Both the position numbers and the translations under genes were made by a program. A DNA stretch of 64,000 bases from a virus: the IMG/VR virus record IMGVR_UViG_3300020420_000013, positions 1 through 64,000 of that record. One strand, written 5' to 3'. This document shows, in pieces, positions 1 through 64,000 of the stretch. Under the pieces are notes generated by a model that was given only the letters and a program-made list of their open reading frames with translations, had not been told where the DNA came from and searched no databases. Each line of letters opens with the position of its first letter. Within the stretch, counting starts at the first letter, position 1.

Positions 1-848
1 TCTACTAAACTTAAAACTCTATTTTCAGTTCCTGCTAGATAAAAGTTTCCAGCCGCTTCTGAAACATTAATTGTTCCACCTCTGTTTGCACTACTATTAG
101 AAAAGTAATATAAAGTAGTTGGAGCATTTGCTGGTACTTGAAAAATAACTTTTCTTGATGTCGCCGCGGCAAATCCTGCATCATAATTTATTCTTGTTAC
201 CGCAGTACCATCTAGTTCATATGTTACTCCAGTTTCGTAATAAGTTCCTGTTGTGTTTGTTCCGTCAGCAGTTATACTAAAAGCCAACGGATGAATTTTT
301 GCATTCCAAGTTTCGTTGCTACCTGGTGATTGATCAAATGTATAAGTTTTTCCTTTTACAAAACTTACAGTTGGCGCTTGAACATCATCTAAGAAGAAGT
401 AACCATCAGTTTGTGATGGACTTCCTTGCTCAACTGTTACAACATAATCTTTATCTTCTGGAGTATTAACTGTATCATTTCTTGTAAGAACAGTATAAGT
501 TGTTGCTGAACTTGGCACTGTGTAAGTGCTTGAATCATGTCCAATAATACATTGGTATAGTTGTCCACCGTATTTTACAATGTCATTTACTTTATAATAT
601 GTACCTGGTTGCCATGTGTTTTTCCATGAAACACCATCAAGCATTTGTGTCCATTTAGGATTTGTACTATCAAATGCATCTGTGTAAAAGTCTGTTCCTG
701 CAACCGTGTCGTCAACTGATGTATGTCCGAATATACAAACGTAAATCTTACCACCGTATGAAACAATGTCGTCTTTAATATAGGCAGTTGTCGATGCCCA
801 TGCACCTTTCCACCTAAAGCGTATTCTATCTAGTTTAAATTCGGCCAT
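1..848 (-). CDS. Virion surface/fibre protein, 3' end cut by window edge
   Basis: The frame starts at an ATG (complement of 846-848) and stays open for 282 codons to the window edge, so the C-terminus is missing. Residues 14-42 and 78-104 are two copies of a short aromatic module of the form W..Y..ND.V.YGG..Y.C..GH, which resembles carbohydrate-binding modules of the chitinase type. Residues 159-263 form a beta-rich domain with an HPLAF motif and a late LYYFS motif, and they match the C-terminal domain of the protein at 1275-2738. That domain looks cupredoxin-like, but the Cys and second His of a copper site are absent here. A GATAAATA late-promoter motif lies 30 bases upstream. Role inferred: exposed tail-fibre or baseplate-associated adhesin. 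Confidence 0.75.
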   Translation of the reverse strand, partial: MAEFKLDRIRFRWKGAWASTTAYIKDDIVSYGGKIYVCIFGHTSVDDTVAGTDFYTDAFDSTNPKWTQMLDGVSWKNTWQPGTYYKVNDIVKYGGQLYQCIIGHDSSTYTVPSSATTYTVLTRNDTVNTPEDKDYVVTVEQGSPSQTDGYFFLDDVQAPTVSFVKGKTYTFDQSPGSNETWNAKIHPLAFSITADGTNTTGTYYETGVTYELDGTAVTRINYDAGFAAATSRKVIFQVPANAPTTLYYFSNSSANRGGTINVSEAAGNFYLAGTENRVLSLV

Positions 849-878
849 TACTCTTGAACTCTTTCACTTAATTTAAAG

Positions 879-886
879 TATTTATC
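879..886 (-). promoter_or_regulatory. Late promoter motif GATAAATA
   Basis: The minus strand reads GATAAATAC. It differs by one base from the T4 late -10 element TATAAATA and lies 30 bases upstream of the ATG at 848. Confidence 0.5.
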
Positions 887-894
887 GTTGTACA

Positions 895-1263
895 TTATGG
901 ACTTACTCCGTTAGGATAATCATATTGTTCATTGACTCTTACTGTTAGTTGTCCTTCACTATCTACATAATAAAATAAACTTCTGTCATCCCATCTGTAT
1001 TGTTCATAATTTAGATTCTCGTAAGTTTTATTATGTTCCTCATCTCTACCAGAATAAAACTCTATTCCTCTTTGGAAATCTGGTAAATTTTGTGTAGGAT
1101 CACCTGGCTTGTTAACTTGTACACCATCAGTTGTCTTCAAAGCATCTGCTTTAATTAAGTACAAATCTCCATCGTCGGTTCGTCTCAAACCATAAAAGTA
1201 TCTTGCACCTTTTACGGTTGCATTTACAGTTTGTATGTTATTTCCTACAGTAAAAGAACTCAC
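895..1263 (-). CDS. Small virion protein, paralogue of 2752-3213
   Basis: This is a 122-residue protein of unknown fold. It shares the core pattern FYGLRRTDDG.L...K, then KPGDP..N.PDF..G.EF..GRD..HN, then YENLNYEQ.RWDD, with the protein at 2752-3213, so the two are diverged duplicates flanking the gene at 1275-2738. It starts with GTG; the sequence upstream has AGGAG at good spacing, overlapping the stop of the preceding gene (TAAGGAG), which supports translational coupling. Its position inside the fibre block suggests a virion accessory such as a fibre connector or chaperone. That is inference; no known family is recognised. Confidence 0.75.
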   Translation of the reverse strand: MSSFTVGNNIQTVNATVKGARYFYGLRRTDDGDLYLIKADALKTTDGVQVNKPGDPTQNLPDFQRGIEFYSGRDEEHNKTYENLNYEQYRWDDRSLFYYVDSEGQLTVRVNEQYDYPNGVSP

Positions 1264-1274
1264 TTATTTTCTCC

Positions 1275-2738
1275 TTACGTTACAATATTCATAGTATTAC
1301 CCATGTTCGAGTGTGCCGTACATTGGTAATATAAAGTATTAGGAGCATTCATTGGTACAGTAAAATATTGTGTACCTGTTTTACTTCCTGATACTCCGTC
1401 TGTGTATGCTGATCCACCATTTGTAGTTCTAATTTCAAATGGGTGTGAACCACCTGTTGAATTTATAAACACATAAGTCATCCCTCTCATTAAGTATAAC
1501 AAAGGATCATTTTGTGTTGTTGGAAACCCTGGTCCTTGGAAAGTATAATCTGAAGATCCGTTTGCTCCGATATACCAACTTACTCTTGGACCGTTTACAA
1601 CGTCCCAACTTGAACCATCATATGAAATGCTATCACCTGCTCTGGCACCTGATGTATCAACATCACTTAAAGCACCAAGTGTAGTAGCACCTAAACTTCC
1701 ATTGAAACTAACTGTTAATGTATCACCTGATACTGCTGTTGCAATATTGGCTCCACCTGCAATCGTTAATGTATCTGTCAATGTGTTTGCAGTTGTTGAA
1801 CCTGAGTCACCTGCCACTGTTGCAAACAAGTTTTGGTCTGTTGATTGATCCGCAACAAATTCTAAACCAGTTCCGTCTGCTTTAACTTTTACAAATCTAT
1901 TTGCCGCTCCTGTAAACGCACCTGGTGTATCAGATAAGTTTAAGAAAGCACCACCAAACAATGTTGGAGTGTTTGTAAAGTTATTATAGTTTAAGTAGTA
2001 AGATCCATCTTGACCATCTAATGTGTCAGCGTCTGTACCGCCACCACCTGATGTTACGTCAGCCGCTGGTGCCCATTTTGCCCCGTCCCATTTTAAAACT
2101 TGTCCAGTGCTTGGAGCAGATGTTGTTGTATCAACATCACTTAATGCATCAATTGAAATAGTTGCTACTTCTGAGGCTGTAATTGCTGTTACAAATTCTA
2201 AAGCAGTTGCTCCTGCATTCACCCTTAAAAGTTTCCCTGCATTCGATGTAAATGCCGCTGGTGTATCTGATAAGCCAGCGAATGTAGCCGATCCGCCACC
2301 GCCTCCTGATACTGCATCTGGTTTCCATGTTCCTAAACTTTGATCCCATACAAGACTGTCACCGTTAGTTGGAGTAGTATTAGCGACGTTTGACAAATCA
2401 CCGAGAGTCTTGTTAGTGTCAAGCATTTTGACCCATGCATTGTTATGAGCATAGTACACACAATTATCTGCTGTTACTTTTGCAATAGCACCATCGTATG
2501 TTGTTGCTGAAGGTAGGTCGCCATAAGCGGCATACTTAAATGTAATTTTATTACTTCCTGTCGATAAGTCAGGTGCACTATTAAATACTCCATTCGTTAC
2601 CGTTGTTAGGTTCGTTCCATCTCCTAATGCTGTATATAACTCTGTAAAGTTATTATTAATTTTTACAGCACCTGAACGTAGGTTATCCCCTTGTCCATCG
2701 TTTGGAAGTACACCTGTGTTAACTGCTTGTTTTGCCAT
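1275..2738 (-). CDS. Modular fibre protein with C-terminal cupredoxin-like domain
   Basis: A 487-residue fibre-type protein. The N-terminus (MAKQAVNTG..PNDGQGD.LRSGA.KIN.NF.ELY) is a module common in marine phage fibres. The middle carries repeated LSDV/LSDTP segments followed by a W.GPAK or W.P.AV-like turn and Gly-rich linkers (GGGGG near residue 147). Residues 390-487 form a cupredoxin-like domain: His432 in a SHPF motif, then Cys473, His476 and Met479 in YYQCTAHSNM, a spacing compatible with a type-1 copper site. Whether it binds copper is not shown by sequence. It sits between two paralogous small proteins and is transcribed with them. Role inferred: side fibre or receptor-binding protein. 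Confidence 0.75.
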   Translation of the reverse strand: MAKQAVNTGVLPNDGQGDNLRSGAVKINNNFTELYTALGDGTNLTTVTNGVFNSAPDLSTGSNKITFKYAAYGDLPSATTYDGAIAKVTADNCVYYAHNNAWVKMLDTNKTLGDLSNVANTTPTNGDSLVWDQSLGTWKPDAVSGGGGGSATFAGLSDTPAAFTSNAGKLLRVNAGATALEFVTAITASEVATISIDALSDVDTTTSAPSTGQVLKWDGAKWAPAADVTSGGGGTDADTLDGQDGSYYLNYNNFTNTPTLFGGAFLNLSDTPGAFTGAANRFVKVKADGTGLEFVADQSTDQNLFATVAGDSGSTTANTLTDTLTIAGGANIATAVSGDTLTVSFNGSLGATTLGALSDVDTSGARAGDSISYDGSSWDVVNGPRVSWYIGANGSSDYTFQGPGFPTTQNDPLLYLMRGMTYVFINSTGGSHPFEIRTTNGGSAYTDGVSGSKTGTQYFTVPMNAPNTLYYQCTAHSNMGNTMNIVT

Positions 2739-2751
2739 CTTTCATCTACTC

Positions 2752-3213
2752 CTATGTTTTGTCGTATGTCAAACTATTGTTATCAAATGTATATCCTGTT
2801 TCGTCCCAACCAGTTGATACACCACTTCCTTCATCTTCGGTTGTGTCTGCATAAGTGATCGTTCCTGCATCAGCGTCTTGGTTGACACGTACAACTAGTT
2901 CACCTTCATTGTTAATGTAGTAAACTAAATTCGCATCGTCCCATCTAAACTGTTCGTAGTTTAAATTTTCATATACTAAATTATGATTGATATCTCTACC
3001 ATCAAAAAATTCATTTCCTTCTTCGAAGTCTGGATAATTTTTTACAGGATCACCAGACTTATTAATAATTAATGAGTCACTTCCTAATTGATCAATCTTA
3101 GCAAGAAATAATTCTCCATCATCAGTTCTTCTCAAACCATAAAAGAATCTTTCACCTAATCCGTCAAAGATTAAGTCGCTTGGATTAGGACCAACATAAA
3201 AAGATCCACTCAT
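2752..3213 (-). CDS. Small virion protein, paralogue of 895-1263
   Basis: A 153-residue protein, the longer copy of the family also found at 895-1263. The conserved core is FYGLRRTDDGELF, KSGDP..NYPDF..GNEF.DGRD, YENLNYEQFRWDD. The extra C-terminal 30 residues are acidic and Ser/Thr-rich. The start codon overlaps the stop of the preceding gene by one base (TAATG), implying coupled translation. No enzymatic motif is visible. It probably accompanies the adjacent fibre proteins in the particle. Confidence 0.75.
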   Translation of the reverse strand: MSGSFYVGPNPSDLIFDGLGERFFYGLRRTDDGELFLAKIDQLGSDSLIINKSGDPVKNYPDFEEGNEFFDGRDINHNLVYENLNYEQFRWDDANLVYYINNEGELVVRVNQDADAGTITYADTTEDEGSGVSTGWDETGYTFDNNSLTYDKT

Positions 3214-3542
3214 TATACAATCTCCACGTAACTCATGATGACATCTAAACTTGCATCAATGTTACTTTGTGCGAATATCACATTCGTTGCAGGCAATACT
3301 AATTTTTCACCACCGTTCAATGCTTTCAAAGTTGAGTTCGGTGGAACAAGTACATCTTTGAGATAATATCCTGTAACAGAAGTGTCATCGCTTATTAAGA
3401 TACTTACTGAAATAACACTTGCAGTTAAATTACAAAGTGCAAGTCCAATTACCGTAGTCTTTGTAGAAACACCTGTAGTATAAATCTCTACTGCTTGTTT
3501 TCCTACATCTTTAATTACTTTATTTTTAAAAAACGTTGCCAT
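3213..3542 (-). CDS. Small beta-rich virion protein
   Basis: A 109-residue beta-rich protein. Its layout is like that of the 110-residue protein at 11015-11347: an N-terminal V.K/V.AG segment, a central cytokine-like LALCNLTAS..SVSI stretch, an L.PG/PPNST turn and an IVA/VIF..S...L....S..E(I/L)V ending. Each member lies next to a large fibre gene, this one directly behind the 1,237-residue fibre. A cap or trimerisation partner for the fibre would fit, but this is inference. Four bases separate it from the preceding gene. Confidence 0.65.
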   Translation of the reverse strand: MATFFKNKVIKDVGKQAVEIYTTGVSTKTTVIGLALCNLTASVISVSILISDDTSVTGYYLKDVLVPPNSTLKALNGGEKLVLPATNVIFAQSNIDASLDVIMSYVEIV

Positions 3543-3546
3543 TCAC

Positions 3547-6500
3547 TTATCCCATTATTATCGCAGTTTGGATTGCAATATTTTCTGCGTCCAAGGCCGA
3601 AACTGCACCTGAACTACCTGCTACTGAAACCCAGTTATTACTTGCATCGTATATTTCTACTCTATCGTCAGCGGTATTAAATCTCATCATTCCTAAAACT
3701 GGAGTTGGATGTCTATTAAAGTTGTTACCTGTTGGTATTACAAAGCCGCCTGTGCCTTCAATTTTGAAATATCCTGTGCCTGATTGAGCCAAAGTTGTTA
3801 CACCACCGGCTACATTATTAGTTATCGAATTTGCATTAAAACTAAAGTTTTCTACATTTACTCCACCACTACCATTAGCAACAAGGTTCAAATCTCCGTT
3901 GGTTACGGTAGTTGTAATAGTATCTCCACTGATTTCAATCTGATCTACACTTAATTTTGGTATATCAAATCTTTGTGCGTTTGCTGATGCAACCAAAGTA
4001 CCACCAGCATAAAAATTTAATGTGTCATCATCTGATCCTGGTGATGTTTCAGGTGAAATATATGTGTCTTGGTCTAAGTCATATAAACCGTTTAGTGCAA
4101 TCCAGTTTCCATCATATCCTTCAAATACATTTGTATCAGTGTTATATCTTATCATACCTACAACAGGAGTACCTGGTCTTTGTGCAGTTGTTCCTGCAGG
4201 TAATCTTATACTTCCTGTACTATCAAAGTGTACAGTTTCTGAAGCAGGATCTAAAACCATGTCACCGCTTAGGTTTCTAATTGTATTAGTGTTAAATCTT
4301 AAATTATCAATTACAACATCACCTGTGCCGTTTGCTCTTAATTCTAAATCTGTATTTGAATCAGTAGTTGTAATATAATTGTCATCAATAGCAATACTGT
4401 CAACGTTTAATCTTCCTGTGTATAAATTTGACCATTGCTTTGTTGATGAACCTAAATTATAAATTCCGTCTGTGCTTGGTACTAGATCACTTTCAATACC
4501 TGCTGTTATTTGTATTGTATCAGATGCCGCATCACCTATTGTAATATTTCCGCCAATGGTTAAGTCACCTGACACATCTAAGTTTCCTGTGATAGATACA
4601 TTGTCATTAAAATTAATTTTACCTGATGCGTCAATATTTAAATCACCTGATAGTGATTCAACAATGTTTGAACTTAATTTTACATTTCCAGTTTGGACTT
4701 TTGATCCATCAATAGTAGTTGTACTAGAACCATCTGTAAAAGTTACGCCAGTTGTGGTATCAATATTAAAGTTTGCATTTGTAAAGTTTACTGTACCTGT
4801 CTGTTGATCCACATGGAATAAATCACCAACTCTAAAATCACCTTTATGGTCAACAGAATTAAAATAAACTCTTGCACCGTTAAGTTCAGTTGTTTCTTGT
4901 GCTTGAATAACCTGTGTTGGATCATTGTCGACTTCTTTGCCTAAACCAATGTATGCAAAGTTTGTACCAATTAGGTACATTGTTACACCGTTACCACTAC
5001 CATATGCTCCGTAGTTTCCGTAGATACAAGCACTTGCTATGGATCTAATCTCTCCACCAAAGTCTGTATAGTCAACCAAGTCCATAAATTTAGCAGTTGC
5101 ACCATTACCACATCTAATATCCTGTTCGTATATACCGTCATCAGTAAATGTTGTTGATGCATCTGTTTGGTCATTGAATCTTAAAACTAATCTTACATAT
5201 TCATCGTTAGCAATTTCACCAGTTGGTGGTGTAAAGTTTCCTGTGTATCTGTTTATTCGAGATACTCTAATGTCGTCCATGTGTCCTATAAAGTCTTCAG
5301 TACCATCATGACTTGCTCCTATGTACATAGGTTTTGTAGTTCCATAATTATTTGTATCTGTATAGTCACTTGCTAACTTACTTCCATCTAAAAATAATCT
5401 TGTTACGCCACTTAATCTTGATACTGCAACATGATGCCATGTATTCACTACCACAGTACCGCCCGTAATTTGTGTTGTTCCGCCTACATTATAATTTAAT
5501 GCACCCGATCCGTTAATTTCTAAAGTAGGTGCTGTATCACTGTCAGAACCTCCTCTGAAATCAAATATTGTTCTGTTACCTGAAATGTTTGTACAGTAAA
5601 TCCAACCTTCAAATGCAAAGTCACCTGTGCCGAATCCAAAGTCATCATTAGATGCTATTGAAAGATAATCATCTGTGCCGTCGAATAATACTGATCCTTG
5701 TCCAAACTTTTTAATTGCTGTATCTATTTGCACATTACCGTTAGCAGTTACAGTTTTTCCAACCCTTGCACCTGCTTCAATTAAGTTTGCAATGTTACCT
5801 GTCAAGTAAACATACGCACCATCAACACTTGCAATACTTCCGTTGGCTCTTAAATTACCGCCTTCGTAATAAGAAAAACTTTGTCCTGCTGTAAAAGTTC
5901 CTGATACATCTCTAAGTTTTACCTTTGTTTTACCAGCACCATATAAACCTGTTGTTCCATTCTCTGCTAATATACCTTTGTCTGCAAAATATGTAAATGA
6001 ATTTAACCATTCTATTCTAGTACCATTCTTAATATGTAAAGCAGTTTGGTTAGGAGTAATAAATGTTACTGCATGAAATAAACAACCTGCTTCTCTACTT
6101 GAAGAATTTACTACTGATCCATCTAAAAATGCACCACGACCTGCATCATTTTGATCAAATCCTCTAGGATCACTTGCAGAAGTAACTGAACCTTTAGTTA
6201 ATATTGTTAAGTTTCTAAGATAAGGTGATCTAGAAGTAACAAGCATATTATTTGCAAACTTAAATGCGTAACCTGTGTCATTTGAAGAGTCATAATAAAA
6301 ATCTGCTATTGTTAAATCTTCTATTGTTGACTCACCGTTTAAGTATATTGCATCATTTGTATTTGTTCCTGCTGTTGGAGTAATTTTTACTGATCTTAAT
6401 CCTGTTCCTTTTACTGCAACGCCGGCTGGTATTGTTAAAGGAAATACTTCTTGATAAGTTCCTGGGTAAACGTAAACTGTATCACCAGCAGTTGCTACTG

Positions 6501-7260
6501 ATAATGCTTTCGCAACTGTCAAATATGGATCTTGTGGGTGTGTTCCTGTTTTCGTATCATCACCATTTGCACCAACATAGTATAAATTACCAGGTGTGCT
6601 TACAAGATTAATACCTGAAAGTGTAATACTGTTTGAATTTAAAGTAGTTGTTGTAAGATTATTAATGTAACCATGCTTCCAACGTTTAGATGTTGTACCT
6701 ATATCGTATGTGTTTGTTACATCTGGTATTAAATCACCGGCTATATCCGCATTAATTGTAAGTGTATCAGTATCTGCATCACCAATTACAATGTTTCCAT
6801 CAGCACTTATATTTCCTGTTGCGTGTAAATTACCTGTAATATTTGTATCACCAAAGAAATTAACAGTACCAGTACCTTGTGGTCTAAATTCTAAGTTTCC
6901 ATTAGTGTTTGTTGCTTGGATTATATTACCGTCTAATGTAATATTATCTACTACAATCTTATTTTGATATACAACTGAGTTAGGTGTACCAATGTTCAAA
7001 CTAGCCGCTGATGTGCTAATTGTATTTGTTGATCCATTGATTGTGATATTTCCTATTGGTAGATTAGGAGTTAAAATATCTAAATCTGTAATTCTTGCTG
7101 AACCGTTGACGTCTAATGGGTGTTGAGGAGTGGTAGTCTTAATACCTACTCGGCTATTACTTACATCTAGATATAATAGGTCTGTCTCAAAAGCCAGATC
7201 TACGCCATTACGCAATAGATTGGACTTTAAGAGTGGACCCGAAATACGACCAACTGCCAC
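3547..7260 (-). CDS. Large beta-helix tail fibre with inserted LamG-type lectin domain
   Basis: A 1,237-residue fibre with a GTG start behind AGGAG. Residues 1-50 are an attachment module (GRISGPLL.SNL) shared with the protein at 7421-10264. Residues 226-440 resemble a pectate-lyase-type right-handed beta helix (YYVGANGDD, YPGTYQE.FPL.IPAGV). Residues 446-734 have no counterpart in the paralogue and include a concanavalin/LamG-type lectin fold at about 515-680 (FDGTDDYLSI, FAFEGWIY, WHHVAVSR, LFLDG, IGHMDDIRV). The helix then resumes at 735 with EIRSIASACIYGN. The tail carries repeats of the type YDIGTTSKRWKHGY and RPGTPVVGMIRYNT. The protein probably binds host surface glycans. Confidence 0.85.
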   Translation of the reverse strand: MAVGRISGPLLKSNLLRNGVDLAFETDLLYLDVSNSRVGIKTTTPQHPLDVNGSARITDLDILTPNLPIGNITINGSTNTISTSAASLNIGTPNSVVYQNKIVVDNITLDGNIIQATNTNGNLEFRPQGTGTVNFFGDTNITGNLHATGNISADGNIVIGDADTDTLTINADIAGDLIPDVTNTYDIGTTSKRWKHGYINNLTTTTLNSNSITLSGINLVSTPGNLYYVGANGDDTKTGTHPQDPYLTVAKALSVATAGDTVYVYPGTYQEVFPLTIPAGVAVKGTGLRSVKITPTAGTNTNDAIYLNGESTIEDLTIADFYYDSSNDTGYAFKFANNMLVTSRSPYLRNLTILTKGSVTSASDPRGFDQNDAGRGAFLDGSVVNSSSREAGCLFHAVTFITPNQTALHIKNGTRIEWLNSFTYFADKGILAENGTTGLYGAGKTKVKLRDVSGTFTAGQSFSYYEGGNLRANGSIASVDGAYVYLTGNIANLIEAGARVGKTVTANGNVQIDTAIKKFGQGSVLFDGTDDYLSIASNDDFGFGTGDFAFEGWIYCTNISGNRTIFDFRGGSDSDTAPTLEINGSGALNYNVGGTTQITGGTVVVNTWHHVAVSRLSGVTRLFLDGSKLASDYTDTNNYGTTKPMYIGASHDGTEDFIGHMDDIRVSRINRYTGNFTPPTGEIANDEYVRLVLRFNDQTDASTTFTDDGIYEQDIRCGNGATAKFMDLVDYTDFGGEIRSIASACIYGNYGAYGSGNGVTMYLIGTNFAYIGLGKEVDNDPTQVIQAQETTELNGARVYFNSVDHKGDFRVGDLFHVDQQTGTVNFTNANFNIDTTTGVTFTDGSSTTTIDGSKVQTGNVKLSSNIVESLSGDLNIDASGKINFNDNVSITGNLDVSGDLTIGGNITIGDAASDTIQITAGIESDLVPSTDGIYNLGSSTKQWSNLYTGRLNVDSIAIDDNYITTTDSNTDLELRANGTGDVVIDNLRFNTNTIRNLSGDMVLDPASETVHFDSTGSIRLPAGTTAQRPGTPVVGMIRYNTDTNVFEGYDGNWIALNGLYDLDQDTYISPETSPGSDDDTLNFYAGGTLVASANAQRFDIPKLSVDQIEISGDTITTTVTNGDLNLVANGSGGVNVENFSFNANSITNNVAGGVTTLAQSGTGYFKIEGTGGFVIPTGNNFNRHPTPVLGMMRFNTADDRVEIYDASNNWVSVAGSSGAVSALDAENIAIQTAIIMG
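5059..5925 (-). other. LamG-type domain insertion inside the fibre gene
   Basis: Aligning the two fibre paralogues by eye, residues 446-734 of the longer one fall between two blocks that are adjacent in the shorter one (the GAGKT-like turn and EIRSIASACIYGN versus EVRSIGSACVYGN). The length difference of the whole proteins, 290 residues, equals the insert. The insert contains a lectin-like fold. Confidence 0.75.
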
Positions 7261-7420
7261 CTTATTCTCCTAACACGGGGATCATTAATGTCCCACTAAC
7301 CTATCTTGACCTACCCAATCGCTGGTTAACCGCGGTTTGTCCTGCAACGGCTTGGTCGGCCATTGTTGCATTACTATTATTTATGTGATTTTGGTAAAGT
7401 AGTTAAGTAAGCAGTTCTTT
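7261..7420. other. Intergenic leader between two fibre paralogues
   Basis: These 160 bases separate the two large fibre genes. They hold a CATAAATA late-promoter motif (7378-7385, minus) and a leader of about 115 bases before the GTG at 7260. A short open frame of about 28 codons can be read in the leader from the ATG at 7370, but it has no ribosome-binding site. No terminator hairpin is seen after the upstream fibre. Confidence 0.5.
7378..7385 (-). promoter_or_regulatory. Late promoter motif CATAAATA
   Basis: The minus strand reads CATAAATAA, one base from TATAAATA. It is the only promoter-like motif in the gap and would give a leader of just over 100 bases for the fibre gene starting at 7260. 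Confidence 0.45.
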
Positions 7421-10264
7421 TTAGCCTAGTAAAGTTGCCCACAAAAAGTTGATATCTTCTGCATATTCCTGTGTCACAGAAGCACCACCTCCAGCCGCTA
7501 AAACCCATTGTGTCCCGTTCCAAGTTTCTAAATATCCTTGGTCTTGATTCCAACGTGTAGTACCTTGCTCCGGTGTTCCAGGTCTGTTTGAGTTATTACC
7601 TGCTGGTACAACTAGTCCATATACATTGTCAAACTTCAAATAACTGTAAGCATCTGCAAGTCCAAATGTAAACGGAGTGTTTAGTTTGTTGGTTACAGTT
7701 TGTCCTTTGAATTCAACATCTTCAAATGGAATTCCGCCTGTACCATTAGCAAATAAGTTAATATCTGCATCTGCTGTTGCTGATGTTATAGTATTTCCAT
7801 CTAAACTAAACTTATTATCACTTGTAAACTTGTTTGTTTGTAATATATGTTGATTTAATAGTGTATTTTGTTGGTTTGCAGTAACAAATCTAAACTGATT
7901 ATCATTTAAATTAATATATGTGTCTCTATCTCCATCACGCATAGTTGGAAAATACACTGTACCGCCGTTGTTACCTTCAAATTCTCCTATATCTAAATTA
8001 TATCTTAAATCTGCAACTTGGTTTTTACGTTGTACTGTACTACCTGTAGGCAATTCTATAGATCCATTAGCACTTATTGTAAATGATGTGTTTGCATTAA
8101 GTCTTAAATCAGTTGCATTTGTACTTGCTAAAGTATCGCCACTTGCTGTAATGTTATCAAATATAACTTTTCCTGTTCCTTGCGGATTAAGTTCTAAGTT
8201 TGCATTTGTTGATGTTTGTTCTATAACGTTATCATATATTCTAAAATCATCTACTAGTGTTTGTGATAGGTTACTGTTCAACCAACGTTTAGTTGGACTA
8301 CCTAAATTGTAAACCATATGCTGATTAGGTTTTATATCTTGTGCAAACGGAGTATTAAAGTCTATTGTATCACTTGGATCATTACCAAAGTTAATCAAAG
8401 ATCCTGCTAAAGTTACATTACCACCGGTAGTAATACTCGGTGCTGTTACATTTGTTTTTAAATTATGCTGTCCTGTTATAGAATTAAAAGTAATATCTCC
8501 ATCAATACTAGAAACTGTATTAGGACTTTTTACTCTTATGTTACCAGTTTGGACTTTTGACCCATCTAAGAAAGTTTCTGCTGTACCTGTGGTAATTTTT
8601 AAACTAGTAAGTCCACCTGCAATAGAACTTGTATCAATACTTGTTGTTCCTTTTTCAAAATCAATAAAAAAGTCGTCGCCTACTCTAAAGTTTCCGCTTT
8701 GATCGACAGTTTGATAGTAAACATTTCCACTGTTTAATTCTATAATTTCATTTGCTTGATTAATTAATGTTTTATCATTAGTTGGTTCTTTACCTGCACC
8801 AACATAAGCCATATTATGTTGTATCAAATACATTAAACAATTGGCACCATCTGCCTTTGCTCCTATGTTTCCATATACACAGGCACTTCCAATGGATCTA
8901 ACCTCTGCTCCTTTAATTAATACACTATCACTTCTCCATCTTCCTGGACCATTTAAAGCATACATTCCTGTATTTGCAAAATATGTAAAACAATTTAACC
9001 ACTCAACTCTTACACCGTTTGTCATTGTCAGTGCATCAACACCAGGAGTAATAAATGTTGCCGCGTGGAATAACATACTTGCTTCATTTGTATCATGATC
9101 ACAAACTTCTCCGTCAACATATACGCCTTTTCCTGCGTCTCCTTGTGCAAAACCTCTTGGATCACTTGCAGAAGTAACTGAACCTTTTGTTATTACAGTT
9201 ACGTTCATTATGTAAGGCGACCTTGACGTAACCTTTGCACCACTTCTAAAGCGGAATGCGTATCCTGTGTTGTCTGTACTGTTATAATAAAAGTCTTTGA
9301 TAGTTAAATCTGTTACGGTAGTTTCACCATCTAGTAAAAAACAATCTTTATCGTTTGTTGCTGTTGTAGGTTTGATTATACAGTTTCTTAAATCTCTACC
9401 TTTAATGGTTACGTTTGCTGGAATCTGTAAAGGAAATTGTTCTTCATATTCTCCAGGCTCAATATTAATAACTTGTCCTGCTGTTGCAATCGTTAATGCT
9501 TTTTTTAAAGTCCTAACTGCACCTTGTACTGTGTCTCCAACGTTTGTATCTAATCCATTTGTTGCAACATAAATGTTTCCTACACGTTTTGTTAAATCAA
9601 TACCTTGGTAAATTAAGTTTTCTGTAAAAACACTGTTGGTTGTTATTTCTTCTGCATACAAACTCATACGTTTTCCTGTTACACCTAGGTCATATGTGTT
9701 TGTTACGTCCGGAACTAAATTACCAACTATGTCAGCATTGATTGTAAAGTTATCTTCATCACCTGTACCAGCAATAATAACACTACCATCGAATGTAATG
9801 TTGCCAGTTGCTTTTGTATTACCTGTTACAGTTACAGTCTTTCCTGCTGTTACAATTTCATTAGTTCCTATTCCATCTGGTCTAATATCAATATCACTAT
9901 TTGTATTGTAAGTTGAAATTACATTGCCGTCTATTTTAATTTGATTAGTTGCTAATCCACCAACGACAATATCTGTTCCTGATTGTAAGTTTATAGAACC
10001 TGTTAAACTGTCTATACCTGTTGTGCTTAATGTTAAATTACCTAAAACTACAGAATTGTTTATGAATAAATCTGGTTGTCCTGCTGTTGCATTTCTAAAC
10101 TTTGCTGTACCATCAATGGTAAAGTCTCTAGGTCTAGTAACAGTCTTGATACCAATCTTACCGTCAGAATGACCAATATACAATAGATTAGTTTCTATTG
10201 CTAGATCAGTTTGTCTTTGTAAGTTGCTTTGTAAAAGCGGACCGGATATTCTTCCCAGACTCAT
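7421..10264 (-). CDS. Large beta-helix tail fibre, paralogue of 3547-7260
   Basis: A 947-residue fibre with the same order of modules as its neighbour: GRISGPLLQSNL attachment segment, VTNTYDLG.TGKR motif near residue 187, pectate-lyase-like beta helix at about 230-500 (IYVATNGLDT, EPGEYEEQFPL.IPANV), YNLGSPTKRW repeat, and RPGTPEQGTTRWN ending in a short C-terminal helix-like tail. It lacks the 290-residue lectin insert. An ATG start follows AAGGAG, with a GATAAATA motif 20 bases upstream of the start. The paired fibres could form a two-part fibre or alternative adhesins; the sequence does not decide. Confidence 0.85.
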   Translation of the reverse strand: MSLGRISGPLLQSNLQRQTDLAIETNLLYIGHSDGKIGIKTVTRPRDFTIDGTAKFRNATAGQPDLFINNSVVLGNLTLSTTGIDSLTGSINLQSGTDIVVGGLATNQIKIDGNVISTYNTNSDIDIRPDGIGTNEIVTAGKTVTVTGNTKATGNITFDGSVIIAGTGDEDNFTINADIVGNLVPDVTNTYDLGVTGKRMSLYAEEITTNSVFTENLIYQGIDLTKRVGNIYVATNGLDTNVGDTVQGAVRTLKKALTIATAGQVINIEPGEYEEQFPLQIPANVTIKGRDLRNCIIKPTTATNDKDCFLLDGETTVTDLTIKDFYYNSTDNTGYAFRFRSGAKVTSRSPYIMNVTVITKGSVTSASDPRGFAQGDAGKGVYVDGEVCDHDTNEASMLFHAATFITPGVDALTMTNGVRVEWLNCFTYFANTGMYALNGPGRWRSDSVLIKGAEVRSIGSACVYGNIGAKADGANCLMYLIQHNMAYVGAGKEPTNDKTLINQANEIIELNSGNVYYQTVDQSGNFRVGDDFFIDFEKGTTSIDTSSIAGGLTSLKITTGTAETFLDGSKVQTGNIRVKSPNTVSSIDGDITFNSITGQHNLKTNVTAPSITTGGNVTLAGSLINFGNDPSDTIDFNTPFAQDIKPNQHMVYNLGSPTKRWLNSNLSQTLVDDFRIYDNVIEQTSTNANLELNPQGTGKVIFDNITASGDTLASTNATDLRLNANTSFTISANGSIELPTGSTVQRKNQVADLRYNLDIGEFEGNNGGTVYFPTMRDGDRDTYINLNDNQFRFVTANQQNTLLNQHILQTNKFTSDNKFSLDGNTITSATADADINLFANGTGGIPFEDVEFKGQTVTNKLNTPFTFGLADAYSYLKFDNVYGLVVPAGNNSNRPGTPEQGTTRWNQDQGYLETWNGTQWVLAAGGGASVTQEYAEDINFLWATLLG

Positions 10265-10283
10265 AGTTAGTACTCCTTAACTA

Positions 10284-10291
10284 TATTTATC
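10284..10291 (-). promoter_or_regulatory. Late promoter motif GATAAATA
   Basis: The minus strand reads GATAAATATAG in the 33-base gap between the genes at 10298-10510 and 7421-10264. The AAGGAG ribosome-binding site of the fibre gene follows it. Confidence 0.5.
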
Positions 10292-10297
10292 GGAAAC

Positions 10298-10510
10298 TTA
10301 TTGCCAAGGACGACCAGTTTTTAATGTACCTGTTGTGATTTGTTTTAATTTACCAGAGTCGTTATTGCTAGGTGTGTATAGTGTAGGCACTAAACCTTTT
10401 TTAAGTGTAGATCTTTTACCTGTTGCCGCACGTTTTTCTGCCGCAAGTTTTAATTTTGCTTCTTGACGCTGTCTTTTATATGTTAAGTGTGATATACCGT
10501 TGTCGGACAT
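10298..10510 (-). CDS. Small basic protein of unknown function
   Basis: A 70-residue protein rich in Lys, Arg and Gln (HLTYKRQRQEAKLKLAAEK near residues 8-26), with a helical basic N-half and a Gly/Thr-rich C-terminus ending GRPWQ. It overlaps the stop of the upstream gene by one base (TAATG), so it belongs to the same transcript as the surrounding virion proteins. No family is recognised. Its charge would suit nucleic acid or acidic protein contact, but there is no direct evidence. Confidence 0.6.
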   Translation of the reverse strand: MSDNGISHLTYKRQRQEAKLKLAAEKRAATGKRSTLKKGLVPTLYTPSNNDSGKLKQITTGTLKTGRPWQ

Positions 10511-11013
10511 TATTTGTCAAAGTTGTGTAGGACCGTTACAGGCTTTCCTAATGGTACTGCTGTTGTAAAACTAATATAATAACCTGCGGCTTTACCTGCC
10601 GGGTTTTGTACAAGTGTATAGTTTGTTGTTGATAATTGAAAAACGTTTTCAACTAAAACAATTACGTTCTGTGCCGCACTAGGAACAGGAAAAGCACTAT
10701 CGCCACTTGCTAACGGACCAAATACTGTTTCAGTACCGTCGCCATTACCTAAACTTTGTTGTGTTATTGAAGTAGGTTCTTGTAATCTAATTGGTTTCCA
10801 AACACCTGATTGGTAAAACTCAACATAGTTTTCTTGTGTGTTGTATCTTATCTGTCCAATTTGAGCAGTGTTAGGTCTTTGTGCGTTATTTCCTCTTGGT
10901 ATATTTAATGAGTTTGTAGACTCCATACGTACACCTTCATCGGCATCGAAATAAATTCCTTTGCCGTGTTGGATACCACGTATATTAGTAGTTTGAGCCT
11001 TCAAAAATTTCAT
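10510..11013 (-). CDS. Fibre-related structural protein
   Basis: A 167-residue protein. The N-half has the fibre motif RPNTAQIGQIRYNTQENYVEFY..GVWKP, also present in both large fibres, preceded by the usual IPRGNNAQ segment. The C-half is a distinct beta domain (QQSLGNGDGTETVFG, NVIVLVENVFQLSTTNYTL, GYYISFTTAVP.GKPVTVLHNF) that resembles the short repeated beta modules of the giant protein at 42936-58088. Probably a small fibre tip or connector. The gene overlaps the next one by a single base. Confidence 0.65.
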   Translation of the reverse strand: MKFLKAQTTNIRGIQHGKGIYFDADEGVRMESTNSLNIPRGNNAQRPNTAQIGQIRYNTQENYVEFYQSGVWKPIRLQEPTSITQQSLGNGDGTETVFGPLASGDSAFPVPSAAQNVIVLVENVFQLSTTNYTLVQNPAGKAAGYYISFTTAVPLGKPVTVLHNFDK

Positions 11014-11014
11014 C

Positions 11015-11347
11015 TTATACCTCTAAAAAACTAACTGTCGCTGACAAGTTTAACGGTGCTTGTGATACAGCAACAATGGAATCACCTGGACTTAGGACCA
11101 TTTTTTCTGTGTCAAATGTAAATGTTTCTGCGCCAGTAACATTTATTTCTTTACAAACTTGGTTTACTGCACCAATACTTTGTCCTGAAGGTACAAAGTG
11201 TAAATCAAATTTACTGTCATTACTTCCAGTTGGATCTTCTGCCGCAGTATTACATACCATTAAAGTCAAAATAGCATACTGTTTTCCAGCAGGGACAACT
11301 ACTACGTTTGTGTTAGTTGCTCCAATTAATGAATTCGCTAGTGCCAT
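11015..11347 (-). CDS. Small beta-rich virion protein, similar to 3213-3542
   Basis: A 110-residue beta-rich protein (VVVVPAGKQYAILTLMVCNTA, FDLHFVPSGQSI, ETFTFDTEKMVLSPGDSI). It shares its layout with the protein at 3213-3542 and ends in the same S.LEV-like manner. It lies between two fibre-type genes. A role as a fibre-associated capsid or tail component is inferred. One base separates it from the next gene. Confidence 0.65.
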   Translation of the reverse strand: MALANSLIGATNTNVVVVPAGKQYAILTLMVCNTAAEDPTGSNDSKFDLHFVPSGQSIGAVNQVCKEINVTGAETFTFDTEKMVLSPGDSIVAVSQAPLNLSATVSFLEV

Positions 11348-11356
11348 TTGTCCTCC

Positions 11357-12322
11357 TTAAAATAACATTCCGTAAAGCAATGATCTATTCCTACTAATAA
11401 GTTCATCGCGTTCACTATTACTATTTACATAATATATACCAGTATTACCATTACCTTCGGCTTTAGCATATATTTTTACCCCATCTGTTGGTGCCACTGG
11501 ATCTATTGTATTATCGTCTAGTCCTGGTGTTGAGTTGATATGTATTGTATCATCTATTCTTACACTTCCAGTTCCTGGAGATTCTAAAACTAAATCACTA
11601 TTACTTAGATATGAACTAATTGTAGAACCTTTGATCATTATGTCAAATAATTCTGTTCTTTCCTCAAAGAATGTTGCAGTACGTTGCCCGTTAATATCTA
11701 CAAATGCTTGTGATATAGTACTGTCTTCACTTATATCAGTTACTTTAACCTGTGTATCACCGCTTGTAATTTGAGGACTTGAAAATCCTAAAAAGGCATT
11801 TTGAATTCTGTCAACTACAAATTTTCTGTTTGGAATGTCATCATCAAATTGTACTTGGTTTTCGTAGTTGGCTGTTCCAGATACATTAATAACACCTGTA
11901 CCTTGATTAATTAAATTTAAATTTGATCCGCCTGTAGCAATGTGTGTAAGAAAAAATCCTACGTTATCATTATTTTGATCTTTAAATTTAAAAGCACCTT
12001 GCTTGATAGTTTGTGTTACAGGTTCATTGTATGTTATTGTTTCATCAAATACCAATACTGCATCTGGTAAAGTACCTCTGTCTATTCTTATACCAGAAGT
12101 TCCTAACCCTACACCTGCTCCAGTTTCGCCTTTGTTTAAAGTTATGACATTATCTTTTATGTCTATGTCTGTAGAACTTACAAAAGTTGTTGCACCTTGT
12201 ACTGTAAGATCACCCGTAACAATAAATTGTCCTGATGCAACTCCAGTGTCCATAGTGATGGTACCACCTGGTTGAACAGTAACTTTATAATTTCCATTTG
12301 CTACGTTTACAAATTTTGACAT
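11357..12322 (-). CDS. Fibre-like structural protein
   Basis: A 321-residue fibre-type protein. The N-terminal half has the pattern GQFIVTGDLTVQGATTFVSSTDIDIKDN-VITLNKGE, which recurs in the plus-strand fibre at 60821-62884 (SGDLTVLGNTISVESQTLKIVDKNIELALG). The rest is beta-rich with LVLESPGTGSVRIDD and a short helical C-terminus (RDELISRNRSLLYGMLF). It probably forms part of a fibre shaft or a capsid-decorating whisker. An ATG start follows AGGA. Confidence 0.7.
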   Translation of the reverse strand: MSKFVNVANGNYKVTVQPGGTITMDTGVASGQFIVTGDLTVQGATTFVSSTDIDIKDNVITLNKGETGAGVGLGTSGIRIDRGTLPDAVLVFDETITYNEPVTQTIKQGAFKFKDQNNDNVGFFLTHIATGGSNLNLINQGTGVINVSGTANYENQVQFDDDIPNRKFVVDRIQNAFLGFSSPQITSGDTQVKVTDISEDSTISQAFVDINGQRTATFFEERTELFDIMIKGSTISSYLSNSDLVLESPGTGSVRIDDTIHINSTPGLDDNTIDPVAPTDGVKIYAKAEGNGNTGIYYVNSNSERDELISRNRSLLYGMLF

Positions 12323-12345
12323 TCTATAAATTCCTAATTATACAA

Positions 12346-12367
12346 TGTAGGGGATTGCTCCCCTACA
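12346..12367 (-). other. Strong stem-loop between genes
   Basis: TGTAGGGG and CCCCTACA form a perfect 8-bp stem around a 6-base loop. It lies 13 bases past the stop of the gene at 12380-12997 and 24 bases before the start at 12322. There is no U-run after it on the minus strand, so an RNA-processing or stability element is more likely than a full terminator. Confidence 0.55.
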
Positions 12368-12379
12368 CTATAAACTTTA

Positions 12380-12997
12380 TTATGACGCCTGTGCGTCTAC
12401 AACAATACTTCCACTAGTTGCCGCCGCCTTAGTTGCAACACCACCTGATGTATAAGCAGTGTAACCTGAACCGTCAACACCTGATAACTCAAATGTATTA
12501 GTTGCTACGTTGGCTAATGTAAATGCAGTTTCTACATTTAATTCAACCATACCAACAACACCTCTGATAGAGATCTTGTCGCCGTTACTAAAACCATGAC
12601 CGGCTGATGTAATTACAACTGGATTTGCCGCTGTCGCTCCTGTGATTGTTTTTTCAATCGCAGTTGAGGCACCTGCTGAATTACGTGACCATTTGTGTCT
12701 AGTCGCGCCTTCAAGTTGCATTTTTCTGTTGTACATTTTTGTAATTTGTTTTGTAACACCGTCACTGTCTGTAACGTTAATACAAAATTCACTAGCGCCT
12801 AAGCCGCCAATTGATTTGTTTACAAGTGTAACAACTTCTGTTTTACTTCCATCAGTAACTGTAAATTTGTTTGCTGATCTTTGATTTATAATATGTGACT
12901 CAGTAGTAATTTCTCCACCTGCCGCGAACTTAACCGCAGTTACTTGGATTTTACCTGCTCCATCACCTATATGTTTTTTATTAATTGGTCTTCCCAT
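12380..12997 (-). CDS. Conserved virion protein downstream of the capsid gene
   Basis: A 205-residue protein starting MGRPINKKH, an N-terminus I associate with a conserved structural protein of T4-like marine phages. Residues 35-105 are a beta domain (SANKFTVTDG, LVNKSIG, KMYNRKMQLEG). Residues 125-195 are a separable module (VVITSAGHGFSNGDKISIRGV, FELSGVDGSGYTAYTSGG) that also occurs in the fibre at 60821-62884. A head-decoration or neck-associated role would fit its position, but none is proven. AAGGAG precedes the ATG, and a cloverleaf-like leader lies upstream. Confidence 0.65.
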   Translation of the reverse strand: MGRPINKKHIGDGAGKIQVTAVKFAAGGEITTESHIINQRSANKFTVTDGSKTEVVTLVNKSIGGLGASEFCINVTDSDGVTKQITKMYNRKMQLEGATRHKWSRNSAGASTAIEKTITGATAANPVVITSAGHGFSNGDKISIRGVVGMVELNVETAFTLANVATNTFELSGVDGSGYTAYTSGGVATKAAATSGSIVVDAQAS

Positions 12998-13014
12998 TTT
13001 GTTTCTCCTTTTTT

Positions 13015-13087
13015 AGAGTCCGATGCAGGTTCTATCTGCTACGGGGTTTTGTCCCCATAAGTCCACCAAAATTATGTGGCACACTCT
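13015..13087 (-). ncRNA. Cloverleaf-like leader RNA, 73 nt
   Basis: A closing stem (AGAGT at 13015-13019 with ACTCT at 13083-13087) encloses three hairpins: GCAG/CTGC with a 7-base loop, GGGG/CCCC with a 6-base loop, and CCAC/GTGG with a 9-base loop. The overall size and shape are those of a tRNA, but the T-loop and D-loop consensus bases and a normal 7-base anticodon loop are missing on both strands. It lies between a late promoter motif and the start at 12997, so it would be the 5' leader of that gene. Stems are short and could be chance. Confidence 0.35.
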
Positions 13088-13098
13088 CATGACAAAAG

Positions 13099-13106
13099 TA
13101 TTTATC
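13099..13106 (-). promoter_or_regulatory. Late promoter motif GATAAATA
   Basis: The minus strand reads GGATAAATAC, overlapping the stop codon of the gene at 13102-13524. It would drive the gene at 12380-12997 with a leader of roughly 95 bases. Confidence 0.5.
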
Positions 13107-13524
13107 CAATATGTAATAATGGATTAGGCTTGCGGACACTTACATTAATGAACTTACGAATGAAGTTAAAATTACCACTTAATGCTTCAAAGAGGTCGCT
13201 GTGTAGGTGTTTACTGCACTGGGTATAACTTGTACTACCTATCTCTACAAAGTAACGTACAGACACCTTATTTTCGCAATATTCAGGGAATACACCTGTA
13301 AGGAATAGAGCACTATCTCCTAGTTCTTTTCCTTTCAAACGATTATTTTGGATTCCGAATAGTTCTTGAGCAAATGTTGTTTTGGGTAAAAAGTTTGGTT
13401 GATCTATTTTATCAGCAAGGAGCATTACTACATAGGACTCAATCTCTAAAGGTAATTGATAACCTGTAGTCTCGGATGCCTCCTTGACAATGTCGTGAAA
13501 GGCCGATGTGTATTCGTCTTTCAT
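13102..13524 (-). CDS. Conserved hypothetical protein
   Basis: A 140-residue, mostly helical soluble protein (EIESYVVMLLADKIDQP, TTFAQELFGI, GKELGDSALFLTGVFPEY, YFVEIGSTSY). The pattern resembles a family of uncharacterised bacterial and phage proteins with an ALFLTGVFP-type core; no function is known to me. No Shine-Dalgarno sequence precedes the ATG, and a GATAAATA motif ends only five bases before it, so the mRNA may be leaderless. It lies alone between a non-coding stretch and the fibre block. Confidence 0.7.
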   Translation of the reverse strand: MKDEYTSAFHDIVKEASETTGYQLPLEIESYVVMLLADKIDQPNFLPKTTFAQELFGIQNNRLKGKELGDSALFLTGVFPEYCENKVSVRYFVEIGSTSYTQCSKHLHSDLFEALSGNFNFIRKFINVSVRKPNPLLHIG

Positions 13525-13529
13525 ACATA

Positions 13530-13537
13530 TATTTATC
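13530..13537 (-). promoter_or_regulatory. Late promoter motif GATAAATA close to a start codon
   Basis: The minus strand reads AGATAAATATATG. The motif ends five bases before the ATG at 13524, unlike the other instances, which leave room for a ribosome-binding site. Confidence 0.45.
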
Positions 13538-13777
13538 TGGGGAAAATAACTTAAACACTACTTGGGAGGCCTTGCTGTGAACTCACCTCCAACTTTCGAT
13601 AAGCAGATCACATCTGAATTTTGCAAGGTTTAGATATGATACCTACTTCCAACTACCTCCGCCTAAACCTAGCCACTTGGCCGCGTAAAAGACTTTAGTA
13701 TGCATTAGGCCCCTGCCGAAGCCTTATTCTGCCACAAGTGCTAAGAGTTAATAACTCTCTTAGTTTGTGTTAAAGTT
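13538..13777 (-). ncRNA. Candidate structured small RNA downstream of gp23
   Basis: The 383 bases between 13525 and 13907 contain no gene. On the minus strand a sigma70-like pair, TTGCTT (13807-13812) and TATATT (13784-13789) with a 17-base spacer, precedes a stretch with several possible pairings: CTAAGAG/CTCTTAG (13741-13763), AGGC/GCCT, CTAAACC/GGTTTAG, GCAAGG/CCTTGC and GGAGG/CCTCC. No long open frame or tRNA is seen. Boundaries are approximate. Confidence 0.35.
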
Positions 13778-13783
13778 AATATT

Positions 13784-13812
13784 AATATAACATTGTTTGA
13801 AATAAAAAGCAA
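13784..13812 (-). promoter_or_regulatory. Possible sigma70-type promoter
   Basis: Minus strand: TTGCTT, 17-base spacer, TATATT. The -10 box matches TATAAT at five of six positions, the -35 box only at three. It lies just past the gp23 terminator and could start the structured RNA described here. Confidence 0.3.
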
Positions 13813-13861
13813 CCAGAAAAGTGAAAAAGGTTTACCAAAATGTATATTTTGATTCAGTCAT

Positions 13862-13890
13862 AAAAAAAGGGCGACATAAGCCGCCCTTTT
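13862..13890 (-). terminator. Rho-independent terminator after gp23
   Basis: On the minus strand GGGCG (complement of 13882-13886) and CGCCC (complement of 13869-13873) pair around an 8-base loop and are followed by seven Ts. It lies 18 bases beyond the gp23 stop. The run of four Ts on the other side makes weak plus-strand termination possible too. Confidence 0.85.
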
Positions 13891-13907
13891 AATAAGTTTA
13901 CAAACTC

Positions 13908-15071
13908 TTATGAGAATGTTACGTTTGCTACACTAACTCTTGCTAGGTAGTCTGCCGCATTACCTAATGAAGAAGCAGTGTTGTTTAACTCAACATATCC
14001 GTATCTAGTCATGAAAGACACAACTGGTTCGAAAGATGATGGGTCAAGTACAACGCCACTTGACATTAATGGAATGTATGGACAGTAGAACGCCGCCGCA
14101 TCTGCTTCTGAAGTACCTTTGTAACCTACAAGTACGTCAGTTGAGTCACTTGCGTAAGCATCAACGTACACTTTCATTGCACCATTTAAAGTACCTACTA
14201 ATTTAGTATTAGTTGGTGCTTCGAACGTACCTTCAGTTGTTCTTGCGAACGCTGAAGTTGTTGCAGACTGAAGAACTGTTAACGTATGCGGTGATACCAC
14301 TGCAAAGTTACCAGCACCACGTCTTGTACGTTGTGCAATTTTGTTTGCCGCTCTGTTTATCATAACAGCCAACGCCGCGTGTTCATCACCCACGAATGTT
14401 GCTGTACCTGATACTGCGTTTTGATCGTATTGAACGTCTGATTCAGCCGAACCAGCAAGTGTTCTTAAAGAATTAAGAACTTCTTGGTCGATTTCAGCAG
14501 TAATTTCTTGGGCTAATGCCGCCATAATTTCTGCTTCGATATCGATACCTTGCTGTGCTTGAGCATCCTGAGCCGCTTCAAAAGTCCAACGAGCACTCAA
14601 TTTACGAGTTTTCGCTTCAACTGTTTGTTTCAAGATCTGAATGCTTAGACGCTTACCAGCAATACCTTCTAAGTTTGCTGTTGCATCTGCTTTATCAGTA
14701 GATCCGCCACCTGAGTAACCTAAACCAATTTGGAAAGGTGATAGTGCTTCTTCGCCTGCTGTTACGTCATCAAACGAGTCTGCATATCTTACTCTTAGTG
14801 TGTGGATTTGTCCAACTGGACCAGTCATTGGTTGTACACCTACGATTTCATTAGCGATAACCGTTGGCATAACACGTCTAATTACTGGTAGGATAACTCT
14901 GTTAAGAGTAGCAACGTTACCGGCGCTAGAGGCACCTGCAGTAGCCGCCTCTGCCAAATACTTTCTAGTATTTTCTAGAGTAGCGGACATCACAGACTTC
15001 TTATTGCCTGTTAGGCCTTCGAGCAACGCAACTTTTGTATCCTGCCATTTACTTTCTAAAAGTTCTGACAT
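13908..15071 (-). CDS. 23: Major capsid protein gp23
   Basis: A 387-residue T4-type major capsid protein that builds the head shell. Diagnostic stretches include NEIVGVQPMTGPVGQIHTLR, KARWTFEAAQD-like (ARWTFEAAQDAQAQQGID), EI.AALAQEI..EID.E.L and a C-terminal ATRYGY-like FMTRYGYVELN. The propeptide has a site for the gp21 protease at YLAE (E41) before AATAG, matching the T4 rule [I/L]-X-E. It is clearly shorter than T4 gp23 (521 residues), suggesting loss of the surface insertion domain. It is the last gene of the head operon (gp21, gp22, gp23), has AAGGAG before the ATG, and is followed by a strong terminator. Confidence 0.95.
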   Translation of the reverse strand: MSELLESKWQDTKVALLEGLTGNKKSVMSATLENTRKYLAEAATAGASSAGNVATLNRVILPVIRRVMPTVIANEIVGVQPMTGPVGQIHTLRVRYADSFDDVTAGEEALSPFQIGLGYSGGGSTDKADATANLEGIAGKRLSIQILKQTVEAKTRKLSARWTFEAAQDAQAQQGIDIEAEIMAALAQEITAEIDQEVLNSLRTLAGSAESDVQYDQNAVSGTATFVGDEHAALAVMINRAANKIAQRTRRGAGNFAVVSPHTLTVLQSATTSAFARTTEGTFEAPTNTKLVGTLNGAMKVYVDAYASDSTDVLVGYKGTSEADAAAFYCPYIPLMSSGVVLDPSSFEPVVSFMTRYGYVELNNTASSLGNAADYLARVSVANVTFS

Positions 15072-15081
15072 TATTTTCTCC

Positions 15082-16179
15082 TTAATTTAATCCTGCAAGT
15101 CTTCTAATATCTACAACATTATCAACTTTTGCAGAATTACTTGCACTCGAACTATTTTCTTCTTTATCGCCTGTTATTTCTTTTGCCTCGGTAAGTGTTG
15201 CCTTCTTTGCTACTGACTTGCCATCGATTACAGCAGTTATGTACTTGTCAAACGAACCTTTTAGTTTGTCTGTTGCTACTGATTCTAGTAAGTCTTGCAT
15301 AATTTCTTTCTGTTCTTTGCTCAAAGGAGCAACTAGTTCAGAAATTGTCTCTTTTCTCTTTGCGGTTTCAACAGCATTTTTAATTTCAGCATCTTTGCTT
15401 TCAACTAATTTTGCTTTATTCTCAGCATTCGCTTTCGCTTCCGCAAGTTGTTTATCCTTCAAATCAACCACTTTAAGTAGTTTTGCAGTTTCGCTCTTCT
15501 CATTCATGTATGACTGATTGTACTCTTCTGCAAACGTCTCGAAAATCTTACGACCAAAGTCGTTTCTACGTGCTGTGTCGATGTCTTCTTTCAATTGACT
15601 AATTTCATTGTTTAATGTCTTAGCAACTGTTTTCTCTACAACTTTAGCACCTTTTTCGATGAAGGATGTTTTTACTTTACTTAAATGTTCTTTGGCTTCA
15701 CGAATTAATCTAACCTTCGTTTCTGCCAAATCTTTTTTGTCTTCGTGGAACTCAGCAATTTCTTTTGCAAGAGCATCGACTACAAATTCTTCAAGTTTGC
15801 CAAATTTACTTGCCATAACTTTTTGATCTTCATGTAGTTCAGAAACTTCTTTGCCTAACTGTTCCATTACAAAACCTTTAAGTAGGTCTGCGTTCTCACG
15901 CATTGCTACATGGTATTTTGCTCTGGCTTCAGCAAGTTTATTTCTATCTTCAGCAAATTCTGAAATTTCTGCTTGTAATTTTTCATCTAACATTTTTTCC
16001 ACGGCTTCTACCATATTGGCTTTATCGTGTTCATATTTAGATGCAAACTCTTCACGTAATTCCGCTGTAATCTGCATTTGATTTTCTTTAACTTTGGCAT
16101 TCCAAGCCTCTTCGATGTCATTCTTGATCTCTTCTGAAATTGCATTTGTTTCAAAAAGTGATTTTAAAGCGTCTAACAT
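15082..16179 (-). CDS. 22: Prohead scaffolding core protein gp22
   Basis: A 365-residue highly charged, helical, coiled-coil protein directly upstream of gp23, where T4 has gp22. It starts MLDALKSLFE..AISEEIK.DIEEAW, typical of gp22 of T4-like phages, and continues with long Glu/Lys/Ala heptads (AEDRNKLAEARAKY). T4 gp22 forms the inner core on which the prohead assembles and is then digested by gp21. The C-terminal 35 residues are Ser/Asn-rich and end VVDIRRLAGLN. Eleven bases separate it from gp21. Confidence 0.9.
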   Translation of the reverse strand: MLDALKSLFETNAISEEIKNDIEEAWNAKVKENQMQITAELREEFASKYEHDKANMVEAVEKMLDEKLQAEISEFAEDRNKLAEARAKYHVAMRENADLLKGFVMEQLGKEVSELHEDQKVMASKFGKLEEFVVDALAKEIAEFHEDKKDLAETKVRLIREAKEHLSKVKTSFIEKGAKVVEKTVAKTLNNEISQLKEDIDTARRNDFGRKIFETFAEEYNQSYMNEKSETAKLLKVVDLKDKQLAEAKANAENKAKLVESKDAEIKNAVETAKRKETISELVAPLSKEQKEIMQDLLESVATDKLKGSFDKYITAVIDGKSVAKKATLTEAKEITGDKEENSSSASNSAKVDNVVDIRRLAGLN

Positions 16180-16189
16180 CTGGTTCTCC

Positions 16190-16825
16190 TTATTTCAAAC
16201 CTTTAATAACTGTGATTAAAGATTCTTTGATGTACTTTTGTGCCTTTGAGTCGCCTTGGACTTCTTTTGCCAAGTTTAAAGCCTGATAGCCACCACGGCT
16301 ATTTAATAAGTGTTCGTAAATAGGCGTTGGATACGCCCCTGGAGCACTTGGTTGTGCGACACAGTCAACAGTAATGATTTCAAAATCTGAAACCGTATTG
16401 CTTCCGTCTTCGCTAACATTCCCTGAACCTCTTGATGAGACTCCTAATTTAACTCCGCTTTCAAGCATTGTTTTAACTAGGATTCCCATCGGTGTAGGTA
16501 ATATCTTCATCTTTCCATAACCATTTGGTCCATCTGTCCACATTTCTGTGATCATATGGCTTACACGGTCTAGGTTAATATTGAGTCCTTCTGGATGATC
16601 AACTTCGCCAAGAACTGAATATCCTCCGCTTATTTGATCATTGAGAGTGTTGACAGCCCTACTAATTTCGCTTACAGGATAAACACGTTGGTTTGCATTA
16701 CGCACACCACCCTGAATACAAATTCCTTTTAAATAAAGGTCTTTGCCTCCCTTGTCGTTCTCAGTAGTTTCAACGACCATCTTCGCTTGGTCGAATGTCA
16801 AGTTCTCACGTAAGTTTAACACCAC
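16190..16825 (-). CDS. 21: Prohead core protease gp21
   Basis: A 211-residue protease of the T4 gp21 (S77) family, which cuts scaffold and capsid propeptides during head maturation. The catalytic region is recognisable: His77 in VLGEVDHPEG and Ser130/Ser131 in LGVSSRGSG, with the family stretches GICIQGGVRNANQRVYP and FEIITVDCVAQPSAPGAYP. It starts with GTG behind GAGGA. Its gene lies between the gp67-like core protein and gp22, the T4 order. Likely substrates in this window are gp22, gp23, gp67-like and the two internal-type proteins at 23962-26861. Confidence 0.93.
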   Translation of the reverse strand: MVLNLRENLTFDQAKMVVETTENDKGGKDLYLKGICIQGGVRNANQRVYPVSEISRAVNTLNDQISGGYSVLGEVDHPEGLNINLDRVSHMITEMWTDGPNGYGKMKILPTPMGILVKTMLESGVKLGVSSRGSGNVSEDGSNTVSDFEIITVDCVAQPSAPGAYPTPIYEHLLNSRGGYQALNLAKEVQGDSKAQKYIKESLITVIKGLK

Positions 16826-16844
16826 TAAAAGTCCTCTATACTAA

Positions 16845-17831
16845 TTACGAACCGATAATACTTTTACTATCAGTTCCTGTTTCGCCACTGCCTTTTTTCT
16901 CAGCGCCGTGACCTTTGGAGTCTGCCTTCATAGACTTACTTGCTTTACCACCTGGAACATTCACGTTACCCATGTTGTCCTCTTTTGGTGCCATTGCAGA
17001 TCCGCCTTTTTCTTCTGCAGAACCTTTTGCGATGTTAGAAGCAGTTCCACCCATATCGTTTTTACCCGCTACTGGTGATTTTGCTTTGTTATCTTCGCCT
17101 TTTGGCTCAGCAACTTTTTCTACATACTCACGCATTTGTTCTGTATTAGATTTTGCAGTTTCATCTTTCGACTCAACTGGCATTTCTTCAACTCCAAGTT
17201 CGGAAGTTGGCATTACTGCTTCATCTTCCTTTTCTTCGTCACCCATGTCATCCATTGGTGCTTCAGAATCTTCTTCGTCACCTTCTTCATCTTTGTCGCC
17301 CATCATTTTTTCAAATTCAGACTTAAGATCGTCTAGTGCATCTTCTAAATCAACGACTCTGTCTTCAATGTCTTCGTCGTCTTCACCTTTATCTTCGTCG
17401 CCTTCTTTGTCGTCGTCCATTGCATCTTCAACATCATTCATCATGTCATCTGCTGGATCGCCGCCCATTTCAGGTGCTTCAGGTGTAATTTCTTCAATAC
17501 CTTCTTCAGTTTTTTCATCTTCATCAGTTGCTTCAGTAGTTTCTTCATCTTTATCTTCTGATGCTTCGTCTACTTTATCTTCATCTGCTGAATCATCTTT
17601 AGACGCTTCGTCAACTTCTTTGTCATCATCTTCTTTTGATGCTTCGTCAACTGCTTCGTCTTCTTTTTTCGCTTCATCAACGTCTAATTCTTTAACGTCG
17701 TCTGCTAATAAATTTTCGTAAATGTTTCTTGATTTTTCTACCACTATTTCGTGGAATAATTCCTCAGCACCTTTGCGGTCTTCGGAAACTAATTTTTCGA
17801 GCATTTCCTCGAATTTGTTTCTGTCTGCCAT
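16845..17831 (-). CDS. 67: Acidic prohead core protein, gp67-like, greatly expanded
   Basis: A 328-residue protein whose first 45 residues (FEEMLEKLV, AEELFHEIVVEKSRNIYENL) match the type of N-terminus seen in gp67 prohead core proteins of T4-like phages. A gp21-type site, IYE at 37-39, follows. Residues 46-225 are extremely acidic, with repeats of DEASKEDD and DEDKEEG type. The C-terminal 100 residues are Lys/Gly/Ser-rich. T4 gp67 has only about 80 residues, so the acidic part is a large extension. AGGAGG precedes the ATG. Its place between gp20 and gp21 supports the assignment. Confidence 0.75.
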   Translation of the reverse strand: MADRNKFEEMLEKLVSEDRKGAEELFHEIVVEKSRNIYENLLADDVKELDVDEAKKEDEAVDEASKEDDDKEVDEASKDDSADEDKVDEASEDKDEETTEATDEDEKTEEGIEEITPEAPEMGGDPADDMMNDVEDAMDDDKEGDEDKGEDDEDIEDRVVDLEDALDDLKSEFEKMMGDKDEEGDEEDSEAPMDDMGDEEKEDEAVMPTSELGVEEMPVESKDETAKSNTEQMREYVEKVAEPKGEDNKAKSPVAGKNDMGGTASNIAKGSAEEKGGSAMAPKEDNMGNVNVPGGKASKSMKADSKGHGAEKKGSGETGTDSKSIIGS

Positions 17832-17876
17832 TGTAATACCTCCTATAAGTAAAATTTTTGGTAAGGCTGTCAGTAA

Positions 17877-17884
17877 TATTTACA
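17877..17884 (-). promoter_or_regulatory. Weak late promoter-like motif TGTAAATA
   Basis: The minus strand reads ATGTAAATATTAC, 45 bases before the ATG at 17831, in the only sizeable gap of the head operon. It differs from the window's NATAAATA pattern at one position. Confidence 0.3.
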
Positions 17885-17937
17885 TATAATGAAGAAAATA
17901 CGCTGAATATAGGCTCAAAACACGTTATTTTGAAACC

Positions 17938-18543
17938 TTAATGTGATTTCGTGAACTGTTTACAGAAGTCTGTAACAGTCATATGGGTTATGTTACTAAA
18001 GTTTTTTAGACTTTTAGGACAAAAATCCTCCCCATCCTTAACTACTCTTATATATCTCGTTCTGTGATTTCTTTGGGCAATTATACCCGTTTGACGTTCC
18101 CAGTTGCCAAAATATGTCGCATTATCCTCGGGTCTTTTATAATTTAATGTGCCTGCATATAAGTTGTTTACTTTATCTTCATTTCCACCTGTGCCTGTAG
18201 TACCCCTAAAATCAAAGCCTAAAATATATATTGTATCGTGTTTATGCCATGTTGCTAGATCCAATGCAGTAGGGCCACTGCTCCAACCCTTGCTAGGATC
18301 AAAAAAGTGTAAACCTTCTATGTCTTTGAAAGATTTATTAGGATTAGTCCATACTTGATGTTTCAATTGATAATTGCTTTGACAAATTTCAAGCACCATC
18401 TTGGCATCAACGGCAATTAAGTAATCGCTATCGAATGATCTATACAATGCATTGCAACCGTAGATTGCTCCGTGACTTCTTAATGGTTCTAATGGGATGT
18501 CTTTACGACTTGTTCCGTTTCCTAGCACGAATGCTATTGACAT
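17938..18543 (-). CDS. Glycosyltransferase-like conserved phage protein
   Basis: A 201-residue protein with a Rossmann-type start (IAFVLGNGTSRKDI.LEPL, GAIYGCNALYR, DYLIAVD) and then GWSSGPTALDLA (residues 86-97) and IYILGFDFRG (105-114). This arrangement resembles sialyltransferase-like and DUF115-type proteins, in which the SSG..AL.LA block helps bind the nucleotide sugar. The similarity is by pattern only and may reflect fold without activity. It lies inside the head operon between gp20 and gp21, so modification of a head or other virion protein is conceivable. Three bases separate it from the gene before it. Confidence 0.55.
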   Translation of the reverse strand: MSIAFVLGNGTSRKDIPLEPLRSHGAIYGCNALYRSFDSDYLIAVDAKMVLEICQSNYQLKHQVWTNPNKSFKDIEGLHFFDPSKGWSSGPTALDLATWHKHDTIYILGFDFRGTTGTGGNEDKVNNLYAGTLNYKRPEDNATYFGNWERQTGIIAQRNHRTRYIRVVKDGEDFCPKSLKNFSNITHMTVTDFCKQFTKSH

Positions 18544-18546
18544 TTA

Positions 18547-18789
18547 CTACACCTCGGCTGTATTAGCGGCAATTCCGTACATTTGTCTTACGAAATCTAA
18601 ATCTTTCTCCTGCTCTTCTTTATGTAGTTCAGATGCCTGTCTTGCTTTATTGATTTGGCGTAGTGTAAGGCGTGTTTTACGTGTATCTGTTTTCTTCATG
18701 ATACTATCGTCCATTGAAGCATCATAGGACTTATCTTCTATTGGCTCCAGTGATTCTTTATCAAAATAAAATAACTCTCTCAGTATCAT
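18547..18789 (-). CDS. Small conserved protein next to gp20
   Basis: An 80-residue charged, helical protein (MILRELFYFDKESLEP, KKTDTRKTRLTLRQINKARQASELH, EEQEKDLDFVRQMYG). I recognise the pattern RELFYxD...TRKTRLTLxQIN as a conserved small gene beside gp20 in T4-like marine phages. T4 has gp67 and gp68 in this interval, so a core-assembly role is possible, but homology to gp68 cannot be claimed. A GCTAAATA motif lies just upstream. Confidence 0.7.
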   Translation of the reverse strand: MILRELFYFDKESLEPIEDKSYDASMDDSIMKKTDTRKTRLTLRQINKARQASELHKEEQEKDLDFVRQMYGIAANTAEV

Positions 18790-18794
18790 ATAAT

Positions 18795-18802
18795 TATTTA
18801 GC
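18795..18802 (-). promoter_or_regulatory. Weak late promoter-like motif GCTAAATA
   Basis: The minus strand reads GGCTAAATAATT in the 14-base gap between gp20 and the small gene at 18547-18789. It differs from TATAAATA at two bases. Confidence 0.25.
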
Positions 18803-18803
18803 C

Positions 18804-20540
18804 TTATTGCTGTGGAGTAGTGCCAGCGCCACCTACTGGTGTACCTGTCGCTGTATCCGGTGGAGTCGCTTCACCGCCTGCTACTGGATCTGGCTCTGCT
18901 TCTGGATCAACATCTTCTGTACCACCTAAGTCGGCAGTAATACCTGCACCACTTACACCAACGCCACGCATTTCACCTGCGGCATCAGTTGGAGGAGCAG
19001 ATAAGTTTTCATCGTTCTCTTCTTTCCAGTAACGTTCATTCTCAGCAATCTCTTCTGCTGACATTCCTAAGAAACGTTTCATTGCATATCTATTACTTAC
19101 AAATGGAATAGCCTGTATCTGTGTAAATGTACCAATACGTTGATTGTCTAATTCACTTTGTCTGTAACTTGCAAAGTTTTGAGGAGTTTGAAATTCTAAA
19201 TCAAACATAGCAAAGTCTACGTTTGCACCTTTTTCCATCAAGTAACGTTTAAACTCTTGATCAAATTCTTCTGTAACTAGATTTTGTAAACGTTCACAAT
19301 ACTTGTTGAACCTTAATTCTTGGATATATGCAGTACCTACTCTACCATCATTGAATTGACTTTGTCCTTCATCTTGTGCGGCACTTGGTAAGTATGAACT
19401 TGGAATACGTAAACCTCTAATTAGTTTATTAGTAAAGTATTTAAGATCATCAATCTCACCTAAGTTAGTACCACCTGGTAATGTTTCAACTTTAGATCCA
19501 CGTCCTTCTGCTGTTTGCGGAAAGAAGTAATCTTCGTTTGTTGATAACGGATTGTATGCACTATCAATTACGTTTGTAGATCCACCTGATGCACTTGGAA
19601 TACGTCTTTGGTGTATTTCTGTTTTTACACGTTCAACGAACTGCATAGCAAGGTGTGATGGCATATTACCTACATCAATATAAAACACTCTACGTTCTGG
19701 TGCTCTTTGTGTTCTGTAAATAATAATTGCATCTTCTAATAATTCTTTTTGTTTGTAAACTTTAAAAATACTTTCAAGCAATGAATTACCAAATGGGTAA
19801 TTGTTATCTAAACCTTCACTTAAACTTAAATGTACAATATGATCTGCATCAACGGCAATCTCTCTTTGATCTGTTTGAAATCTACTGCCTGCTTGTGATT
19901 GTGCATTACCAACCATACCTCTAACACCACCTGTTAAGTAGCCATCGCCACCTCCAGTTACATTGCCGTTAGTTGTATATGGTGTTGTTGCAACCTGTTC
20001 TCTAAAATTAAGGTTTACATCTCTTACTATATATTGTTCAGGTTTTTTACCTTCTGATTCGTTTACAATTATACGTGAAACTTTTGCTGGATCAACATGG
20101 AACCATTTTTTAGTTTCTGGATCTCTAATAAAGAAAGCATCACCATACTTAAATACGTTTCTTAATATACGGAACATCTTAGTTCCAAAGTTATTTAATT
20201 TACACCATTGCTGTAAGTATTTTTGTAATACTGTTATTTCTGAATTAGTTGCTTTTTGTTTAAAATTAATTTTAAACGAAGTTCTGTTTTGATCGTTCTC
20301 TTGTGAACAAAATTCTGCTAATATGTCTAATGCCGCATTTACTTCACTGTCGTTATCCATAACGTTATATTGTCCATAACGTTCAACGCGGTTTGGACTA
20401 CCTACATATACATCTGGTAGATATGAAGAATAATTTGATCTTGCAGGTCCCGGCCCTTGGCCTCGTCCATTAATTGGACTATAACTTGTTCCTGCACCGT
20501 CTCCTTGTTCAACTGGTGTAAAATATCTTTTCCAACTCAT
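18804..20540 (-). CDS. 20: Portal vertex protein gp20
   Basis: A 578-residue T4-type portal protein that forms the ring at the DNA-packaging vertex, initiates head assembly and is the connector to the tail. Diagnostic stretches include RVERYGQYNVMDNDSEVNAA, ALDILAEFCSQEN, KYGDAFFIRD, LPSHLA-like NMPSHLAMQFVERVKTEI, the VETLPGGTNLGEIDDLKYF block and GLRIPSSYLP. Its length is close to T4 gp20 (524), with an extra Pro/Gly/Thr-rich tail of about 50 residues at the C-terminus. It sits upstream of the gp67-like, gp21, gp22 and gp23 genes as in T4. Ten bases separate it from the gene at 20550-22730. Confidence 0.95.
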   Translation of the reverse strand: MSWKRYFTPVEQGDGAGTSYSPINGRGQGPGPARSNYSSYLPDVYVGSPNRVERYGQYNVMDNDSEVNAALDILAEFCSQENDQNRTSFKINFKQKATNSEITVLQKYLQQWCKLNNFGTKMFRILRNVFKYGDAFFIRDPETKKWFHVDPAKVSRIIVNESEGKKPEQYIVRDVNLNFREQVATTPYTTNGNVTGGGDGYLTGGVRGMVGNAQSQAGSRFQTDQREIAVDADHIVHLSLSEGLDNNYPFGNSLLESIFKVYKQKELLEDAIIIYRTQRAPERRVFYIDVGNMPSHLAMQFVERVKTEIHQRRIPSASGGSTNVIDSAYNPLSTNEDYFFPQTAEGRGSKVETLPGGTNLGEIDDLKYFTNKLIRGLRIPSSYLPSAAQDEGQSQFNDGRVGTAYIQELRFNKYCERLQNLVTEEFDQEFKRYLMEKGANVDFAMFDLEFQTPQNFASYRQSELDNQRIGTFTQIQAIPFVSNRYAMKRFLGMSAEEIAENERYWKEENDENLSAPPTDAAGEMRGVGVSGAGITADLGGTEDVDPEAEPDPVAGGEATPPDTATGTPVGGAGTTPQQ

Positions 20541-20549
20541 CTACAATCC

Positions 20550-22730
20550 TTATGCACTCGAATACATATCCGACGTGTTACTTTTTGTTGTTCTCAGCAA
20601 TGCACGAAGTAATTCATTTTGCTCTTGTAAGAGTGCTACTTGCATTCCACTTGCACCGCCATCAGTACTATTTACCGACTTACTTGCATCGGCCGATGCT
20701 TTACTGGCCTGCTCTTTTGATTTTTTCTCTGCTTCTTTGGATGCCTCCAGTGCCGCTGTTACAGTATCATCTGATACTTTGGCCGCTGTTTCTTCAGCAT
20801 TATCTGGCACTTTCATCGCAGTTTTCTTGATACTTGGAGCATCTGGTGTATAGGCTTCTGAGACTTTTTGTTCTTGTTTTTCATCGTCTCCACCAAACCA
20901 ATTTAAAGGATTAAGTTTGCTACCAAAACTTTTGATTGATTCCCAAAGACTTCCAAACCATTCTCCCATCCAACTAAACATACCTTTAATTGGTTCCCAA
21001 ATGTATTCGTTACCTAATTCTAAAATCTTATCCATTCCAAATACTAATGCCAACCCTGCACCAATTGCCAAGAATGGTCCTGTGAATATTCCAAGTGCAA
21101 GTGCTAACAGTCCTGTTAAAATACCTGCAATAATTTTTGTTCCTAATCCGTCAAACATACCAAAGAAGAAATCGCTTACATAAGTTTTTATTTTTACTAC
21201 AATTTTATCAAATGTGCCTTTAGGATCTGCCATAAAGTCGTTTACAAATGCTGTAAAACTTTTTATGACTTCTTCTACATGAGGTTTTAATTTTTCCATC
21301 ATTACACTGACATCTTCAGTCTTAGGCATTAATTCGCCAAGTGCATCAGTGACCATTTTAAATATATCACTTTCTAAAAATGCTGAAAATAAGTTACCTC
21401 TAATAGTTGCAAGGTTTTGTTCTACCTGTGCTAGGGATTGTGTAACTTTATCTCTTTCTTCATTTTCCTTTTTAATTTTTTCTCCGTCCTTTTTAGTCAA
21501 TGCTAATAGGTCTGTGTTTGAACTTAAAATTTTGTATAAAGCAGGATTAGTTTGTTCCAATGCTTGTAATTGTGCGGCATTCATTTGCCCAACATTCTTT
21601 TCGATAAGTGGAGCAAGTTCCATTAACCTGTTGTTTAGTTCTGCAGGATCAAGTTCACCTGATGCCATTTCTTGTGCAAGTTTAACAAAATCGTCACCGC
21701 CCATAGCCATTAACATCATACCTTCTTCAGTTTGTGCGGCACCGTCTGCCAAGTCTTTAAATGCATCTGATAAGCCAGGTACTTTGTTGTCCAAGAATGC
21801 TAGACTGTTTGTTAAGTTTTCTCTTGCTTTACCTTCTAACTTATTGATCATATTTCTCATTCTAGCATCGCTTTGTTGAGAAACCCTGGCCGCTTCTGCC
21901 TCTTTACGAGTCATACCTGTTACTTTTGCTAACTTGTCAAGTTCAGTTAGATAGACACTTGCACCTTGGGTTAATTGTGCATCACTCATTCCACGTAGTC
22001 TACCTGCTCTTGCCATCTCTTCGGTGTACGCAATAAGTCCTTCGTTTACACCTTCCATGGTATAACCCATGCCTAAGAAGTCTTCTTCACTAGTTCTTAA
22101 ATTTTTACTAATTCTACCAAAACGTTTAGCACCTTCTGTAACACTAACACCTAACATTGACATTTGTTGTGAATTGTTTGCTATTGTTTCTGCAAACATA
22201 CCTAATGGCATTTCTGCTTTTGCGGCCGCTCTGGCAATATTGAACATATTATTACCAAAACCTGCTCCTGATTCTGATAAGTTTCTAAAATTATCTACAA
22301 GTCCTTCTGCTAATCCAACCAATGATCCTAACGGACCTCCAACAAGCGGGATAGCACTTGCTAGATCACTCATTCTGTTACCAGTGAACAGTAATGTTTC
22401 TCCAAAATCGTATGCTGATCCTATTAGATCACCAGCAAATCCTAATAATCCTTTGGTTGCTTTTCTAACACCCGAACCAAAATCATCAACTAAAGTTGTT
22501 GTGTTTGCAATACTTTTACTGAAATCGCCAGTTTCTTTATTGGCTTTCTTCATGCTTGGGCCTAATCCACCGGCTCCGCCGCCAGGACCGCCTGCACCAC
22601 CGCCGGATCCACCGCCACCAGTGCCACCGCGACCTTTCAGTGCTTTCAAGATTTCCTGTAAAGTACTGTCTTCCGCCGCATTTTTGGCTATTACGTTACC
22701 AACTCCCGGAATGTCAACTTGTACTGCCAT
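20550..22730 (-). CDS. Tape-measure-like tail protein
   Basis: A 726-residue protein with a Gly-rich linker (residues 34-58), long amphipathic Ala/Leu helices, and a hydrophobic segment at about 535-570 (GILTGLLALALGIF then AIGAGLALVFG) followed by Trp-rich WMGEWFGSLWESIKSFG. The C-terminus is a charged coiled coil (ALLQEQNELLRALLRT). This combination is typical of tail tape-measure proteins, which set tail length and can reach the host membrane. T4 gp29 is the expected counterpart, but no specific gp29 motif is recognised and the position, upstream of the portal, differs from T4. An alternative is an internal or ejected virion protein. Confidence 0.5.
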   Translation of the reverse strand: MAVQVDIPGVGNVIAKNAAEDSTLQEILKALKGRGGTGGGGSGGGAGGPGGGAGGLGPSMKKANKETGDFSKSIANTTTLVDDFGSGVRKATKGLLGFAGDLIGSAYDFGETLLFTGNRMSDLASAIPLVGGPLGSLVGLAEGLVDNFRNLSESGAGFGNNMFNIARAAAKAEMPLGMFAETIANNSQQMSMLGVSVTEGAKRFGRISKNLRTSEEDFLGMGYTMEGVNEGLIAYTEEMARAGRLRGMSDAQLTQGASVYLTELDKLAKVTGMTRKEAEAARVSQQSDARMRNMINKLEGKARENLTNSLAFLDNKVPGLSDAFKDLADGAAQTEEGMMLMAMGGDDFVKLAQEMASGELDPAELNNRLMELAPLIEKNVGQMNAAQLQALEQTNPALYKILSSNTDLLALTKKDGEKIKKENEERDKVTQSLAQVEQNLATIRGNLFSAFLESDIFKMVTDALGELMPKTEDVSVMMEKLKPHVEEVIKSFTAFVNDFMADPKGTFDKIVVKIKTYVSDFFFGMFDGLGTKIIAGILTGLLALALGIFTGPFLAIGAGLALVFGMDKILELGNEYIWEPIKGMFSWMGEWFGSLWESIKSFGSKLNPLNWFGGDDEKQEQKVSEAYTPDAPSIKKTAMKVPDNAEETAAKVSDDTVTAALEASKEAEKKSKEQASKASADASKSVNSTDGGASGMQVALLQEQNELLRALLRTTKSNTSDMYSSA

Positions 22731-22757
22731 TAATTAAATACCCATATAATTAGACTC

Positions 22758-22765
22758 TATAAATA
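22758..22765 (+). promoter_or_regulatory. Perfect T4 late promoter TATAAATA
   Basis: TATAAATACT matches the T4 late -10 element at all eight bases. It lies 36 bases upstream of the gp26-like ATG at 22802, leaving room for a short leader with AGGAG. Confidence 0.7.
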
Positions 22766-22801
22766 CTAATGCTAATACACTTATTTAGCAGGAGAAAAAA
22801 G

Positions 22802-23695
22802 ATGGATAATAAAAATGTACCACTGGCAGGAACACCGATTCAACCCTTGGGACAAAATCCGTTACAGAAACACTTTAGACAGCCAAAGATCTATCTGAAG
22901 TTGCCTAGTCAAGGACGTTGGTATCCCAATGGTGCGATTGATTTGCCTGAGAACGGAGAAATACCAATCTACTCTATGACGGCAAAAGATGAACTCACGT
23001 TCAAGACACCTGATGCACTTTTAAATGGTCAATCAGTTGTTGATGTGATTCAAAGTTGTGCGCCAAACATTAAAAATGCTTGGGCCGTACCGTCAGTGGA
23101 TTTAGATTGTTTACTTGTCGCAATTAGAATGGCTACCTTTGGTGAAAAACTAGAAGTAAATGTAAACATACCAAACACTGAGATTCAGAAGACCTACGAA
23201 GTAGATTGTAAGTTGTTGATCGATAGATATATCAATGCAAAATTCCAAGACGTGATGCACATTGACGGATTTACCGTAACACTTAAACCTATTAGTTATA
23301 AAGTCTTTACACAGATGGCTATTAAAACATTTGAAGAACAAAGACTTTTATCAACAGTCAATAATGAAAATATTGATTCTGCTAAAAGACTAGAACTTTT
23401 TAACAAAAGTTTTCAAACGTTAACCGACATTAATGTACAAATTATGAAAGATGCAATAGTTTCTATTAGATGGCAAAATGAAGAGGAAGTAACAAATCCT
23501 ACACACATTGCTGAATTTATTGATAGTGCTGATGCAAAAGTTTTTAATGGAGTCAAGAAACATATTGACGAAAATAAAAAACAATTTCAAGTACAACCTA
23601 TGCAGGTAAATGCCACTGATGAAGAAATTAAAGCAGGTGCACCTAAACAATTTGATGTGCCTATATCGTTCGACCAAGCAAATTTTTTCGTATAA
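22802..23695 (+). CDS. 26: Baseplate hub protein, gp26-like
   Basis: A 297-residue protein of the T4 gp26 hub type. The stretches KHFRQPKIYLKLPSQGRWYP, GEIPIYSMTAKDELTFKTPD, DALLNGQSVVDVIQSC and VDLDCLLVAIRMATFGE are characteristic of the family in T4-like phages. The frame is open 11 codons further upstream, but ATG 22802 has AGGAG at correct spacing and a perfect late promoter upstream, so it is chosen. T4 gp26 is shorter (208 residues). The gene is an isolated plus-strand island between minus-strand clusters, with a small conserved gene behind it. Confidence 0.85.
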   Translation: MDNKNVPLAGTPIQPLGQNPLQKHFRQPKIYLKLPSQGRWYPNGAIDLPENGEIPIYSMTAKDELTFKTPDALLNGQSVVDVIQSCAPNIKNAWAVPSVDLDCLLVAIRMATFGEKLEVNVNIPNTEIQKTYEVDCKLLIDRYINAKFQDVMHIDGFTVTLKPISYKVFTQMAIKTFEEQRLLSTVNNENIDSAKRLELFNKSFQTLTDINVQIMKDAIVSIRWQNEEEVTNPTHIAEFIDSADAKVFNGVKKHIDENKKQFQVQPMQVNATDEEIKAGAPKQFDVPISFDQANFFV

Positions 23696-23742
23696 GGATC
23701 TTAACGTGGCCAGTCAAGAAAATTCTTGATGAGGTAAGGTCC

Positions 23743-23919
23743 ATGGAAGGCCAGTGTAAGGAACTGAAACATACAATCGGAAAAATAATCTGGTTTATGA
23801 GAGGAAGTGTAACCTTGACTGAAGCATACGAAATGGGTCCTGAGGATCGTGAGATTCTAACTAAAATAATTAACGATAATTTAGAAACAACTAAAAAGAC
23901 AAAGATGCCTTTCTTTTAA
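23743..23919 (+). CDS. Small conserved protein downstream of gp26
   Basis: A 58-residue frame beginning MEGQCKELKH and ending KKTKMPFF, with an amphipathic core (KIIWFMRGSVTLTEAYEMG, PEDREILTKII). The pattern is one I associate with a small gene behind gp26 in T4-like marine phages, possibly a hub assembly factor; that role is unproven. The frame continues upstream to residue W at 23707, and an ACG at 23704 follows AAGGA by five bases, which would give 71 residues. The ATG at 23743 has only GAGG at wider spacing. Which start is used is open. Confidence 0.65.
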   Translation: MEGQCKELKHTIGKIIWFMRGSVTLTEAYEMGPEDREILTKIINDNLETTKKTKMPFF

Positions 23920-23961
23920 TATGGAAGAACTTATTTTAATAATTGTATTGATTTTACTGTT

Positions 23962-26202
23962 TTAAGCAGTAGCGCCTTGAGCCTGTGCGGCTTTACTTAC
24001 TACTTTCTTAGCAACTGCGGCTTGTGGTGTTCCTGCTTTAACACCAGGTGCACTTATTTGATCTTTAACAAGAGCGCCAACTCCTGCTTTTTCAATTTCT
24101 CTTGCCAACTCTGCTATTTTAGGATTACCTAATTTTGCGGCTGTACCTTTGTCTGCAATTTTACCAGTTTTAGTATTGATCCACTGTGCGCCTTTCCATT
24201 CAAAGTCACCACTAACAACACCTACGTTTGTACCTTTAGGTGGTTTTGATTTCATATCAAATGGTCCATCATTCTTAGGATCACTGCCTGTTGCACTTGC
24301 TTGTCCGCCTGCTGGTGCTGTACCGCCTGTTGCTTTAGCATCTCCAGTTCCGCCTGTTGCTTTAGCATCTCCAGTTCCGCCAGTTCCTGCGTCACCTGTT
24401 CCACCTGTTCCTGTATCGCCGGTTCCACCTGCTGTGTCTCCACCTGCTGGTGCATCAGGAGTTGTTGCTGTTGCTGGTGCTTCTGGTTGTTTACCGTCTG
24501 GTGTTTTTTCAATTGAAACGTTTGCTTCTTGTCCTATTGCTTGAATGTTATCATTGGATATTCCCATTGATGATAATAAGTTGTATATAGATCCACTATC
24601 TGTTGGTGAACCCATTTTTTCCCATTCAGAGTTTAATTTTTTTACTGTGATTTTTTGTCCTAGTTCTTTAGCAGTTGATTTAACAGCACCGCCTACTGCA
24701 CTAGCACCTTTTTTGATTGCACCACCTACTTTACCTAAAGCACCTTTAATACCTCTACCTGCTTTAGCACCTAGTGTATTAGGATTGTTTAATGGTAATT
24801 CACCTTGTGCATCTGCTGTTGCTGTTGCCGCCGGTGCTTCAGCCAAATACTGTTCGTATAAGTGTTCGTATGCATCTGCATAAGAAACTGATTCAGTTCC
24901 TCTTACTGCAACCTTGTCATCTGCTGGATTGTCTTCTCCACCTTTTAGTGCTAATTCTAATTGCTCTTTTTCTTTTGGATCAATTGGTTTGACTTTAATT
25001 TTTTCTTTTTTGTTATCATCAACTGTTTGGAGAGCACCTTGTGCCGCCGCCGCTGATGCACCACCTATATCTAGAATTTTTTCAATGGCTTCATCTGCAT
25101 TGTCTAGTACTGCAATCGCTTGATCAATTTGACCACCAGTTATTGCATCTTTTGGAATTTCTTTAATTGTTTGTGCAAGTGCAGAAAGGCTTTCGTTTGC
25201 GTCTTGTGTTGTTGATAAGAAACCGTGTAATCTACCTGCCGCTTCATAATATTCTGGACTGAATGTCTCAGCGGCATTTGCCGCGGCTGATAAGTTTTGA
25301 TATGTTGCAACTTGATCAGCAGTCATTGTTAAATTATAATTGTAAAAGAAGCCGTTGATGTTACCAGACATCTTTAAGTTTCTAGCACCGTCAAGCACAC
25401 CTGCATCAAATCCTGCGTCTGCTACTGCTTTGTCTACTGCCGCAGTGAAGTTGGCTTCTTCAAAGCCTTTCATCATTGCATCTGCTTCTGCTTCACTACC
25501 TGTTGCAATGTTATCAGCCATGCCGTCAGTTAAGCCTTGGATAGCCAAACCAGCAAGAGCACCATATGCCGCTGTTTTAACTGACTTACCAACTGCTGTT
25601 GAAAGTTTTTCACCTTGTAATAAATCTTTTGTTGAACGTAAAATCAAACCAGCGGCCGCACCACCTAATGGTCCACCTGCAAACGCCGCCACAGTTGTAA
25701 GGATACCAACGGCAATACTTGCCTTGCCTGGATTTTCTTTTGCCCAGTCACTTACTTTTTTAATACCTTGTACAATCTTTGAGTCTGAATTTTCTGCTTC
25801 AATTTTCTTTTTTAGTTCATCAAACTTTTGATCCATGTTTTTAATAGGACCAGCATTCTGAGCCATTCTGCCAAGTTCATTTATTTTAGCATCTACTTTT
25901 TTAGCAAGATCCACAGGAAGTTTTGCAACGGCTCCTGCCGCACTTCCTACTTTACCTAATGCAGTTTTATTATCTCCACTTGCAATACTTTGTGTTTCTG
26001 CACCTTTAAATATTGATTGTATTTCGTCAGCAGTTAAATTTGCTTCTGAAACTTGTTTGAATTCTTCTAGTAATGGCCAAAGTTCTTTTTCCCATCTGCC
26101 AAGATATACTCTTTGCGTTTCTGTAAGATCTTTGTAACCTTCTGTAAGGATACTTGCTGTTCTATTTGATTTTGGAAATTGATGTACTTCAGTTATTTTC
26201 AT
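23962..26202 (-). CDS. Large putative internal head protein with Gly/Thr repeats
   Basis: A 746-residue protein of unknown family. The N-terminus MKITEVHQ..., with a gp21-type site ILTE (E21) before GYK, resembles the capsid-targeting leader of T4 internal proteins. Residues 160-230 are a hydrophobic Ala/Gly region (KASIAVGILTTVAAFAGG, AAAGLILR) that may insert in membranes. A second Ala/Gly/Lys-rich region and the IYNLLSSMGISNDNIQ helix segment follow, then a Gly/Thr/Ala low-complexity tract (about 590-650) that includes a tandem repeat, and a basic tail. Its start overlaps the stop of the preceding gene (ATGA). An ejected or internal virion protein is the best guess. Confidence 0.6.
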   Translation of the reverse strand: MKITEVHQFPKSNRTASILTEGYKDLTETQRVYLGRWEKELWPLLEEFKQVSEANLTADEIQSIFKGAETQSIASGDNKTALGKVGSAAGAVAKLPVDLAKKVDAKINELGRMAQNAGPIKNMDQKFDELKKKIEAENSDSKIVQGIKKVSDWAKENPGKASIAVGILTTVAAFAGGPLGGAAAGLILRSTKDLLQGEKLSTAVGKSVKTAAYGALAGLAIQGLTDGMADNIATGSEAEADAMMKGFEEANFTAAVDKAVADAGFDAGVLDGARNLKMSGNINGFFYNYNLTMTADQVATYQNLSAAANAAETFSPEYYEAAGRLHGFLSTTQDANESLSALAQTIKEIPKDAITGGQIDQAIAVLDNADEAIEKILDIGGASAAAAQGALQTVDDNKKEKIKVKPIDPKEKEQLELALKGGEDNPADDKVAVRGTESVSYADAYEHLYEQYLAEAPAATATADAQGELPLNNPNTLGAKAGRGIKGALGKVGGAIKKGASAVGGAVKSTAKELGQKITVKKLNSEWEKMGSPTDSGSIYNLLSSMGISNDNIQAIGQEANVSIEKTPDGKQPEAPATATTPDAPAGGDTAGGTGDTGTGGTGDAGTGGTGDAKATGGTGDAKATGGTAPAGGQASATGSDPKNDGPFDMKSKPPKGTNVGVVSGDFEWKGAQWINTKTGKIADKGTAAKLGNPKIAELAREIEKAGVGALVKDQISAPGVKAGTPQAAVAKKVVSKAAQAQGATA
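24324..24377. repeat. Exact 27-bp tandem duplication in coding sequence
   Basis: Two identical 27-base units (24324-24350 and 24351-24377) encode two copies of a nine-residue GTGDAKATG-like unit. Degenerate copies follow on the C-terminal-proximal side. In frame, so the protein stays open; copy number may vary between relatives. Confidence 0.85.
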
Positions 26203-26861
26203 GCTATCAATCCTGCTAATTGTTTTTTCTCTCCAGGAGTCATTTGGTCTAACTGTGTTTGTATGCTTGGTGGAATTTCTTTAGCACTACCTACAGTTGA
26301 TCCGTTTCCAGTTGGTGGAGCCTTACCAGCGGGTGTTTTTGCTGATCCTGTACCTTGTTGTGCAGGTGCACCTCCGCCTACATTACCAGCCGCCTGTGCA
26401 GTACCTTGTTGTGCAGTACCTTGTTGTTGACCTTGTTGTGCTTTACCACCTTGTGCGGGAGCCTGTCCTGTTTGCTTTATTGCTCCGCCTTTGCCTTTGT
26501 AACTATCTTGCACTGCTTTCATGATATATTCATCAGCCTGCTTTTTAGTAATTACACCGTCTGCCGGAACGTTTACTGTTGGAATTTTGTTTTGATCTAG
26601 AAAGTTCTTTAAACTAGATGCCTGCATAGCATTACCGTATTTTTCACCAGTTTGTCCCATATACGTTCTAAATTGTGTGTATAATGCATTGGCCTTGTCA
26701 GCGGCATCTGCCTTACCGGCCATGCCGGCCGCGGTGTTTTTAGCACCTACTTTAGCCAAAACCTTAGCACCTATCTTACGTGCAACGTTGCCTAACCCAC
26801 TTGCAGGCTTCTCATTTACAGTCTGTTTGCTAGATTCGTATATAATTTGGTGTACTTTCAT
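26199..26861 (-). CDS. Putative internal head protein with capsid-targeting-like leader
   Basis: A 220-residue basic, low-complexity protein. ATG 26861 is chosen over a TTG one codon upstream because AGGA lies seven bases before it. The leader MKVHQIIYE followed by SSK strongly recalls the T4 internal-protein leader (MKTYQEFIAE), with IYE as a gp21 site at residues 7-9. Residues 15-110 are helical with many Ala/Lys, then a Gln/Gly/Ala/Pro-rich tract (125-185) and a short conserved tail (PSIQTQLDQMTPGEKKQLAGL). It is in one transcript with the larger protein at 23962-26202 and probably shares its role. Confidence 0.6.
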   Translation of the reverse strand: MKVHQIIYESSKQTVNEKPASGLGNVARKIGAKVLAKVGAKNTAAGMAGKADAADKANALYTQFRTYMGQTGEKYGNAMQASSLKNFLDQNKIPTVNVPADGVITKKQADEYIMKAVQDSYKGKGGAIKQTGQAPAQGGKAQQGQQQGTAQQGTAQAAGNVGGGAPAQQGTGSAKTPAGKAPPTGNGSTVGSAKEIPPSIQTQLDQMTPGEKKQLAGLIA

Positions 26862-26889
26862 CAAATAATCCTATTTCTTTAACTAATAC

Positions 26890-26897
26890 TATTTAGT
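26890..26897 (-). promoter_or_regulatory. Late promoter-like motif ACTAAATA
   Basis: The minus strand reads GACTAAATAGT, 28 bases before the ATG at 26861, in the divergent gap between minus- and plus-strand genes. Two bases differ from TATAAATA. Confidence 0.3.
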
Positions 26898-26925
26898 CTC
26901 AGTAGTTCATATTAAATAATTAACT

Positions 26926-27111
26926 ATGGAACAACCAAATACGAAGTTCGTAGTTCTTAAGAAGGGCGAGGGTACTCTGTTGAATAGTTTCGACGAAGCA
27001 TCGCAATACTTGGGGATAATGGCGGATCAGCACCCAGAAGAAGAATATGAGATTCTGGAAGTTCATCCTCCGCGACCTAGAGGAATGGGACGAGATCCCG
27101 ATTTACATTAA
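26926..27111 (+). CDS. Small hypothetical protein
   Basis: A 61-residue protein (FVVLKKGEGTLLNSFDEASQYLGIM, EEEYEILEVHPPRPRGMG). It looks like a compact alpha/beta domain with a Pro/Arg tail. No family is recognised. It starts a two-gene plus-strand unit with the gene at 27115, four bases away. No clear Shine-Dalgarno sequence precedes the ATG. Confidence 0.6.
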   Translation: MEQPNTKFVVLKKGEGTLLNSFDEASQYLGIMADQHPEEEYEILEVHPPRPRGMGRDPDLH

Positions 27112-27114
27112 ACT

Positions 27115-27297
27115 ATGAACAAAAAAGAAGTTGTAGAATTAGAAAGTGCGTTTCTTGAATTTATGAAAAAAGCAGAAAGTTTAGGCTTTTATTTTTCTAG
27201 AGATAGCATTATCACTGCAAAGCATAATACAGGAACGAAAAATCAGATTAACACGGAAGTAAGACTTGTGCCAAATGATTATTTAAAGGACGTTTAA
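27115..27297 (+). CDS. Small hypothetical protein
   Basis: A 60-residue protein with an N-terminal helix (KKEVVELESAFLEFMKKAESLGF) and a short beta-like C-half (NTEVRLVPNDYL). Function unknown. It follows the gene at 26926 almost without gap and is followed directly by a stem-loop terminator, so the two genes form one small transcription unit. Confidence 0.6.
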   Translation: MNKKEVVELESAFLEFMKKAESLGFYFSRDSIITAKHNTGTKNQINTEVRLVPNDYLKDV

Positions 27298-27326
27298 AGT
27301 TGATCTAAAGATCAACTGTGTTTTCG
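27298..27326 (+). terminator. Stem-loop terminator after the two small genes
   Basis: AGTTGATC and GATCAACT form a perfect 8-bp stem with a TAAA loop (27298-27317), directly after the stop codon, followed by GTGTTTTCG. The T-run is short, so termination may be partial. Confidence 0.6.
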
Positions 27327-27709
27327 CTTTCGCTCTAACACTATATCTGTGAAACATTAAGTTGCGTAAGCAACTGCTATCATGTAGATAGTTGAGCCAT
27401 ACTTCGCCCGTCTCCGGGCAAAGTAAGAAAGCCATCATGTGAGATAAGCGTCCCATCTTAACAAAAAGGATTACATAATAATATGTATGGAAGCGGTAAC
27501 CCGTCAACTCCCTACCTTAGCCTTCGCATAAGTTACGGAACATTAATATATCCTTGTTAAGCAAAATATATTAACGGTGTGGTTGCTTTTTCTCAGAGCC
27601 ACGATCTTTTAATACCTAAGTTAGTATCAACCTTGCAACGCACGAGAGTCTGATCACAAGATCCATGTGATCTCAACGTGAGTCGAACTATTCCGACCAA
27701 ACAGTGTTG
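27327..27709. ncRNA. Hairpin-rich non-coding stretch, candidate structured RNA
   Basis: About 380 bases hold no credible gene but many local inverted repeats: GTTGC/GCAAC, CTATC/GATAG, TACTT-GCCCG paired with CGGGC-AAGTA around a TCTC loop, TTAATATAT/ATATATTAA, GTGG/CCAC and GATCAC/GTGATC. No tRNA, tmRNA, RNase P or intron core could be identified on either strand. The strand of transcription is not clear. It lies between a plus-strand terminator and the 3' end of a minus-strand operon. Confidence 0.4.
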
Positions 27710-28135
27710 CTATTTTAAGCCTTGAAGTGCTTCTTTAAGAATTTTTGAGCCGCCTACTCTTACGTTTATAATGCCATTGTAATAAGTGTCAGTTTCTAAA
27801 ACTTTTCTTTCGAATTGTTCTCTTGCCTCTAAGTAACTTGCTACGCCTCTGCTAGGACAAATATATAAAATTTCCCTAGTAAATTTATCAGTGCCTAATT
27901 TTTCTACGTCTTCTTTTAAGTGATCATTGGAACCCCAATAGTCTTTCCAGTCACTTTCTACTTTGCTTCTACGTTTGTTTATCTTGCCCTTGAGTGGTGG
28001 GCGTGTCTTTTTGAATTTAGCGAGTTTTTTGCCTACGTACTTACGTCCATTGGTTGTATTTGTAATAAGATATACAAAGGCTTCACAACCAAGAGGTAAT
28101 TCTTTTACTACTTTTCCTTTGTAAGTCCATTGCAT
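27710..28135 (-). CDS. GIY-YIG-like endonuclease
   Basis: A 141-residue protein (from ATG 28135; a TTG frame start lies five codons upstream). Residues 20-36 read FVYLITNTTNGRKYVGK, the two short motifs of the GIY-YIG nuclease fold (here FVY and YVG). A basic stretch follows (KKTRPPLKGKINKRRSKVES), then WKDYWGSN and REILYICPSRGVASYLEAREQFERKVL, which supplies the conserved Arg and Glu. Similar small nucleases occur in T4-like marine phages. It could be a repair or recombination nuclease or a degenerate homing enzyme. It is the last gene of the gp55-gp47-gp46 cluster. Confidence 0.65.
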   Translation of the reverse strand: MQWTYKGKVVKELPLGCEAFVYLITNTTNGRKYVGKKLAKFKKTRPPLKGKINKRRSKVESDWKDYWGSNDHLKEDVEKLGTDKFTREILYICPSRGVASYLEAREQFERKVLETDTYYNGIINVRVGGSKILKEALQGLK

Positions 28136-28152
28136 ATGGATACTTACCAAGT

Positions 28153-28368
28153 CTATTTGTCCTGCTCGTCTTTTTTGGAATCTGCTCTGCGATTTACGTA
28201 ACTGTCTTGAACTTCGTTCATTCGTATTTTGGCTAGATCACGTATTTCTCTAAGCCATCGTCTGGTTTCACGTCTAGGTCTTATTCCACCTGTCTTCTGA
28301 TAACTTTCGTGTGCTTTAAAATATTCTAAATATGCTTTTACTAGTTTGTCGTGATTATCATCAGTCAT
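28153..28368 (-). CDS. Small conserved charged protein
   Basis: A 71-residue, strongly charged helical protein (KLVKAYLEYFKAHESYQKTGGIRPRRETRRWLREIRDLAKIRMNEV, written here in family terms as KxYLExxxAxE...R..TRRWLREIR.LAK.R). Similar small genes accompany recombination or replication genes in T4-like marine phages; function unknown. The Arg-rich helix would suit nucleic-acid contact. It is four bases from glyA. Confidence 0.6.
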   Translation of the reverse strand: MTDDNHDKLVKAYLEYFKAHESYQKTGGIRPRRETRRWLREIRDLAKIRMNEVQDSYVNRRADSKKDEQDK

Positions 28369-28372
28369 TGTA

Positions 28373-29512
28373 TTATGCCAGTAATGTTACAATTTTCCCT
28401 GCAAGTCCTTTAAACCATTCTTCATCATGACCTCTTGTAGTTTCTGCGGCAGTACCAATTCTGATTCCACTTGTTTCAACAAAAGATCTTGGATCATTTG
28501 GAACTCCATTCTTATTTACTGTGATACCATTTTCCTCTAATAGATTTGCGGCATCCTTACCTGACCATTTAGTGTCACTCAAATCTAACAATAGTATATG
28601 ACTATCTGTGCCATCTGTTAATAATTTATACCCTTCGTCTTTAAAAACCTTTGCCATTGCCTGTGCATTAGCAACAACCTGTTTCGAATATTGTTTAAAT
28701 TCATCTGTGTTTGCTTCAATGAATGCCTGTGCCTTTGCGGCAATGATATTCATCAATGGACCACCTTGTGTGCCAGGAAAAATTGCACTATTGATCTTTT
28801 TAGTATAATCAGGATTGTTCCATAAAATTATTCCGCCTCTTGGACCTCTTAATGTTTTGTGTGTTGTGCTTGTTACAAAGTCTGCGTATGGTATAGGACT
28901 TGGATAGGCATCGCCGGCAATAAGTCCTGAGTAATGTGCCATATCAACTAATAAGTATGCTTTTACCTTATCTGCTATGTGTCTAAACATTTTAAAATCT
29001 ATTGCTCTAGGATATGCACTAGCACCTGCTATAATCATCTTAGGTCTTATTTCTTGTGCCTGTGCCATTATGGCAGGATAGTCTAACAAACCCTTTTCAT
29101 TTACACCATAGTGATGTGCGTCATAAACTTTTCCTGAAATGTTTACCTTAGCACCATGACTTAGATGTCCTCCACTTGCAAGATCCATTCCTAGGATTTT
29201 ATCTCCTGGTTTAAGGAACGCAAGATAAATTGCCGTGTTTGCGTTTGCTCCACAATGTGGTTGCACGTTTGCAAACTCACAACCATACAATTCTTTTAGT
29301 TGATCTATTGCAAGTTGTTCTATTGAATCCATGTGTTCACAACCGTTGTAATAACGTTTGCCTGGATATCCTTCTGCGTATTTGTTTGTAAATACCGATC
29401 CTGCAAGTTTCATTACATCTTCTGATGCAAAGTTTTCACTTGCAATAAGTTCTACGGTAGCATTTTGTCTACCTATCTCTGAGTAAAGTATTGAAGTTAT
29501 TCTTTTATCCAT
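28373..29512 (-). CDS. glyA: Serine hydroxymethyltransferase
   Basis: A 379-residue PLP enzyme that converts serine and tetrahydrofolate to glycine and methylene-tetrahydrofolate. Active-site landmarks are present: ELIASENFAS, NKYAEGYPGKRYY, the SGGHLSHG loop, Asp190 and His193 in LVDMAHYSGLIAG, and Lys219 in TSTTHKTLRGPRGG, which binds PLP; GTQGGPL also is intact. It is about 40 residues shorter at the C-terminus than E. coli GlyA (417). An apparently complete active site argues for a working enzyme. In a phage it would feed one-carbon units to nucleotide synthesis. It overlaps the SufE-like gene by eight bases. Confidence 0.93.
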   Translation of the reverse strand: MDKRITSILYSEIGRQNATVELIASENFASEDVMKLAGSVFTNKYAEGYPGKRYYNGCEHMDSIEQLAIDQLKELYGCEFANVQPHCGANANTAIYLAFLKPGDKILGMDLASGGHLSHGAKVNISGKVYDAHHYGVNEKGLLDYPAIMAQAQEIRPKMIIAGASAYPRAIDFKMFRHIADKVKAYLLVDMAHYSGLIAGDAYPSPIPYADFVTSTTHKTLRGPRGGIILWNNPDYTKKINSAIFPGTQGGPLMNIIAAKAQAFIEANTDEFKQYSKQVVANAQAMAKVFKDEGYKLLTDGTDSHILLLDLSDTKWSGKDAANLLEENGITVNKNGVPNDPRSFVETSGIRIGTAAETTRGHDEEWFKGLAGKIVTLLA

Positions 29513-29909
29513 TTTTTGCTATTCCTATCATACGTTCTACTAAACTGCCAAAGCCAACTTGTCTTTGCATTGTTAAAAGATTTCTGATACCTAACCCTTC
29601 AAAACTTTCTAAGGTTAAGTGTGCTATTTCGCTACGATGTTCACCGTCTAAAAGGTCTACTAAAACTTTTGCAGTACCTTTTGTTATCCAAGCATCTGCA
29701 TCATGTTTATAGGACATTGTTCCGTCTTTGTTTATTGTTCCTACTACCCACAAATTACTTGCACAACCTCTGATTTTATTATCGTCTATTTTTTCGCTGT
29801 CGTCTAAAGGTTCAACTTCTCTTGCTATATCAATAAGATATTGTAATCGATCATGCCCTTCTAATGGAGCCATTTCTTCGCCACGTTCTTTTATCTTATC
29901 TAATATCAC
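29505..29909 (-). CDS. sufE: SufE-like sulfur acceptor for Fe-S cluster assembly
   Basis: A 134-residue SufE-family protein. The reactive Cys49 lies in KIRGCASNLWVVG, equivalent to Cys51 of E. coli SufE, and is flanked by LQYLIDIAREVEPL and the C-terminal FEGLGIRNLLTMQRQ. SufE receives persulfide sulfur from SufS and passes it to the SufBCD scaffold. The length equals that of bacterial SufE (138). It starts with GTG overlapping the gp46 stop (GTGA), so translation is coupled to gp46. As a phage gene it would support host Fe-S repair during infection; no SufS or SufB partner is in the window. Confidence 0.9.
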   Translation of the reverse strand: MILDKIKERGEEMAPLEGHDRLQYLIDIAREVEPLDDSEKIDDNKIRGCASNLWVVGTINKDGTMSYKHDADAWITKGTAKVLVDLLDGEHRSEIAHLTLESFEGLGIRNLLTMQRQVGFGSLVERMIGIAKNG

Positions 29910-31681
29910 TGTTCCACTATTTCAACATCATTTGCATAACTTGTAAAGCCGTTTTCCTTAATAACCTTTAATACATTGTTTACCCGACCTTGCAATTCGT
30001 CCTTATGCGAAATGATATAAATGTTTTTATCTCTTTCTCTACCCATCTTCTTAAGTACTGCTAAACTAGATTCTACACCAGCAGTATCCATACCACTATC
30101 AATAAGTTCATCAACAAACAATAAGTTAATGTTTTGATATAAGCCTTCCCATACATCTCTAAATGCCCAACTTAATCCAAGTATAAGTCTATTACGTTCA
30201 CCTCTACTTAAATTGTCAAAGTCAAGGTCTTGACCTAACTGTGTTATTTCAACTGCTAGGTCATTTTTAAATACCACAGAGTGTGGAAGACCAAGACGAT
30301 CAAGATAGAACGTAAGTCTGTTGTTAAGATATGCGAGGTTCTGGTCGATTATCTTCTTACGTATAAAACTATCTTTGTTTGTGAGAAGTTTGTATAAAAA
30401 TTCTTGATGTTCTTTATGACTTGTAAGGTCATTAACTTTATTCCAATTTAATTCTTGGATTGCAGTATTTTGTAATTCTTCAATTTGTTCTGTGTAAGGA
30501 TCTTTATCTTCCTTTGCTCTTTTCAATGCGTCTTTTAAGTTTTCAATATTACTTCTATGATCATATGCTTCTTTGGCAGTTTCATAGAATGTGTTTGGCT
30601 TATCAGTAATTTCACCAATCTCATCTAGTTTTGCTTTTACTTTTTCTGCCTTTTCATTTATTTCAATCAAGTAGGTTGTAGTTTCACCATACTCAGTTTG
30701 AAGTTTTGTTTGTATTTCTTCTACCTTTTCATCTGGCAAATCTTGCCCACAAGCATAACATTTTGCATCTTCAAGATCATCTAATTCTTTGCTTACTTTT
30801 GCAAGGCGTTTGTCAGTTTGAGATAATGCACTCTCTAACGTTGCTTGTTCTTTAATTAAGTTACGTTGATGTTTTTCTGTTTCATTCCAACTCTGTAACT
30901 TTTCATGGTCTGCAATTTCTTTGTCTATATCAATATGTTCAAGTTCATCTACACCGCTATCAAGTTTTTTAATATTTGTTTCACGTTGTTGTTCCCAAGC
31001 ACTTAATTTAATCTTTAAACTTTCAACACTTTCTTTTACACGTTCATTACTTTCTTGTATTGCATTTATTTTTGCATTTTCTTCTGTAATACTATCCCTA
31101 GTTACTTTCATGTGTTCACGTAACACATTTGCTTTTTCAGATAGGATTGTAATACCTAATAACTGTTCAATAATCGCACGTTGATCATTTGGCTTCATTG
31201 CAAGGAATGGCTCTGTATATGTGTTTAATGCAATTAAATGCTTAAACATATCGTGACTCATTTGTAATAATGTGTCTATTGTTTCTTGTGTTTTACGACT
31301 ATCTCCTTGCGACTCATCTGTAAGTTCTTGCTCTTCTTCATCAACAAAAAACTTTAGTGTGTTTGGACTTCTACCTCTTTCAACTCTATACTTTGTATTA
31401 TCTTTTTCAAAGTTAAGTGTAACTAACATTCCTTTATTATTAGTCTTATTAATTAAATTATTTTTACGAATGTTTGTCAGTGCCACACCATACAACGCAT
31501 AAGATAGTGCGTTGATGATGGTGGTCTTACCTGTACCGTTTCTTGAGCCTGAATCGTCTCCCCCTTGATCTAAGTTCTCTCCTAAAACTAGCGTCAGTTG
31601 TCTATTACTAAAGTCAACTGCCTGGGTTTGATTTCCCACACTCATAAAGTTCTTAACGGTTAAGTCTTTAATCTTTATCAT
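29906..31681 (-). CDS. 46: Recombination endonuclease subunit gp46 (Rad50-like ATPase)
   Basis: A 591-residue SMC/Rad50-type ATPase. Walker A is GSRNGTGKTT (45-54), a zinc hook CYAC lies at 308-311 between two coiled coils, the signature LSRGERNRL is near 489, and Walker B LLFVDELID near 515. With gp47 it forms the T4 nuclease-ATPase that processes DNA ends for recombination-dependent replication and degrades host DNA. It overlaps gp47 by ATGA and sufE by GTGA. Length is near T4 gp46 (560). Confidence 0.95.
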   Translation of the reverse strand: MIKIKDLTVKNFMSVGNQTQAVDFSNRQLTLVLGENLDQGGDDSGSRNGTGKTTIINALSYALYGVALTNIRKNNLINKTNNKGMLVTLNFEKDNTKYRVERGRSPNTLKFFVDEEEQELTDESQGDSRKTQETIDTLLQMSHDMFKHLIALNTYTEPFLAMKPNDQRAIIEQLLGITILSEKANVLREHMKVTRDSITEENAKINAIQESNERVKESVESLKIKLSAWEQQRETNIKKLDSGVDELEHIDIDKEIADHEKLQSWNETEKHQRNLIKEQATLESALSQTDKRLAKVSKELDDLEDAKCYACGQDLPDEKVEEIQTKLQTEYGETTTYLIEINEKAEKVKAKLDEIGEITDKPNTFYETAKEAYDHRSNIENLKDALKRAKEDKDPYTEQIEELQNTAIQELNWNKVNDLTSHKEHQEFLYKLLTNKDSFIRKKIIDQNLAYLNNRLTFYLDRLGLPHSVVFKNDLAVEITQLGQDLDFDNLSRGERNRLILGLSWAFRDVWEGLYQNINLLFVDELIDSGMDTAGVESSLAVLKKMGRERDKNIYIISHKDELQGRVNNVLKVIKENGFTSYANDVEIVEQ

Positions 31682-32682
31682 AATTCGCCATATATTTCTA
31701 ATAGTTTCTGTTTGTTATAATTCTCAGAATCTATTGCATCGATTTCATGTGTAACGATTTGATCAACACTTTCAAATTTTGTAATATCAATATCAGTATT
31801 AATTTCATCTACTTGCTGACTTGGTAATAACGTAATCTCTCTACACTTATATTCATTAATAAAGTTTTCTTTTATAAAACTTGCTTCTTCAAAACTTATA
31901 TCAATATCAAGTGTTACTCTAAGATAAGTTTTAGTACCAATAATTGTATCTTTTTTATCAATTAATTCGCTTAACTTAATAGTTCTATACTTTGGACAGT
32001 TAGGCCAATTTAAATATCTTGGTTCTCCTCCATATTCAAAAATCATCATACCACGTTCATCGTCCCACGTATCAGCATAGTTGTGAGGCATTGGATTACC
32101 AATATATGTTACGTTACCGTGTGTTTGCCTTTTGTGAAAGTGTCCACTAAAAACATATTGTTGATGTTTAAAGTGTTCAGACTTCAATTCGCCTGTGTCT
32201 GGCATTTGTACCATTGCGTTCATATAGAAGTTTGGCAGTTCAAAATGTCCAAACATATATTTTGCTTTAATCTTAGGAATCTTTTTCCATTCTTCACCAA
32301 CCAACCACGGAACAAGACACACATCATCTTTTTCAGTTATTTCATTTACAACAGTTATACCTTCAATGTGTTTTGCATATTCTACAGAATGAACATCACG
32401 TTTGTCTTTATAATACAAATCATGGTTGCCTGGAAAATAAAAGAATTGATCAAATGCTTTTCCTAACTTTTCTAAACAACGGATAGAGTAATCCATTGTT
32501 ACTACATTTAAACTATTTCTATTGTGATGCCAGTCACCCATAAAGATGCCTGTCTCACAACCTTCTTTTTTTGCTTGTTCGATATACCAATCTACAAATT
32601 CTTCACAGTCATCATTATGGACTTTTGAATTAGACTTTAGTCCAAAGTGTATATCCGTGAATACAGCCGCTTTTTTAAACAA
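31678..32682 (-). CDS. 47: Recombination endonuclease subunit gp47 (Mre11-like)
   Basis: A 334-residue metallophosphoesterase. Metal-binding motifs in order: TDIHFG (Asp10, His12), MGDWHHN (Asp50), PGNHDLY (Asn86, His87), MFGHFE and SGHFHKRQ. It is the nuclease partner of gp46. The start is TTG with GAGG eight bases upstream; no in-frame ATG occurs until residue 48, beyond the first metal motif, so TTG must be used. The gene is 51 bases past the gp55-like gene, in an AT-rich gap without a hairpin. Confidence 0.94.
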   Translation of the reverse strand: MFKKAAVFTDIHFGLKSNSKVHNDDCEEFVDWYIEQAKKEGCETGIFMGDWHHNRNSLNVVTMDYSIRCLEKLGKAFDQFFYFPGNHDLYYKDKRDVHSVEYAKHIEGITVVNEITEKDDVCLVPWLVGEEWKKIPKIKAKYMFGHFELPNFYMNAMVQMPDTGELKSEHFKHQQYVFSGHFHKRQTHGNVTYIGNPMPHNYADTWDDERGMMIFEYGGEPRYLNWPNCPKYRTIKLSELIDKKDTIIGTKTYLRVTLDIDISFEEASFIKENFINEYKCREITLLPSQQVDEINTDIDITKFESVDQIVTHEIDAIDSENYNKQKLLEIYGEL

Positions 32683-32733
32683 TTTTAGAACCTCACTTTA
32701 TTACATTATACAACAAAAAATTGTAAATGTCAA

Positions 32734-33564
32734 CTATTTCTTCTCAGTTTTCTTATATGCATCAGCCACCGATTTTTCCCATTGTCCTTGCATCTGTCTT
32801 GTAAAGGACGGACTCATGTCGTTCATTTCTAAAATGTCATCTCTTATATTTTGATTACGTTTTTCAATGTTTATAACTCTAACAAACGAATTTGTTACAG
32901 CCGCGGTGTAGTAAGCAAAAGGATTGTTTGATTTTGATTCATCAAACTGTAATCCGATTTGTGTTAATTGTAATATTGCTTGACCTTTCATTTCGTCATT
33001 GTATGTGTAACCTCTTACGTTACCTCTTGTAGCATAACGTTCACAAAGTTTCATCCACATACGAGCAAGTTTTTCTGTAGTCTTACCATGCTCTTTGTTA
33101 AAGTTTCCATTTGACATACCACCTTCCCAGTGGGATTTGCCTACAGTCATCAATTTGTCTGTTGATGTAAACTTAAAATGTTGAAATGGTGGAAAATTTA
33201 ATTTTTCTTTAGTATCAGCAATAGTTTTTGGGTTTTTCTTCCTGCCTTTATCTTCTGGGATATGATCATACGTCATAATCCTAAAGATCAACTCATCTTT
33301 CTTAATTTTTCTATAATCAATGGCACATTCAGCCTGTTTTACTTTTTCCCCTAGTTCTTTACGCCTTTCATACTCTGCGGTAGATAATCTCTTTGCCTTA
33401 TTCCTTTTGGCTTCAGCAATGGTTCTAACGTTGATTTTGTCTACACTTGGCAATATAATGTCATATTGTGCATGATCATCGTCAGTATAACTGCAATAAG
33501 AGGTTTTGCTCTTATGTATTTCTTTCAAAAGGTCCTTATTATTAAGGTAATTGACTCTTTTCAT
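32734..33564 (-). CDS. 55: Late transcription sigma factor, gp55-like
   Basis: A 276-residue protein. The N-terminus VNYLNNKDLLKEI matches the NNK-LL start of T4 gp55, and residues 186-245 (GYTYNDEMKGQAILQ, FDESKSNNPFAYYTAAVTNSFVRVINIEK) carry the sigma region-2-like core that binds RNA polymerase and the -10 element. Between them lie about 140 extra residues (T4 gp55 has 185), with SHWEGGMSNGNF and KLARMWMKLCERY. This longer form is familiar in T4-like marine phages. T4 gp55 directs recognition of TATAAATA late promoters, and such motifs occur throughout this window. GGAG precedes the ATG; the gene is divergent from the tail module. Confidence 0.75.
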   Translation of the reverse strand: MKRVNYLNNKDLLKEIHKSKTSYCSYTDDDHAQYDIILPSVDKINVRTIAEAKRNKAKRLSTAEYERRKELGEKVKQAECAIDYRKIKKDELIFRIMTYDHIPEDKGRKKNPKTIADTKEKLNFPPFQHFKFTSTDKLMTVGKSHWEGGMSNGNFNKEHGKTTEKLARMWMKLCERYATRGNVRGYTYNDEMKGQAILQLTQIGLQFDESKSNNPFAYYTAAVTNSFVRVINIEKRNQNIRDDILEMNDMSPSFTRQMQGQWEKSVADAYKKTEKK

Positions 33565-33614
33565 ATTTTTTCTCCAAACAAACTCTTATTATAATATACT
33601 CTGTTAATTTTGTC

Positions 33615-33622
33615 AATAAATA
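33615..33622 (+). promoter_or_regulatory. Late promoter motif AATAAATA
   Basis: CAATAAATAC lies 25 bases before the first gene of the tail module (ATG 33647), with AAAAGGGG as ribosome-binding site in between. One base differs from TATAAATA. Confidence 0.5.
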
Positions 33623-33646
33623 CATATACCAAAAGGGGATTTTTTT

Positions 33647-34495
33647 ATGGAACCAGATATCGTAGCCAATAGTACAGTAAGCAGTAGCCAGTCGGGTAGT
33701 AATGATACTACTCTACCAAAAGAAACAGGATTTGCCGCAAAAGCAAATGGTTTCATGAAGAACATACGTTCTAGGCTTTTACCAGTAAATGGTGAACCTA
33801 CACAAAATTTTAAAGTAGATGCTTCGTTTAGTTCTGCACCAGGTGAAAAAGATTGGCGTGTCAAATTATCTATTCCTAATATACAAACTTTTAATAATAG
33901 TAAAATGTTGGCACCCCTTAATGAAACTAATGGATTAACTTTTCCATATACGCCAACAATTATCTTATCACACACAGCAAATTATTCGCCGATATCGCCT
34001 GTACATAATAATTATCCGTTCTATGCTTACAACAATTCAAGTGTGGATCAGATGACAATTACAGGAGAATTTTTTGTACAAAATTCCGCAGAGGGTTTAT
34101 ATTGGATTTCAATGCTACATTATTTAAGAAGTGTAACAAAAATGTTTTATGGAGAAGGTGAATTCCAAGGAGCACCTCCGCCCGTAGTAAAATTAAATGG
34201 TTACGGAGATTATGTTTTTAAAAATGTACCAGTAGTGGTTACAATGTTTACTTTAGATATGCCAACTGAGATTGATTACATTGCAGTTGATATTTCTAAG
34301 ATTGGTGAAGTTGCTTCAGCAAGTGAAGGAGCAAAAGACAATACAAACATATCAGGCACTGTTGCTTATGTTCCTGTGCAGTCGCAGGTTACTGTTACAG
34401 TACAACCAATCTTTAGCAGAACAGATGTACAAGGATTTAGTTTAACAGATTTTGTTAATGGTGAATACATTAGTAAACAAAAAGGATTCATTTAA
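33647..34495 (+). CDS. Baseplate tail-tube cap/initiator protein (gp48/gp54-like)
   Basis: A 282-residue protein with stretches I associate with the tube-cap family of T4-like marine phages: FYAYNNSSVDQMTITGEF, LYWISMLHYLRSVTKMFYG, APPPVVKLNGYGDYVFKNVP and YVPVQSQVTVTVQPIFSR near the C-terminus (FVNGEYISKQKGFI). In T4, gp48 and gp54 sit on the hub and start polymerisation of the tail tube. Which of the two it corresponds to cannot be told. It opens the plus-strand tail module behind a late promoter, and its stop overlaps the next start (TAATG). Confidence 0.65.
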   Translation: MEPDIVANSTVSSSQSGSNDTTLPKETGFAAKANGFMKNIRSRLLPVNGEPTQNFKVDASFSSAPGEKDWRVKLSIPNIQTFNNSKMLAPLNETNGLTFPYTPTIILSHTANYSPISPVHNNYPFYAYNNSSVDQMTITGEFFVQNSAEGLYWISMLHYLRSVTKMFYGEGEFQGAPPPVVKLNGYGDYVFKNVPVVVTMFTLDMPTEIDYIAVDISKIGEVASASEGAKDNTNISGTVAYVPVQSQVTVTVQPIFSRTDVQGFSLTDFVNGEYISKQKGFI

Positions 34496-34800
34496 TGGCA
34501 AAGGCATATTACAAAGATACAAGTCCATGGAAAGCAACTAGGTATGGTAACGGATATCTTGATACCTTAACTATTAGACCGATTCCAGCAGAAGCAGATG
34601 ATGTGCTATACGAAGTAGCACCGCAGTATAATCATAGACCAGACTTACTTGCTTATGACTTATATGGTACACCAAAACTTTGGTGGGTGTTTGCACAAAG
34701 GAATATGAACTCAATAAAAGATCCGGTATTTGATTTAGAATCAGGAATAGAAATATATCTACCAAAAGGCGACAAATTAAAAAGACTGTTGGGGATTTAG
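34495..34800 (+). CDS. 53: Baseplate wedge protein gp53
   Basis: A 101-residue protein with the gp53 pattern: SPWKATRYGNGYLDTLTIRP, YNHRPDLLAYDLYGTPKLWW, FAQRNMNSIKDPVFDLESG and IYLPKGDKL, a LysM-like fold that holds neighbouring wedges together. It is about half the length of T4 gp53 (196), matching the short forms of marine T4-like phages. It overlaps the preceding gene by one base and abuts the next gene. Confidence 0.88.
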   Translation: MAKAYYKDTSPWKATRYGNGYLDTLTIRPIPAEADDVLYEVAPQYNHRPDLLAYDLYGTPKLWWVFAQRNMNSIKDPVFDLESGIEIYLPKGDKLKRLLGI

Positions 34801-37377
34801 ATGATTGGAAAGATAAAGCCAATTGATACTAGCATTAGGTCAACGAAAAATGTAGAAGGTGATCTTATCCTAGTTGAAATGGGAAGTGCATATGACGAAG
34901 TGCTGACCTATCCAGAATTTGGAATGTTTGGAGAGTTCAGTGACAGAACCTATCCAGAATTTAAAAACAGCGACAATGTTGCAGTTGGCGGAAGTAAATT
35001 AGCAACTGACACAGTTGAAAATCAAGAAAAAAATATTGCAAACAAAACACCAGCAAATGAAAAAATAGAAGGTGATGAAGTTGCACCTGTTAAAAAAGAA
35101 GAAGTACAAAGTAAAGTATTAAAAATTGTACCTGGATTAGATTTACCCTTAGAAAATCCTTTAAATGACTTTGCTAGTTACAATTATGTTTATACCATTG
35201 GTTGTTTAACAAATGACGAATTAAATAATCCTGATAGTACATATAGGATGAAAGATCCACAAAACGTTTTGCTTAAGACAGGAGGTAGCAGTGGAGTAAA
35301 AGGTATTGCACGTACAGCCTATGAACAGAACGGTGTTAAACTAGAATATTTTATTGATAACTTAGAAATCCAAACATATATTGCACCAAACCCTAAAAGT
35401 AGAAACACACAGGCTACAAGTTTTTCATTTGAAGTACATGAACCCTATTCAATGGGATTGTTTTTACAAACACTTCAGTTATGTTCATTGAAAGCCGGCC
35501 ACGAAAATTATCTACAAGCACCTTATGTTATGATAATAGAATTCAAAGGTTGGGATTCAGACGGTAATCCAATTTATCCTGATAGTAGTTTAGGAATGAG
35601 AAAGGTTATGCCTTTTAAATGGACCAATGCAGGATTTAGTGTTGAGGCATCAGGAAGTGTATATAATGTAAAAGGTGTTCCGTGGAATGATGTAGCATTC
35701 AGTGACCAAGTACAACAATTACCAATTGACATACAGGTATCAGGAAACAATCTTGAAGAACTTTGTCAAAGTGGTGCTAAGAGTATTGCAACAGTTTTAA
35801 ACACACACTTGCTTGAACAAAAAGAAAAAGGCGATGTAGTTGAGCCAGATGAGTATGTAATTTTATTTCCGACAGCAGGAAGTTTTGCAAGTAATAAAAA
35901 TAGTGTAGGGACAAATGATTCAGCATCTCAAAATAGTGCAACAGTTTCCAATGATGGTAGTAGTGCAGGCACGGCACCTAAAGTAACCACACAAGAAGCA
36001 TGGCAATCAATTACAGGACAAGAAGGCGAAGTACCTGCAAACTTTGACGAGTTTTTAAGTAAACAATTAGGCTTTACTGTATTACGTAGTAAGGTATCCG
36101 AAGGGATTAAAAGCAGAGGTACTGCTAAAGTTAATATAAATGAAATAGGCAATGGTGAAATTGCCAAAGGCAGATTTGAATACGGCGCCGCCGGCGCGGC
36201 TCCTTTTGGACTTGCAAAATTTACCTACAATAAAGAACAAGGTATTTTTGAAAGAGGAAAGATTAAAATTATTCCAGGCAAGAATATGGAAATCAAATTT
36301 CCACAAGGCATGACAATACAAAAAATATTAGAAGAGTTGGTAATAATGAGTGACTATGGTCAAAAAATAGGATCAAATGCACCTACTGACGAAATGGGAT
36401 TTAAGGATTGGTTTAAAATAGAATCAAGTGTATATAATGTAACAAACAAAGAACAAGAAAAGAAATCAGGTAGACCACCTAGAGTTTACGTATATAAAGT
36501 AATTCCATACAAGGTACATAGTTCTAAATTTGCTCCACCAACTGCTCCGGCAAAAGGCACAGAAACTTTAGAAAAACAATGTGTAAAAGCATACAATTAC
36601 ATATACACGGGTGCAAACAAAGATGTATTATCATTTGATATAAACATTAATACTGCATTCTATACAAGTATTGCCAAGAACACAGATAATTCAGGCACAA
36701 ACAAAATTGAAACAAGTGGAACAGCAGAAGATGTTTCAGATACAAATTTTGTGCAAAGTGACGGAACAGATTCTACACTGAAAGACGGTGTTGGTGCGTC
36801 ACTACCAGATGTTGAAAACAAATCAGACTCCGCGGGTGCTGTACCGGAAACTCCAGAAATGGCGGTTGCTAGACGTTTCCATAATGCTATCATAGATAGT
36901 GGATCAGACCTTGTTACAGCGGACATGGAAATATGGGGAGATCCTTACTTTATCGCTGACAGTGGAATGGGTAATTACAATTCAGAGCCTTTACCCGGAA
37001 CCATTAATTTAAATGCAGACGGATCAATAAACTATCAAAGTGGTGAAGTTGATTGCGTTGTTAATTTTAGAACACCGGTTGATTTTGGAGAAAATGGCAT
37101 AATGACATTTCCAGAGTCAACAATAAAAGTAAATGCTTTTTCAGGAGTGTATCAAATAGTAAAAGTTACAAATGTTTTCCAAGGTGGACAATTTAAACAA
37201 ACACTTAACATGGTGCGAAGACGTAACCAACTTACAAATGTAAGTGCAACAGATTCAGACACACAGGCATACCAAGAAGGTAAGAAAAAAGATGAAGTTG
37301 GTAATGAGGTCAAAGCAGATGGCACAACAACAACTGACACTAACCAAGAAGCAAGAGGCGGGGAGATACTAACGTAA
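34801..37377 (+). CDS. Putative baseplate hub protein
   Basis: An 858-residue structural protein. Its C-terminus (FSGVYQIVKVTNVFQGGQFKQTL, LNMVRRRNQ) is typical of hub proteins of the gp27/hub type, in which this last strand region contacts the spike. The position directly upstream of gp5, with a one-base overlap, fits a gp27 counterpart, since gp27 and gp5 form one complex. The middle (SFSFEVHEPYSMGLFLQTL, APYVMIIEFKGWDSDGN) is a conserved beta domain. Two low-complexity Thr/Ser/Asp regions (about 360-400 and 620-690) look like flexible insertions. T4 gp27 has only 391 residues, so homology is unproven. Confidence 0.55.
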   Translation: MIGKIKPIDTSIRSTKNVEGDLILVEMGSAYDEVLTYPEFGMFGEFSDRTYPEFKNSDNVAVGGSKLATDTVENQEKNIANKTPANEKIEGDEVAPVKKEEVQSKVLKIVPGLDLPLENPLNDFASYNYVYTIGCLTNDELNNPDSTYRMKDPQNVLLKTGGSSGVKGIARTAYEQNGVKLEYFIDNLEIQTYIAPNPKSRNTQATSFSFEVHEPYSMGLFLQTLQLCSLKAGHENYLQAPYVMIIEFKGWDSDGNPIYPDSSLGMRKVMPFKWTNAGFSVEASGSVYNVKGVPWNDVAFSDQVQQLPIDIQVSGNNLEELCQSGAKSIATVLNTHLLEQKEKGDVVEPDEYVILFPTAGSFASNKNSVGTNDSASQNSATVSNDGSSAGTAPKVTTQEAWQSITGQEGEVPANFDEFLSKQLGFTVLRSKVSEGIKSRGTAKVNINEIGNGEIAKGRFEYGAAGAAPFGLAKFTYNKEQGIFERGKIKIIPGKNMEIKFPQGMTIQKILEELVIMSDYGQKIGSNAPTDEMGFKDWFKIESSVYNVTNKEQEKKSGRPPRVYVYKVIPYKVHSSKFAPPTAPAKGTETLEKQCVKAYNYIYTGANKDVLSFDININTAFYTSIAKNTDNSGTNKIETSGTAEDVSDTNFVQSDGTDSTLKDGVGASLPDVENKSDSAGAVPETPEMAVARRFHNAIIDSGSDLVTADMEIWGDPYFIADSGMGNYNSEPLPGTINLNADGSINYQSGEVDCVVNFRTPVDFGENGIMTFPESTIKVNAFSGVYQIVKVTNVFQGGQFKQTLNMVRRRNQLTNVSATDSDTQAYQEGKKKDEVGNEVKADGTTTTDTNQEARGGEILT

Positions 37378-38912
37378 TGGCACAGGAAAAACGTACAGTT
37401 GACGCCGGTGGTTTAAGTCGTAGACATGGAGTCTACATTGCAAGAATAGTTTCACACCTTGATCCATTAAGCAAAGGTGACCTTGAAGTTGAAATCCTAA
37501 AAACAACAACATCAGGCAATGACGAAGAAGCATCAGGACAGATCCTACACGTAAGATACATGAGCCTGTTTGGTGGACAAACAACAGTAAGAGCAAACAG
37601 CAAAAACGAAGGTTACGCAAATTCACAGATGAGTTACGGTATGTGGTTTGTACCACCCGACGTTGGCACTCGTGTTATGGTTGTGTTTGTTGAAGGTTCA
37701 GTTAACCAAGGTTATTGGATAGGTTGTGTACCAGATGATTACATGAACTTTGCAGTTCCTTCAGGAAACTATGCGGCAACGACATTTAATGAATTAAACA
37801 ATGCAAAAAAATTACCAGTTACCGAATACAATAAATTAACGGAAAAAGGACGCAGTGCAGATCCTACACAGTTTATTAAACCTGTATCACCACAAAGCAC
37901 AGTATTAAGTTCACAAGGATTATTGGAAGACGAGATACGTGGTATTACATCATCAAGTTCAAGACGTGAAATACCTAGTGCGGTATATGGAATAAGCACA
38001 CCAGGACCTTTGGACAAGAGTCCAGGAGCACCTAAAACAGCATACGGACCCAAAGGAGCAAAAGCACAGATACATTCAATGAGACTGGGCGGATCCAGTT
38101 TGGTATTTGACGATGGTGATGATAAGTTTCTACGTAAAGGACCAGCAGGTACAACAAAGTCAGAGTATGCTAATTTAGAAGCAGGAGACAAGGACGGAAA
38201 CGTTGCATTACCAATGGGCGAAAGTGTAAGGTTGCGTACACGTACAGGACATCAAATACTTTTACACAACACAGAAGACCTTATATACATAGGAAATGCC
38301 CAAGGAACCAGTTGGATAGAATTAAGTAGCAATGGTAAGATAGACATATATGCACGTGATAGTATAAGTGTGCATACGGAAAACGACCTTAACTTTACAG
38401 CAGACAGAGATATCAATTTTCAAGCGGGAAGAGAATTTAATTTAAAGACCGCCTCTAATGTAAACATTGACACTGCGGCGAGTTTACGAGCCTACGTGGC
38501 AGTTGACAACACAATTACTACACTTGGTAATTTAGATATAAACACACTAGGAGCAAACAAGTTTACAGCAGGTACAACTACAGATATATTAAGCACAGAC
38601 AACCATACTGAGACTGCGAAAGAGATCCATATGAATGGCCCTACTGCCGCTACCGCTACCGCTACAACTTCGTTGTCTACACATAAGTTACCGCAAGCCG
38701 CCAGCGGATATACTTCACGTTATCCGTCTGTCGCTACCGCTATCGCGGACGCTTCGCTTTCCAAACGTCTACCTCAACACGAACCGTGGACACATCATGA
38801 AAGCATGGATCCTACTATATTTGTTGATACTAAAACAGATAGACAAAAACCAGAAGAATTACCGGCACAAACAGTTGCCTTAACAGTTGATACATTCAAG
38901 AAAGGACAATAA
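37377..38912 (+). CDS. 5: Baseplate hub spike protein gp5, without lysozyme domain
   Basis: A 511-residue spike protein. Residues 14-130 form the OB-fold collar (GVYIARIVSHLDPLSKGDLEV, GMWFVPPDVGTRVMVVFVEG, GYWIGCVPDDYMNF). Residues 230-420 form a beta helix of VgrG type (LRTRTGHQILLHNTED, GTSWIELSSNGKIDIYARDS then NFTADRDINFQAGREFN). The C-terminus has RLPQHEPWTHHESMDP, a familiar gp5 ending. The T4 lysozyme-like insertion, with its Glu-Asp-Thr site, is not present between the OB fold and the helix. The start overlaps the upstream stop (TAATG). Confidence 0.85.
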   Translation: MAQEKRTVDAGGLSRRHGVYIARIVSHLDPLSKGDLEVEILKTTTSGNDEEASGQILHVRYMSLFGGQTTVRANSKNEGYANSQMSYGMWFVPPDVGTRVMVVFVEGSVNQGYWIGCVPDDYMNFAVPSGNYAATTFNELNNAKKLPVTEYNKLTEKGRSADPTQFIKPVSPQSTVLSSQGLLEDEIRGITSSSSRREIPSAVYGISTPGPLDKSPGAPKTAYGPKGAKAQIHSMRLGGSSLVFDDGDDKFLRKGPAGTTKSEYANLEAGDKDGNVALPMGESVRLRTRTGHQILLHNTEDLIYIGNAQGTSWIELSSNGKIDIYARDSISVHTENDLNFTADRDINFQAGREFNLKTASNVNIDTAASLRAYVAVDNTITTLGNLDINTLGANKFTAGTTTDILSTDNHTETAKEIHMNGPTAATATATTSLSTHKLPQAASGYTSRYPSVATAIADASLSKRLPQHEPWTHHESMDPTIFVDTKTDRQKPEELPAQTVALTVDTFKKGQ

Positions 38913-38915
38913 ATA
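38908..38915 (+). promoter_or_regulatory. Late promoter-like motif AATAAATA before gp25
   Basis: CAATAAATATT overlaps the gp5 stop codon and ends five bases before the gp25 ATG. The spacing is too short for a normal leader, so it may be chance. Confidence 0.2.
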
Positions 38916-38920
38916 TTGCT

Positions 38921-39367
38921 ATGAGTACACAAGAAAAAGATGTAATTAAAACAGTAAAAGTCCAAACAGCAAAAAGGGCCAAACCACCTATTACTAGTCG
39001 TGCTTACCGTGGTACTAGCACTGTTGATCCTAATGCAAATAGTTTTAACTTGTATGATCTTGCACTAATCAAACAGGACATTATTAATATGTTTCATATT
39101 AGACAGGGTGAAAAGTTAGAAAATCCTGAATTTGGAACAATAGTGTGGGACGCATTATACGAACCACTAACAGAACAATTAAAAGAAGCCATAGCAGAGA
39201 ACGTTACACAAATTGTAAACTACGATCCTAGGGTAACAGTAAACAACGTTACAATAGATCAATACGAAAGTGGATTACAAATTAATGTTTCAATGACATA
39301 TTTGCCTTATAATATATCAGAATCATTGCTTTTGACATTTGATCAAAATGCAGGATTTATATCATAG
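38921..39367 (+). CDS. 25: Baseplate wedge protein gp25
   Basis: A 148-residue gp25/GpW-family wedge protein. The family signature NPEFGTIVWDALYEPL (residues 68-83) is clear, followed by LKEAIAENVTQIVNYDPRV and a beta C-terminus (LQINVSMTYLPYNISESLLL). T4 gp25 (132 residues) joins the wedge to the sheath. A basic N-terminal tail of about 25 residues is extra. It lies between gp5 and gp6. Confidence 0.93.
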   Translation: MSTQEKDVIKTVKVQTAKRAKPPITSRAYRGTSTVDPNANSFNLYDLALIKQDIINMFHIRQGEKLENPEFGTIVWDALYEPLTEQLKEAIAENVTQIVNYDPRVTVNNVTIDQYESGLQINVSMTYLPYNISESLLLTFDQNAGFIS

Positions 39368-39420
39368 AATTAAGTACGCAGATAATGGTTTCAGGTAAAT
39401 ACAATTAGTAAGGAAGCATT

Positions 39421-42400
39421 ATGTCAACAACATATAGACAAAATAGATTATTGTTAGCAGAGGACTGGAAAAGAGTTTACCAGTCTTTTAGAAACGCAGA
39501 TTTTCAAAGTTACGACTTTGACAATTTACGTAGAACAATGATCAATTACCTCAGAACTAATTATCCTGAGGACTTTAATGATTACATAGAATCAAGTGAA
39601 TATCTTGCTTTAATTGATCTTATTGCTTTCTTAGGTCAAAACATTGCTTTCAGAGTTGATTTAAATGCTAGAGAAAATTACTTAGAACTTGCAGAACGCA
39701 GAGAATCAGTTTTAAGACTAGCACGTTTGCTTTCTTACAATCCAAAACGAAATCAACCAGCAAATGGATTACTTAAATTTGAATCAGTAGCAACTACTGA
39801 AGAAATATTTGATAGTAATAATATAAACCTAGCAGGTCAAACAGTTGTTTGGAACGATCCTGCAAATACTAACTGGCAAGAACAGTTTAGAAAAATACTT
39901 AATGCCGCTCTGCCAAATAATGGAATCATAGGTAAACCGGTCAAATCAGATACAGTCAATGGTATAACTGTTCAGCAGTATCGATTCAATGCCACAAACG
40001 CAGATGTTCCAGTTTATAGTTTTACAAAAACAGTAGACGGCAAGAGTACAATATTTGAAGTAGTAAGTTCAGACATAGGATCAGGTGACATAACAGAAGA
40101 AGCACCATTGCCTGGAAATAGATTAGCATTTTTATATAGAGAAGATGGTAAAGGTAACGGAAGTACTAACACAGGTTACTTTTGTTCATTTAGGCAAGGA
40201 ATATTAGATCAAGGACAATTTTCTATTACAAATCCAGGTAGCAATCAAACAGTTCAACTTGATGCAACAAATGTAAATGATAGTGATGTATGGTTGTACA
40301 GATTAGATAATAACGGTGCTGAGAGTCAATTATGGACTAAGGTAGATGCAGTTGAAGGAAATAATGTAATCTACAATAGTGTAAGCAAAAGAATAAAAAA
40401 TATTTATAGTGTATTAAGTAGAGTTGAAGATAGAATTAGTTTAATTTTTGCTGACGGTACATTTGGTAATTTACCACAAGGTAATTTTAGAGTTTATTAT
40501 AGAACTTCTCAAAACAGAAGTTTTGCAATACAACCAGATGACATGATTGGTATTACAGTTACTATTCCTTATACAAGTAGAAACGGTGTAGGTGAAACTT
40601 TAACTATCGACATGGAATTAAAATACACAGTTGATAATGCATCAACTAGTGAAACAAATGAAAGCATTAAAAATAATGCACCAGCAACTTACTATACACA
40701 AAACAGAATGATTACTGGTGAGGATTACCAAGTAAGTCCTTTAGCAATATCACAAGAAATTATAAAAGTAAAAAGTGTTAACAGAACATCAAGCGGAATA
40801 TCAAGATACTTTGATTTGATTGATGCAACCGGAAAATATTCAAGCACAAACATTTACGGAAATGATGGAGTACTTTATAAAGAAGATAAAGACGAAGTAA
40901 CAAGTTTTAACTTTACAACAAGAACTGATGTAGAAGGTATAGTAGAAAATACTATTACACCTTTACTAAAAAATACTAATGTAAATCATTTTTACCTAAG
41001 CAAGTTTGCAAAAATTGTAACAGGCGACATAGGTGCAACTTGGGTACAAAGTAATTCAAGCACAAATAATTCAAACGGATATTTAAAAAATGTTAATGAT
41101 GATGCTTTACAGGTAGGAACATTTACAGGTAGTTCTTTAAGATATATAACACCAGGTGCACTTATTAAATTTACAGCACCAGCAGGACAACATTTTATGG
41201 CAAACAACAGTCATGCTTTAATGACTGGTAATGCTGATCATCCTCAAGCAGTTACTTACAAATGGGCAAAAGTTGTTAGTGTAGCAACAGATGGAACAAC
41301 AGTTACAAATGCTGTTGGACCAATTGTTTTAAATGATATTATTCCATCAGGTGCAATAGTAAGTGAAGTAAGACCTAAACTTGCAAATGCAATAGGCTCA
41401 GCAGTTAAAAGTCAAGTAATAGATCAAATTTTTGCATACAATACTTTTGGTTTACGTTTTGATGTAAACACAGAAAGTTGGAAAGTTATTAAACAAGAAA
41501 ACTTAAAAACAGCAGGAACATTTAGTCAAGGACAAACAGGTGACGAATCACAACAGTCATTAGATGGTAGTTGGTTATTATTGTTTCAAACTGACGGTGT
41601 TAATTACACATTAACTTATAGAACAACTAGATATGTTTTTGAAAGTGATAAAGAAATTAAATTTTATTATGATTCAACAGATAAAATTTATGATAGTAGA
41701 ACAGGAAAATTAATTAAAGATAAAATTAATATTTTGTCAATTAATACAAAGCCAGATTCTTTAGGATCTTTTACAACAGATTTCCTATGGCAAGTTAATA
41801 AAGAGTATAGAGATTCAGACAATTACATCAATAGTAAAAAAGTTGAAGTAAGTTTTTATGATAACGATAGCGACGGTGTAGTTGACAATCCAGATATTTT
41901 CGAAGAGTATGTAGATACAAACACAAACCCATTAACAAAATATGTGTTCATGAAGAAACAATCAACAACAGACCAAAGTGAAATCTTTGTATATACACCA
42001 AGCAATACTATTACAGTAAAACAAAATGAAGGCGCAGTTGGTACAAGAAGTAGTTACAATGATGGTACAATATTTTATCTTGTTGATGAAGACGTATTTA
42101 AAGTACTAAATTCAACTACACTTGCATTGGCGTTGTCAACAGATTATAAAGCATTTAAAGGTAGAGAAACAATTAAGTTTCAATACGTACATAGTGCTGA
42201 CGACTCTAATAGAATTGACCCAAGTAGCACAAATATAATTGACACTTATATATTAACTAAATCTTACGATACTAAATTTAGGAAGTATATTGCAGGTACA
42301 CTTACTAGTAAACCTTTAGCACCAAGCACAGATGAATTATATACAAGTTACGGACAAAGTATTAATGCTATTAAATCAATTAGCGATGAAGTAATTTATC

Positions 42401-42936
42401 ATCCAGTAAAATATAAAGTACTATTTGGAGATAAAGCAGATTTAAGTTTACAAGCAAAATTTAAAATTGTAAAAAATACAGAAGTAGTTGTTAATGATAA
42501 TGATTTAAAAGTAAAAGTCATTCAAGCAATTAATCAATTTTTTGCTTTAGATAATTGGGATTTTGGAGATAAATTTAGTTTCACAGAAATGGCAACATAC
42601 GTAATGAATCAAACAGCACCAAATTTATTAACATTTGTAATAGTACCAGTTGAAGCAAATAAATCATTTGGTAGCCTATACGAAATAAATTCAGAATCCG
42701 ATGAAATATTCATAAGTGGTGCAACTGTTGATAATGTTGAAATCATTGACAACATCACTGCTACTAGATTAAAGTCTGAAGGTCAAGTAGTAACATCAAC
42801 TACAACCTCAACAGGCGGTGTTTCAAGTAGTGCTTTCACTAGTGCAACTTCGTCCACAACTTCTTCTAGTAGTTCTAGTTCATCGAGCAGTAGCAGTAGC
42901 AGTGGATCAAGCGGATCTAGTGGGAGCGGATACTAA
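39421..42936 (+). CDS. 6: Baseplate wedge protein gp6 with poly-Ser tail
   Basis: An 1,171-residue wedge protein. The N-terminal region ([30 protein letters not shown], here seen as two segments; [37 protein letters not shown]) is diagnostic of gp6, and the C-terminal domain ([21 protein letters not shown]) is the conserved dimer region. It is much longer than T4 gp6 (660 residues); the extra part is a large central beta region (about 420-900). The last 40 residues are almost only Ser, Gly and Thr. AAGGA precedes the ATG; its stop overlaps the giant gene by one base. Confidence 0.9.
42823..42933. repeat. Ser/Gly low-complexity tract at the end of gp6
   Basis: Runs of AGT, AGC, TCT and TCA codons encode about 35 residues of nearly pure Ser and Gly. 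Several Ser codons alternate, so the tract is kept at the protein level rather than being a simple DNA slippage repeat. Confidence 0.7.
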
Positions 42937-45900
42937 TGGCATACGACAATAGTCAAAACGAAACTCCATTACCAACAGGAAAAAACGGAAACGAAACTCG
43001 TAAAGCGAGTAAGTTCTTACCTAGATATTTTAGAACGGTTGCTAACGAAAAGTTTATTAGTTCTACATTAGATCAATTAATAAGTTCAGGTACAGTTGAA
43101 AAAGTTAACGGATATATTGGTAGAAGAAATGCCAAGGCATTTAATTCAACAGATAGTTATATTAATGACATTTCTAATTTAAGACAAGACTATCAATTAG
43201 AACCAGCAGTAGTAGTTGATGATAATATAGGTAACACAACATTCTACAAAGATTACCAAGACTTTATTAATCAAACAAAAGTGTTTGGAGGCAATGTTGC
43301 AGACCATAGTAAATTAAATTCACAAGAATACTATGCTTGGAATCCGCATATTGACTGGGACAAATTTAGCAATTACAGAGAATACTATTGGTTACCAGAA
43401 GGTCCACAAACTTTAACTGTTTTAGGACAAGCAAAAGGAATCACTAGTACATACAAAGTAACAGTAGAAGACCAAGGCGATAATATGGCTTTTATTTTTA
43501 CACCAGATGGCAAAACTGCTAATCCAACTTTAAAACTTTATAAAGGTCAAACATATAGGTTTGTTATAGATACACCAGGACATCCTATTGCGTTTGCAAC
43601 TAATAGAGTGTTTACACCAGGTGCGGCTATTGTAACTGAAACCGTTGAGGGTGTTTTGGCGGCAGGTATATATGATAGTAAAATTTATGATAGTGCAAAC
43701 TTTGACCAAAATGGATATCTTGTTAATCCTGTAGTTGGCGGTGTTGAAGGATATGAAGCAGGAAAAAATATTAGTACACTTTATAATAAAGGTGTTACAA
43801 CTAGTGACGGTGTTGTATATGTTGAAAAAGGCGTATTAGAATTTACTATACCAGATGATGCTCCAGAAAAATTATTTTATATTAGTAAAAATGATGTAAA
43901 CACTTCTGGTAGTATGAACATTTATAATATTGAAGAAAACACTGCTATTGATGTCGATGCAGAAATAATTGGTAAACAGACATATACTACAGAGTCGGGT
44001 GTTTCATTTTCAAACGGTATGAAAATTAGATTTGGCGGAGAAGTTACTCCGGCAACTTATGTAGGTAACGAATATTATGTAGAAGGTGTAGGCGAAGAAA
44101 TCCAATTAGTCAATGAGGCAGACTTAGAAATTCCAGGATCGAGTACAGAATCAAAACAAATACCATTTGATACAGAATCATTTGATAGAGTACCTTTTAG
44201 TAATGCAAACAATTATCCTACACAAAAAGAATATATTGTTTTCAACAGAGCATCACCAGATAGAAATCAATGGTCACGTTTTAACAGATGGTTCCACAAA
44301 GATACTATTAGCCAAATTGCAACAGCAACGGGCACTCCAGAAATTTTAGATCAGACTGGTAGAGCAACAAGGCCTATTATTGAATTTGAAGCAGGTGTAA
44401 AACTTTATAATTTTGGTACAAAAGCAAAAGCAAATGTTGATCTTATTGATGTAAAAACAACAGATGTAATGAGTACCATTGAAGGTTCAATTGGTTACAA
44501 CGTTGACGGAATAGATTTAGTAGAAGGTATGAGAATACTTTTCACAGCAGACACAGATAGTTTTGTTAAAGGTAAAATATTTAAAGTAAAATTTATAAAA
44601 CATAGAAATAGTACATTTATAAATCTTAAAGAAGAAACTGATGCATCTCCATTACAGAATGAAACAGTACTAGTTACTAATGGTACAAAATATATAGGTA
44701 AAATGTTTTGGCACAACGGTACTACTTGGATTCAAGGACAAGATAAAACAGGTACAAACCTTGCACCAACATTTGATTTATTTGATGAAACAGGAAATAG
44801 TTTTTCAACTTACACAAATAATAACTTTACAGGAACAAAACTTTTTAGTTATAAAGTAGGAACAGGAACAGCAGACACAGAATTAGGATTTGCATTATCA
44901 TATCAAAATGTACAAAACACAGGTGACATAGTATTCAACTATAACTTACTTAATGATAGTTTTACTTACAATTTAAGTGGTGTTACAACAACAGTAAAAA
45001 CTGATACAAGTGTATTACGTAAGTACACAGATAGAACAGTGTTTACAAGTGTTACAGGTTGGCAAAAAGCAGACACTTTAAGTACTCAAGAAGTTGTAAG
45101 ACAGTACGACACATCAGTAAAACGCAATGACTTTCCAATTGATGTATATAACTTCAGTGGCGATTTAAATAATTTAACTGCTAAAGTATATGTAAACAAT
45201 CAAAGAAAAACCGAACTTACTGATTATCAAATTAATAGAATAAACAGAGTTGCATATATTACTTTTACTACAAAATTAAATAACGGTGATAAGTTAGTAA
45301 TCAAAACAACAAGTGAAGCCATAAAAAACGATAATGGATTTTATGAGTTTCCTAGTAACTTAGAAAATAATCCGCAAAATGCAAATTTAAATGAATTTAC
45401 TTTAGGCGAAGTAAATGATCATGTACAATCAATTGTAGATAATGTTCCGGGATTTTCAGGAACAAATCCAGGTACTAATAATTTAAGAGATTTAGGATTA
45501 TCATCTAAGTACGGTACTAAATTTTTACAACATTCAGGTCCTATGAATCTTGCTTTGTATCACATGACAAGCAAAGATGCAAATATTATAAAAGCCTTAA
45601 AGTATGTTAAAAATGAATATTCTAAATTCAAAAGAAATTTTATTTCAACAGCAGAAGGATTAGGTTATGAAGGTCCTGCTAAACAACACGTTGATAAAAT
45701 TCTTGCTAAAATGCATAATGAAAAAACAAAAGATAATGCATTTTATTTTAGTGATATGCTTGGGTCTGCAGATACTACTAGAAAAGAATACACAGTTGTA
45801 GATGCCGACGCACAATATTATGCAATTAGTTTTGTACATAACTTAACGTCTTTAAGTAATAAAGCAGTTTACGTTTATCTAAATGGTAAGCAACTTGTTC

Positions 45901-48900
45901 ATGGAACAGATTATACTTTTACAACACAAGGCTTTGCACAAATTACAGCCACGTTGGCTATTGGTGATAAGATAGAAATATTTGAACACACAACAACTGA
46001 TGGTTGTTATATTCCACAAACACCTAGTAAACTAGGTTTATATCCTGCTTATGTTCCGCAAAAATACAGCGATAACACTTATCAAACAGCAGTTGATGTA
46101 ATACAAGGTCATGATGGAAGTATTACAAAAGCATACGGTGATTTCAGAGACGATGTATTATTAGAATTAGAAAAAAGAATTTACAATAATATTAAAGTTC
46201 CATATGATAAAGAAGTTGTAGACATACACGAATTCAAAGGTTCGTTTGATAGAGATACAGGATTTTCAAGAGATACTATTAACAGCGGTATGATGGCTGA
46301 ATTTATTCAGTGGTTAGAAATAGTTGGTAGTTTAGATTATACAACAAGTGAATTTTATAGTAACACGGATACGTTTACTTGGAACTATGGTGCAATGACT
46401 AATCCAGATGGTGTTACTTTACCAGGCTATTGGAGAGCAGTTTACAAGCAATGGTTAGACACTGATAGACCACATACACATCCTTGGGAAGTATTAGGAT
46501 ATCACACTAAACCAACTTGGTGGGAAACTACATATGGCCCTGCACCTTACACAAATGAAAATAGAATATTATGGGACGACTTAACAGAAGGTAGAGTGCG
46601 TGAACCTAACAAAACTATTGTATATAGAAATAATTACAAAAGGAAAAATTTAAATTTAAACATTCCTGTAGATAGCCAAGGACAATTAATTAGTCCTCAT
46701 GATTGCGGATATGCACAAAACGTTGTTGTTCCTTTAACAAGTAATAACTTTGTGTTTGGCGACGAAGCACCTACTGAAAGTGCTTGGAGAAAAAGTTCAG
46801 AATATCCATTTGCGTTAATGATTAGTTGGTGTTTAAATCAACCTACAAAAATAATAGGATTAGGATTTGATAGATCAAGAACTATAAGGAATAGTGCAAA
46901 AGAATTAGTATATAGTGCAACAAATAAAAGAATTGCATTAGACGATATAGTATGGCCTAATACTGCTACTGATACCACAAGAAGTCAAACAGCAGGATTT
47001 GTTAATTACATCTTTGATTATCTTTATGGAAGTATTACAACAACGATTGCAGATTACAAAGAAAACATTGCTAATCTACAAAACAAATTAGGTTGTAAAC
47101 TAGGAGGCTTTACACAAAAAGATAAGTTCAAACTTATCCTTGACAGTAGAACACCTACAAACGAAGGTAATGTTTTTATTCCAGAAGAAAACTATAAAGT
47201 TATTTTTAATACAAGTTCGCCAATTGATGCAGTCAGTTACAGTGGTGTCATTGTAGAAAAAGCAAAAGGCGGTTACATAATAAAAGGTTATGATAATACT
47301 GCACCAATGTTTAAATATAACAAGCCACTCGAAGTTGCCGCTGATCCTGTAAGAACAGTTGGCGCAGTCAGTGAAACTTTTGTTAAGTTCGAAGTAGGTC
47401 AAACTTATTCTGCAGGTACATTGGCTGAGAATGGACAAAAATATTACAGAGCAAAAGTTACTCATACAGCAACAGCATTCATAGAAGATAATTGGACACC
47501 GTTACCAGCACTACCTAGCAAAGGTGGACGTACTGCAATATTTAGATCTAAGTTTGAAAACACTGTAAGCACACTTCCTTATGGTACTACATTGTTAACA
47601 ATTCAAGATGTAGTAGACTTTTTATTAGGATATGGAAAGTACCAAACATCAATTGGATTTACATTTGATACATTTAATAGAGAATTAGAACAGGTTGAAA
47701 ACTGGGATTTAACAACTAGAGAATTTTTATTCTGGACTACACAAAATTGGCAAGAAGGTGCACTTATTACATTAAGTCCTTCAGCACAAGAATTAAACTT
47801 TAGTAGACAGTATGCGGTAGTTGATGATATATTTGATCCATTCTATGATTACAGTTTACTTAAAGCAGATGGTAAAAAACTAAAAAGAAATTTCAGTAGT
47901 ACAAAAAGAGATAGCCTTAATGAGTTTGGTTTGCAAGTTAAAAATAGTGCAGACGGAATATATCATTTAAAACTTCCATTAGTACAACGAGAACACGTTT
48001 TAATTATTGATAATAAAACTGTATTCAACGATATAATTTATGATATTACACCTGGTTATAGACAAGAGAGAATTAAAGTATTAGGATATAGAACTGAAAA
48101 ATGGACAGGTGGATTGAATATACCTGGCTTTATATATGATAGTGCAAGTTGTACAGAATGGGAACAATGGAAAGATTATGCAATAGGTGATATTGTACAG
48201 CATAAAACTTTTTATTATGTTGCGAATAAAAAAATCGCAGGCACTAGTACTTTTGCAGATCAAGATTGGAATGTATTACCTAAAAAACCAGAGAGTTCAT
48301 TAATACCAAACTTTGAATACAAAACAAATCAGTTTAGTGATTTTTATGACTTAGACACTGACAACTTTGATAGTGAACAACAGCGTCTAGCACAGCATTT
48401 AATTGGCTACCAAAAAAGACAGTATATACAAAACATTATTAATGACGATGTTTCGCAATACAAATTTTATCAAGGAATGATCCAAGATAAAGGAACGTCA
48501 AATGCACTTACAAAAATGTTTGATGCATTAGGTAGTGCTAACAAAGACAGTTTAGAGTTTTACGAAGAATGGGCACTTAAAAGAGGACAGTATGGAGCCT
48601 CACAAGGATTTGACGAAGTTGAATTTTTACTTGACGAAAGTAAATTTAAATTAAGTCCTCAACCTGTAGAGTTGGTTAACTTTATAGATCCTAGTGCAAC
48701 TGATTTAATTATAAGACAAGTACCAAGTGATGTTTATCTAAAACCACAAGGATATGCACATACTCCTTTCCCTACAAATTATTTTAGTGAAGGTTTTATA
48801 AAGACAGCAGGATACGTTAACGAAGATGATGTAAACTTTACATTAACAAATTATGATGATATATTAAACTTAGACCCTGCTAATGTAAATGTTAACAGTT

Positions 48901-51900
48901 ATGTTTGGGTAGCAAAAGATTTACAAACTTGGAATGTTTACAAGTATGCACGAACTAATATTAAAGTATTAGACTTAACAACTGATAGTGCAGGAGTAAC
49001 AAGTATTAAATGTGTTAATGCACCTAATGTAGTAAAAGATGAAATTGTTGGTATAGGAAATGTAACAGGACAAGAGAAGTTTTTCAAAGTTGAAAGTGTA
49101 TCACTAGATACTATTAAAGCAAAGGCTTCAACCGCACCTACTGCCGATGCTACTAACATAACAGGCTTTCTTACAAAATTTGAACTTGCTAGATTACCTA
49201 ACTTAATCAAAGCAAATGAATTTGTTGGTAAAAGAGAAATAGAAGTAGGATCAACTGTTTGGGTAGATGATGACGATTCTAATAGATGGGTAGTATTAAA
49301 GAACACAGGCGGTTACGACTTAAAACAAAACATATACAATGATAGCACAAATTATACGCAAGGAATAGAAAAGAATTTTGGTGCTAATGTTCATGCAGAC
49401 GGAAATAACCAAACACTTGCAGTAGGTTCGCCAGACATAACTGGTAGAGGTAAAGTTCATGTTTATTTCAGAGGTAGTGAAAATATTAATCATATAATCA
49501 CGCAAACAATTATAGAACCAGAATATTTCGCAGATGCTAATAGTGGATTTGGAACAGCAGTACATCTAAGTGAAGATGCAGAATACTTAATAGTAGGAGC
49601 ACCGTTTGCCTCAAATGTTCGTAACAAATTTAAAGGACAATTCAGCGGTGCATCAACTTATGCAAAAGGTGAAATTGTTAAATGGCAAGAACAGTTATGG
49701 AAAGCAACTGCAATTATATTACCTAAAGATGATAGCATAGATTACAATTCATTTAGATCATCTGCACAAGGACACCAAGCAATTAAGGATGCCAACACAG
49801 CAGGAACTTACATTGACATAAAACATATTGTTACAGGTAATTACGGATTAGTAAATCAGTCAACAGATCATATTTTAATTAGAGCACCAAAGAATCAATA
49901 CAGAGGAACGCAAATAGGTGATGTATTACATACAAAATGGAATAGATTGACTACTAGATATCCAAGCGGAAGAGATCCTTTTAATAACGATTCGACTTTA
50001 AATGCCGCGTTCTTTACAGGTACTCATACTATCAATGAAAAGGTTGATCAAATTTTATTAGTGCCAAGCACACAATCAGGGGTTAGCATTGGAGATATAA
50101 TTGAAACTAGCGATGCTAGAGGTAAAGTCGTTTACACATTTACAAACGCAGATAACGAATCTGTAATTTATGTTAATGATGTTAATGGTACTTTTGCAAC
50201 TTCCGGTGATTTATATTTTGGAAATATCTTAATTGGTGCTTACACTTTACCTATTGTTGAAAATCATGCATATTACGATGGTTGGTGGAAAGTACAAATA
50301 GGATCAACAATTACTCCTACAACCAATGAAGAAAAATACTTTGGTCTAGTAATTAAAGATATTATTAAACTAAATGAATCAAGAACTCCAGATATCTATA
50401 CAAATATATTAGATAACAAAGCAGTTGATGTTGCAACGGCTAATACGAAGAGCAGTCATTTAGAAACAGTTAGTCATACAGGCGCCACTGGTGCAGTAGT
50501 TGACAACAGAGTAATGATTAGAGCAAGTAAAACATTTAGTGATAGTCTTAATACTAGTGATAAATTTAGTTTATGGTTAAACAGCATTCCACTTACTAAT
50601 GGAACAATACAAAATCCTAGTGCTATTGCACTTGATTGGGCAACACTTAATTACACAGAATTTACAGTAAGTGACAAATGGGACGGATATTTAGAAATAG
50701 CATTTACAAACTTTGATACAGTTGGTAACAATAATCCTAGTGATCCTAATTATAATCCTAATTACGGTAATCCTTTCTTTCCTGTCGTAGGAGATACTAT
50801 TAGAGGAAAAACTACAGGCACAACAGCCACGGTTGCTTATGTAAAACAAGATTCAATTGCAGAGGCAAGAGTTTACTTCAAAAACAAAAGCGGTGACTTT
50901 AAAATAGGTTCAACGCAAAATGATACAGAGATTATAGAAATTACAACTTATACTCCATTAGGTGGCGGCGCTGATCAAATACTTGATATGGGTAGTATAA
51001 CTGAAAGACACGCCGACAATGCCAACGCAGGCAAACTACTTGTATTTGATTATGGAAGTAATATTACACCAGGTTCAAATGATAAGTTAGTGGACTTAGA
51101 ATATTGGTTATACAAACAAAAAATTATACAAGGTATTGCTAGTGATAGTAATCCACCAACTGATGTTAACAATGAATGGCAAAGGGTTTATAACATTCCT
51201 GTTGAACCTGCGGCAACATTTGTAGGTTATAATAAAGAAGGTTACTATGCAATCTATAAAAAGAATGCAAGTGGATATTACACATTACTAAATGCATACA
51301 CACTTCCAGATGCAAATAACTTTAAGCATTTAGGAAACAAAATTAAAATTGTTAAAAATACATCAGGTTATACTGCAATTATTACTGAAAAAGGAAATAA
51401 TACTTTTGCTGAACCAGGTAGAATACATTTTATAGATAATCCAGCAGGAACAGATAATTGGCAACTTGGTGCAGACACAAACTACAAAGGTCCTTGGAAT
51501 TCTAATTACAGTTATTACACAGGAAATATTGTTATATGGAATAACAATTTGTACAAAGCAAAAACAAATATTGTACCTAGTGCATTTAATTCAAGTCTAT
51601 GGACATTACAAACTGAAGAAATAGATCTAGTAGGTTACGTACCAAATGATAGTGGCTTTACTATTGCCGGCGGCGATAGTGCAATTAATCAAACTAACAT
51701 TTTAAGTTTCGGTGGCACTATTAGTGTAAGCAGTGATGGAAACGTTCTAGCAAGTACTTTAAAATATGGCGACCAAATTGATAGTAGTTTATCAAGTCCA
51801 AAGATTGCAATTTATAGACTTAACCAAGGCAGATACCAATATGATCAACTGATTAGTGCTGAGTATGTTGATGAACAATTTGCAGAATCAGTAGCAGTAA

Positions 51901-54900
51901 GCAATGATGGAAAACTTGTTGCCGTAGGTGCACCTTACAATAGTGTTACTGTAAACAACGGTGGTTGTGTTTACATCTATAAAAATAATAACGGAACGTT
52001 TGTGTTAAATCAAACTATAAGAGGTCCTGGCGATTTAATTAATGAAAGATTTGGTACTAAAGTAGAGTTTGATGGTAATAGACTTGTTGTAAATTCAAGT
52101 GGCGGCGATGTACAAGATACTACAACCTTTGATGGTAGTAAAGTAGGAAACGCATCTCCTATAACATCATTTGATAACAACTTAACAAACTTCACAACAA
52201 CGTTTTCTAATACAGGAGAAATACTTGTATATGAAAGAATTAATGATACTTTATTATTTGGTCAATCATTAGACTTTGATAATTTAGACTTTGATTCAAC
52301 TATCACTGGTAAGAGCATATCGTTCTTTGGTGAAAACTTACACATACAAAACAACCACATTTATATTGGACTACCTAAACTAAAAAATACTGATGCGTCA
52401 GTTCTAGGCAGAGTTTTAGACTATAGATTGCCTGCTACTACTAACATATGGACAAAACACAGAGTTGCAACTGATCAGGTGGATCTTAAAAAGTTAAAAG
52501 GTTCATTCTTATATAACACAAAGACTAAAAAGTTTATAACATATTTAGATTACATAGATCCAATACAGGGTAAGATTGCTGGTCCGGCTGAGCAGGAACT
52601 TTATTTTAAAGTTGATTATGATCCTGCTATCTACTCAAATGGTACTGCAGGTTTTGTAGATACAACTAACTTTAATGCAGATGACTTGGTTGGTAAACTA
52701 TGGTGGGATATAGGAGCAGTTAGATTCCTTGATCCTTACTCAGGAGGTATTATTAATGTATCAAATAGATTTAATAAAAAGTTTACTGGTACTAGTGTAG
52801 ATATTTACGAATGGGTAGAAAGTAGTTTACTTCCAAGCGAATGGGACGCACAAACAGATACTGAATCAGCACTTGCTTTAGGTATAAGCGGTACAAGTAA
52901 GTACGGGGATAATGCGTATTCAATAAAAAGAATTTACAACAAAAACACAGGTACATTTACAAATTACTATTATTACTGGGTAAAGAACAAAAAGACAACA
53001 CCAAATATTCCAAGCAGAACTATAAGTGCATTTGATGTACAAGCATTTATTGACTCTCCTGAAAAACAAGGATATAAATTTGTAAACTTATTAGGTAACA
53101 ATAAATTTTCAATTCATAATTGCGAAAGTTTAATTGAAGGAAAAGATGTTGCAATTAATTTTAGATACTGGACTATCGATAATCAAAATATCAATATTCA
53201 CAATCAGTATCAACTATTGACAGACAGTTACGCGGCAAGTAAACCAAACAAAGATATTGAAAGAAAATGGTTTGATAGTTTAATAGGATTTGATGAACAA
53301 GAGAGAATAGTTCCAGATCCATTAGCAAGTCCAAAAGAAATGTATGGTATTCTTAATACTCCAAGACAAAGTATGTTTGTTAACAGAGTTGAAGCAATCA
53401 AACAAGTTATAGAACGTGTAAACAGAACACTAAAAGAAAAAGTTATGGTTGATGATTTCAATCTAACTTCTTTATCGAAATATGAAGGTGCTCCTGCAAG
53501 TGCGGAAGGATACTATGATAAAACTGTAAACACTTATGCAGAATTATTATTAGTAAATGTTACAAAGAAAACTCAGGCTACTTTAAATCCTATCATTGTA
53601 AACGGAAGAATAACTGATGTATTAGTAGATGAAGCAGGTAGAGGATATACCACTGCACCTAGAGTAGCAATAACAGATCCACAAGGTTCTGGTGCTGAAA
53701 TAAAACTTACAATAAACGCCATTGGGGCAGTTACAGGTGCAACAGTTACTAAACAAGGTAATGGTTATACAGATGCAACTAGTTTACAGGTTAGAAAATA
53801 TTCAGTGTTAGTTTCAGCAGATGAAAATTATAACAATAGATGGTCAATATACGAATATGTAGGCGCAACTTCTCCTTGGAGTAAAACCAAAGGACAAAAA
53901 TATGATGTAAGACCATATTGGAATTATGCTGATTGGTATGCAACAGGTTACAATGAATTAACAGGAATTGATCATACTGTTGGACAAAGTTATGAGTTAG
54001 GAAGTTTAGAAGCAGACATAGGAGACATTGTTAAAATCAATACTGTTGGAACAGGCGGTTGGTTATTGCTTAAGAAAAAAGATAGTCAAGTAACAAGTGA
54101 TTACACAATTAACTTCACTACAATAGGTAGACAGAATGCAACTATACAATTTACAAATGCTTTATATGATTATGCTAACAGCGAAGTAGGATTTGATGGA
54201 ATAAGTTATGATGAAAATAGATATGACTTACAGCCTGCAAAAGAAACACGTATAATTTTAGAAACTTTAAGAGATCATTTGTTTGTAGATGAATTAGAAA
54301 CAGAATATAACAAGTTATTCTTTACAAGCATACGTTACTTACTGTCAGAACAACCATTTGTGGATTGGTTATTTAAAACTTCATTTATAAAAGCACAACA
54401 CAACGTTGGTGAATTACGTCAAGACATTACATATAATAATGATAACTTACCTAGTTACCAACAATATGCAGAAGAAGTTAAACCTTACAAAACTAAAATT
54501 AGAGAATTTATTAGTAACTATGAAAAAATAGATACTACTGGTACAACTGTAACTGACTTTGATCTACCTCAATACTACTTAGATACAGAAGGTAAAATTG
54601 TACCACAAGAAATTACAGTAACAGATAATGAATTCTTTAGTACAAATGCACAAACAAGTGTATATCCAAGTAAACATTGGTTAGACAATGCAGGATTTGA
54701 AATAGAAAAAATTGCTGTATCAAATGCTGGTTCAGGTTATACTATTGCACCAGTAGTAAGAATTACAGGCGGTGGCGGAACAGGCGCAACTGCTATTGCA
54801 TACGTTGGTGGCGGAAAAGTTACATCAATTAAAGTTACAAATGGTGGTAGTGGATATAAGAGTGCACCTACAATTAAATTAGATGGCACGGTTTCTTCAA

Positions 54901-57900
54901 GTGGTGTAGAAGCAAGTGCATCTGCACAAATAGGAAAAGGTAAAACTAGACAGTTTAAAAATGTAATTAAATTTGATAGAACAACTGACGATCTAGTGTT
55001 TGGTAAATTTGATGTAGCATATTCAACAGGTGCTAGTGCTATCCAAGGCGGACCATTACAGGTTGCAACTACTATTCCAGGTAGAGAACTAGAACAAGAC
55101 TTTAGTGGTACAGGATCACAATTCCAGTTTAATTTGAAATTTCCTATTACACTTGACAAAGAACATTATAGAATTTTAATCAAAGACAATAATAATCCAT
55201 TGAATGTTTGGACAGAAGTATTACAAACAAGTTATACGCCAAGCAATGAAGAAGATATTGCTTTAGGAAGAAGTAGACAAAGAGGTAGAATTACATTTGA
55301 TACTCCACCTGCAAACAATACGACATTAAGAGTAAGATATCAAGTAGATAATGCATTCTTAACTTATGCAGATAGAGTACACTTCTTGTACGAACCAATC
55401 GCAGGTATGCCTGATAAGTTATTTGATCAACTAATGAAAGGTATTGACTATGGTGGAGTTCAAGTTAAGAGTTTTGACTTTGGCGGCGGAACTGGTTGGT
55501 CAAGTGATCCGTACTATACATCTGCTTTTGACACTTATGATACTACATATGAAGATGAAGTATTTAGAATAGATAATAGTACAAAGGTGTTTACATTTAA
55601 AAAACCTCTTGAAACAGGTATTGTTTATAATGTATATAAAAATAATGTAAGAATAGATGATCCAAACTTTGGAACTGCAAATCAAACAAATGTAAATGCA
55701 AAGATTACAAGTATTACAGGTGCAGGTCAAACAGGAATCGCACTTACAGACGACCAGACATATACAAACCTAGTTGTCATAGACGAACAAGTTGTACCAA
55801 CAGCAGACAATGATGTAATTGTACTCAGAAAAACTACAAGTGATGGTTCGTTTATTCCTGATCCAAGAGCATATGATACAGCATTAAGTGGCGGTAATTT
55901 AAATTATGGTACTGCAACAGGACTTAATGCAGAGGACATTGTTGTAGACGGTGACGGGTTTGTTACACCTACGTCAAGTGGCGGCCCAGAAGAATTAGTT
56001 CAAGGACAAGTTCTTGACACTCTTGACATAAAAGTTTATGACAGAATAGGCGAAGGTGGTAGTATCGTTGATACTAGATCATATGATGTAGACACAGCAG
56101 GAACAGGAGTATTTGACTTTGGTGTTTATCCTCAAAGTAAAGAAGGAATATTTGTTAAGAAAAACAATGTTATACTTGGCCCAAGTGCTTATACTGTAAA
56201 CTTTAGAACAAAGAAAATTACAATACCAAGTTTATCTCTGAATGATAGAATTAATATTATTACAATGAGTGGTAATGGTGAAAAGATACTTGATATGGAT
56301 CAGTTTACTGGTGATGGAAGTACATTACAATATGTAACACAGGTTAATTGGCAAACAGGTTTAACATCTTTTGTTACAGTAGATGGACAAATAGTAGATT
56401 ACGTAATAGAAACTACCGACAGCACATATGATACAACTAATAAAGTTGCAATTACATTTGGTGCTCCTCCGGCAGTAGGTGCTGTTATAGATTATATGAT
56501 TTATGCAAGTGAAAGTAAAGTATTTTCTGAAATTAAAAAAGATACATTTACAGCAGATGGAAGCACTCAAGTATATACAATGAGTGTAACGCCATTCAGT
56601 TCATTACCTAGCACACATAACGTAATTGTAGAAACGTTTACAAATGCAAATGATAGAAAAGTATTAAATGCAGGATACAATGAACAGTTTACAGTGGAGT
56701 CAAATAAGTTTGAATATCAATTAAAGAACTGGCAACAACCAGGAGGTACTTTAGGTGCTACAGATATAGATGTCTACTTGAATGGTGTTGCTCTAACTTA
56801 TACTTCAGACTTTATCTTTAAACCTGCAAATACAAGTATTGAAATATTTGAAAATGTTGCAAACGTTGGTGACATATTAGAAATATTTGTTAAGACAGAT
56901 GGTCAATATACTATCAATGGCAACCAACTAACATTGTCAACTCTGCCTGCAATAGATACAAAAGTTGTTGTAACACACTTTAGTAAACATGATATCCAAG
57001 CAATAGAAAGAACAAACTTTGATATTGTGTCAAGATCTACTTTGAATGTTGGCTCTAAAGATGATTTAGAATACAAACAGTTACGCAATGGCTTGATTAA
57101 ATTAAGAAAACAAGCATACGATACTGAATTTGTTTGGTTAGTTGTAAATGGTAAAGTACAAACACCTAATGTTGACTACACATTAACAAACGATAATAAA
57201 TTTATTAGAACACTTAATCCATTTGCGGACAATGATGTTGTAGAAATAATTGAATTTGCAACAGAAGGACCTATCACTGGCAAGTTCGGATATAGATTAT
57301 TCAAAGATATGTTGAATAGAACAGTTTACAAACGTTTGGGTGATAGTAACTCTTACAGACTTGCTAAAGACTTAGGTGTATTTGATAAAGAACTTGAAGT
57401 AGATGACGCTACTAACTTACCAACTCCAGATATAACAAACAATATTCCAGGTATTATCTTCATAAATGCTGAACGTATTGAGTATTTTGTTAAGTCTGGT
57501 AACAAATTAAGACAACTTAGACGCGGTACATTAGGTACTGGAGTAAAAGAATTACATAAAAAAGGTGATGAATTGTTCAACCAGGGTATAGACGAGACCA
57601 TACCATATCAAGATAAATTATTAGTACAGAACTTTACTACTACAAACAGTCTTGTTAGTGGAAATTATGTGGAAAGAGAATATACGTTGGATTGGAATCC
57701 AGCAAGTCGCAACGAAATGGAAGTATTCTTAGGTGGACAACGTTTAACCAAAGGATACCTAAACACAGGCGGCAGTGCAGTTAAGGACATATTCCACCCA
57801 ACTACTGGAATGGATAGTCCAGATGGTGATATTACAGTAACATTACCAAATTATCCTCAAACTTGGGGACTAGAACGTGATGGATTTAGAGTACAATATG

Positions 57901-58088
57901 ACTCTAGTACAAATAGCACTAAAATTTATGTATATTCACTGGCAGATGGAGAGAAATTAACAGTGATTCGTAAGCAAGGACAACTTTGGAACGATATTGT
58001 AGACAGTACAAGCACAAAGAGTTTGGGTAGATCCCAAAATCCAGTGGCTCAGTTCATTCGTGCAAAGGAAGTGAAATTGCCAAACTAA
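42936..58088 (+). CDS. Giant 5,050-residue baseplate/tail structural protein
   Basis: One uninterrupted frame of 15.15 kb, placed where T4 has gp7 to gp10. The first 150 residues ([30 protein letters not shown]-like [19 protein letters not shown]) resemble a conserved start of large wedge proteins in marine T4-like phages. Residues 190-335 are a cupredoxin-like module without copper Cys/His. Aromatic W..Y..G.IV motifs near 1740, 2240 and 2860 resemble carbohydrate-binding modules. FG-GAP-like segments occur at 2142-2226 and 2926-3150. GSGYT.AP modules lie at about 3560 and 3925. At least seven short beta modules with VxxNG...DY occur at both ends. Likely a fused wedge plus adhesin; exact T4 equivalence is not shown. 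Confidence 0.75.
56147..57940 (+). repeat. Repeated beta modules at the C-terminal end of the giant protein
   Basis: Five diverged copies of a 45-60 residue unit start with a V-x-NG or DG-type turn, then a DY/Y strand, and close with GD.I.I: residues 4405-4447, 4478-4526, 4611-4655, 4731-4778 and 4928-5000. Two more copies lie near the N-terminus at 749-791 and 977-1019. Confidence 0.6.
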
Positions 58089-58094
58089 TAAATA
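58087..58094 (+). promoter_or_regulatory. Late promoter motif AATAAATA
   Basis: TAATAAATAC overlaps the stop codon of the giant gene. A short leader with AGGAAAG follows before the ATG at 58113, so the motif is well placed to restart transcription for the fibre genes. Confidence 0.45.
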
Positions 58095-58112
58095 CAATGT
58101 AGGAAAGATAAA

Positions 58113-58727
58113 ATGACAGACAACATATTTGACAAATCCGGGTTTAGTGTTCAAGGACATATACATATCTTTGACAAAGACTCTGGCGAAACTATTATTA
58201 ATAAACGCAACGCAATACACTATGAAAACATGAGTATTGCTTTAGCAGAATCACTATCTAATGCTGGACAAGGCTTTGTATATCAAATGGCATTTGGAAA
58301 CGGTGGTACTAGTGTTGATCCTACAGGCATTATTACTTACTTGACTCCAAATAGCACAGGTGTTAATGCAAGTCTTTACAACCAGACATATATTAAAGTT
58401 GTTGATGATCAGAGTGCAAACAATACTGATCCAAATAGAAACAAGATTGAAACAAGACACGTAACAGGAACAAATTATACTGACATATTAGTTAGTACTA
58501 TATTAGATTACGGTGAACCATCAGGGCAAGATGCAAATGATACTGCACAAAATACAGCAAGTAATTTTGTATTCGATGAATTAGGCCTTGTAAGTTATTC
58601 ACCAGCAGGAACAGGAAAACTTTTGACACACGTTATATTCCATCCTGTGCAAAAGAGTTTAAACAGATTAATCCAAATAGATTATACACTGAGAGTACAA
58701 AGTTTAACTGGATTTAACGAGGGGTAA
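58113..58727 (+). CDS. Conserved baseplate/tail-associated virion protein
   Basis: A 204-residue protein (FSVQGHIHIFDKDSGETIINKRNAIHYENM as two segments, YQMAFGNGGTSVDPTG, ASNFVFDELGLVSYSPAGTGKLLTHVIFHPVQKSLNR again as segments). It looks like a compact beta-sandwich with a conserved FDELGL block. I have the impression that it is conserved in marine T4-like phages next to the short-fibre genes, but no T4 counterpart is recognised. It sits between the giant protein and the collar-domain fibre and starts behind AGGA. Confidence 0.65.
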   Translation: MTDNIFDKSGFSVQGHIHIFDKDSGETIINKRNAIHYENMSIALAESLSNAGQGFVYQMAFGNGGTSVDPTGIITYLTPNSTGVNASLYNQTYIKVVDDQSANNTDPNRNKIETRHVTGTNYTDILVSTILDYGEPSGQDANDTAQNTASNFVFDELGLVSYSPAGTGKLLTHVIFHPVQKSLNRLIQIDYTLRVQSLTGFNEG

Positions 58728-58730
58728 TAA

Positions 58731-60821
58731 ATGGCATATACCATAAATTATACTGACTCCACTAAAGGTAGTATAGTAATCGAAGACTCTACTATCGATA
58801 ACACAACCAGTTTAAGCATACCTGGTAAAAATACAACGGAGTACGGTACACAAATAGGACAAAACTTTTTGCGAATGTTGGAAAACTTTGCAAACGATAC
58901 TGCTCCTACAAGTCCTATCGAAGGACAGTTATGGTATGACAGTACAGCAGGAACAGATACATTAAAAGTTTATGATGGAACAAGTTGGCAAGAAGCAGGC
59001 GGAATAAAACGTGCCTCAAGTGCACCAAGTGTAGCAAATAGCAATACAGGAGACCTTTGGGTTGACACTGATAACCAACAATTATATTTGTTTACAGGTT
59101 CCGGTTGGGTATTAGTAGGTCCAGAATTTAGTCAAGGTTTAGCCGCAGGTATTAAACCAGAAGTAGTTGTAGGAAACGATGATATTAATTACACAATTCT
59201 TAAAATGGAATCAGGTGGAAACCTAATAGCGGTAATTAGTGCTAATCAATTTTCACCAAAACAAAAATTAAACGGTATAGACAATCCAGTAAAAGTTGGA
59301 ATAAACTTATCAACTGCAAATCTAAACAGTAATGGTGTTCCTAAATTTTACGGAACAGCCGACTCGGCAGATAACTTAATGGTAGGAACTACTAAAGTTA
59401 GTTCTGCTAGTTTTCTAAGATCAGATCAAGAGTCAACAGCAACATCAAAACTTAATGTAAACACAAACTCAGGTATAATAATCGGAAGTGATGCAAAATT
59501 AAGTATTGGTATTGAAAATACCGCTGGTACTATTTCACAACAAACTTCAGGATCACCAATTGACTTCAAAACAAATGACACTGGAAGTATTGCAACAAGA
59601 TTAAGAATAGATTCAACTGGACAAGTAGGTATAGGAACATTAAGTCCTGCCGCAACAGTTGATATTGCAGGAACATTAAGAGCAACAGGTGTAATAACAA
59701 ATACAAACATTACACAATCATCTAACACAGGTACAGGTTCAATAGTAACTGCTGGTGGTGTTGGTGTTGCAAAAAGCGTTTACATAGGCGAGGCTTTAAA
59801 TGTTGCTGGTAGTGTTACAACAGGTGACATTATTCCGCAAGTTATTAATAATAAAAACATTGGAACTTCAGCAAATAAATTTGCATCAGTACACGCAACA
59901 AATATTTTTGGTGAATTAACAGGAAACGTTACAGGAACAGTTTCTGGTAGATCAGGATCAACAGAAAAACTTGCAAGTAGAACAACTTTTAAAGTCCAAG
60001 GTGATGTAAGTGCCGCTGATATTCAGTTTGACGGGCAATTTGCAGACACAGGTGAAACTACTTTACAAAAAGTTTTTCAAACTTCAATAGATCCTGCTTT
60101 TATATCTAACAAGCCAGTAGTAAACGCATCACAATTTGATGACGAGTTTTTAATTACAAGAGTTACTGACATAGATGGTAATGGTACAGGTGTTAGAAAG
60201 ATATCAAGAAACAATTTATTTAATGCACTACCAGTTAATCCATTAGGAATGGTAGTACCGTACGCAGTACCAGAAGCAAAAATTCCATCAGGCTTAACTG
60301 CTTGGCAATTATGTGATGGTAGAGAACTGTTTATTTCATCATACAGTGAATTATTCACACTAATAGGTTATACTTACAAAGCACAGAGTGAAACAACTGC
60401 TGGTAAATTTGCTTTACCAGATATGAGAGGTAGATTTCCATTAGGTAAAGATAACATGGGTGGTACAAGTGCAAATAGAGTACAAAGTACATCAGCAGAT
60501 AGCGAAGGTTTATTTGCAGGTGGCGAAACTAAAGTTATTAGCATAGACAAGTTACCAGATCATGAACACGATTTTAAATCTGAAGAAAATTATCAATTTT
60601 ATGCAATTAGAGATGGTAATCCTGCGAACAGTATAGGACAAGGATCTTCAGTAATAGTTTACGATGCACCTACAGGAACAAATGCCGGTCAGGCATATCC
60701 TAGGTCAGGTGGATTAGTTTCATCAACAGCAGTAGGACAACCACAAGACGTAATGAATCCATACTTAACTATGAATTACTTAATGTACACAGGTAATCCG
60801 GAAGGGTCAGGAGCAGTTTAA
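58731..60821 (+). CDS. Short tail fibre-like protein with collar domain (gp12-like)
   Basis: A 696-residue fibre. Residues 1-65 are the N-terminal module shared with the next two genes (GKNTTEYGTQIGQNFLRMLENFA, then GQLWYD). The shaft has VGIGTLSPAATVDIAGTLRA and NKNIGTSANKFASVHA motifs. Residues 503-575 are a phage tail-collar domain (LGMVVPYAVPE, AWQLCDGRELFISSYSELF, KFALPDMRGRFPLG), and DHEHDF and PYLTMNYLM follow, as in T4 gp12 and other receptor-binding fibres. GAGGGG precedes the ATG; the stop overlaps the next start. Confidence 0.85.
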   Translation: MAYTINYTDSTKGSIVIEDSTIDNTTSLSIPGKNTTEYGTQIGQNFLRMLENFANDTAPTSPIEGQLWYDSTAGTDTLKVYDGTSWQEAGGIKRASSAPSVANSNTGDLWVDTDNQQLYLFTGSGWVLVGPEFSQGLAAGIKPEVVVGNDDINYTILKMESGGNLIAVISANQFSPKQKLNGIDNPVKVGINLSTANLNSNGVPKFYGTADSADNLMVGTTKVSSASFLRSDQESTATSKLNVNTNSGIIIGSDAKLSIGIENTAGTISQQTSGSPIDFKTNDTGSIATRLRIDSTGQVGIGTLSPAATVDIAGTLRATGVITNTNITQSSNTGTGSIVTAGGVGVAKSVYIGEALNVAGSVTTGDIIPQVINNKNIGTSANKFASVHATNIFGELTGNVTGTVSGRSGSTEKLASRTTFKVQGDVSAADIQFDGQFADTGETTLQKVFQTSIDPAFISNKPVVNASQFDDEFLITRVTDIDGNGTGVRKISRNNLFNALPVNPLGMVVPYAVPEAKIPSGLTAWQLCDGRELFISSYSELFTLIGYTYKAQSETTAGKFALPDMRGRFPLGKDNMGGTSANRVQSTSADSEGLFAGGETKVISIDKLPDHEHDFKSEENYQFYAIRDGNPANSIGQGSSVIVYDAPTGTNAGQAYPRSGGLVSSTAVGQPQDVMNPYLTMNYLMYTGNPEGSGAV

Positions 60822-62884
60822 TGGCATATCAAATTAATAAAACAGACGGCACACTATTAGTTCAACTGGTAGACGGAAGTATTGATACTGCTACAACTGA
60901 CATTACATTAATTGGTAGAAACTATTCAGGCTTTGGGGAAAGCATTAATGAAAATTTTGTTAAGATGCTTGAAAACTTTGCCAATACTGCGGCACCGAGC
61001 AATCCTTTAACAGGTCAACTGTGGTGGGATAAATCAGAATCAAGATTAAAGATATGGAATGGAACAGCATTTACAAGTGCTGGCGGTCCTATTGTAAGTT
61101 CATCACAGCCTACTATGGTTGCAGGAGACATTTGGATTGATAATTTAAATAATCAACTTTATTTTTATGATGGTTCGGATTTAGAATTAGCAGGACCAAT
61201 TTATACAAGCACACAAAAAAGATCAGGATTCAAAGTTGAAACTTTACAAGATTCACAAAACTTAGATAGAGTTATTATTAAGTTTTTCTTAGGCGGAACA
61301 CTTGTTGGTGTGTACAATAATGTTGCTTTTACTCCTAAGGCAGGATTTGAAATAACAGGACTTACAGGTATTTTACAAAAAGGATTTACATTAGTTGAAA
61401 GTGATTTTAAAGTACATGGTACAGCAACAGCGGCAGATACTATTGTTAACGCACAAGGTATTAAGAAAAATGCATCTCAGTTTATGCCTACTGATGCAAA
61501 CGCAACTTCAAATGGTTCAATAACAACAATTAATAATTCAGGTATTATTGTAGGACCAGAAAACAATATACAAATTTTAATAGATGCACAACAATCAGTT
61601 ATACAAAATAATGTTGCTGATAGAGATATTTTTGTTAAGACAAGGAAGACAACAGGATTTGAAAATGCAATACACATAGATTCAAGTGAATCTAAAATAG
61701 GTATATTTAAAACAAATCCAATAGCAACTTTAGACATTAACGGAAGTACACGAATCAGCGGTGACCTAACAGTTTTAGGTAACACTATTTCAGTTGAATC
61801 GCAAACTTTAAAAATTGTTGACAAAAATATTGAACTTGCTTTAGGTTCTGATAGTACACTGCTTACTGATTCACAAGTTGACGACGGTGGTATATTAATT
61901 AGAGCAACACCAGATGATAAAGAATTTTTATGGAAAAATGCAACAAACAGTTGGACAGCAAACGTAAATTACGACTCTACAAAAGGTTACAAGTTTAACG
62001 GTAATGAAATGATAACACAGGTTGGATCAACTCCAACTATGAAACATATTCAATCAGCACCAGACCTTACAAATGTTGGAACACTTACAAGTTTAACTGT
62101 TGATAACACAACCATTGATGGCACAACAATTACTACAGGAAGCGGTAATCCATTATCATTTACAAGTGATGGTCCTATTACAATTACTAATAGTCAAACT
62201 ATCAGAGGCTTACCTACTCCTTCACAGGCAACAGACGCCGCAAGTAAAAGTTATGTTGATGATACTGTAAACGGAGAAAGAGTTTCATTTAGTATTGATA
62301 TTACTGGATTAACAGATGCACAGATATTATTAGTAGTTGAGGATATTGTTCCTGCAAGTACTAAAAAAGAAGGTACACAGGCTTACTTACATTGTACAAG
62401 TACTACTGGTGCAACTGCAACATTCTCAGCATCTACACTTAATAATGCATTAAGTAAAACTACAACATCAGTAGATAAAACAATTACAGCATCACCACAA
62501 ACTGTGGTAAGTGTTGTAAAACAAGCAAATACAAGATTAACACTTGGCGGAACACATGGATACGAAGGTGGACAATCAGTAACAATTACTGGTGCTACTG
62601 GTTTAACTGCTTTAAATGGTACACATACTATTTCAAACATAGTTGACGCACAAACAATAGAAATTAACTTAGATACCGCTTCAAACGGTAACACTTATAC
62701 TGGAAGTTCAGCAACTGTATCAAGGGTACCTGTAACAGGAAATGAGAACCAATCTGTTGTATCAGACTTTACATTTAGCCAAGCAGTTGGTAGTGTTGTA
62801 CTATCTTTAGCAAGATCTGTTAAGATATGTACCATTACAGGCGGTGTTTGGACTGGACCCGTAAACGGTAGTTCTAGTGTTTAA
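60821..62884 (+). CDS. Tail fibre, second tandem paralogue
   Basis: A 687-residue fibre starting with the same module (INKTDGT..VQLVDGSIDT, RNYSGFGESINENFVKMLENFA, GQLWWD). The shaft has ATLDINGSTRISGDLTVLGN, also seen in the minus-strand protein at 11357-12322. Residues 480-510 (GLPTPSQATDAASKSYVDDT) are a fibre motif common in T4-like phages. Residues 570-632 (GGTHGYEGGQSVTITGATGL) match the module of the gene at 12380-12997. No collar domain is present, so receptor specificity differs from the first fibre. The start overlaps the upstream stop (TAATG). Confidence 0.8.
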   Translation: MAYQINKTDGTLLVQLVDGSIDTATTDITLIGRNYSGFGESINENFVKMLENFANTAAPSNPLTGQLWWDKSESRLKIWNGTAFTSAGGPIVSSSQPTMVAGDIWIDNLNNQLYFYDGSDLELAGPIYTSTQKRSGFKVETLQDSQNLDRVIIKFFLGGTLVGVYNNVAFTPKAGFEITGLTGILQKGFTLVESDFKVHGTATAADTIVNAQGIKKNASQFMPTDANATSNGSITTINNSGIIVGPENNIQILIDAQQSVIQNNVADRDIFVKTRKTTGFENAIHIDSSESKIGIFKTNPIATLDINGSTRISGDLTVLGNTISVESQTLKIVDKNIELALGSDSTLLTDSQVDDGGILIRATPDDKEFLWKNATNSWTANVNYDSTKGYKFNGNEMITQVGSTPTMKHIQSAPDLTNVGTLTSLTVDNTTIDGTTITTGSGNPLSFTSDGPITITNSQTIRGLPTPSQATDAASKSYVDDTVNGERVSFSIDITGLTDAQILLVVEDIVPASTKKEGTQAYLHCTSTTGATATFSASTLNNALSKTTTSVDKTITASPQTVVSVVKQANTRLTLGGTHGYEGGQSVTITGATGLTALNGTHTISNIVDAQTIEINLDTASNGNTYTGSSATVSRVPVTGNENQSVVSDFTFSQAVGSVVLSLARSVKICTITGGVWTGPVNGSSSV

Positions 62885-62885
62885 A

Positions 62886-62893
62886 GATAAATA
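62886..62893 (+). promoter_or_regulatory. Late promoter motif GATAAATA
   Basis: AGATAAATATATAC lies 23 bases before the ATG at 62917, with GAGGGG as ribosome-binding site between. It is placed as in the other gp55-type sites. Confidence 0.5.
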
Positions 62894-62916
62894 TATACAA
62901 TAGAGGGGTTATAACT

Positions 62917-64000
62917 ATGGCATACATAATTAATAAAACTAACGGGACGCAGATAGCAGTAGTAGAAGACGGTACTATCGATCAAACTACTGATCTAAAA
63001 CTTGTTGGTAAAAATTATGCTGGTTATGGAGAGATACAAAACGAAAATTTCGTGCATTTGCTTGAGAATTTCGCTAGTGCAAACCAGCCGGCTAAAGCAA
63101 TCGCCGGTCAAATGTGGTTTGATAGCGGCGCAAGTAAACTAAAATTTTACGATGGTACAAAATTCAGAACAACAGGTGGTGCAGAAGTAAGCACTACTCA
63201 ACCTTCAGGACTTACAACTGGTGACTTTTGGTGGGATAGTGGCAACAGTCAACTATACGCAAACACAGGATCAGGCTTTATATTAATAGGTCCACAATCA
63301 CAAGGTTCTACAGTTACTCAAATGTTAACTGCAACTGTACGTGACAACGCACAGGTAAACAGAACAGTGATGAAGGGTATCATTGCTGATGAAACAGTAT
63401 TCATAGTAAGTGCAGTAGAATTTACAATCGATTCAACAGACTCCAATAATGCCATAACAGGTTTCGATGTAGTACGTGCAGGACTTACTTTAAAAAATAC
63501 AACAAACGCAACAGGCGGTGTAACATCAACTGCTCACAGATACTACGGTACATCTTCTAACACAGATAAGTTAGGTGGATTTGCGGCTTCTGATTATGTA
63601 AGAGGTTCAGTAGCAAACTTTAGTACAATAGTAAGATTTGCTGATGCAGGTTTTACAGTTGGTGATTCAAACGATTTAGCAATTAAAATTGAAAATGATA
63701 ATCAAGGTGTTATTCAAAATGACATTGGACAGATTATTAAATTCAAAGTTGATAATGCAAGTGCTCAAGTTAAAGAGCCATTAAACATAACAGCAGATGG
63801 TATTCTTCCAAGTGCTTCAGCAACGTTTAACGTTGGTTCGAGTGCATTGAAATGGAATATTATGTATGCTAATGAGTTTAACGGTAAGGCAACGGTAGCA
63901 AGTGCAATGGAAGTTCCAGTAGGTAGTGGAACAGCAAATAGAACGGCTTCAACAGCGGCATCAAACGATACTGTCGCAGTAAGAGATGGAAGCGGTGACA
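62917..64000 (+). CDS. Tail fibre, third tandem paralogue, cut by window edge
   Basis: An open frame of 361 codons running off the right edge. It begins with the shared module (INKTNGTQIAVVEDGTID, KNYAGYGEIQNENFVHLLENFA, GQMWFD, GDFWWDSGNSQLYANTGSGF). The shaft contains the NVGSSALKWNIMYANEFNGK motif that recurs in fibres of both arms. The C-terminal specificity region is outside the window. It has its own late promoter motif and GAGGGG site. Confidence 0.85.
   Translation, partial: MAYIINKTNGTQIAVVEDGTIDQTTDLKLVGKNYAGYGEIQNENFVHLLENFASANQPAKAIAGQMWFDSGASKLKFYDGTKFRTTGGAEVSTTQPSGLTTGDFWWDSGNSQLYANTGSGFILIGPQSQGSTVTQMLTATVRDNAQVNRTVMKGIIADETVFIVSAVEFTIDSTDSNNAITGFDVVRAGLTLKNTTNATGGVTSTAHRYYGTSSNTDKLGGFAASDYVRGSVANFSTIVRFADAGFTVGDSNDLAIKIENDNQGVIQNDIGQIIKFKVDNASAQVKEPLNITADGILPSASATFNVGSSALKWNIMYANEFNGKATVASAMEVPVGSGTANRTASTAASNDTVAVRDGSGD

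Follow-up and report, generated by a model that had tools for sequence, protein, structure and literature searches.

What protein stands behind gp6 in the baseplate module of this virus, and does it contain the T4 proteins gp7 to gp10? The question was raised by a first-pass annotation of the window, the 64,000-nucleotide stretch analyzed here, which is part of a 68.3-kb fragment (IMG/VR record IMGVR_UViG_3300020420_000013). The annotation had placed a single giant protein in the gp7-gp10 position, described it as a wedge protein fused to an adhesin, and considered this an unusual architecture for a contractile tail. The virus is a T4-superfamily contractile phage, and gp7 is counted among the conserved wedge components of contractile tails.

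The gene encoding the giant protein extends from 42936 to 58088 on the plus strand and occupies the gp7 slot by itself, which supports this part of the annotation. The module starts with a gp53-like wedge protein (34495..34800), followed by a conserved virion protein (starting at 34801), a gp5-like hub protein (37377..38912) and a gp25-like wedge protein (38921..39367). The gp53-like, gp5-like and gp25-like genes lie on the plus strand. The next gene (39421..42936, plus strand) encodes a gp6-like baseplate wedge protein of 1,171 aa, which matches phrog_10646 (E 1e-296) and phrog_219 (E 7e-19). Downstream of the giant are a conserved 204-aa protein (58113..58727, plus strand; phrog_11259) and three fiber genes (58731, 60821 and 62917) with an N-terminal domain in common. 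The first of the three (58731..60821, plus strand) has a Collar domain and matches the gp12 profile (hhalign 93.4), so that it is gp12-like, a short-fiber protein. Elsewhere the window carries a major head protein, a portal, gp46/47-type nuclease subunits and a late sigma factor, and a second fiber/baseplate cluster is located on the minus strand at 1-10.3 kb.

ORF calling and translation gave one stop-free frame of 5,050 aa with an ATG start, between gp6 and the fibers. The calculated mass is 564 kDa and the calculated pI is 5.1. The first base of the gene is the last base of the gp6 stop codon, a one-base overlap. A second IMG/VR contig encodes a giant of identical length, in which 5,031 of the 5,050 residues are the same, with 19 substitutions and no gaps. 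The ORF is also complete in nine more metagenomic contigs, where the giants have 4,571-5,422 aa; this range does not include a tenth contig, in which the giant gene is truncated at its 5′ end. None of the metagenomic relatives matched has an internal stop. When compared with three 88%-identical relatives, for which about 3,900 residues were available, every 500-codon block had a dN/dS of 0.065-0.149. Because the second contig has the same length and dN/dS is low in all blocks tested, the giant is neither a chance frame nor a misassembly; the latter is ruled out by the independent contig and the metagenomic relatives. The frame encodes a genuine, uninterrupted protein of 5,050 residues, which agrees with its original description.

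On the evidence of profile searches, the giant belongs to a family that is already catalogued, PHROG 10938, and neither its size nor its position is new. Three of four slices matched phrog_10938 (E 5e-146, 2e-107 and 5e-51); the C-terminal slice had no such match. As in members of this family, the gene immediately follows the gp6 gene of a gp53-gp5-gp25-gp6 module. PHROGs lists PHROG 10938 under "head and packaging", and the basis of this label is not given. A tblastn search with the giant found relatives in 86 phage records, and nearly all among the matches listed were jumbo-phage genomes. Two metagenome scans returned 324 and at least 581 relatives, in sets that may overlap. A DNA-level search of phage records gave no match, and one viral scan queried with the SCTP-2 core was likewise empty.

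Homologues were located directly after gp6 in Atu_ph07 (AUZ94962.1, 4,449 aa), PA5oct (gp355, 3,857 aa), RaK2 (gp465/ORF070, 3,326 aa) and CBB (CBB_236). In Atu_ph07 the gp6 and giant genes (16330-19926 and 19926-33275) also overlap by one base. The SCTP-2 homologue (gp140, 3,807 aa) follows a large unannotated gene in the gp6 place. CBB_236 was detected in purified virions by mass spectrometry with 21 peptides and 7.7% coverage (PMC5259590), and the record of PA5oct gp355 carries an ESI-MS/MS annotation. The RaK2 homologue is not discussed in the Alcyoneusvirus adsorption paper (PMC10253068). BFVD already holds predicted structures of members of the giant family, as uncharacterized or YHYH-domain proteins.

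Marine cyanophages carry proteins of similar size in the same slot. The gene after gp6 encodes 5,195 aa in P-SSM2, where it is annotated as gp7, and 5,512 aa in S-H38, where it is annotated as "baseplate wedge initiator"; the proteins of S-ShM2, S-CAM22 and S-TIM4 have 6,198, 6,273 and 6,603 aa, respectively. In each of the five, the T4 gp7 core motif FY.tKGt..S.kfLFklLY lies some 200-700 residues from the start. When profiles were compared, only the GSGY..P repeat module aligned between the window giant and the cyanophage giants. With homologues of 3.3-4.4 thousand residues in RaK2, CBB, PA5oct, SCTP-2 and Atu_ph07, and proteins of 5.2-6.6 thousand residues in cyanophages, including the one annotated as gp7 in P-SSM2, the architecture cannot be called unusual.

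A published comparison reported that T4 gp7 is absent in marine myophages and proposed VrlC as a substitute (PMC7029224). The giant had no convincing profile match outside the GSGY..P repeat to VrlC of phiM7 (1,801 aa), nor to the similarly placed 2,506-aa protein of P-SSM2. Homology of the giant to VrlC was dismissed on this ground.

The giant consists of conserved regions interrupted by variable modules. The N-terminus (residues 1-160; 42936..43415, plus strand, as for all features of the giant) is conserved and has the helical motif LP..FRT..N.KF... The most conserved part of the family is a core at residues 1640-1905 (47853..48650) with the motif IGYQ.R.YL.NI..(15)FYQG.I..KGT, and a conserved C-terminal region at residues 3640-3900 (53853..54635) has the motif W.FKTSF...E.KPY.TK.R. 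The middle of the protein (residues 2000-3200; 48933..52535) is variable and largely missing from PA5oct, RaK2 and SCTP-2. Two GSGY..P repeat modules, at residues 3540-3617 (53553..53786) and 3911-3987 (54666..54896), also occur in the cyanophage giants.

AF2 models were made for two slices within residues 1-2030, with mean pLDDT of 83.5 (residues 1040-2030) and 83.9. In these models residues ~170-335 (43443..43940) form a predicted cupredoxin-fold insertion, matched by Foldseek to rusticyanin (E 4e-4, prob 1.00). The insertion is present in 53 of the 93 aligned relatives. The His/Cys/His copper ligands are absent from it, the expected Cys/His positions being mostly Ser/Asp in the relatives, and a copper enzyme was dismissed for this reason. 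Residues 1486-1522 (47391..47501) form a CBM5/12 chitin-binding-type module, which matched PF02839 with 28.3 bits (cut-off 26.2); the best chitin-binding domains superimposed on the giant model with rmsd 1.6-1.9 Å over ~45 residues. A second CBM5/12-like module at residues ~1735-1778 (48138..48269) is an insertion that the jumbo isolates lack. The cupredoxin-like and carbohydrate-binding-like modules of the first-pass annotation were thus confirmed, the former as a fold without copper ligands, and the modular, beta-rich, adhesin-like content of the giant is real. The FG-GAP-like segments fared less well: a weak match is present (51873..51980), but its 16.8 bits are under the Pfam cut-off of 23.

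Near the C-terminus, phrog_460 ("head closure Hc2") and phrog_438 ("baseplate wedge subunit") also matched the giant. Both matches fall on the GSGY..P repeat and were rejected as evidence for gp14 and gp8, respectively; they arise because this repeat is common to otherwise unrelated phage proteins.

We then consider whether gp8, gp9 and gp10 are contained in the giant. The T4_gp9_10_N domain (PF07880) was found once in the record, at 2586-2732 on the minus strand, and not inside the giant. This position lies in a separate gene (1275..2738, minus strand), where the domain match is over the cut-off (E 1.5e-7); the gene also matches phrog_677 (E 6e-108) and T4 gp10 (hhalign prob 96.6). From these matches the product is classed as a gp9/gp10-type baseplate protein by its N-terminal domain only, which does not imply orthology to either. 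Giant slices compared with T4 gp8, gp9, gp10 and gp11 profiles gave no convincing match. The proposed absence of gp7-gp10 as separate genes stands for gp7 and gp8, for which the record and five complete relatives have no recognizable gene, and falls for gp9/gp10: a gp9/10-type gene elsewhere in the same genome is the very outcome that had been named beforehand as speaking against the proposal. A fusion of T4 gp7 with gp8, gp9 and gp10 plus an adhesin would suit the length and position of the giant and the lack of a separate gp8. It is nevertheless very improbable, since no slice matches a gp7-gp11 profile, the gp9/10-type domain sits in another gene and the gp8-like PHROG match is accounted for by the shared repeat. 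We dismissed it, given that gp9/10-type and gp12-like proteins have genes of their own and that no profile matched.

To decide whether the giant is gp7, we searched genomes with a gp7-core profile and with a profile of the giant core (residues 1640-1905). The gp7-core profile detected T4, Sf20, P-SSM2 and S-CAM22 (E ≤ 5e-36). In this record and in five complete jumbo genomes, those of Atu_ph07, PA5oct, RaK2, SCTP-2 and CBB, it had no match with E ≤ 1. The giant-core profile matched this record and the same five jumbo phages, with no match in T4, Sf20, P-SSM2, S-CAM22, S-H38 and S-ShM2. The gp8 domain (PF09215) was positive in T4, P-SSM2 and S-CAM22, and was found neither in this record nor in the five complete jumbo genomes. 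By these profiles, proteins with a gp7 core and giants of the jumbo type are mutually exclusive in one slot. This exclusivity of gp7 core/gp8 and giant core supports functional replacement.

Direct comparisons used alignments of 16 and of ~90 sequences, reversed controls, a profile that combined the T4 and cyanophage gp7 cores, and a profile of the gp7 helical segment. All gp7 profile-profile tests on the giant gave a probability of ≤2.7%. The Pfam domains Gp7_helical, Gp7_5th and Gp7_6th found no counterpart at E ≤ 1 in any of the four slices that together span the giant, whereas T4 gp7 itself, as positive control, matched the Pfam gp7 domains. gp7 was not among the best 50 Foldseek matches of the AF2 models (residues 1-2030), the model of residues 1040-2030 had no PDB match at E ≤ 0.001, and PDB sequence searches returned nothing relevant. 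Of the checks suggested with the annotation, profile-profile comparison of slices with T4 gp7, gp8 and gp10 gave no convincing match, and the AF2 slices covering residues 1-2030 gave no gp7, gp8 or gp10 fold among the matches listed. A wedge protein fused to gp8-gp10 thus finds no positive support in the sequence.

The giant is probably a baseplate scaffold at the wedge position that carries variable modules for surface binding, and it either replaces gp7 or has diverged from it beyond recognition. We favor this reading because of the position of the gene, the presence of relatives in virions and the phyletic exclusivity; against it counts that neither profile comparison nor the models of residues 1-2030 relate the giant to T4 gp7 or to a wedge protein of known structure, and that PHROGs places the family in "head and packaging". 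A finer version of it, to which we give slightly less than an even chance, makes the giant a genuine orthologue of gp7 that insertions have enlarged and that sequence comparison can no longer recognize. The helices at residues 18-75 would then be the gp7 helical domain and FYQG.I..KGT (~1840-1871) the gp7 core, with ~1,700 inserted residues between them. The slot is that of gp7, cyanophage giants in this slot do have a gp7 core, and the best alignment of the gp7 core to any giant slice is at residues ~1840-1871, exactly at the most conserved motif of the family. However, the hhalign probability there is only 1.5-2.7%, the alignment shows a 4-residue offset inside the conserved motif, the helical-segment profile reaches ≤0.4%, and gp7 does not appear among the Foldseek matches listed.

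An unrelated protein of different fold may instead have displaced gp7 and gp8 from the same wedge place. The complementary distribution of gp7 core/gp8 and giant core over ten to twelve genomes and the confident AF2 models that lack a gp7 match are consistent with this, but HMM and Foldseek searches readily overlook wedge cores that are short and helical, and the best-scoring gp7-core place is suggestive of remote homology; we regard displacement as rather unlikely. The broad form of the idea, that one non-homologous giant with adhesin-like modules displaced gp7 and gp8 in the whole RaK2/PA5oct/marine jumbo lineage, is in our judgment unlikely. If it were true, the conserved gp6-gp7 wedge would have been rebuilt with an unrelated partner. 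The CBM5/12 and beta-rich modules and the variable middle and C-terminus could also belong to a tail-associated adhesin or fiber that merely adjoins gp6 and is no wedge component. This is distinctly unlikely: unlike in fibers, conservation is highest over the N-terminal 2,000 residues, which very distant jumbo phages have in common, and the slot is conserved, so that the gp7 place would otherwise have no wedge protein.

If the giant is a wedge scaffold, the gp6-gp53-gp25 wedge is most likely the docking site of its conserved regions (residues 1-160, ~400-2000 and 3200-3900), at the place that gp7 and gp8 occupy in T4. The slot, the exclusivity and the virion presence of relatives point to this docking place. 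There would probably be one giant per wedge and six per virion. The variable insertions (the cupredoxin fold, the two CBM5/12 modules, residues 2000-3200, the GSGY repeats and the C-terminus) most likely extend outward from the rim of the baseplate, where they would either brace fibers or act as putative binders of host-surface or extracellular glycans, as the folds of the modules suggest. The giant may also play some part in triggering contraction.

Giant polypeptides are often found in the gp7 slot of jumbo and marine T4-superfamily phages. They come in two forms, a cyanophage form with a recognizable gp7 core and a jumbo-type form that lacks one. A structure of one jumbo-type giant would show whether an unrelated protein can take the place of gp7 in the wedge. 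For a large group of uncultured marine phages, the modules of the giant are candidates for glycan binding.

Compared with T4 gp7 (1,032 aa) and gp8, the giant has the same gene position after gp6, whereas it is five times longer than gp7 and has no detectable sequence or fold similarity to either protein in the parts tested. VrlC of pelagi- and cyanomyophages resembles it as a large protein of the baseplate module (PMC7029224). The giant gp7 of cyanophages shares the slot after gp25-gp6, the same or a larger size and the GSGY..P repeat module; however, it has the T4 gp7 core, which is not detectable in the window giant. The PHROG 10938 members of jumbo phages differ in that the window protein is 600-1,700 residues longer, and its variable middle (2000-3200) and its CBM5/12 and cupredoxin insertions are missing in some of them. 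These members resemble it along the N-terminal ~2,000 residues and residues 3200-4000, with ~20-40% identity per 200-residue slice, and in their giant size and place after gp6, and two of them have been seen in virions by mass spectrometry.

The GSGY..P repeat module occurs twice within the giant protein, encoded at 53553-53786 and 54666-54896. It is also present in gp7-, gp8- and gp14-type proteins of cyanophages, and the PHROG annotations that it brings are misleading.

In one metagenomic relative (contig L011, 5357-7855 and 8365-11334), the giant frame is broken after 832 residues; either the gene may really be split there, or the break may be an error in sequencing. In Salicola phage SCTP-2, gp141 (L004 10624-19914) fills the gp6 place upstream of the giant. 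Its size, ∼3,096 residues, suggests that gp6 may also be inflated in some relatives.

Three fibre genes follow the giant gene in tandem on the plus strand (58731-60821, 60821-62884 and 62917 onwards). Their products have a common N-terminal domain (phrog_14394/15511) with the motif NF..mLENFA..P..P..GQLWYD, and their C-termini differ. Past the window end, 3′ of the fibre genes, lie two adjacent ORFs of 275 and 279 residues (L097 10884-12731, which corresponds to 65883-67730 in the full record of 68.3 kb). These ORFs resemble each other and read like putative glycosyltransferases.

A separate minus-strand gene at 1275-2738, distant from the main baseplate module, encodes a T4 gp9/gp10-type baseplate protein (PF07880, phrog_677). 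Two large minus-strand products, of 1,237 residues (3547-7260) and 947 residues (7421-10264), are related to each other and match PHROGs named "baseplate wedge subunit". The former carries a lectin-like Laminin_G_3 domain. Together, the two genes possibly form a second adsorption cluster. The fibre-like protein encoded at 3-848 on the minus strand carries CBM5/12 in two stretches (65 bits); this chitin-binding-type module also occurs in the giant protein.
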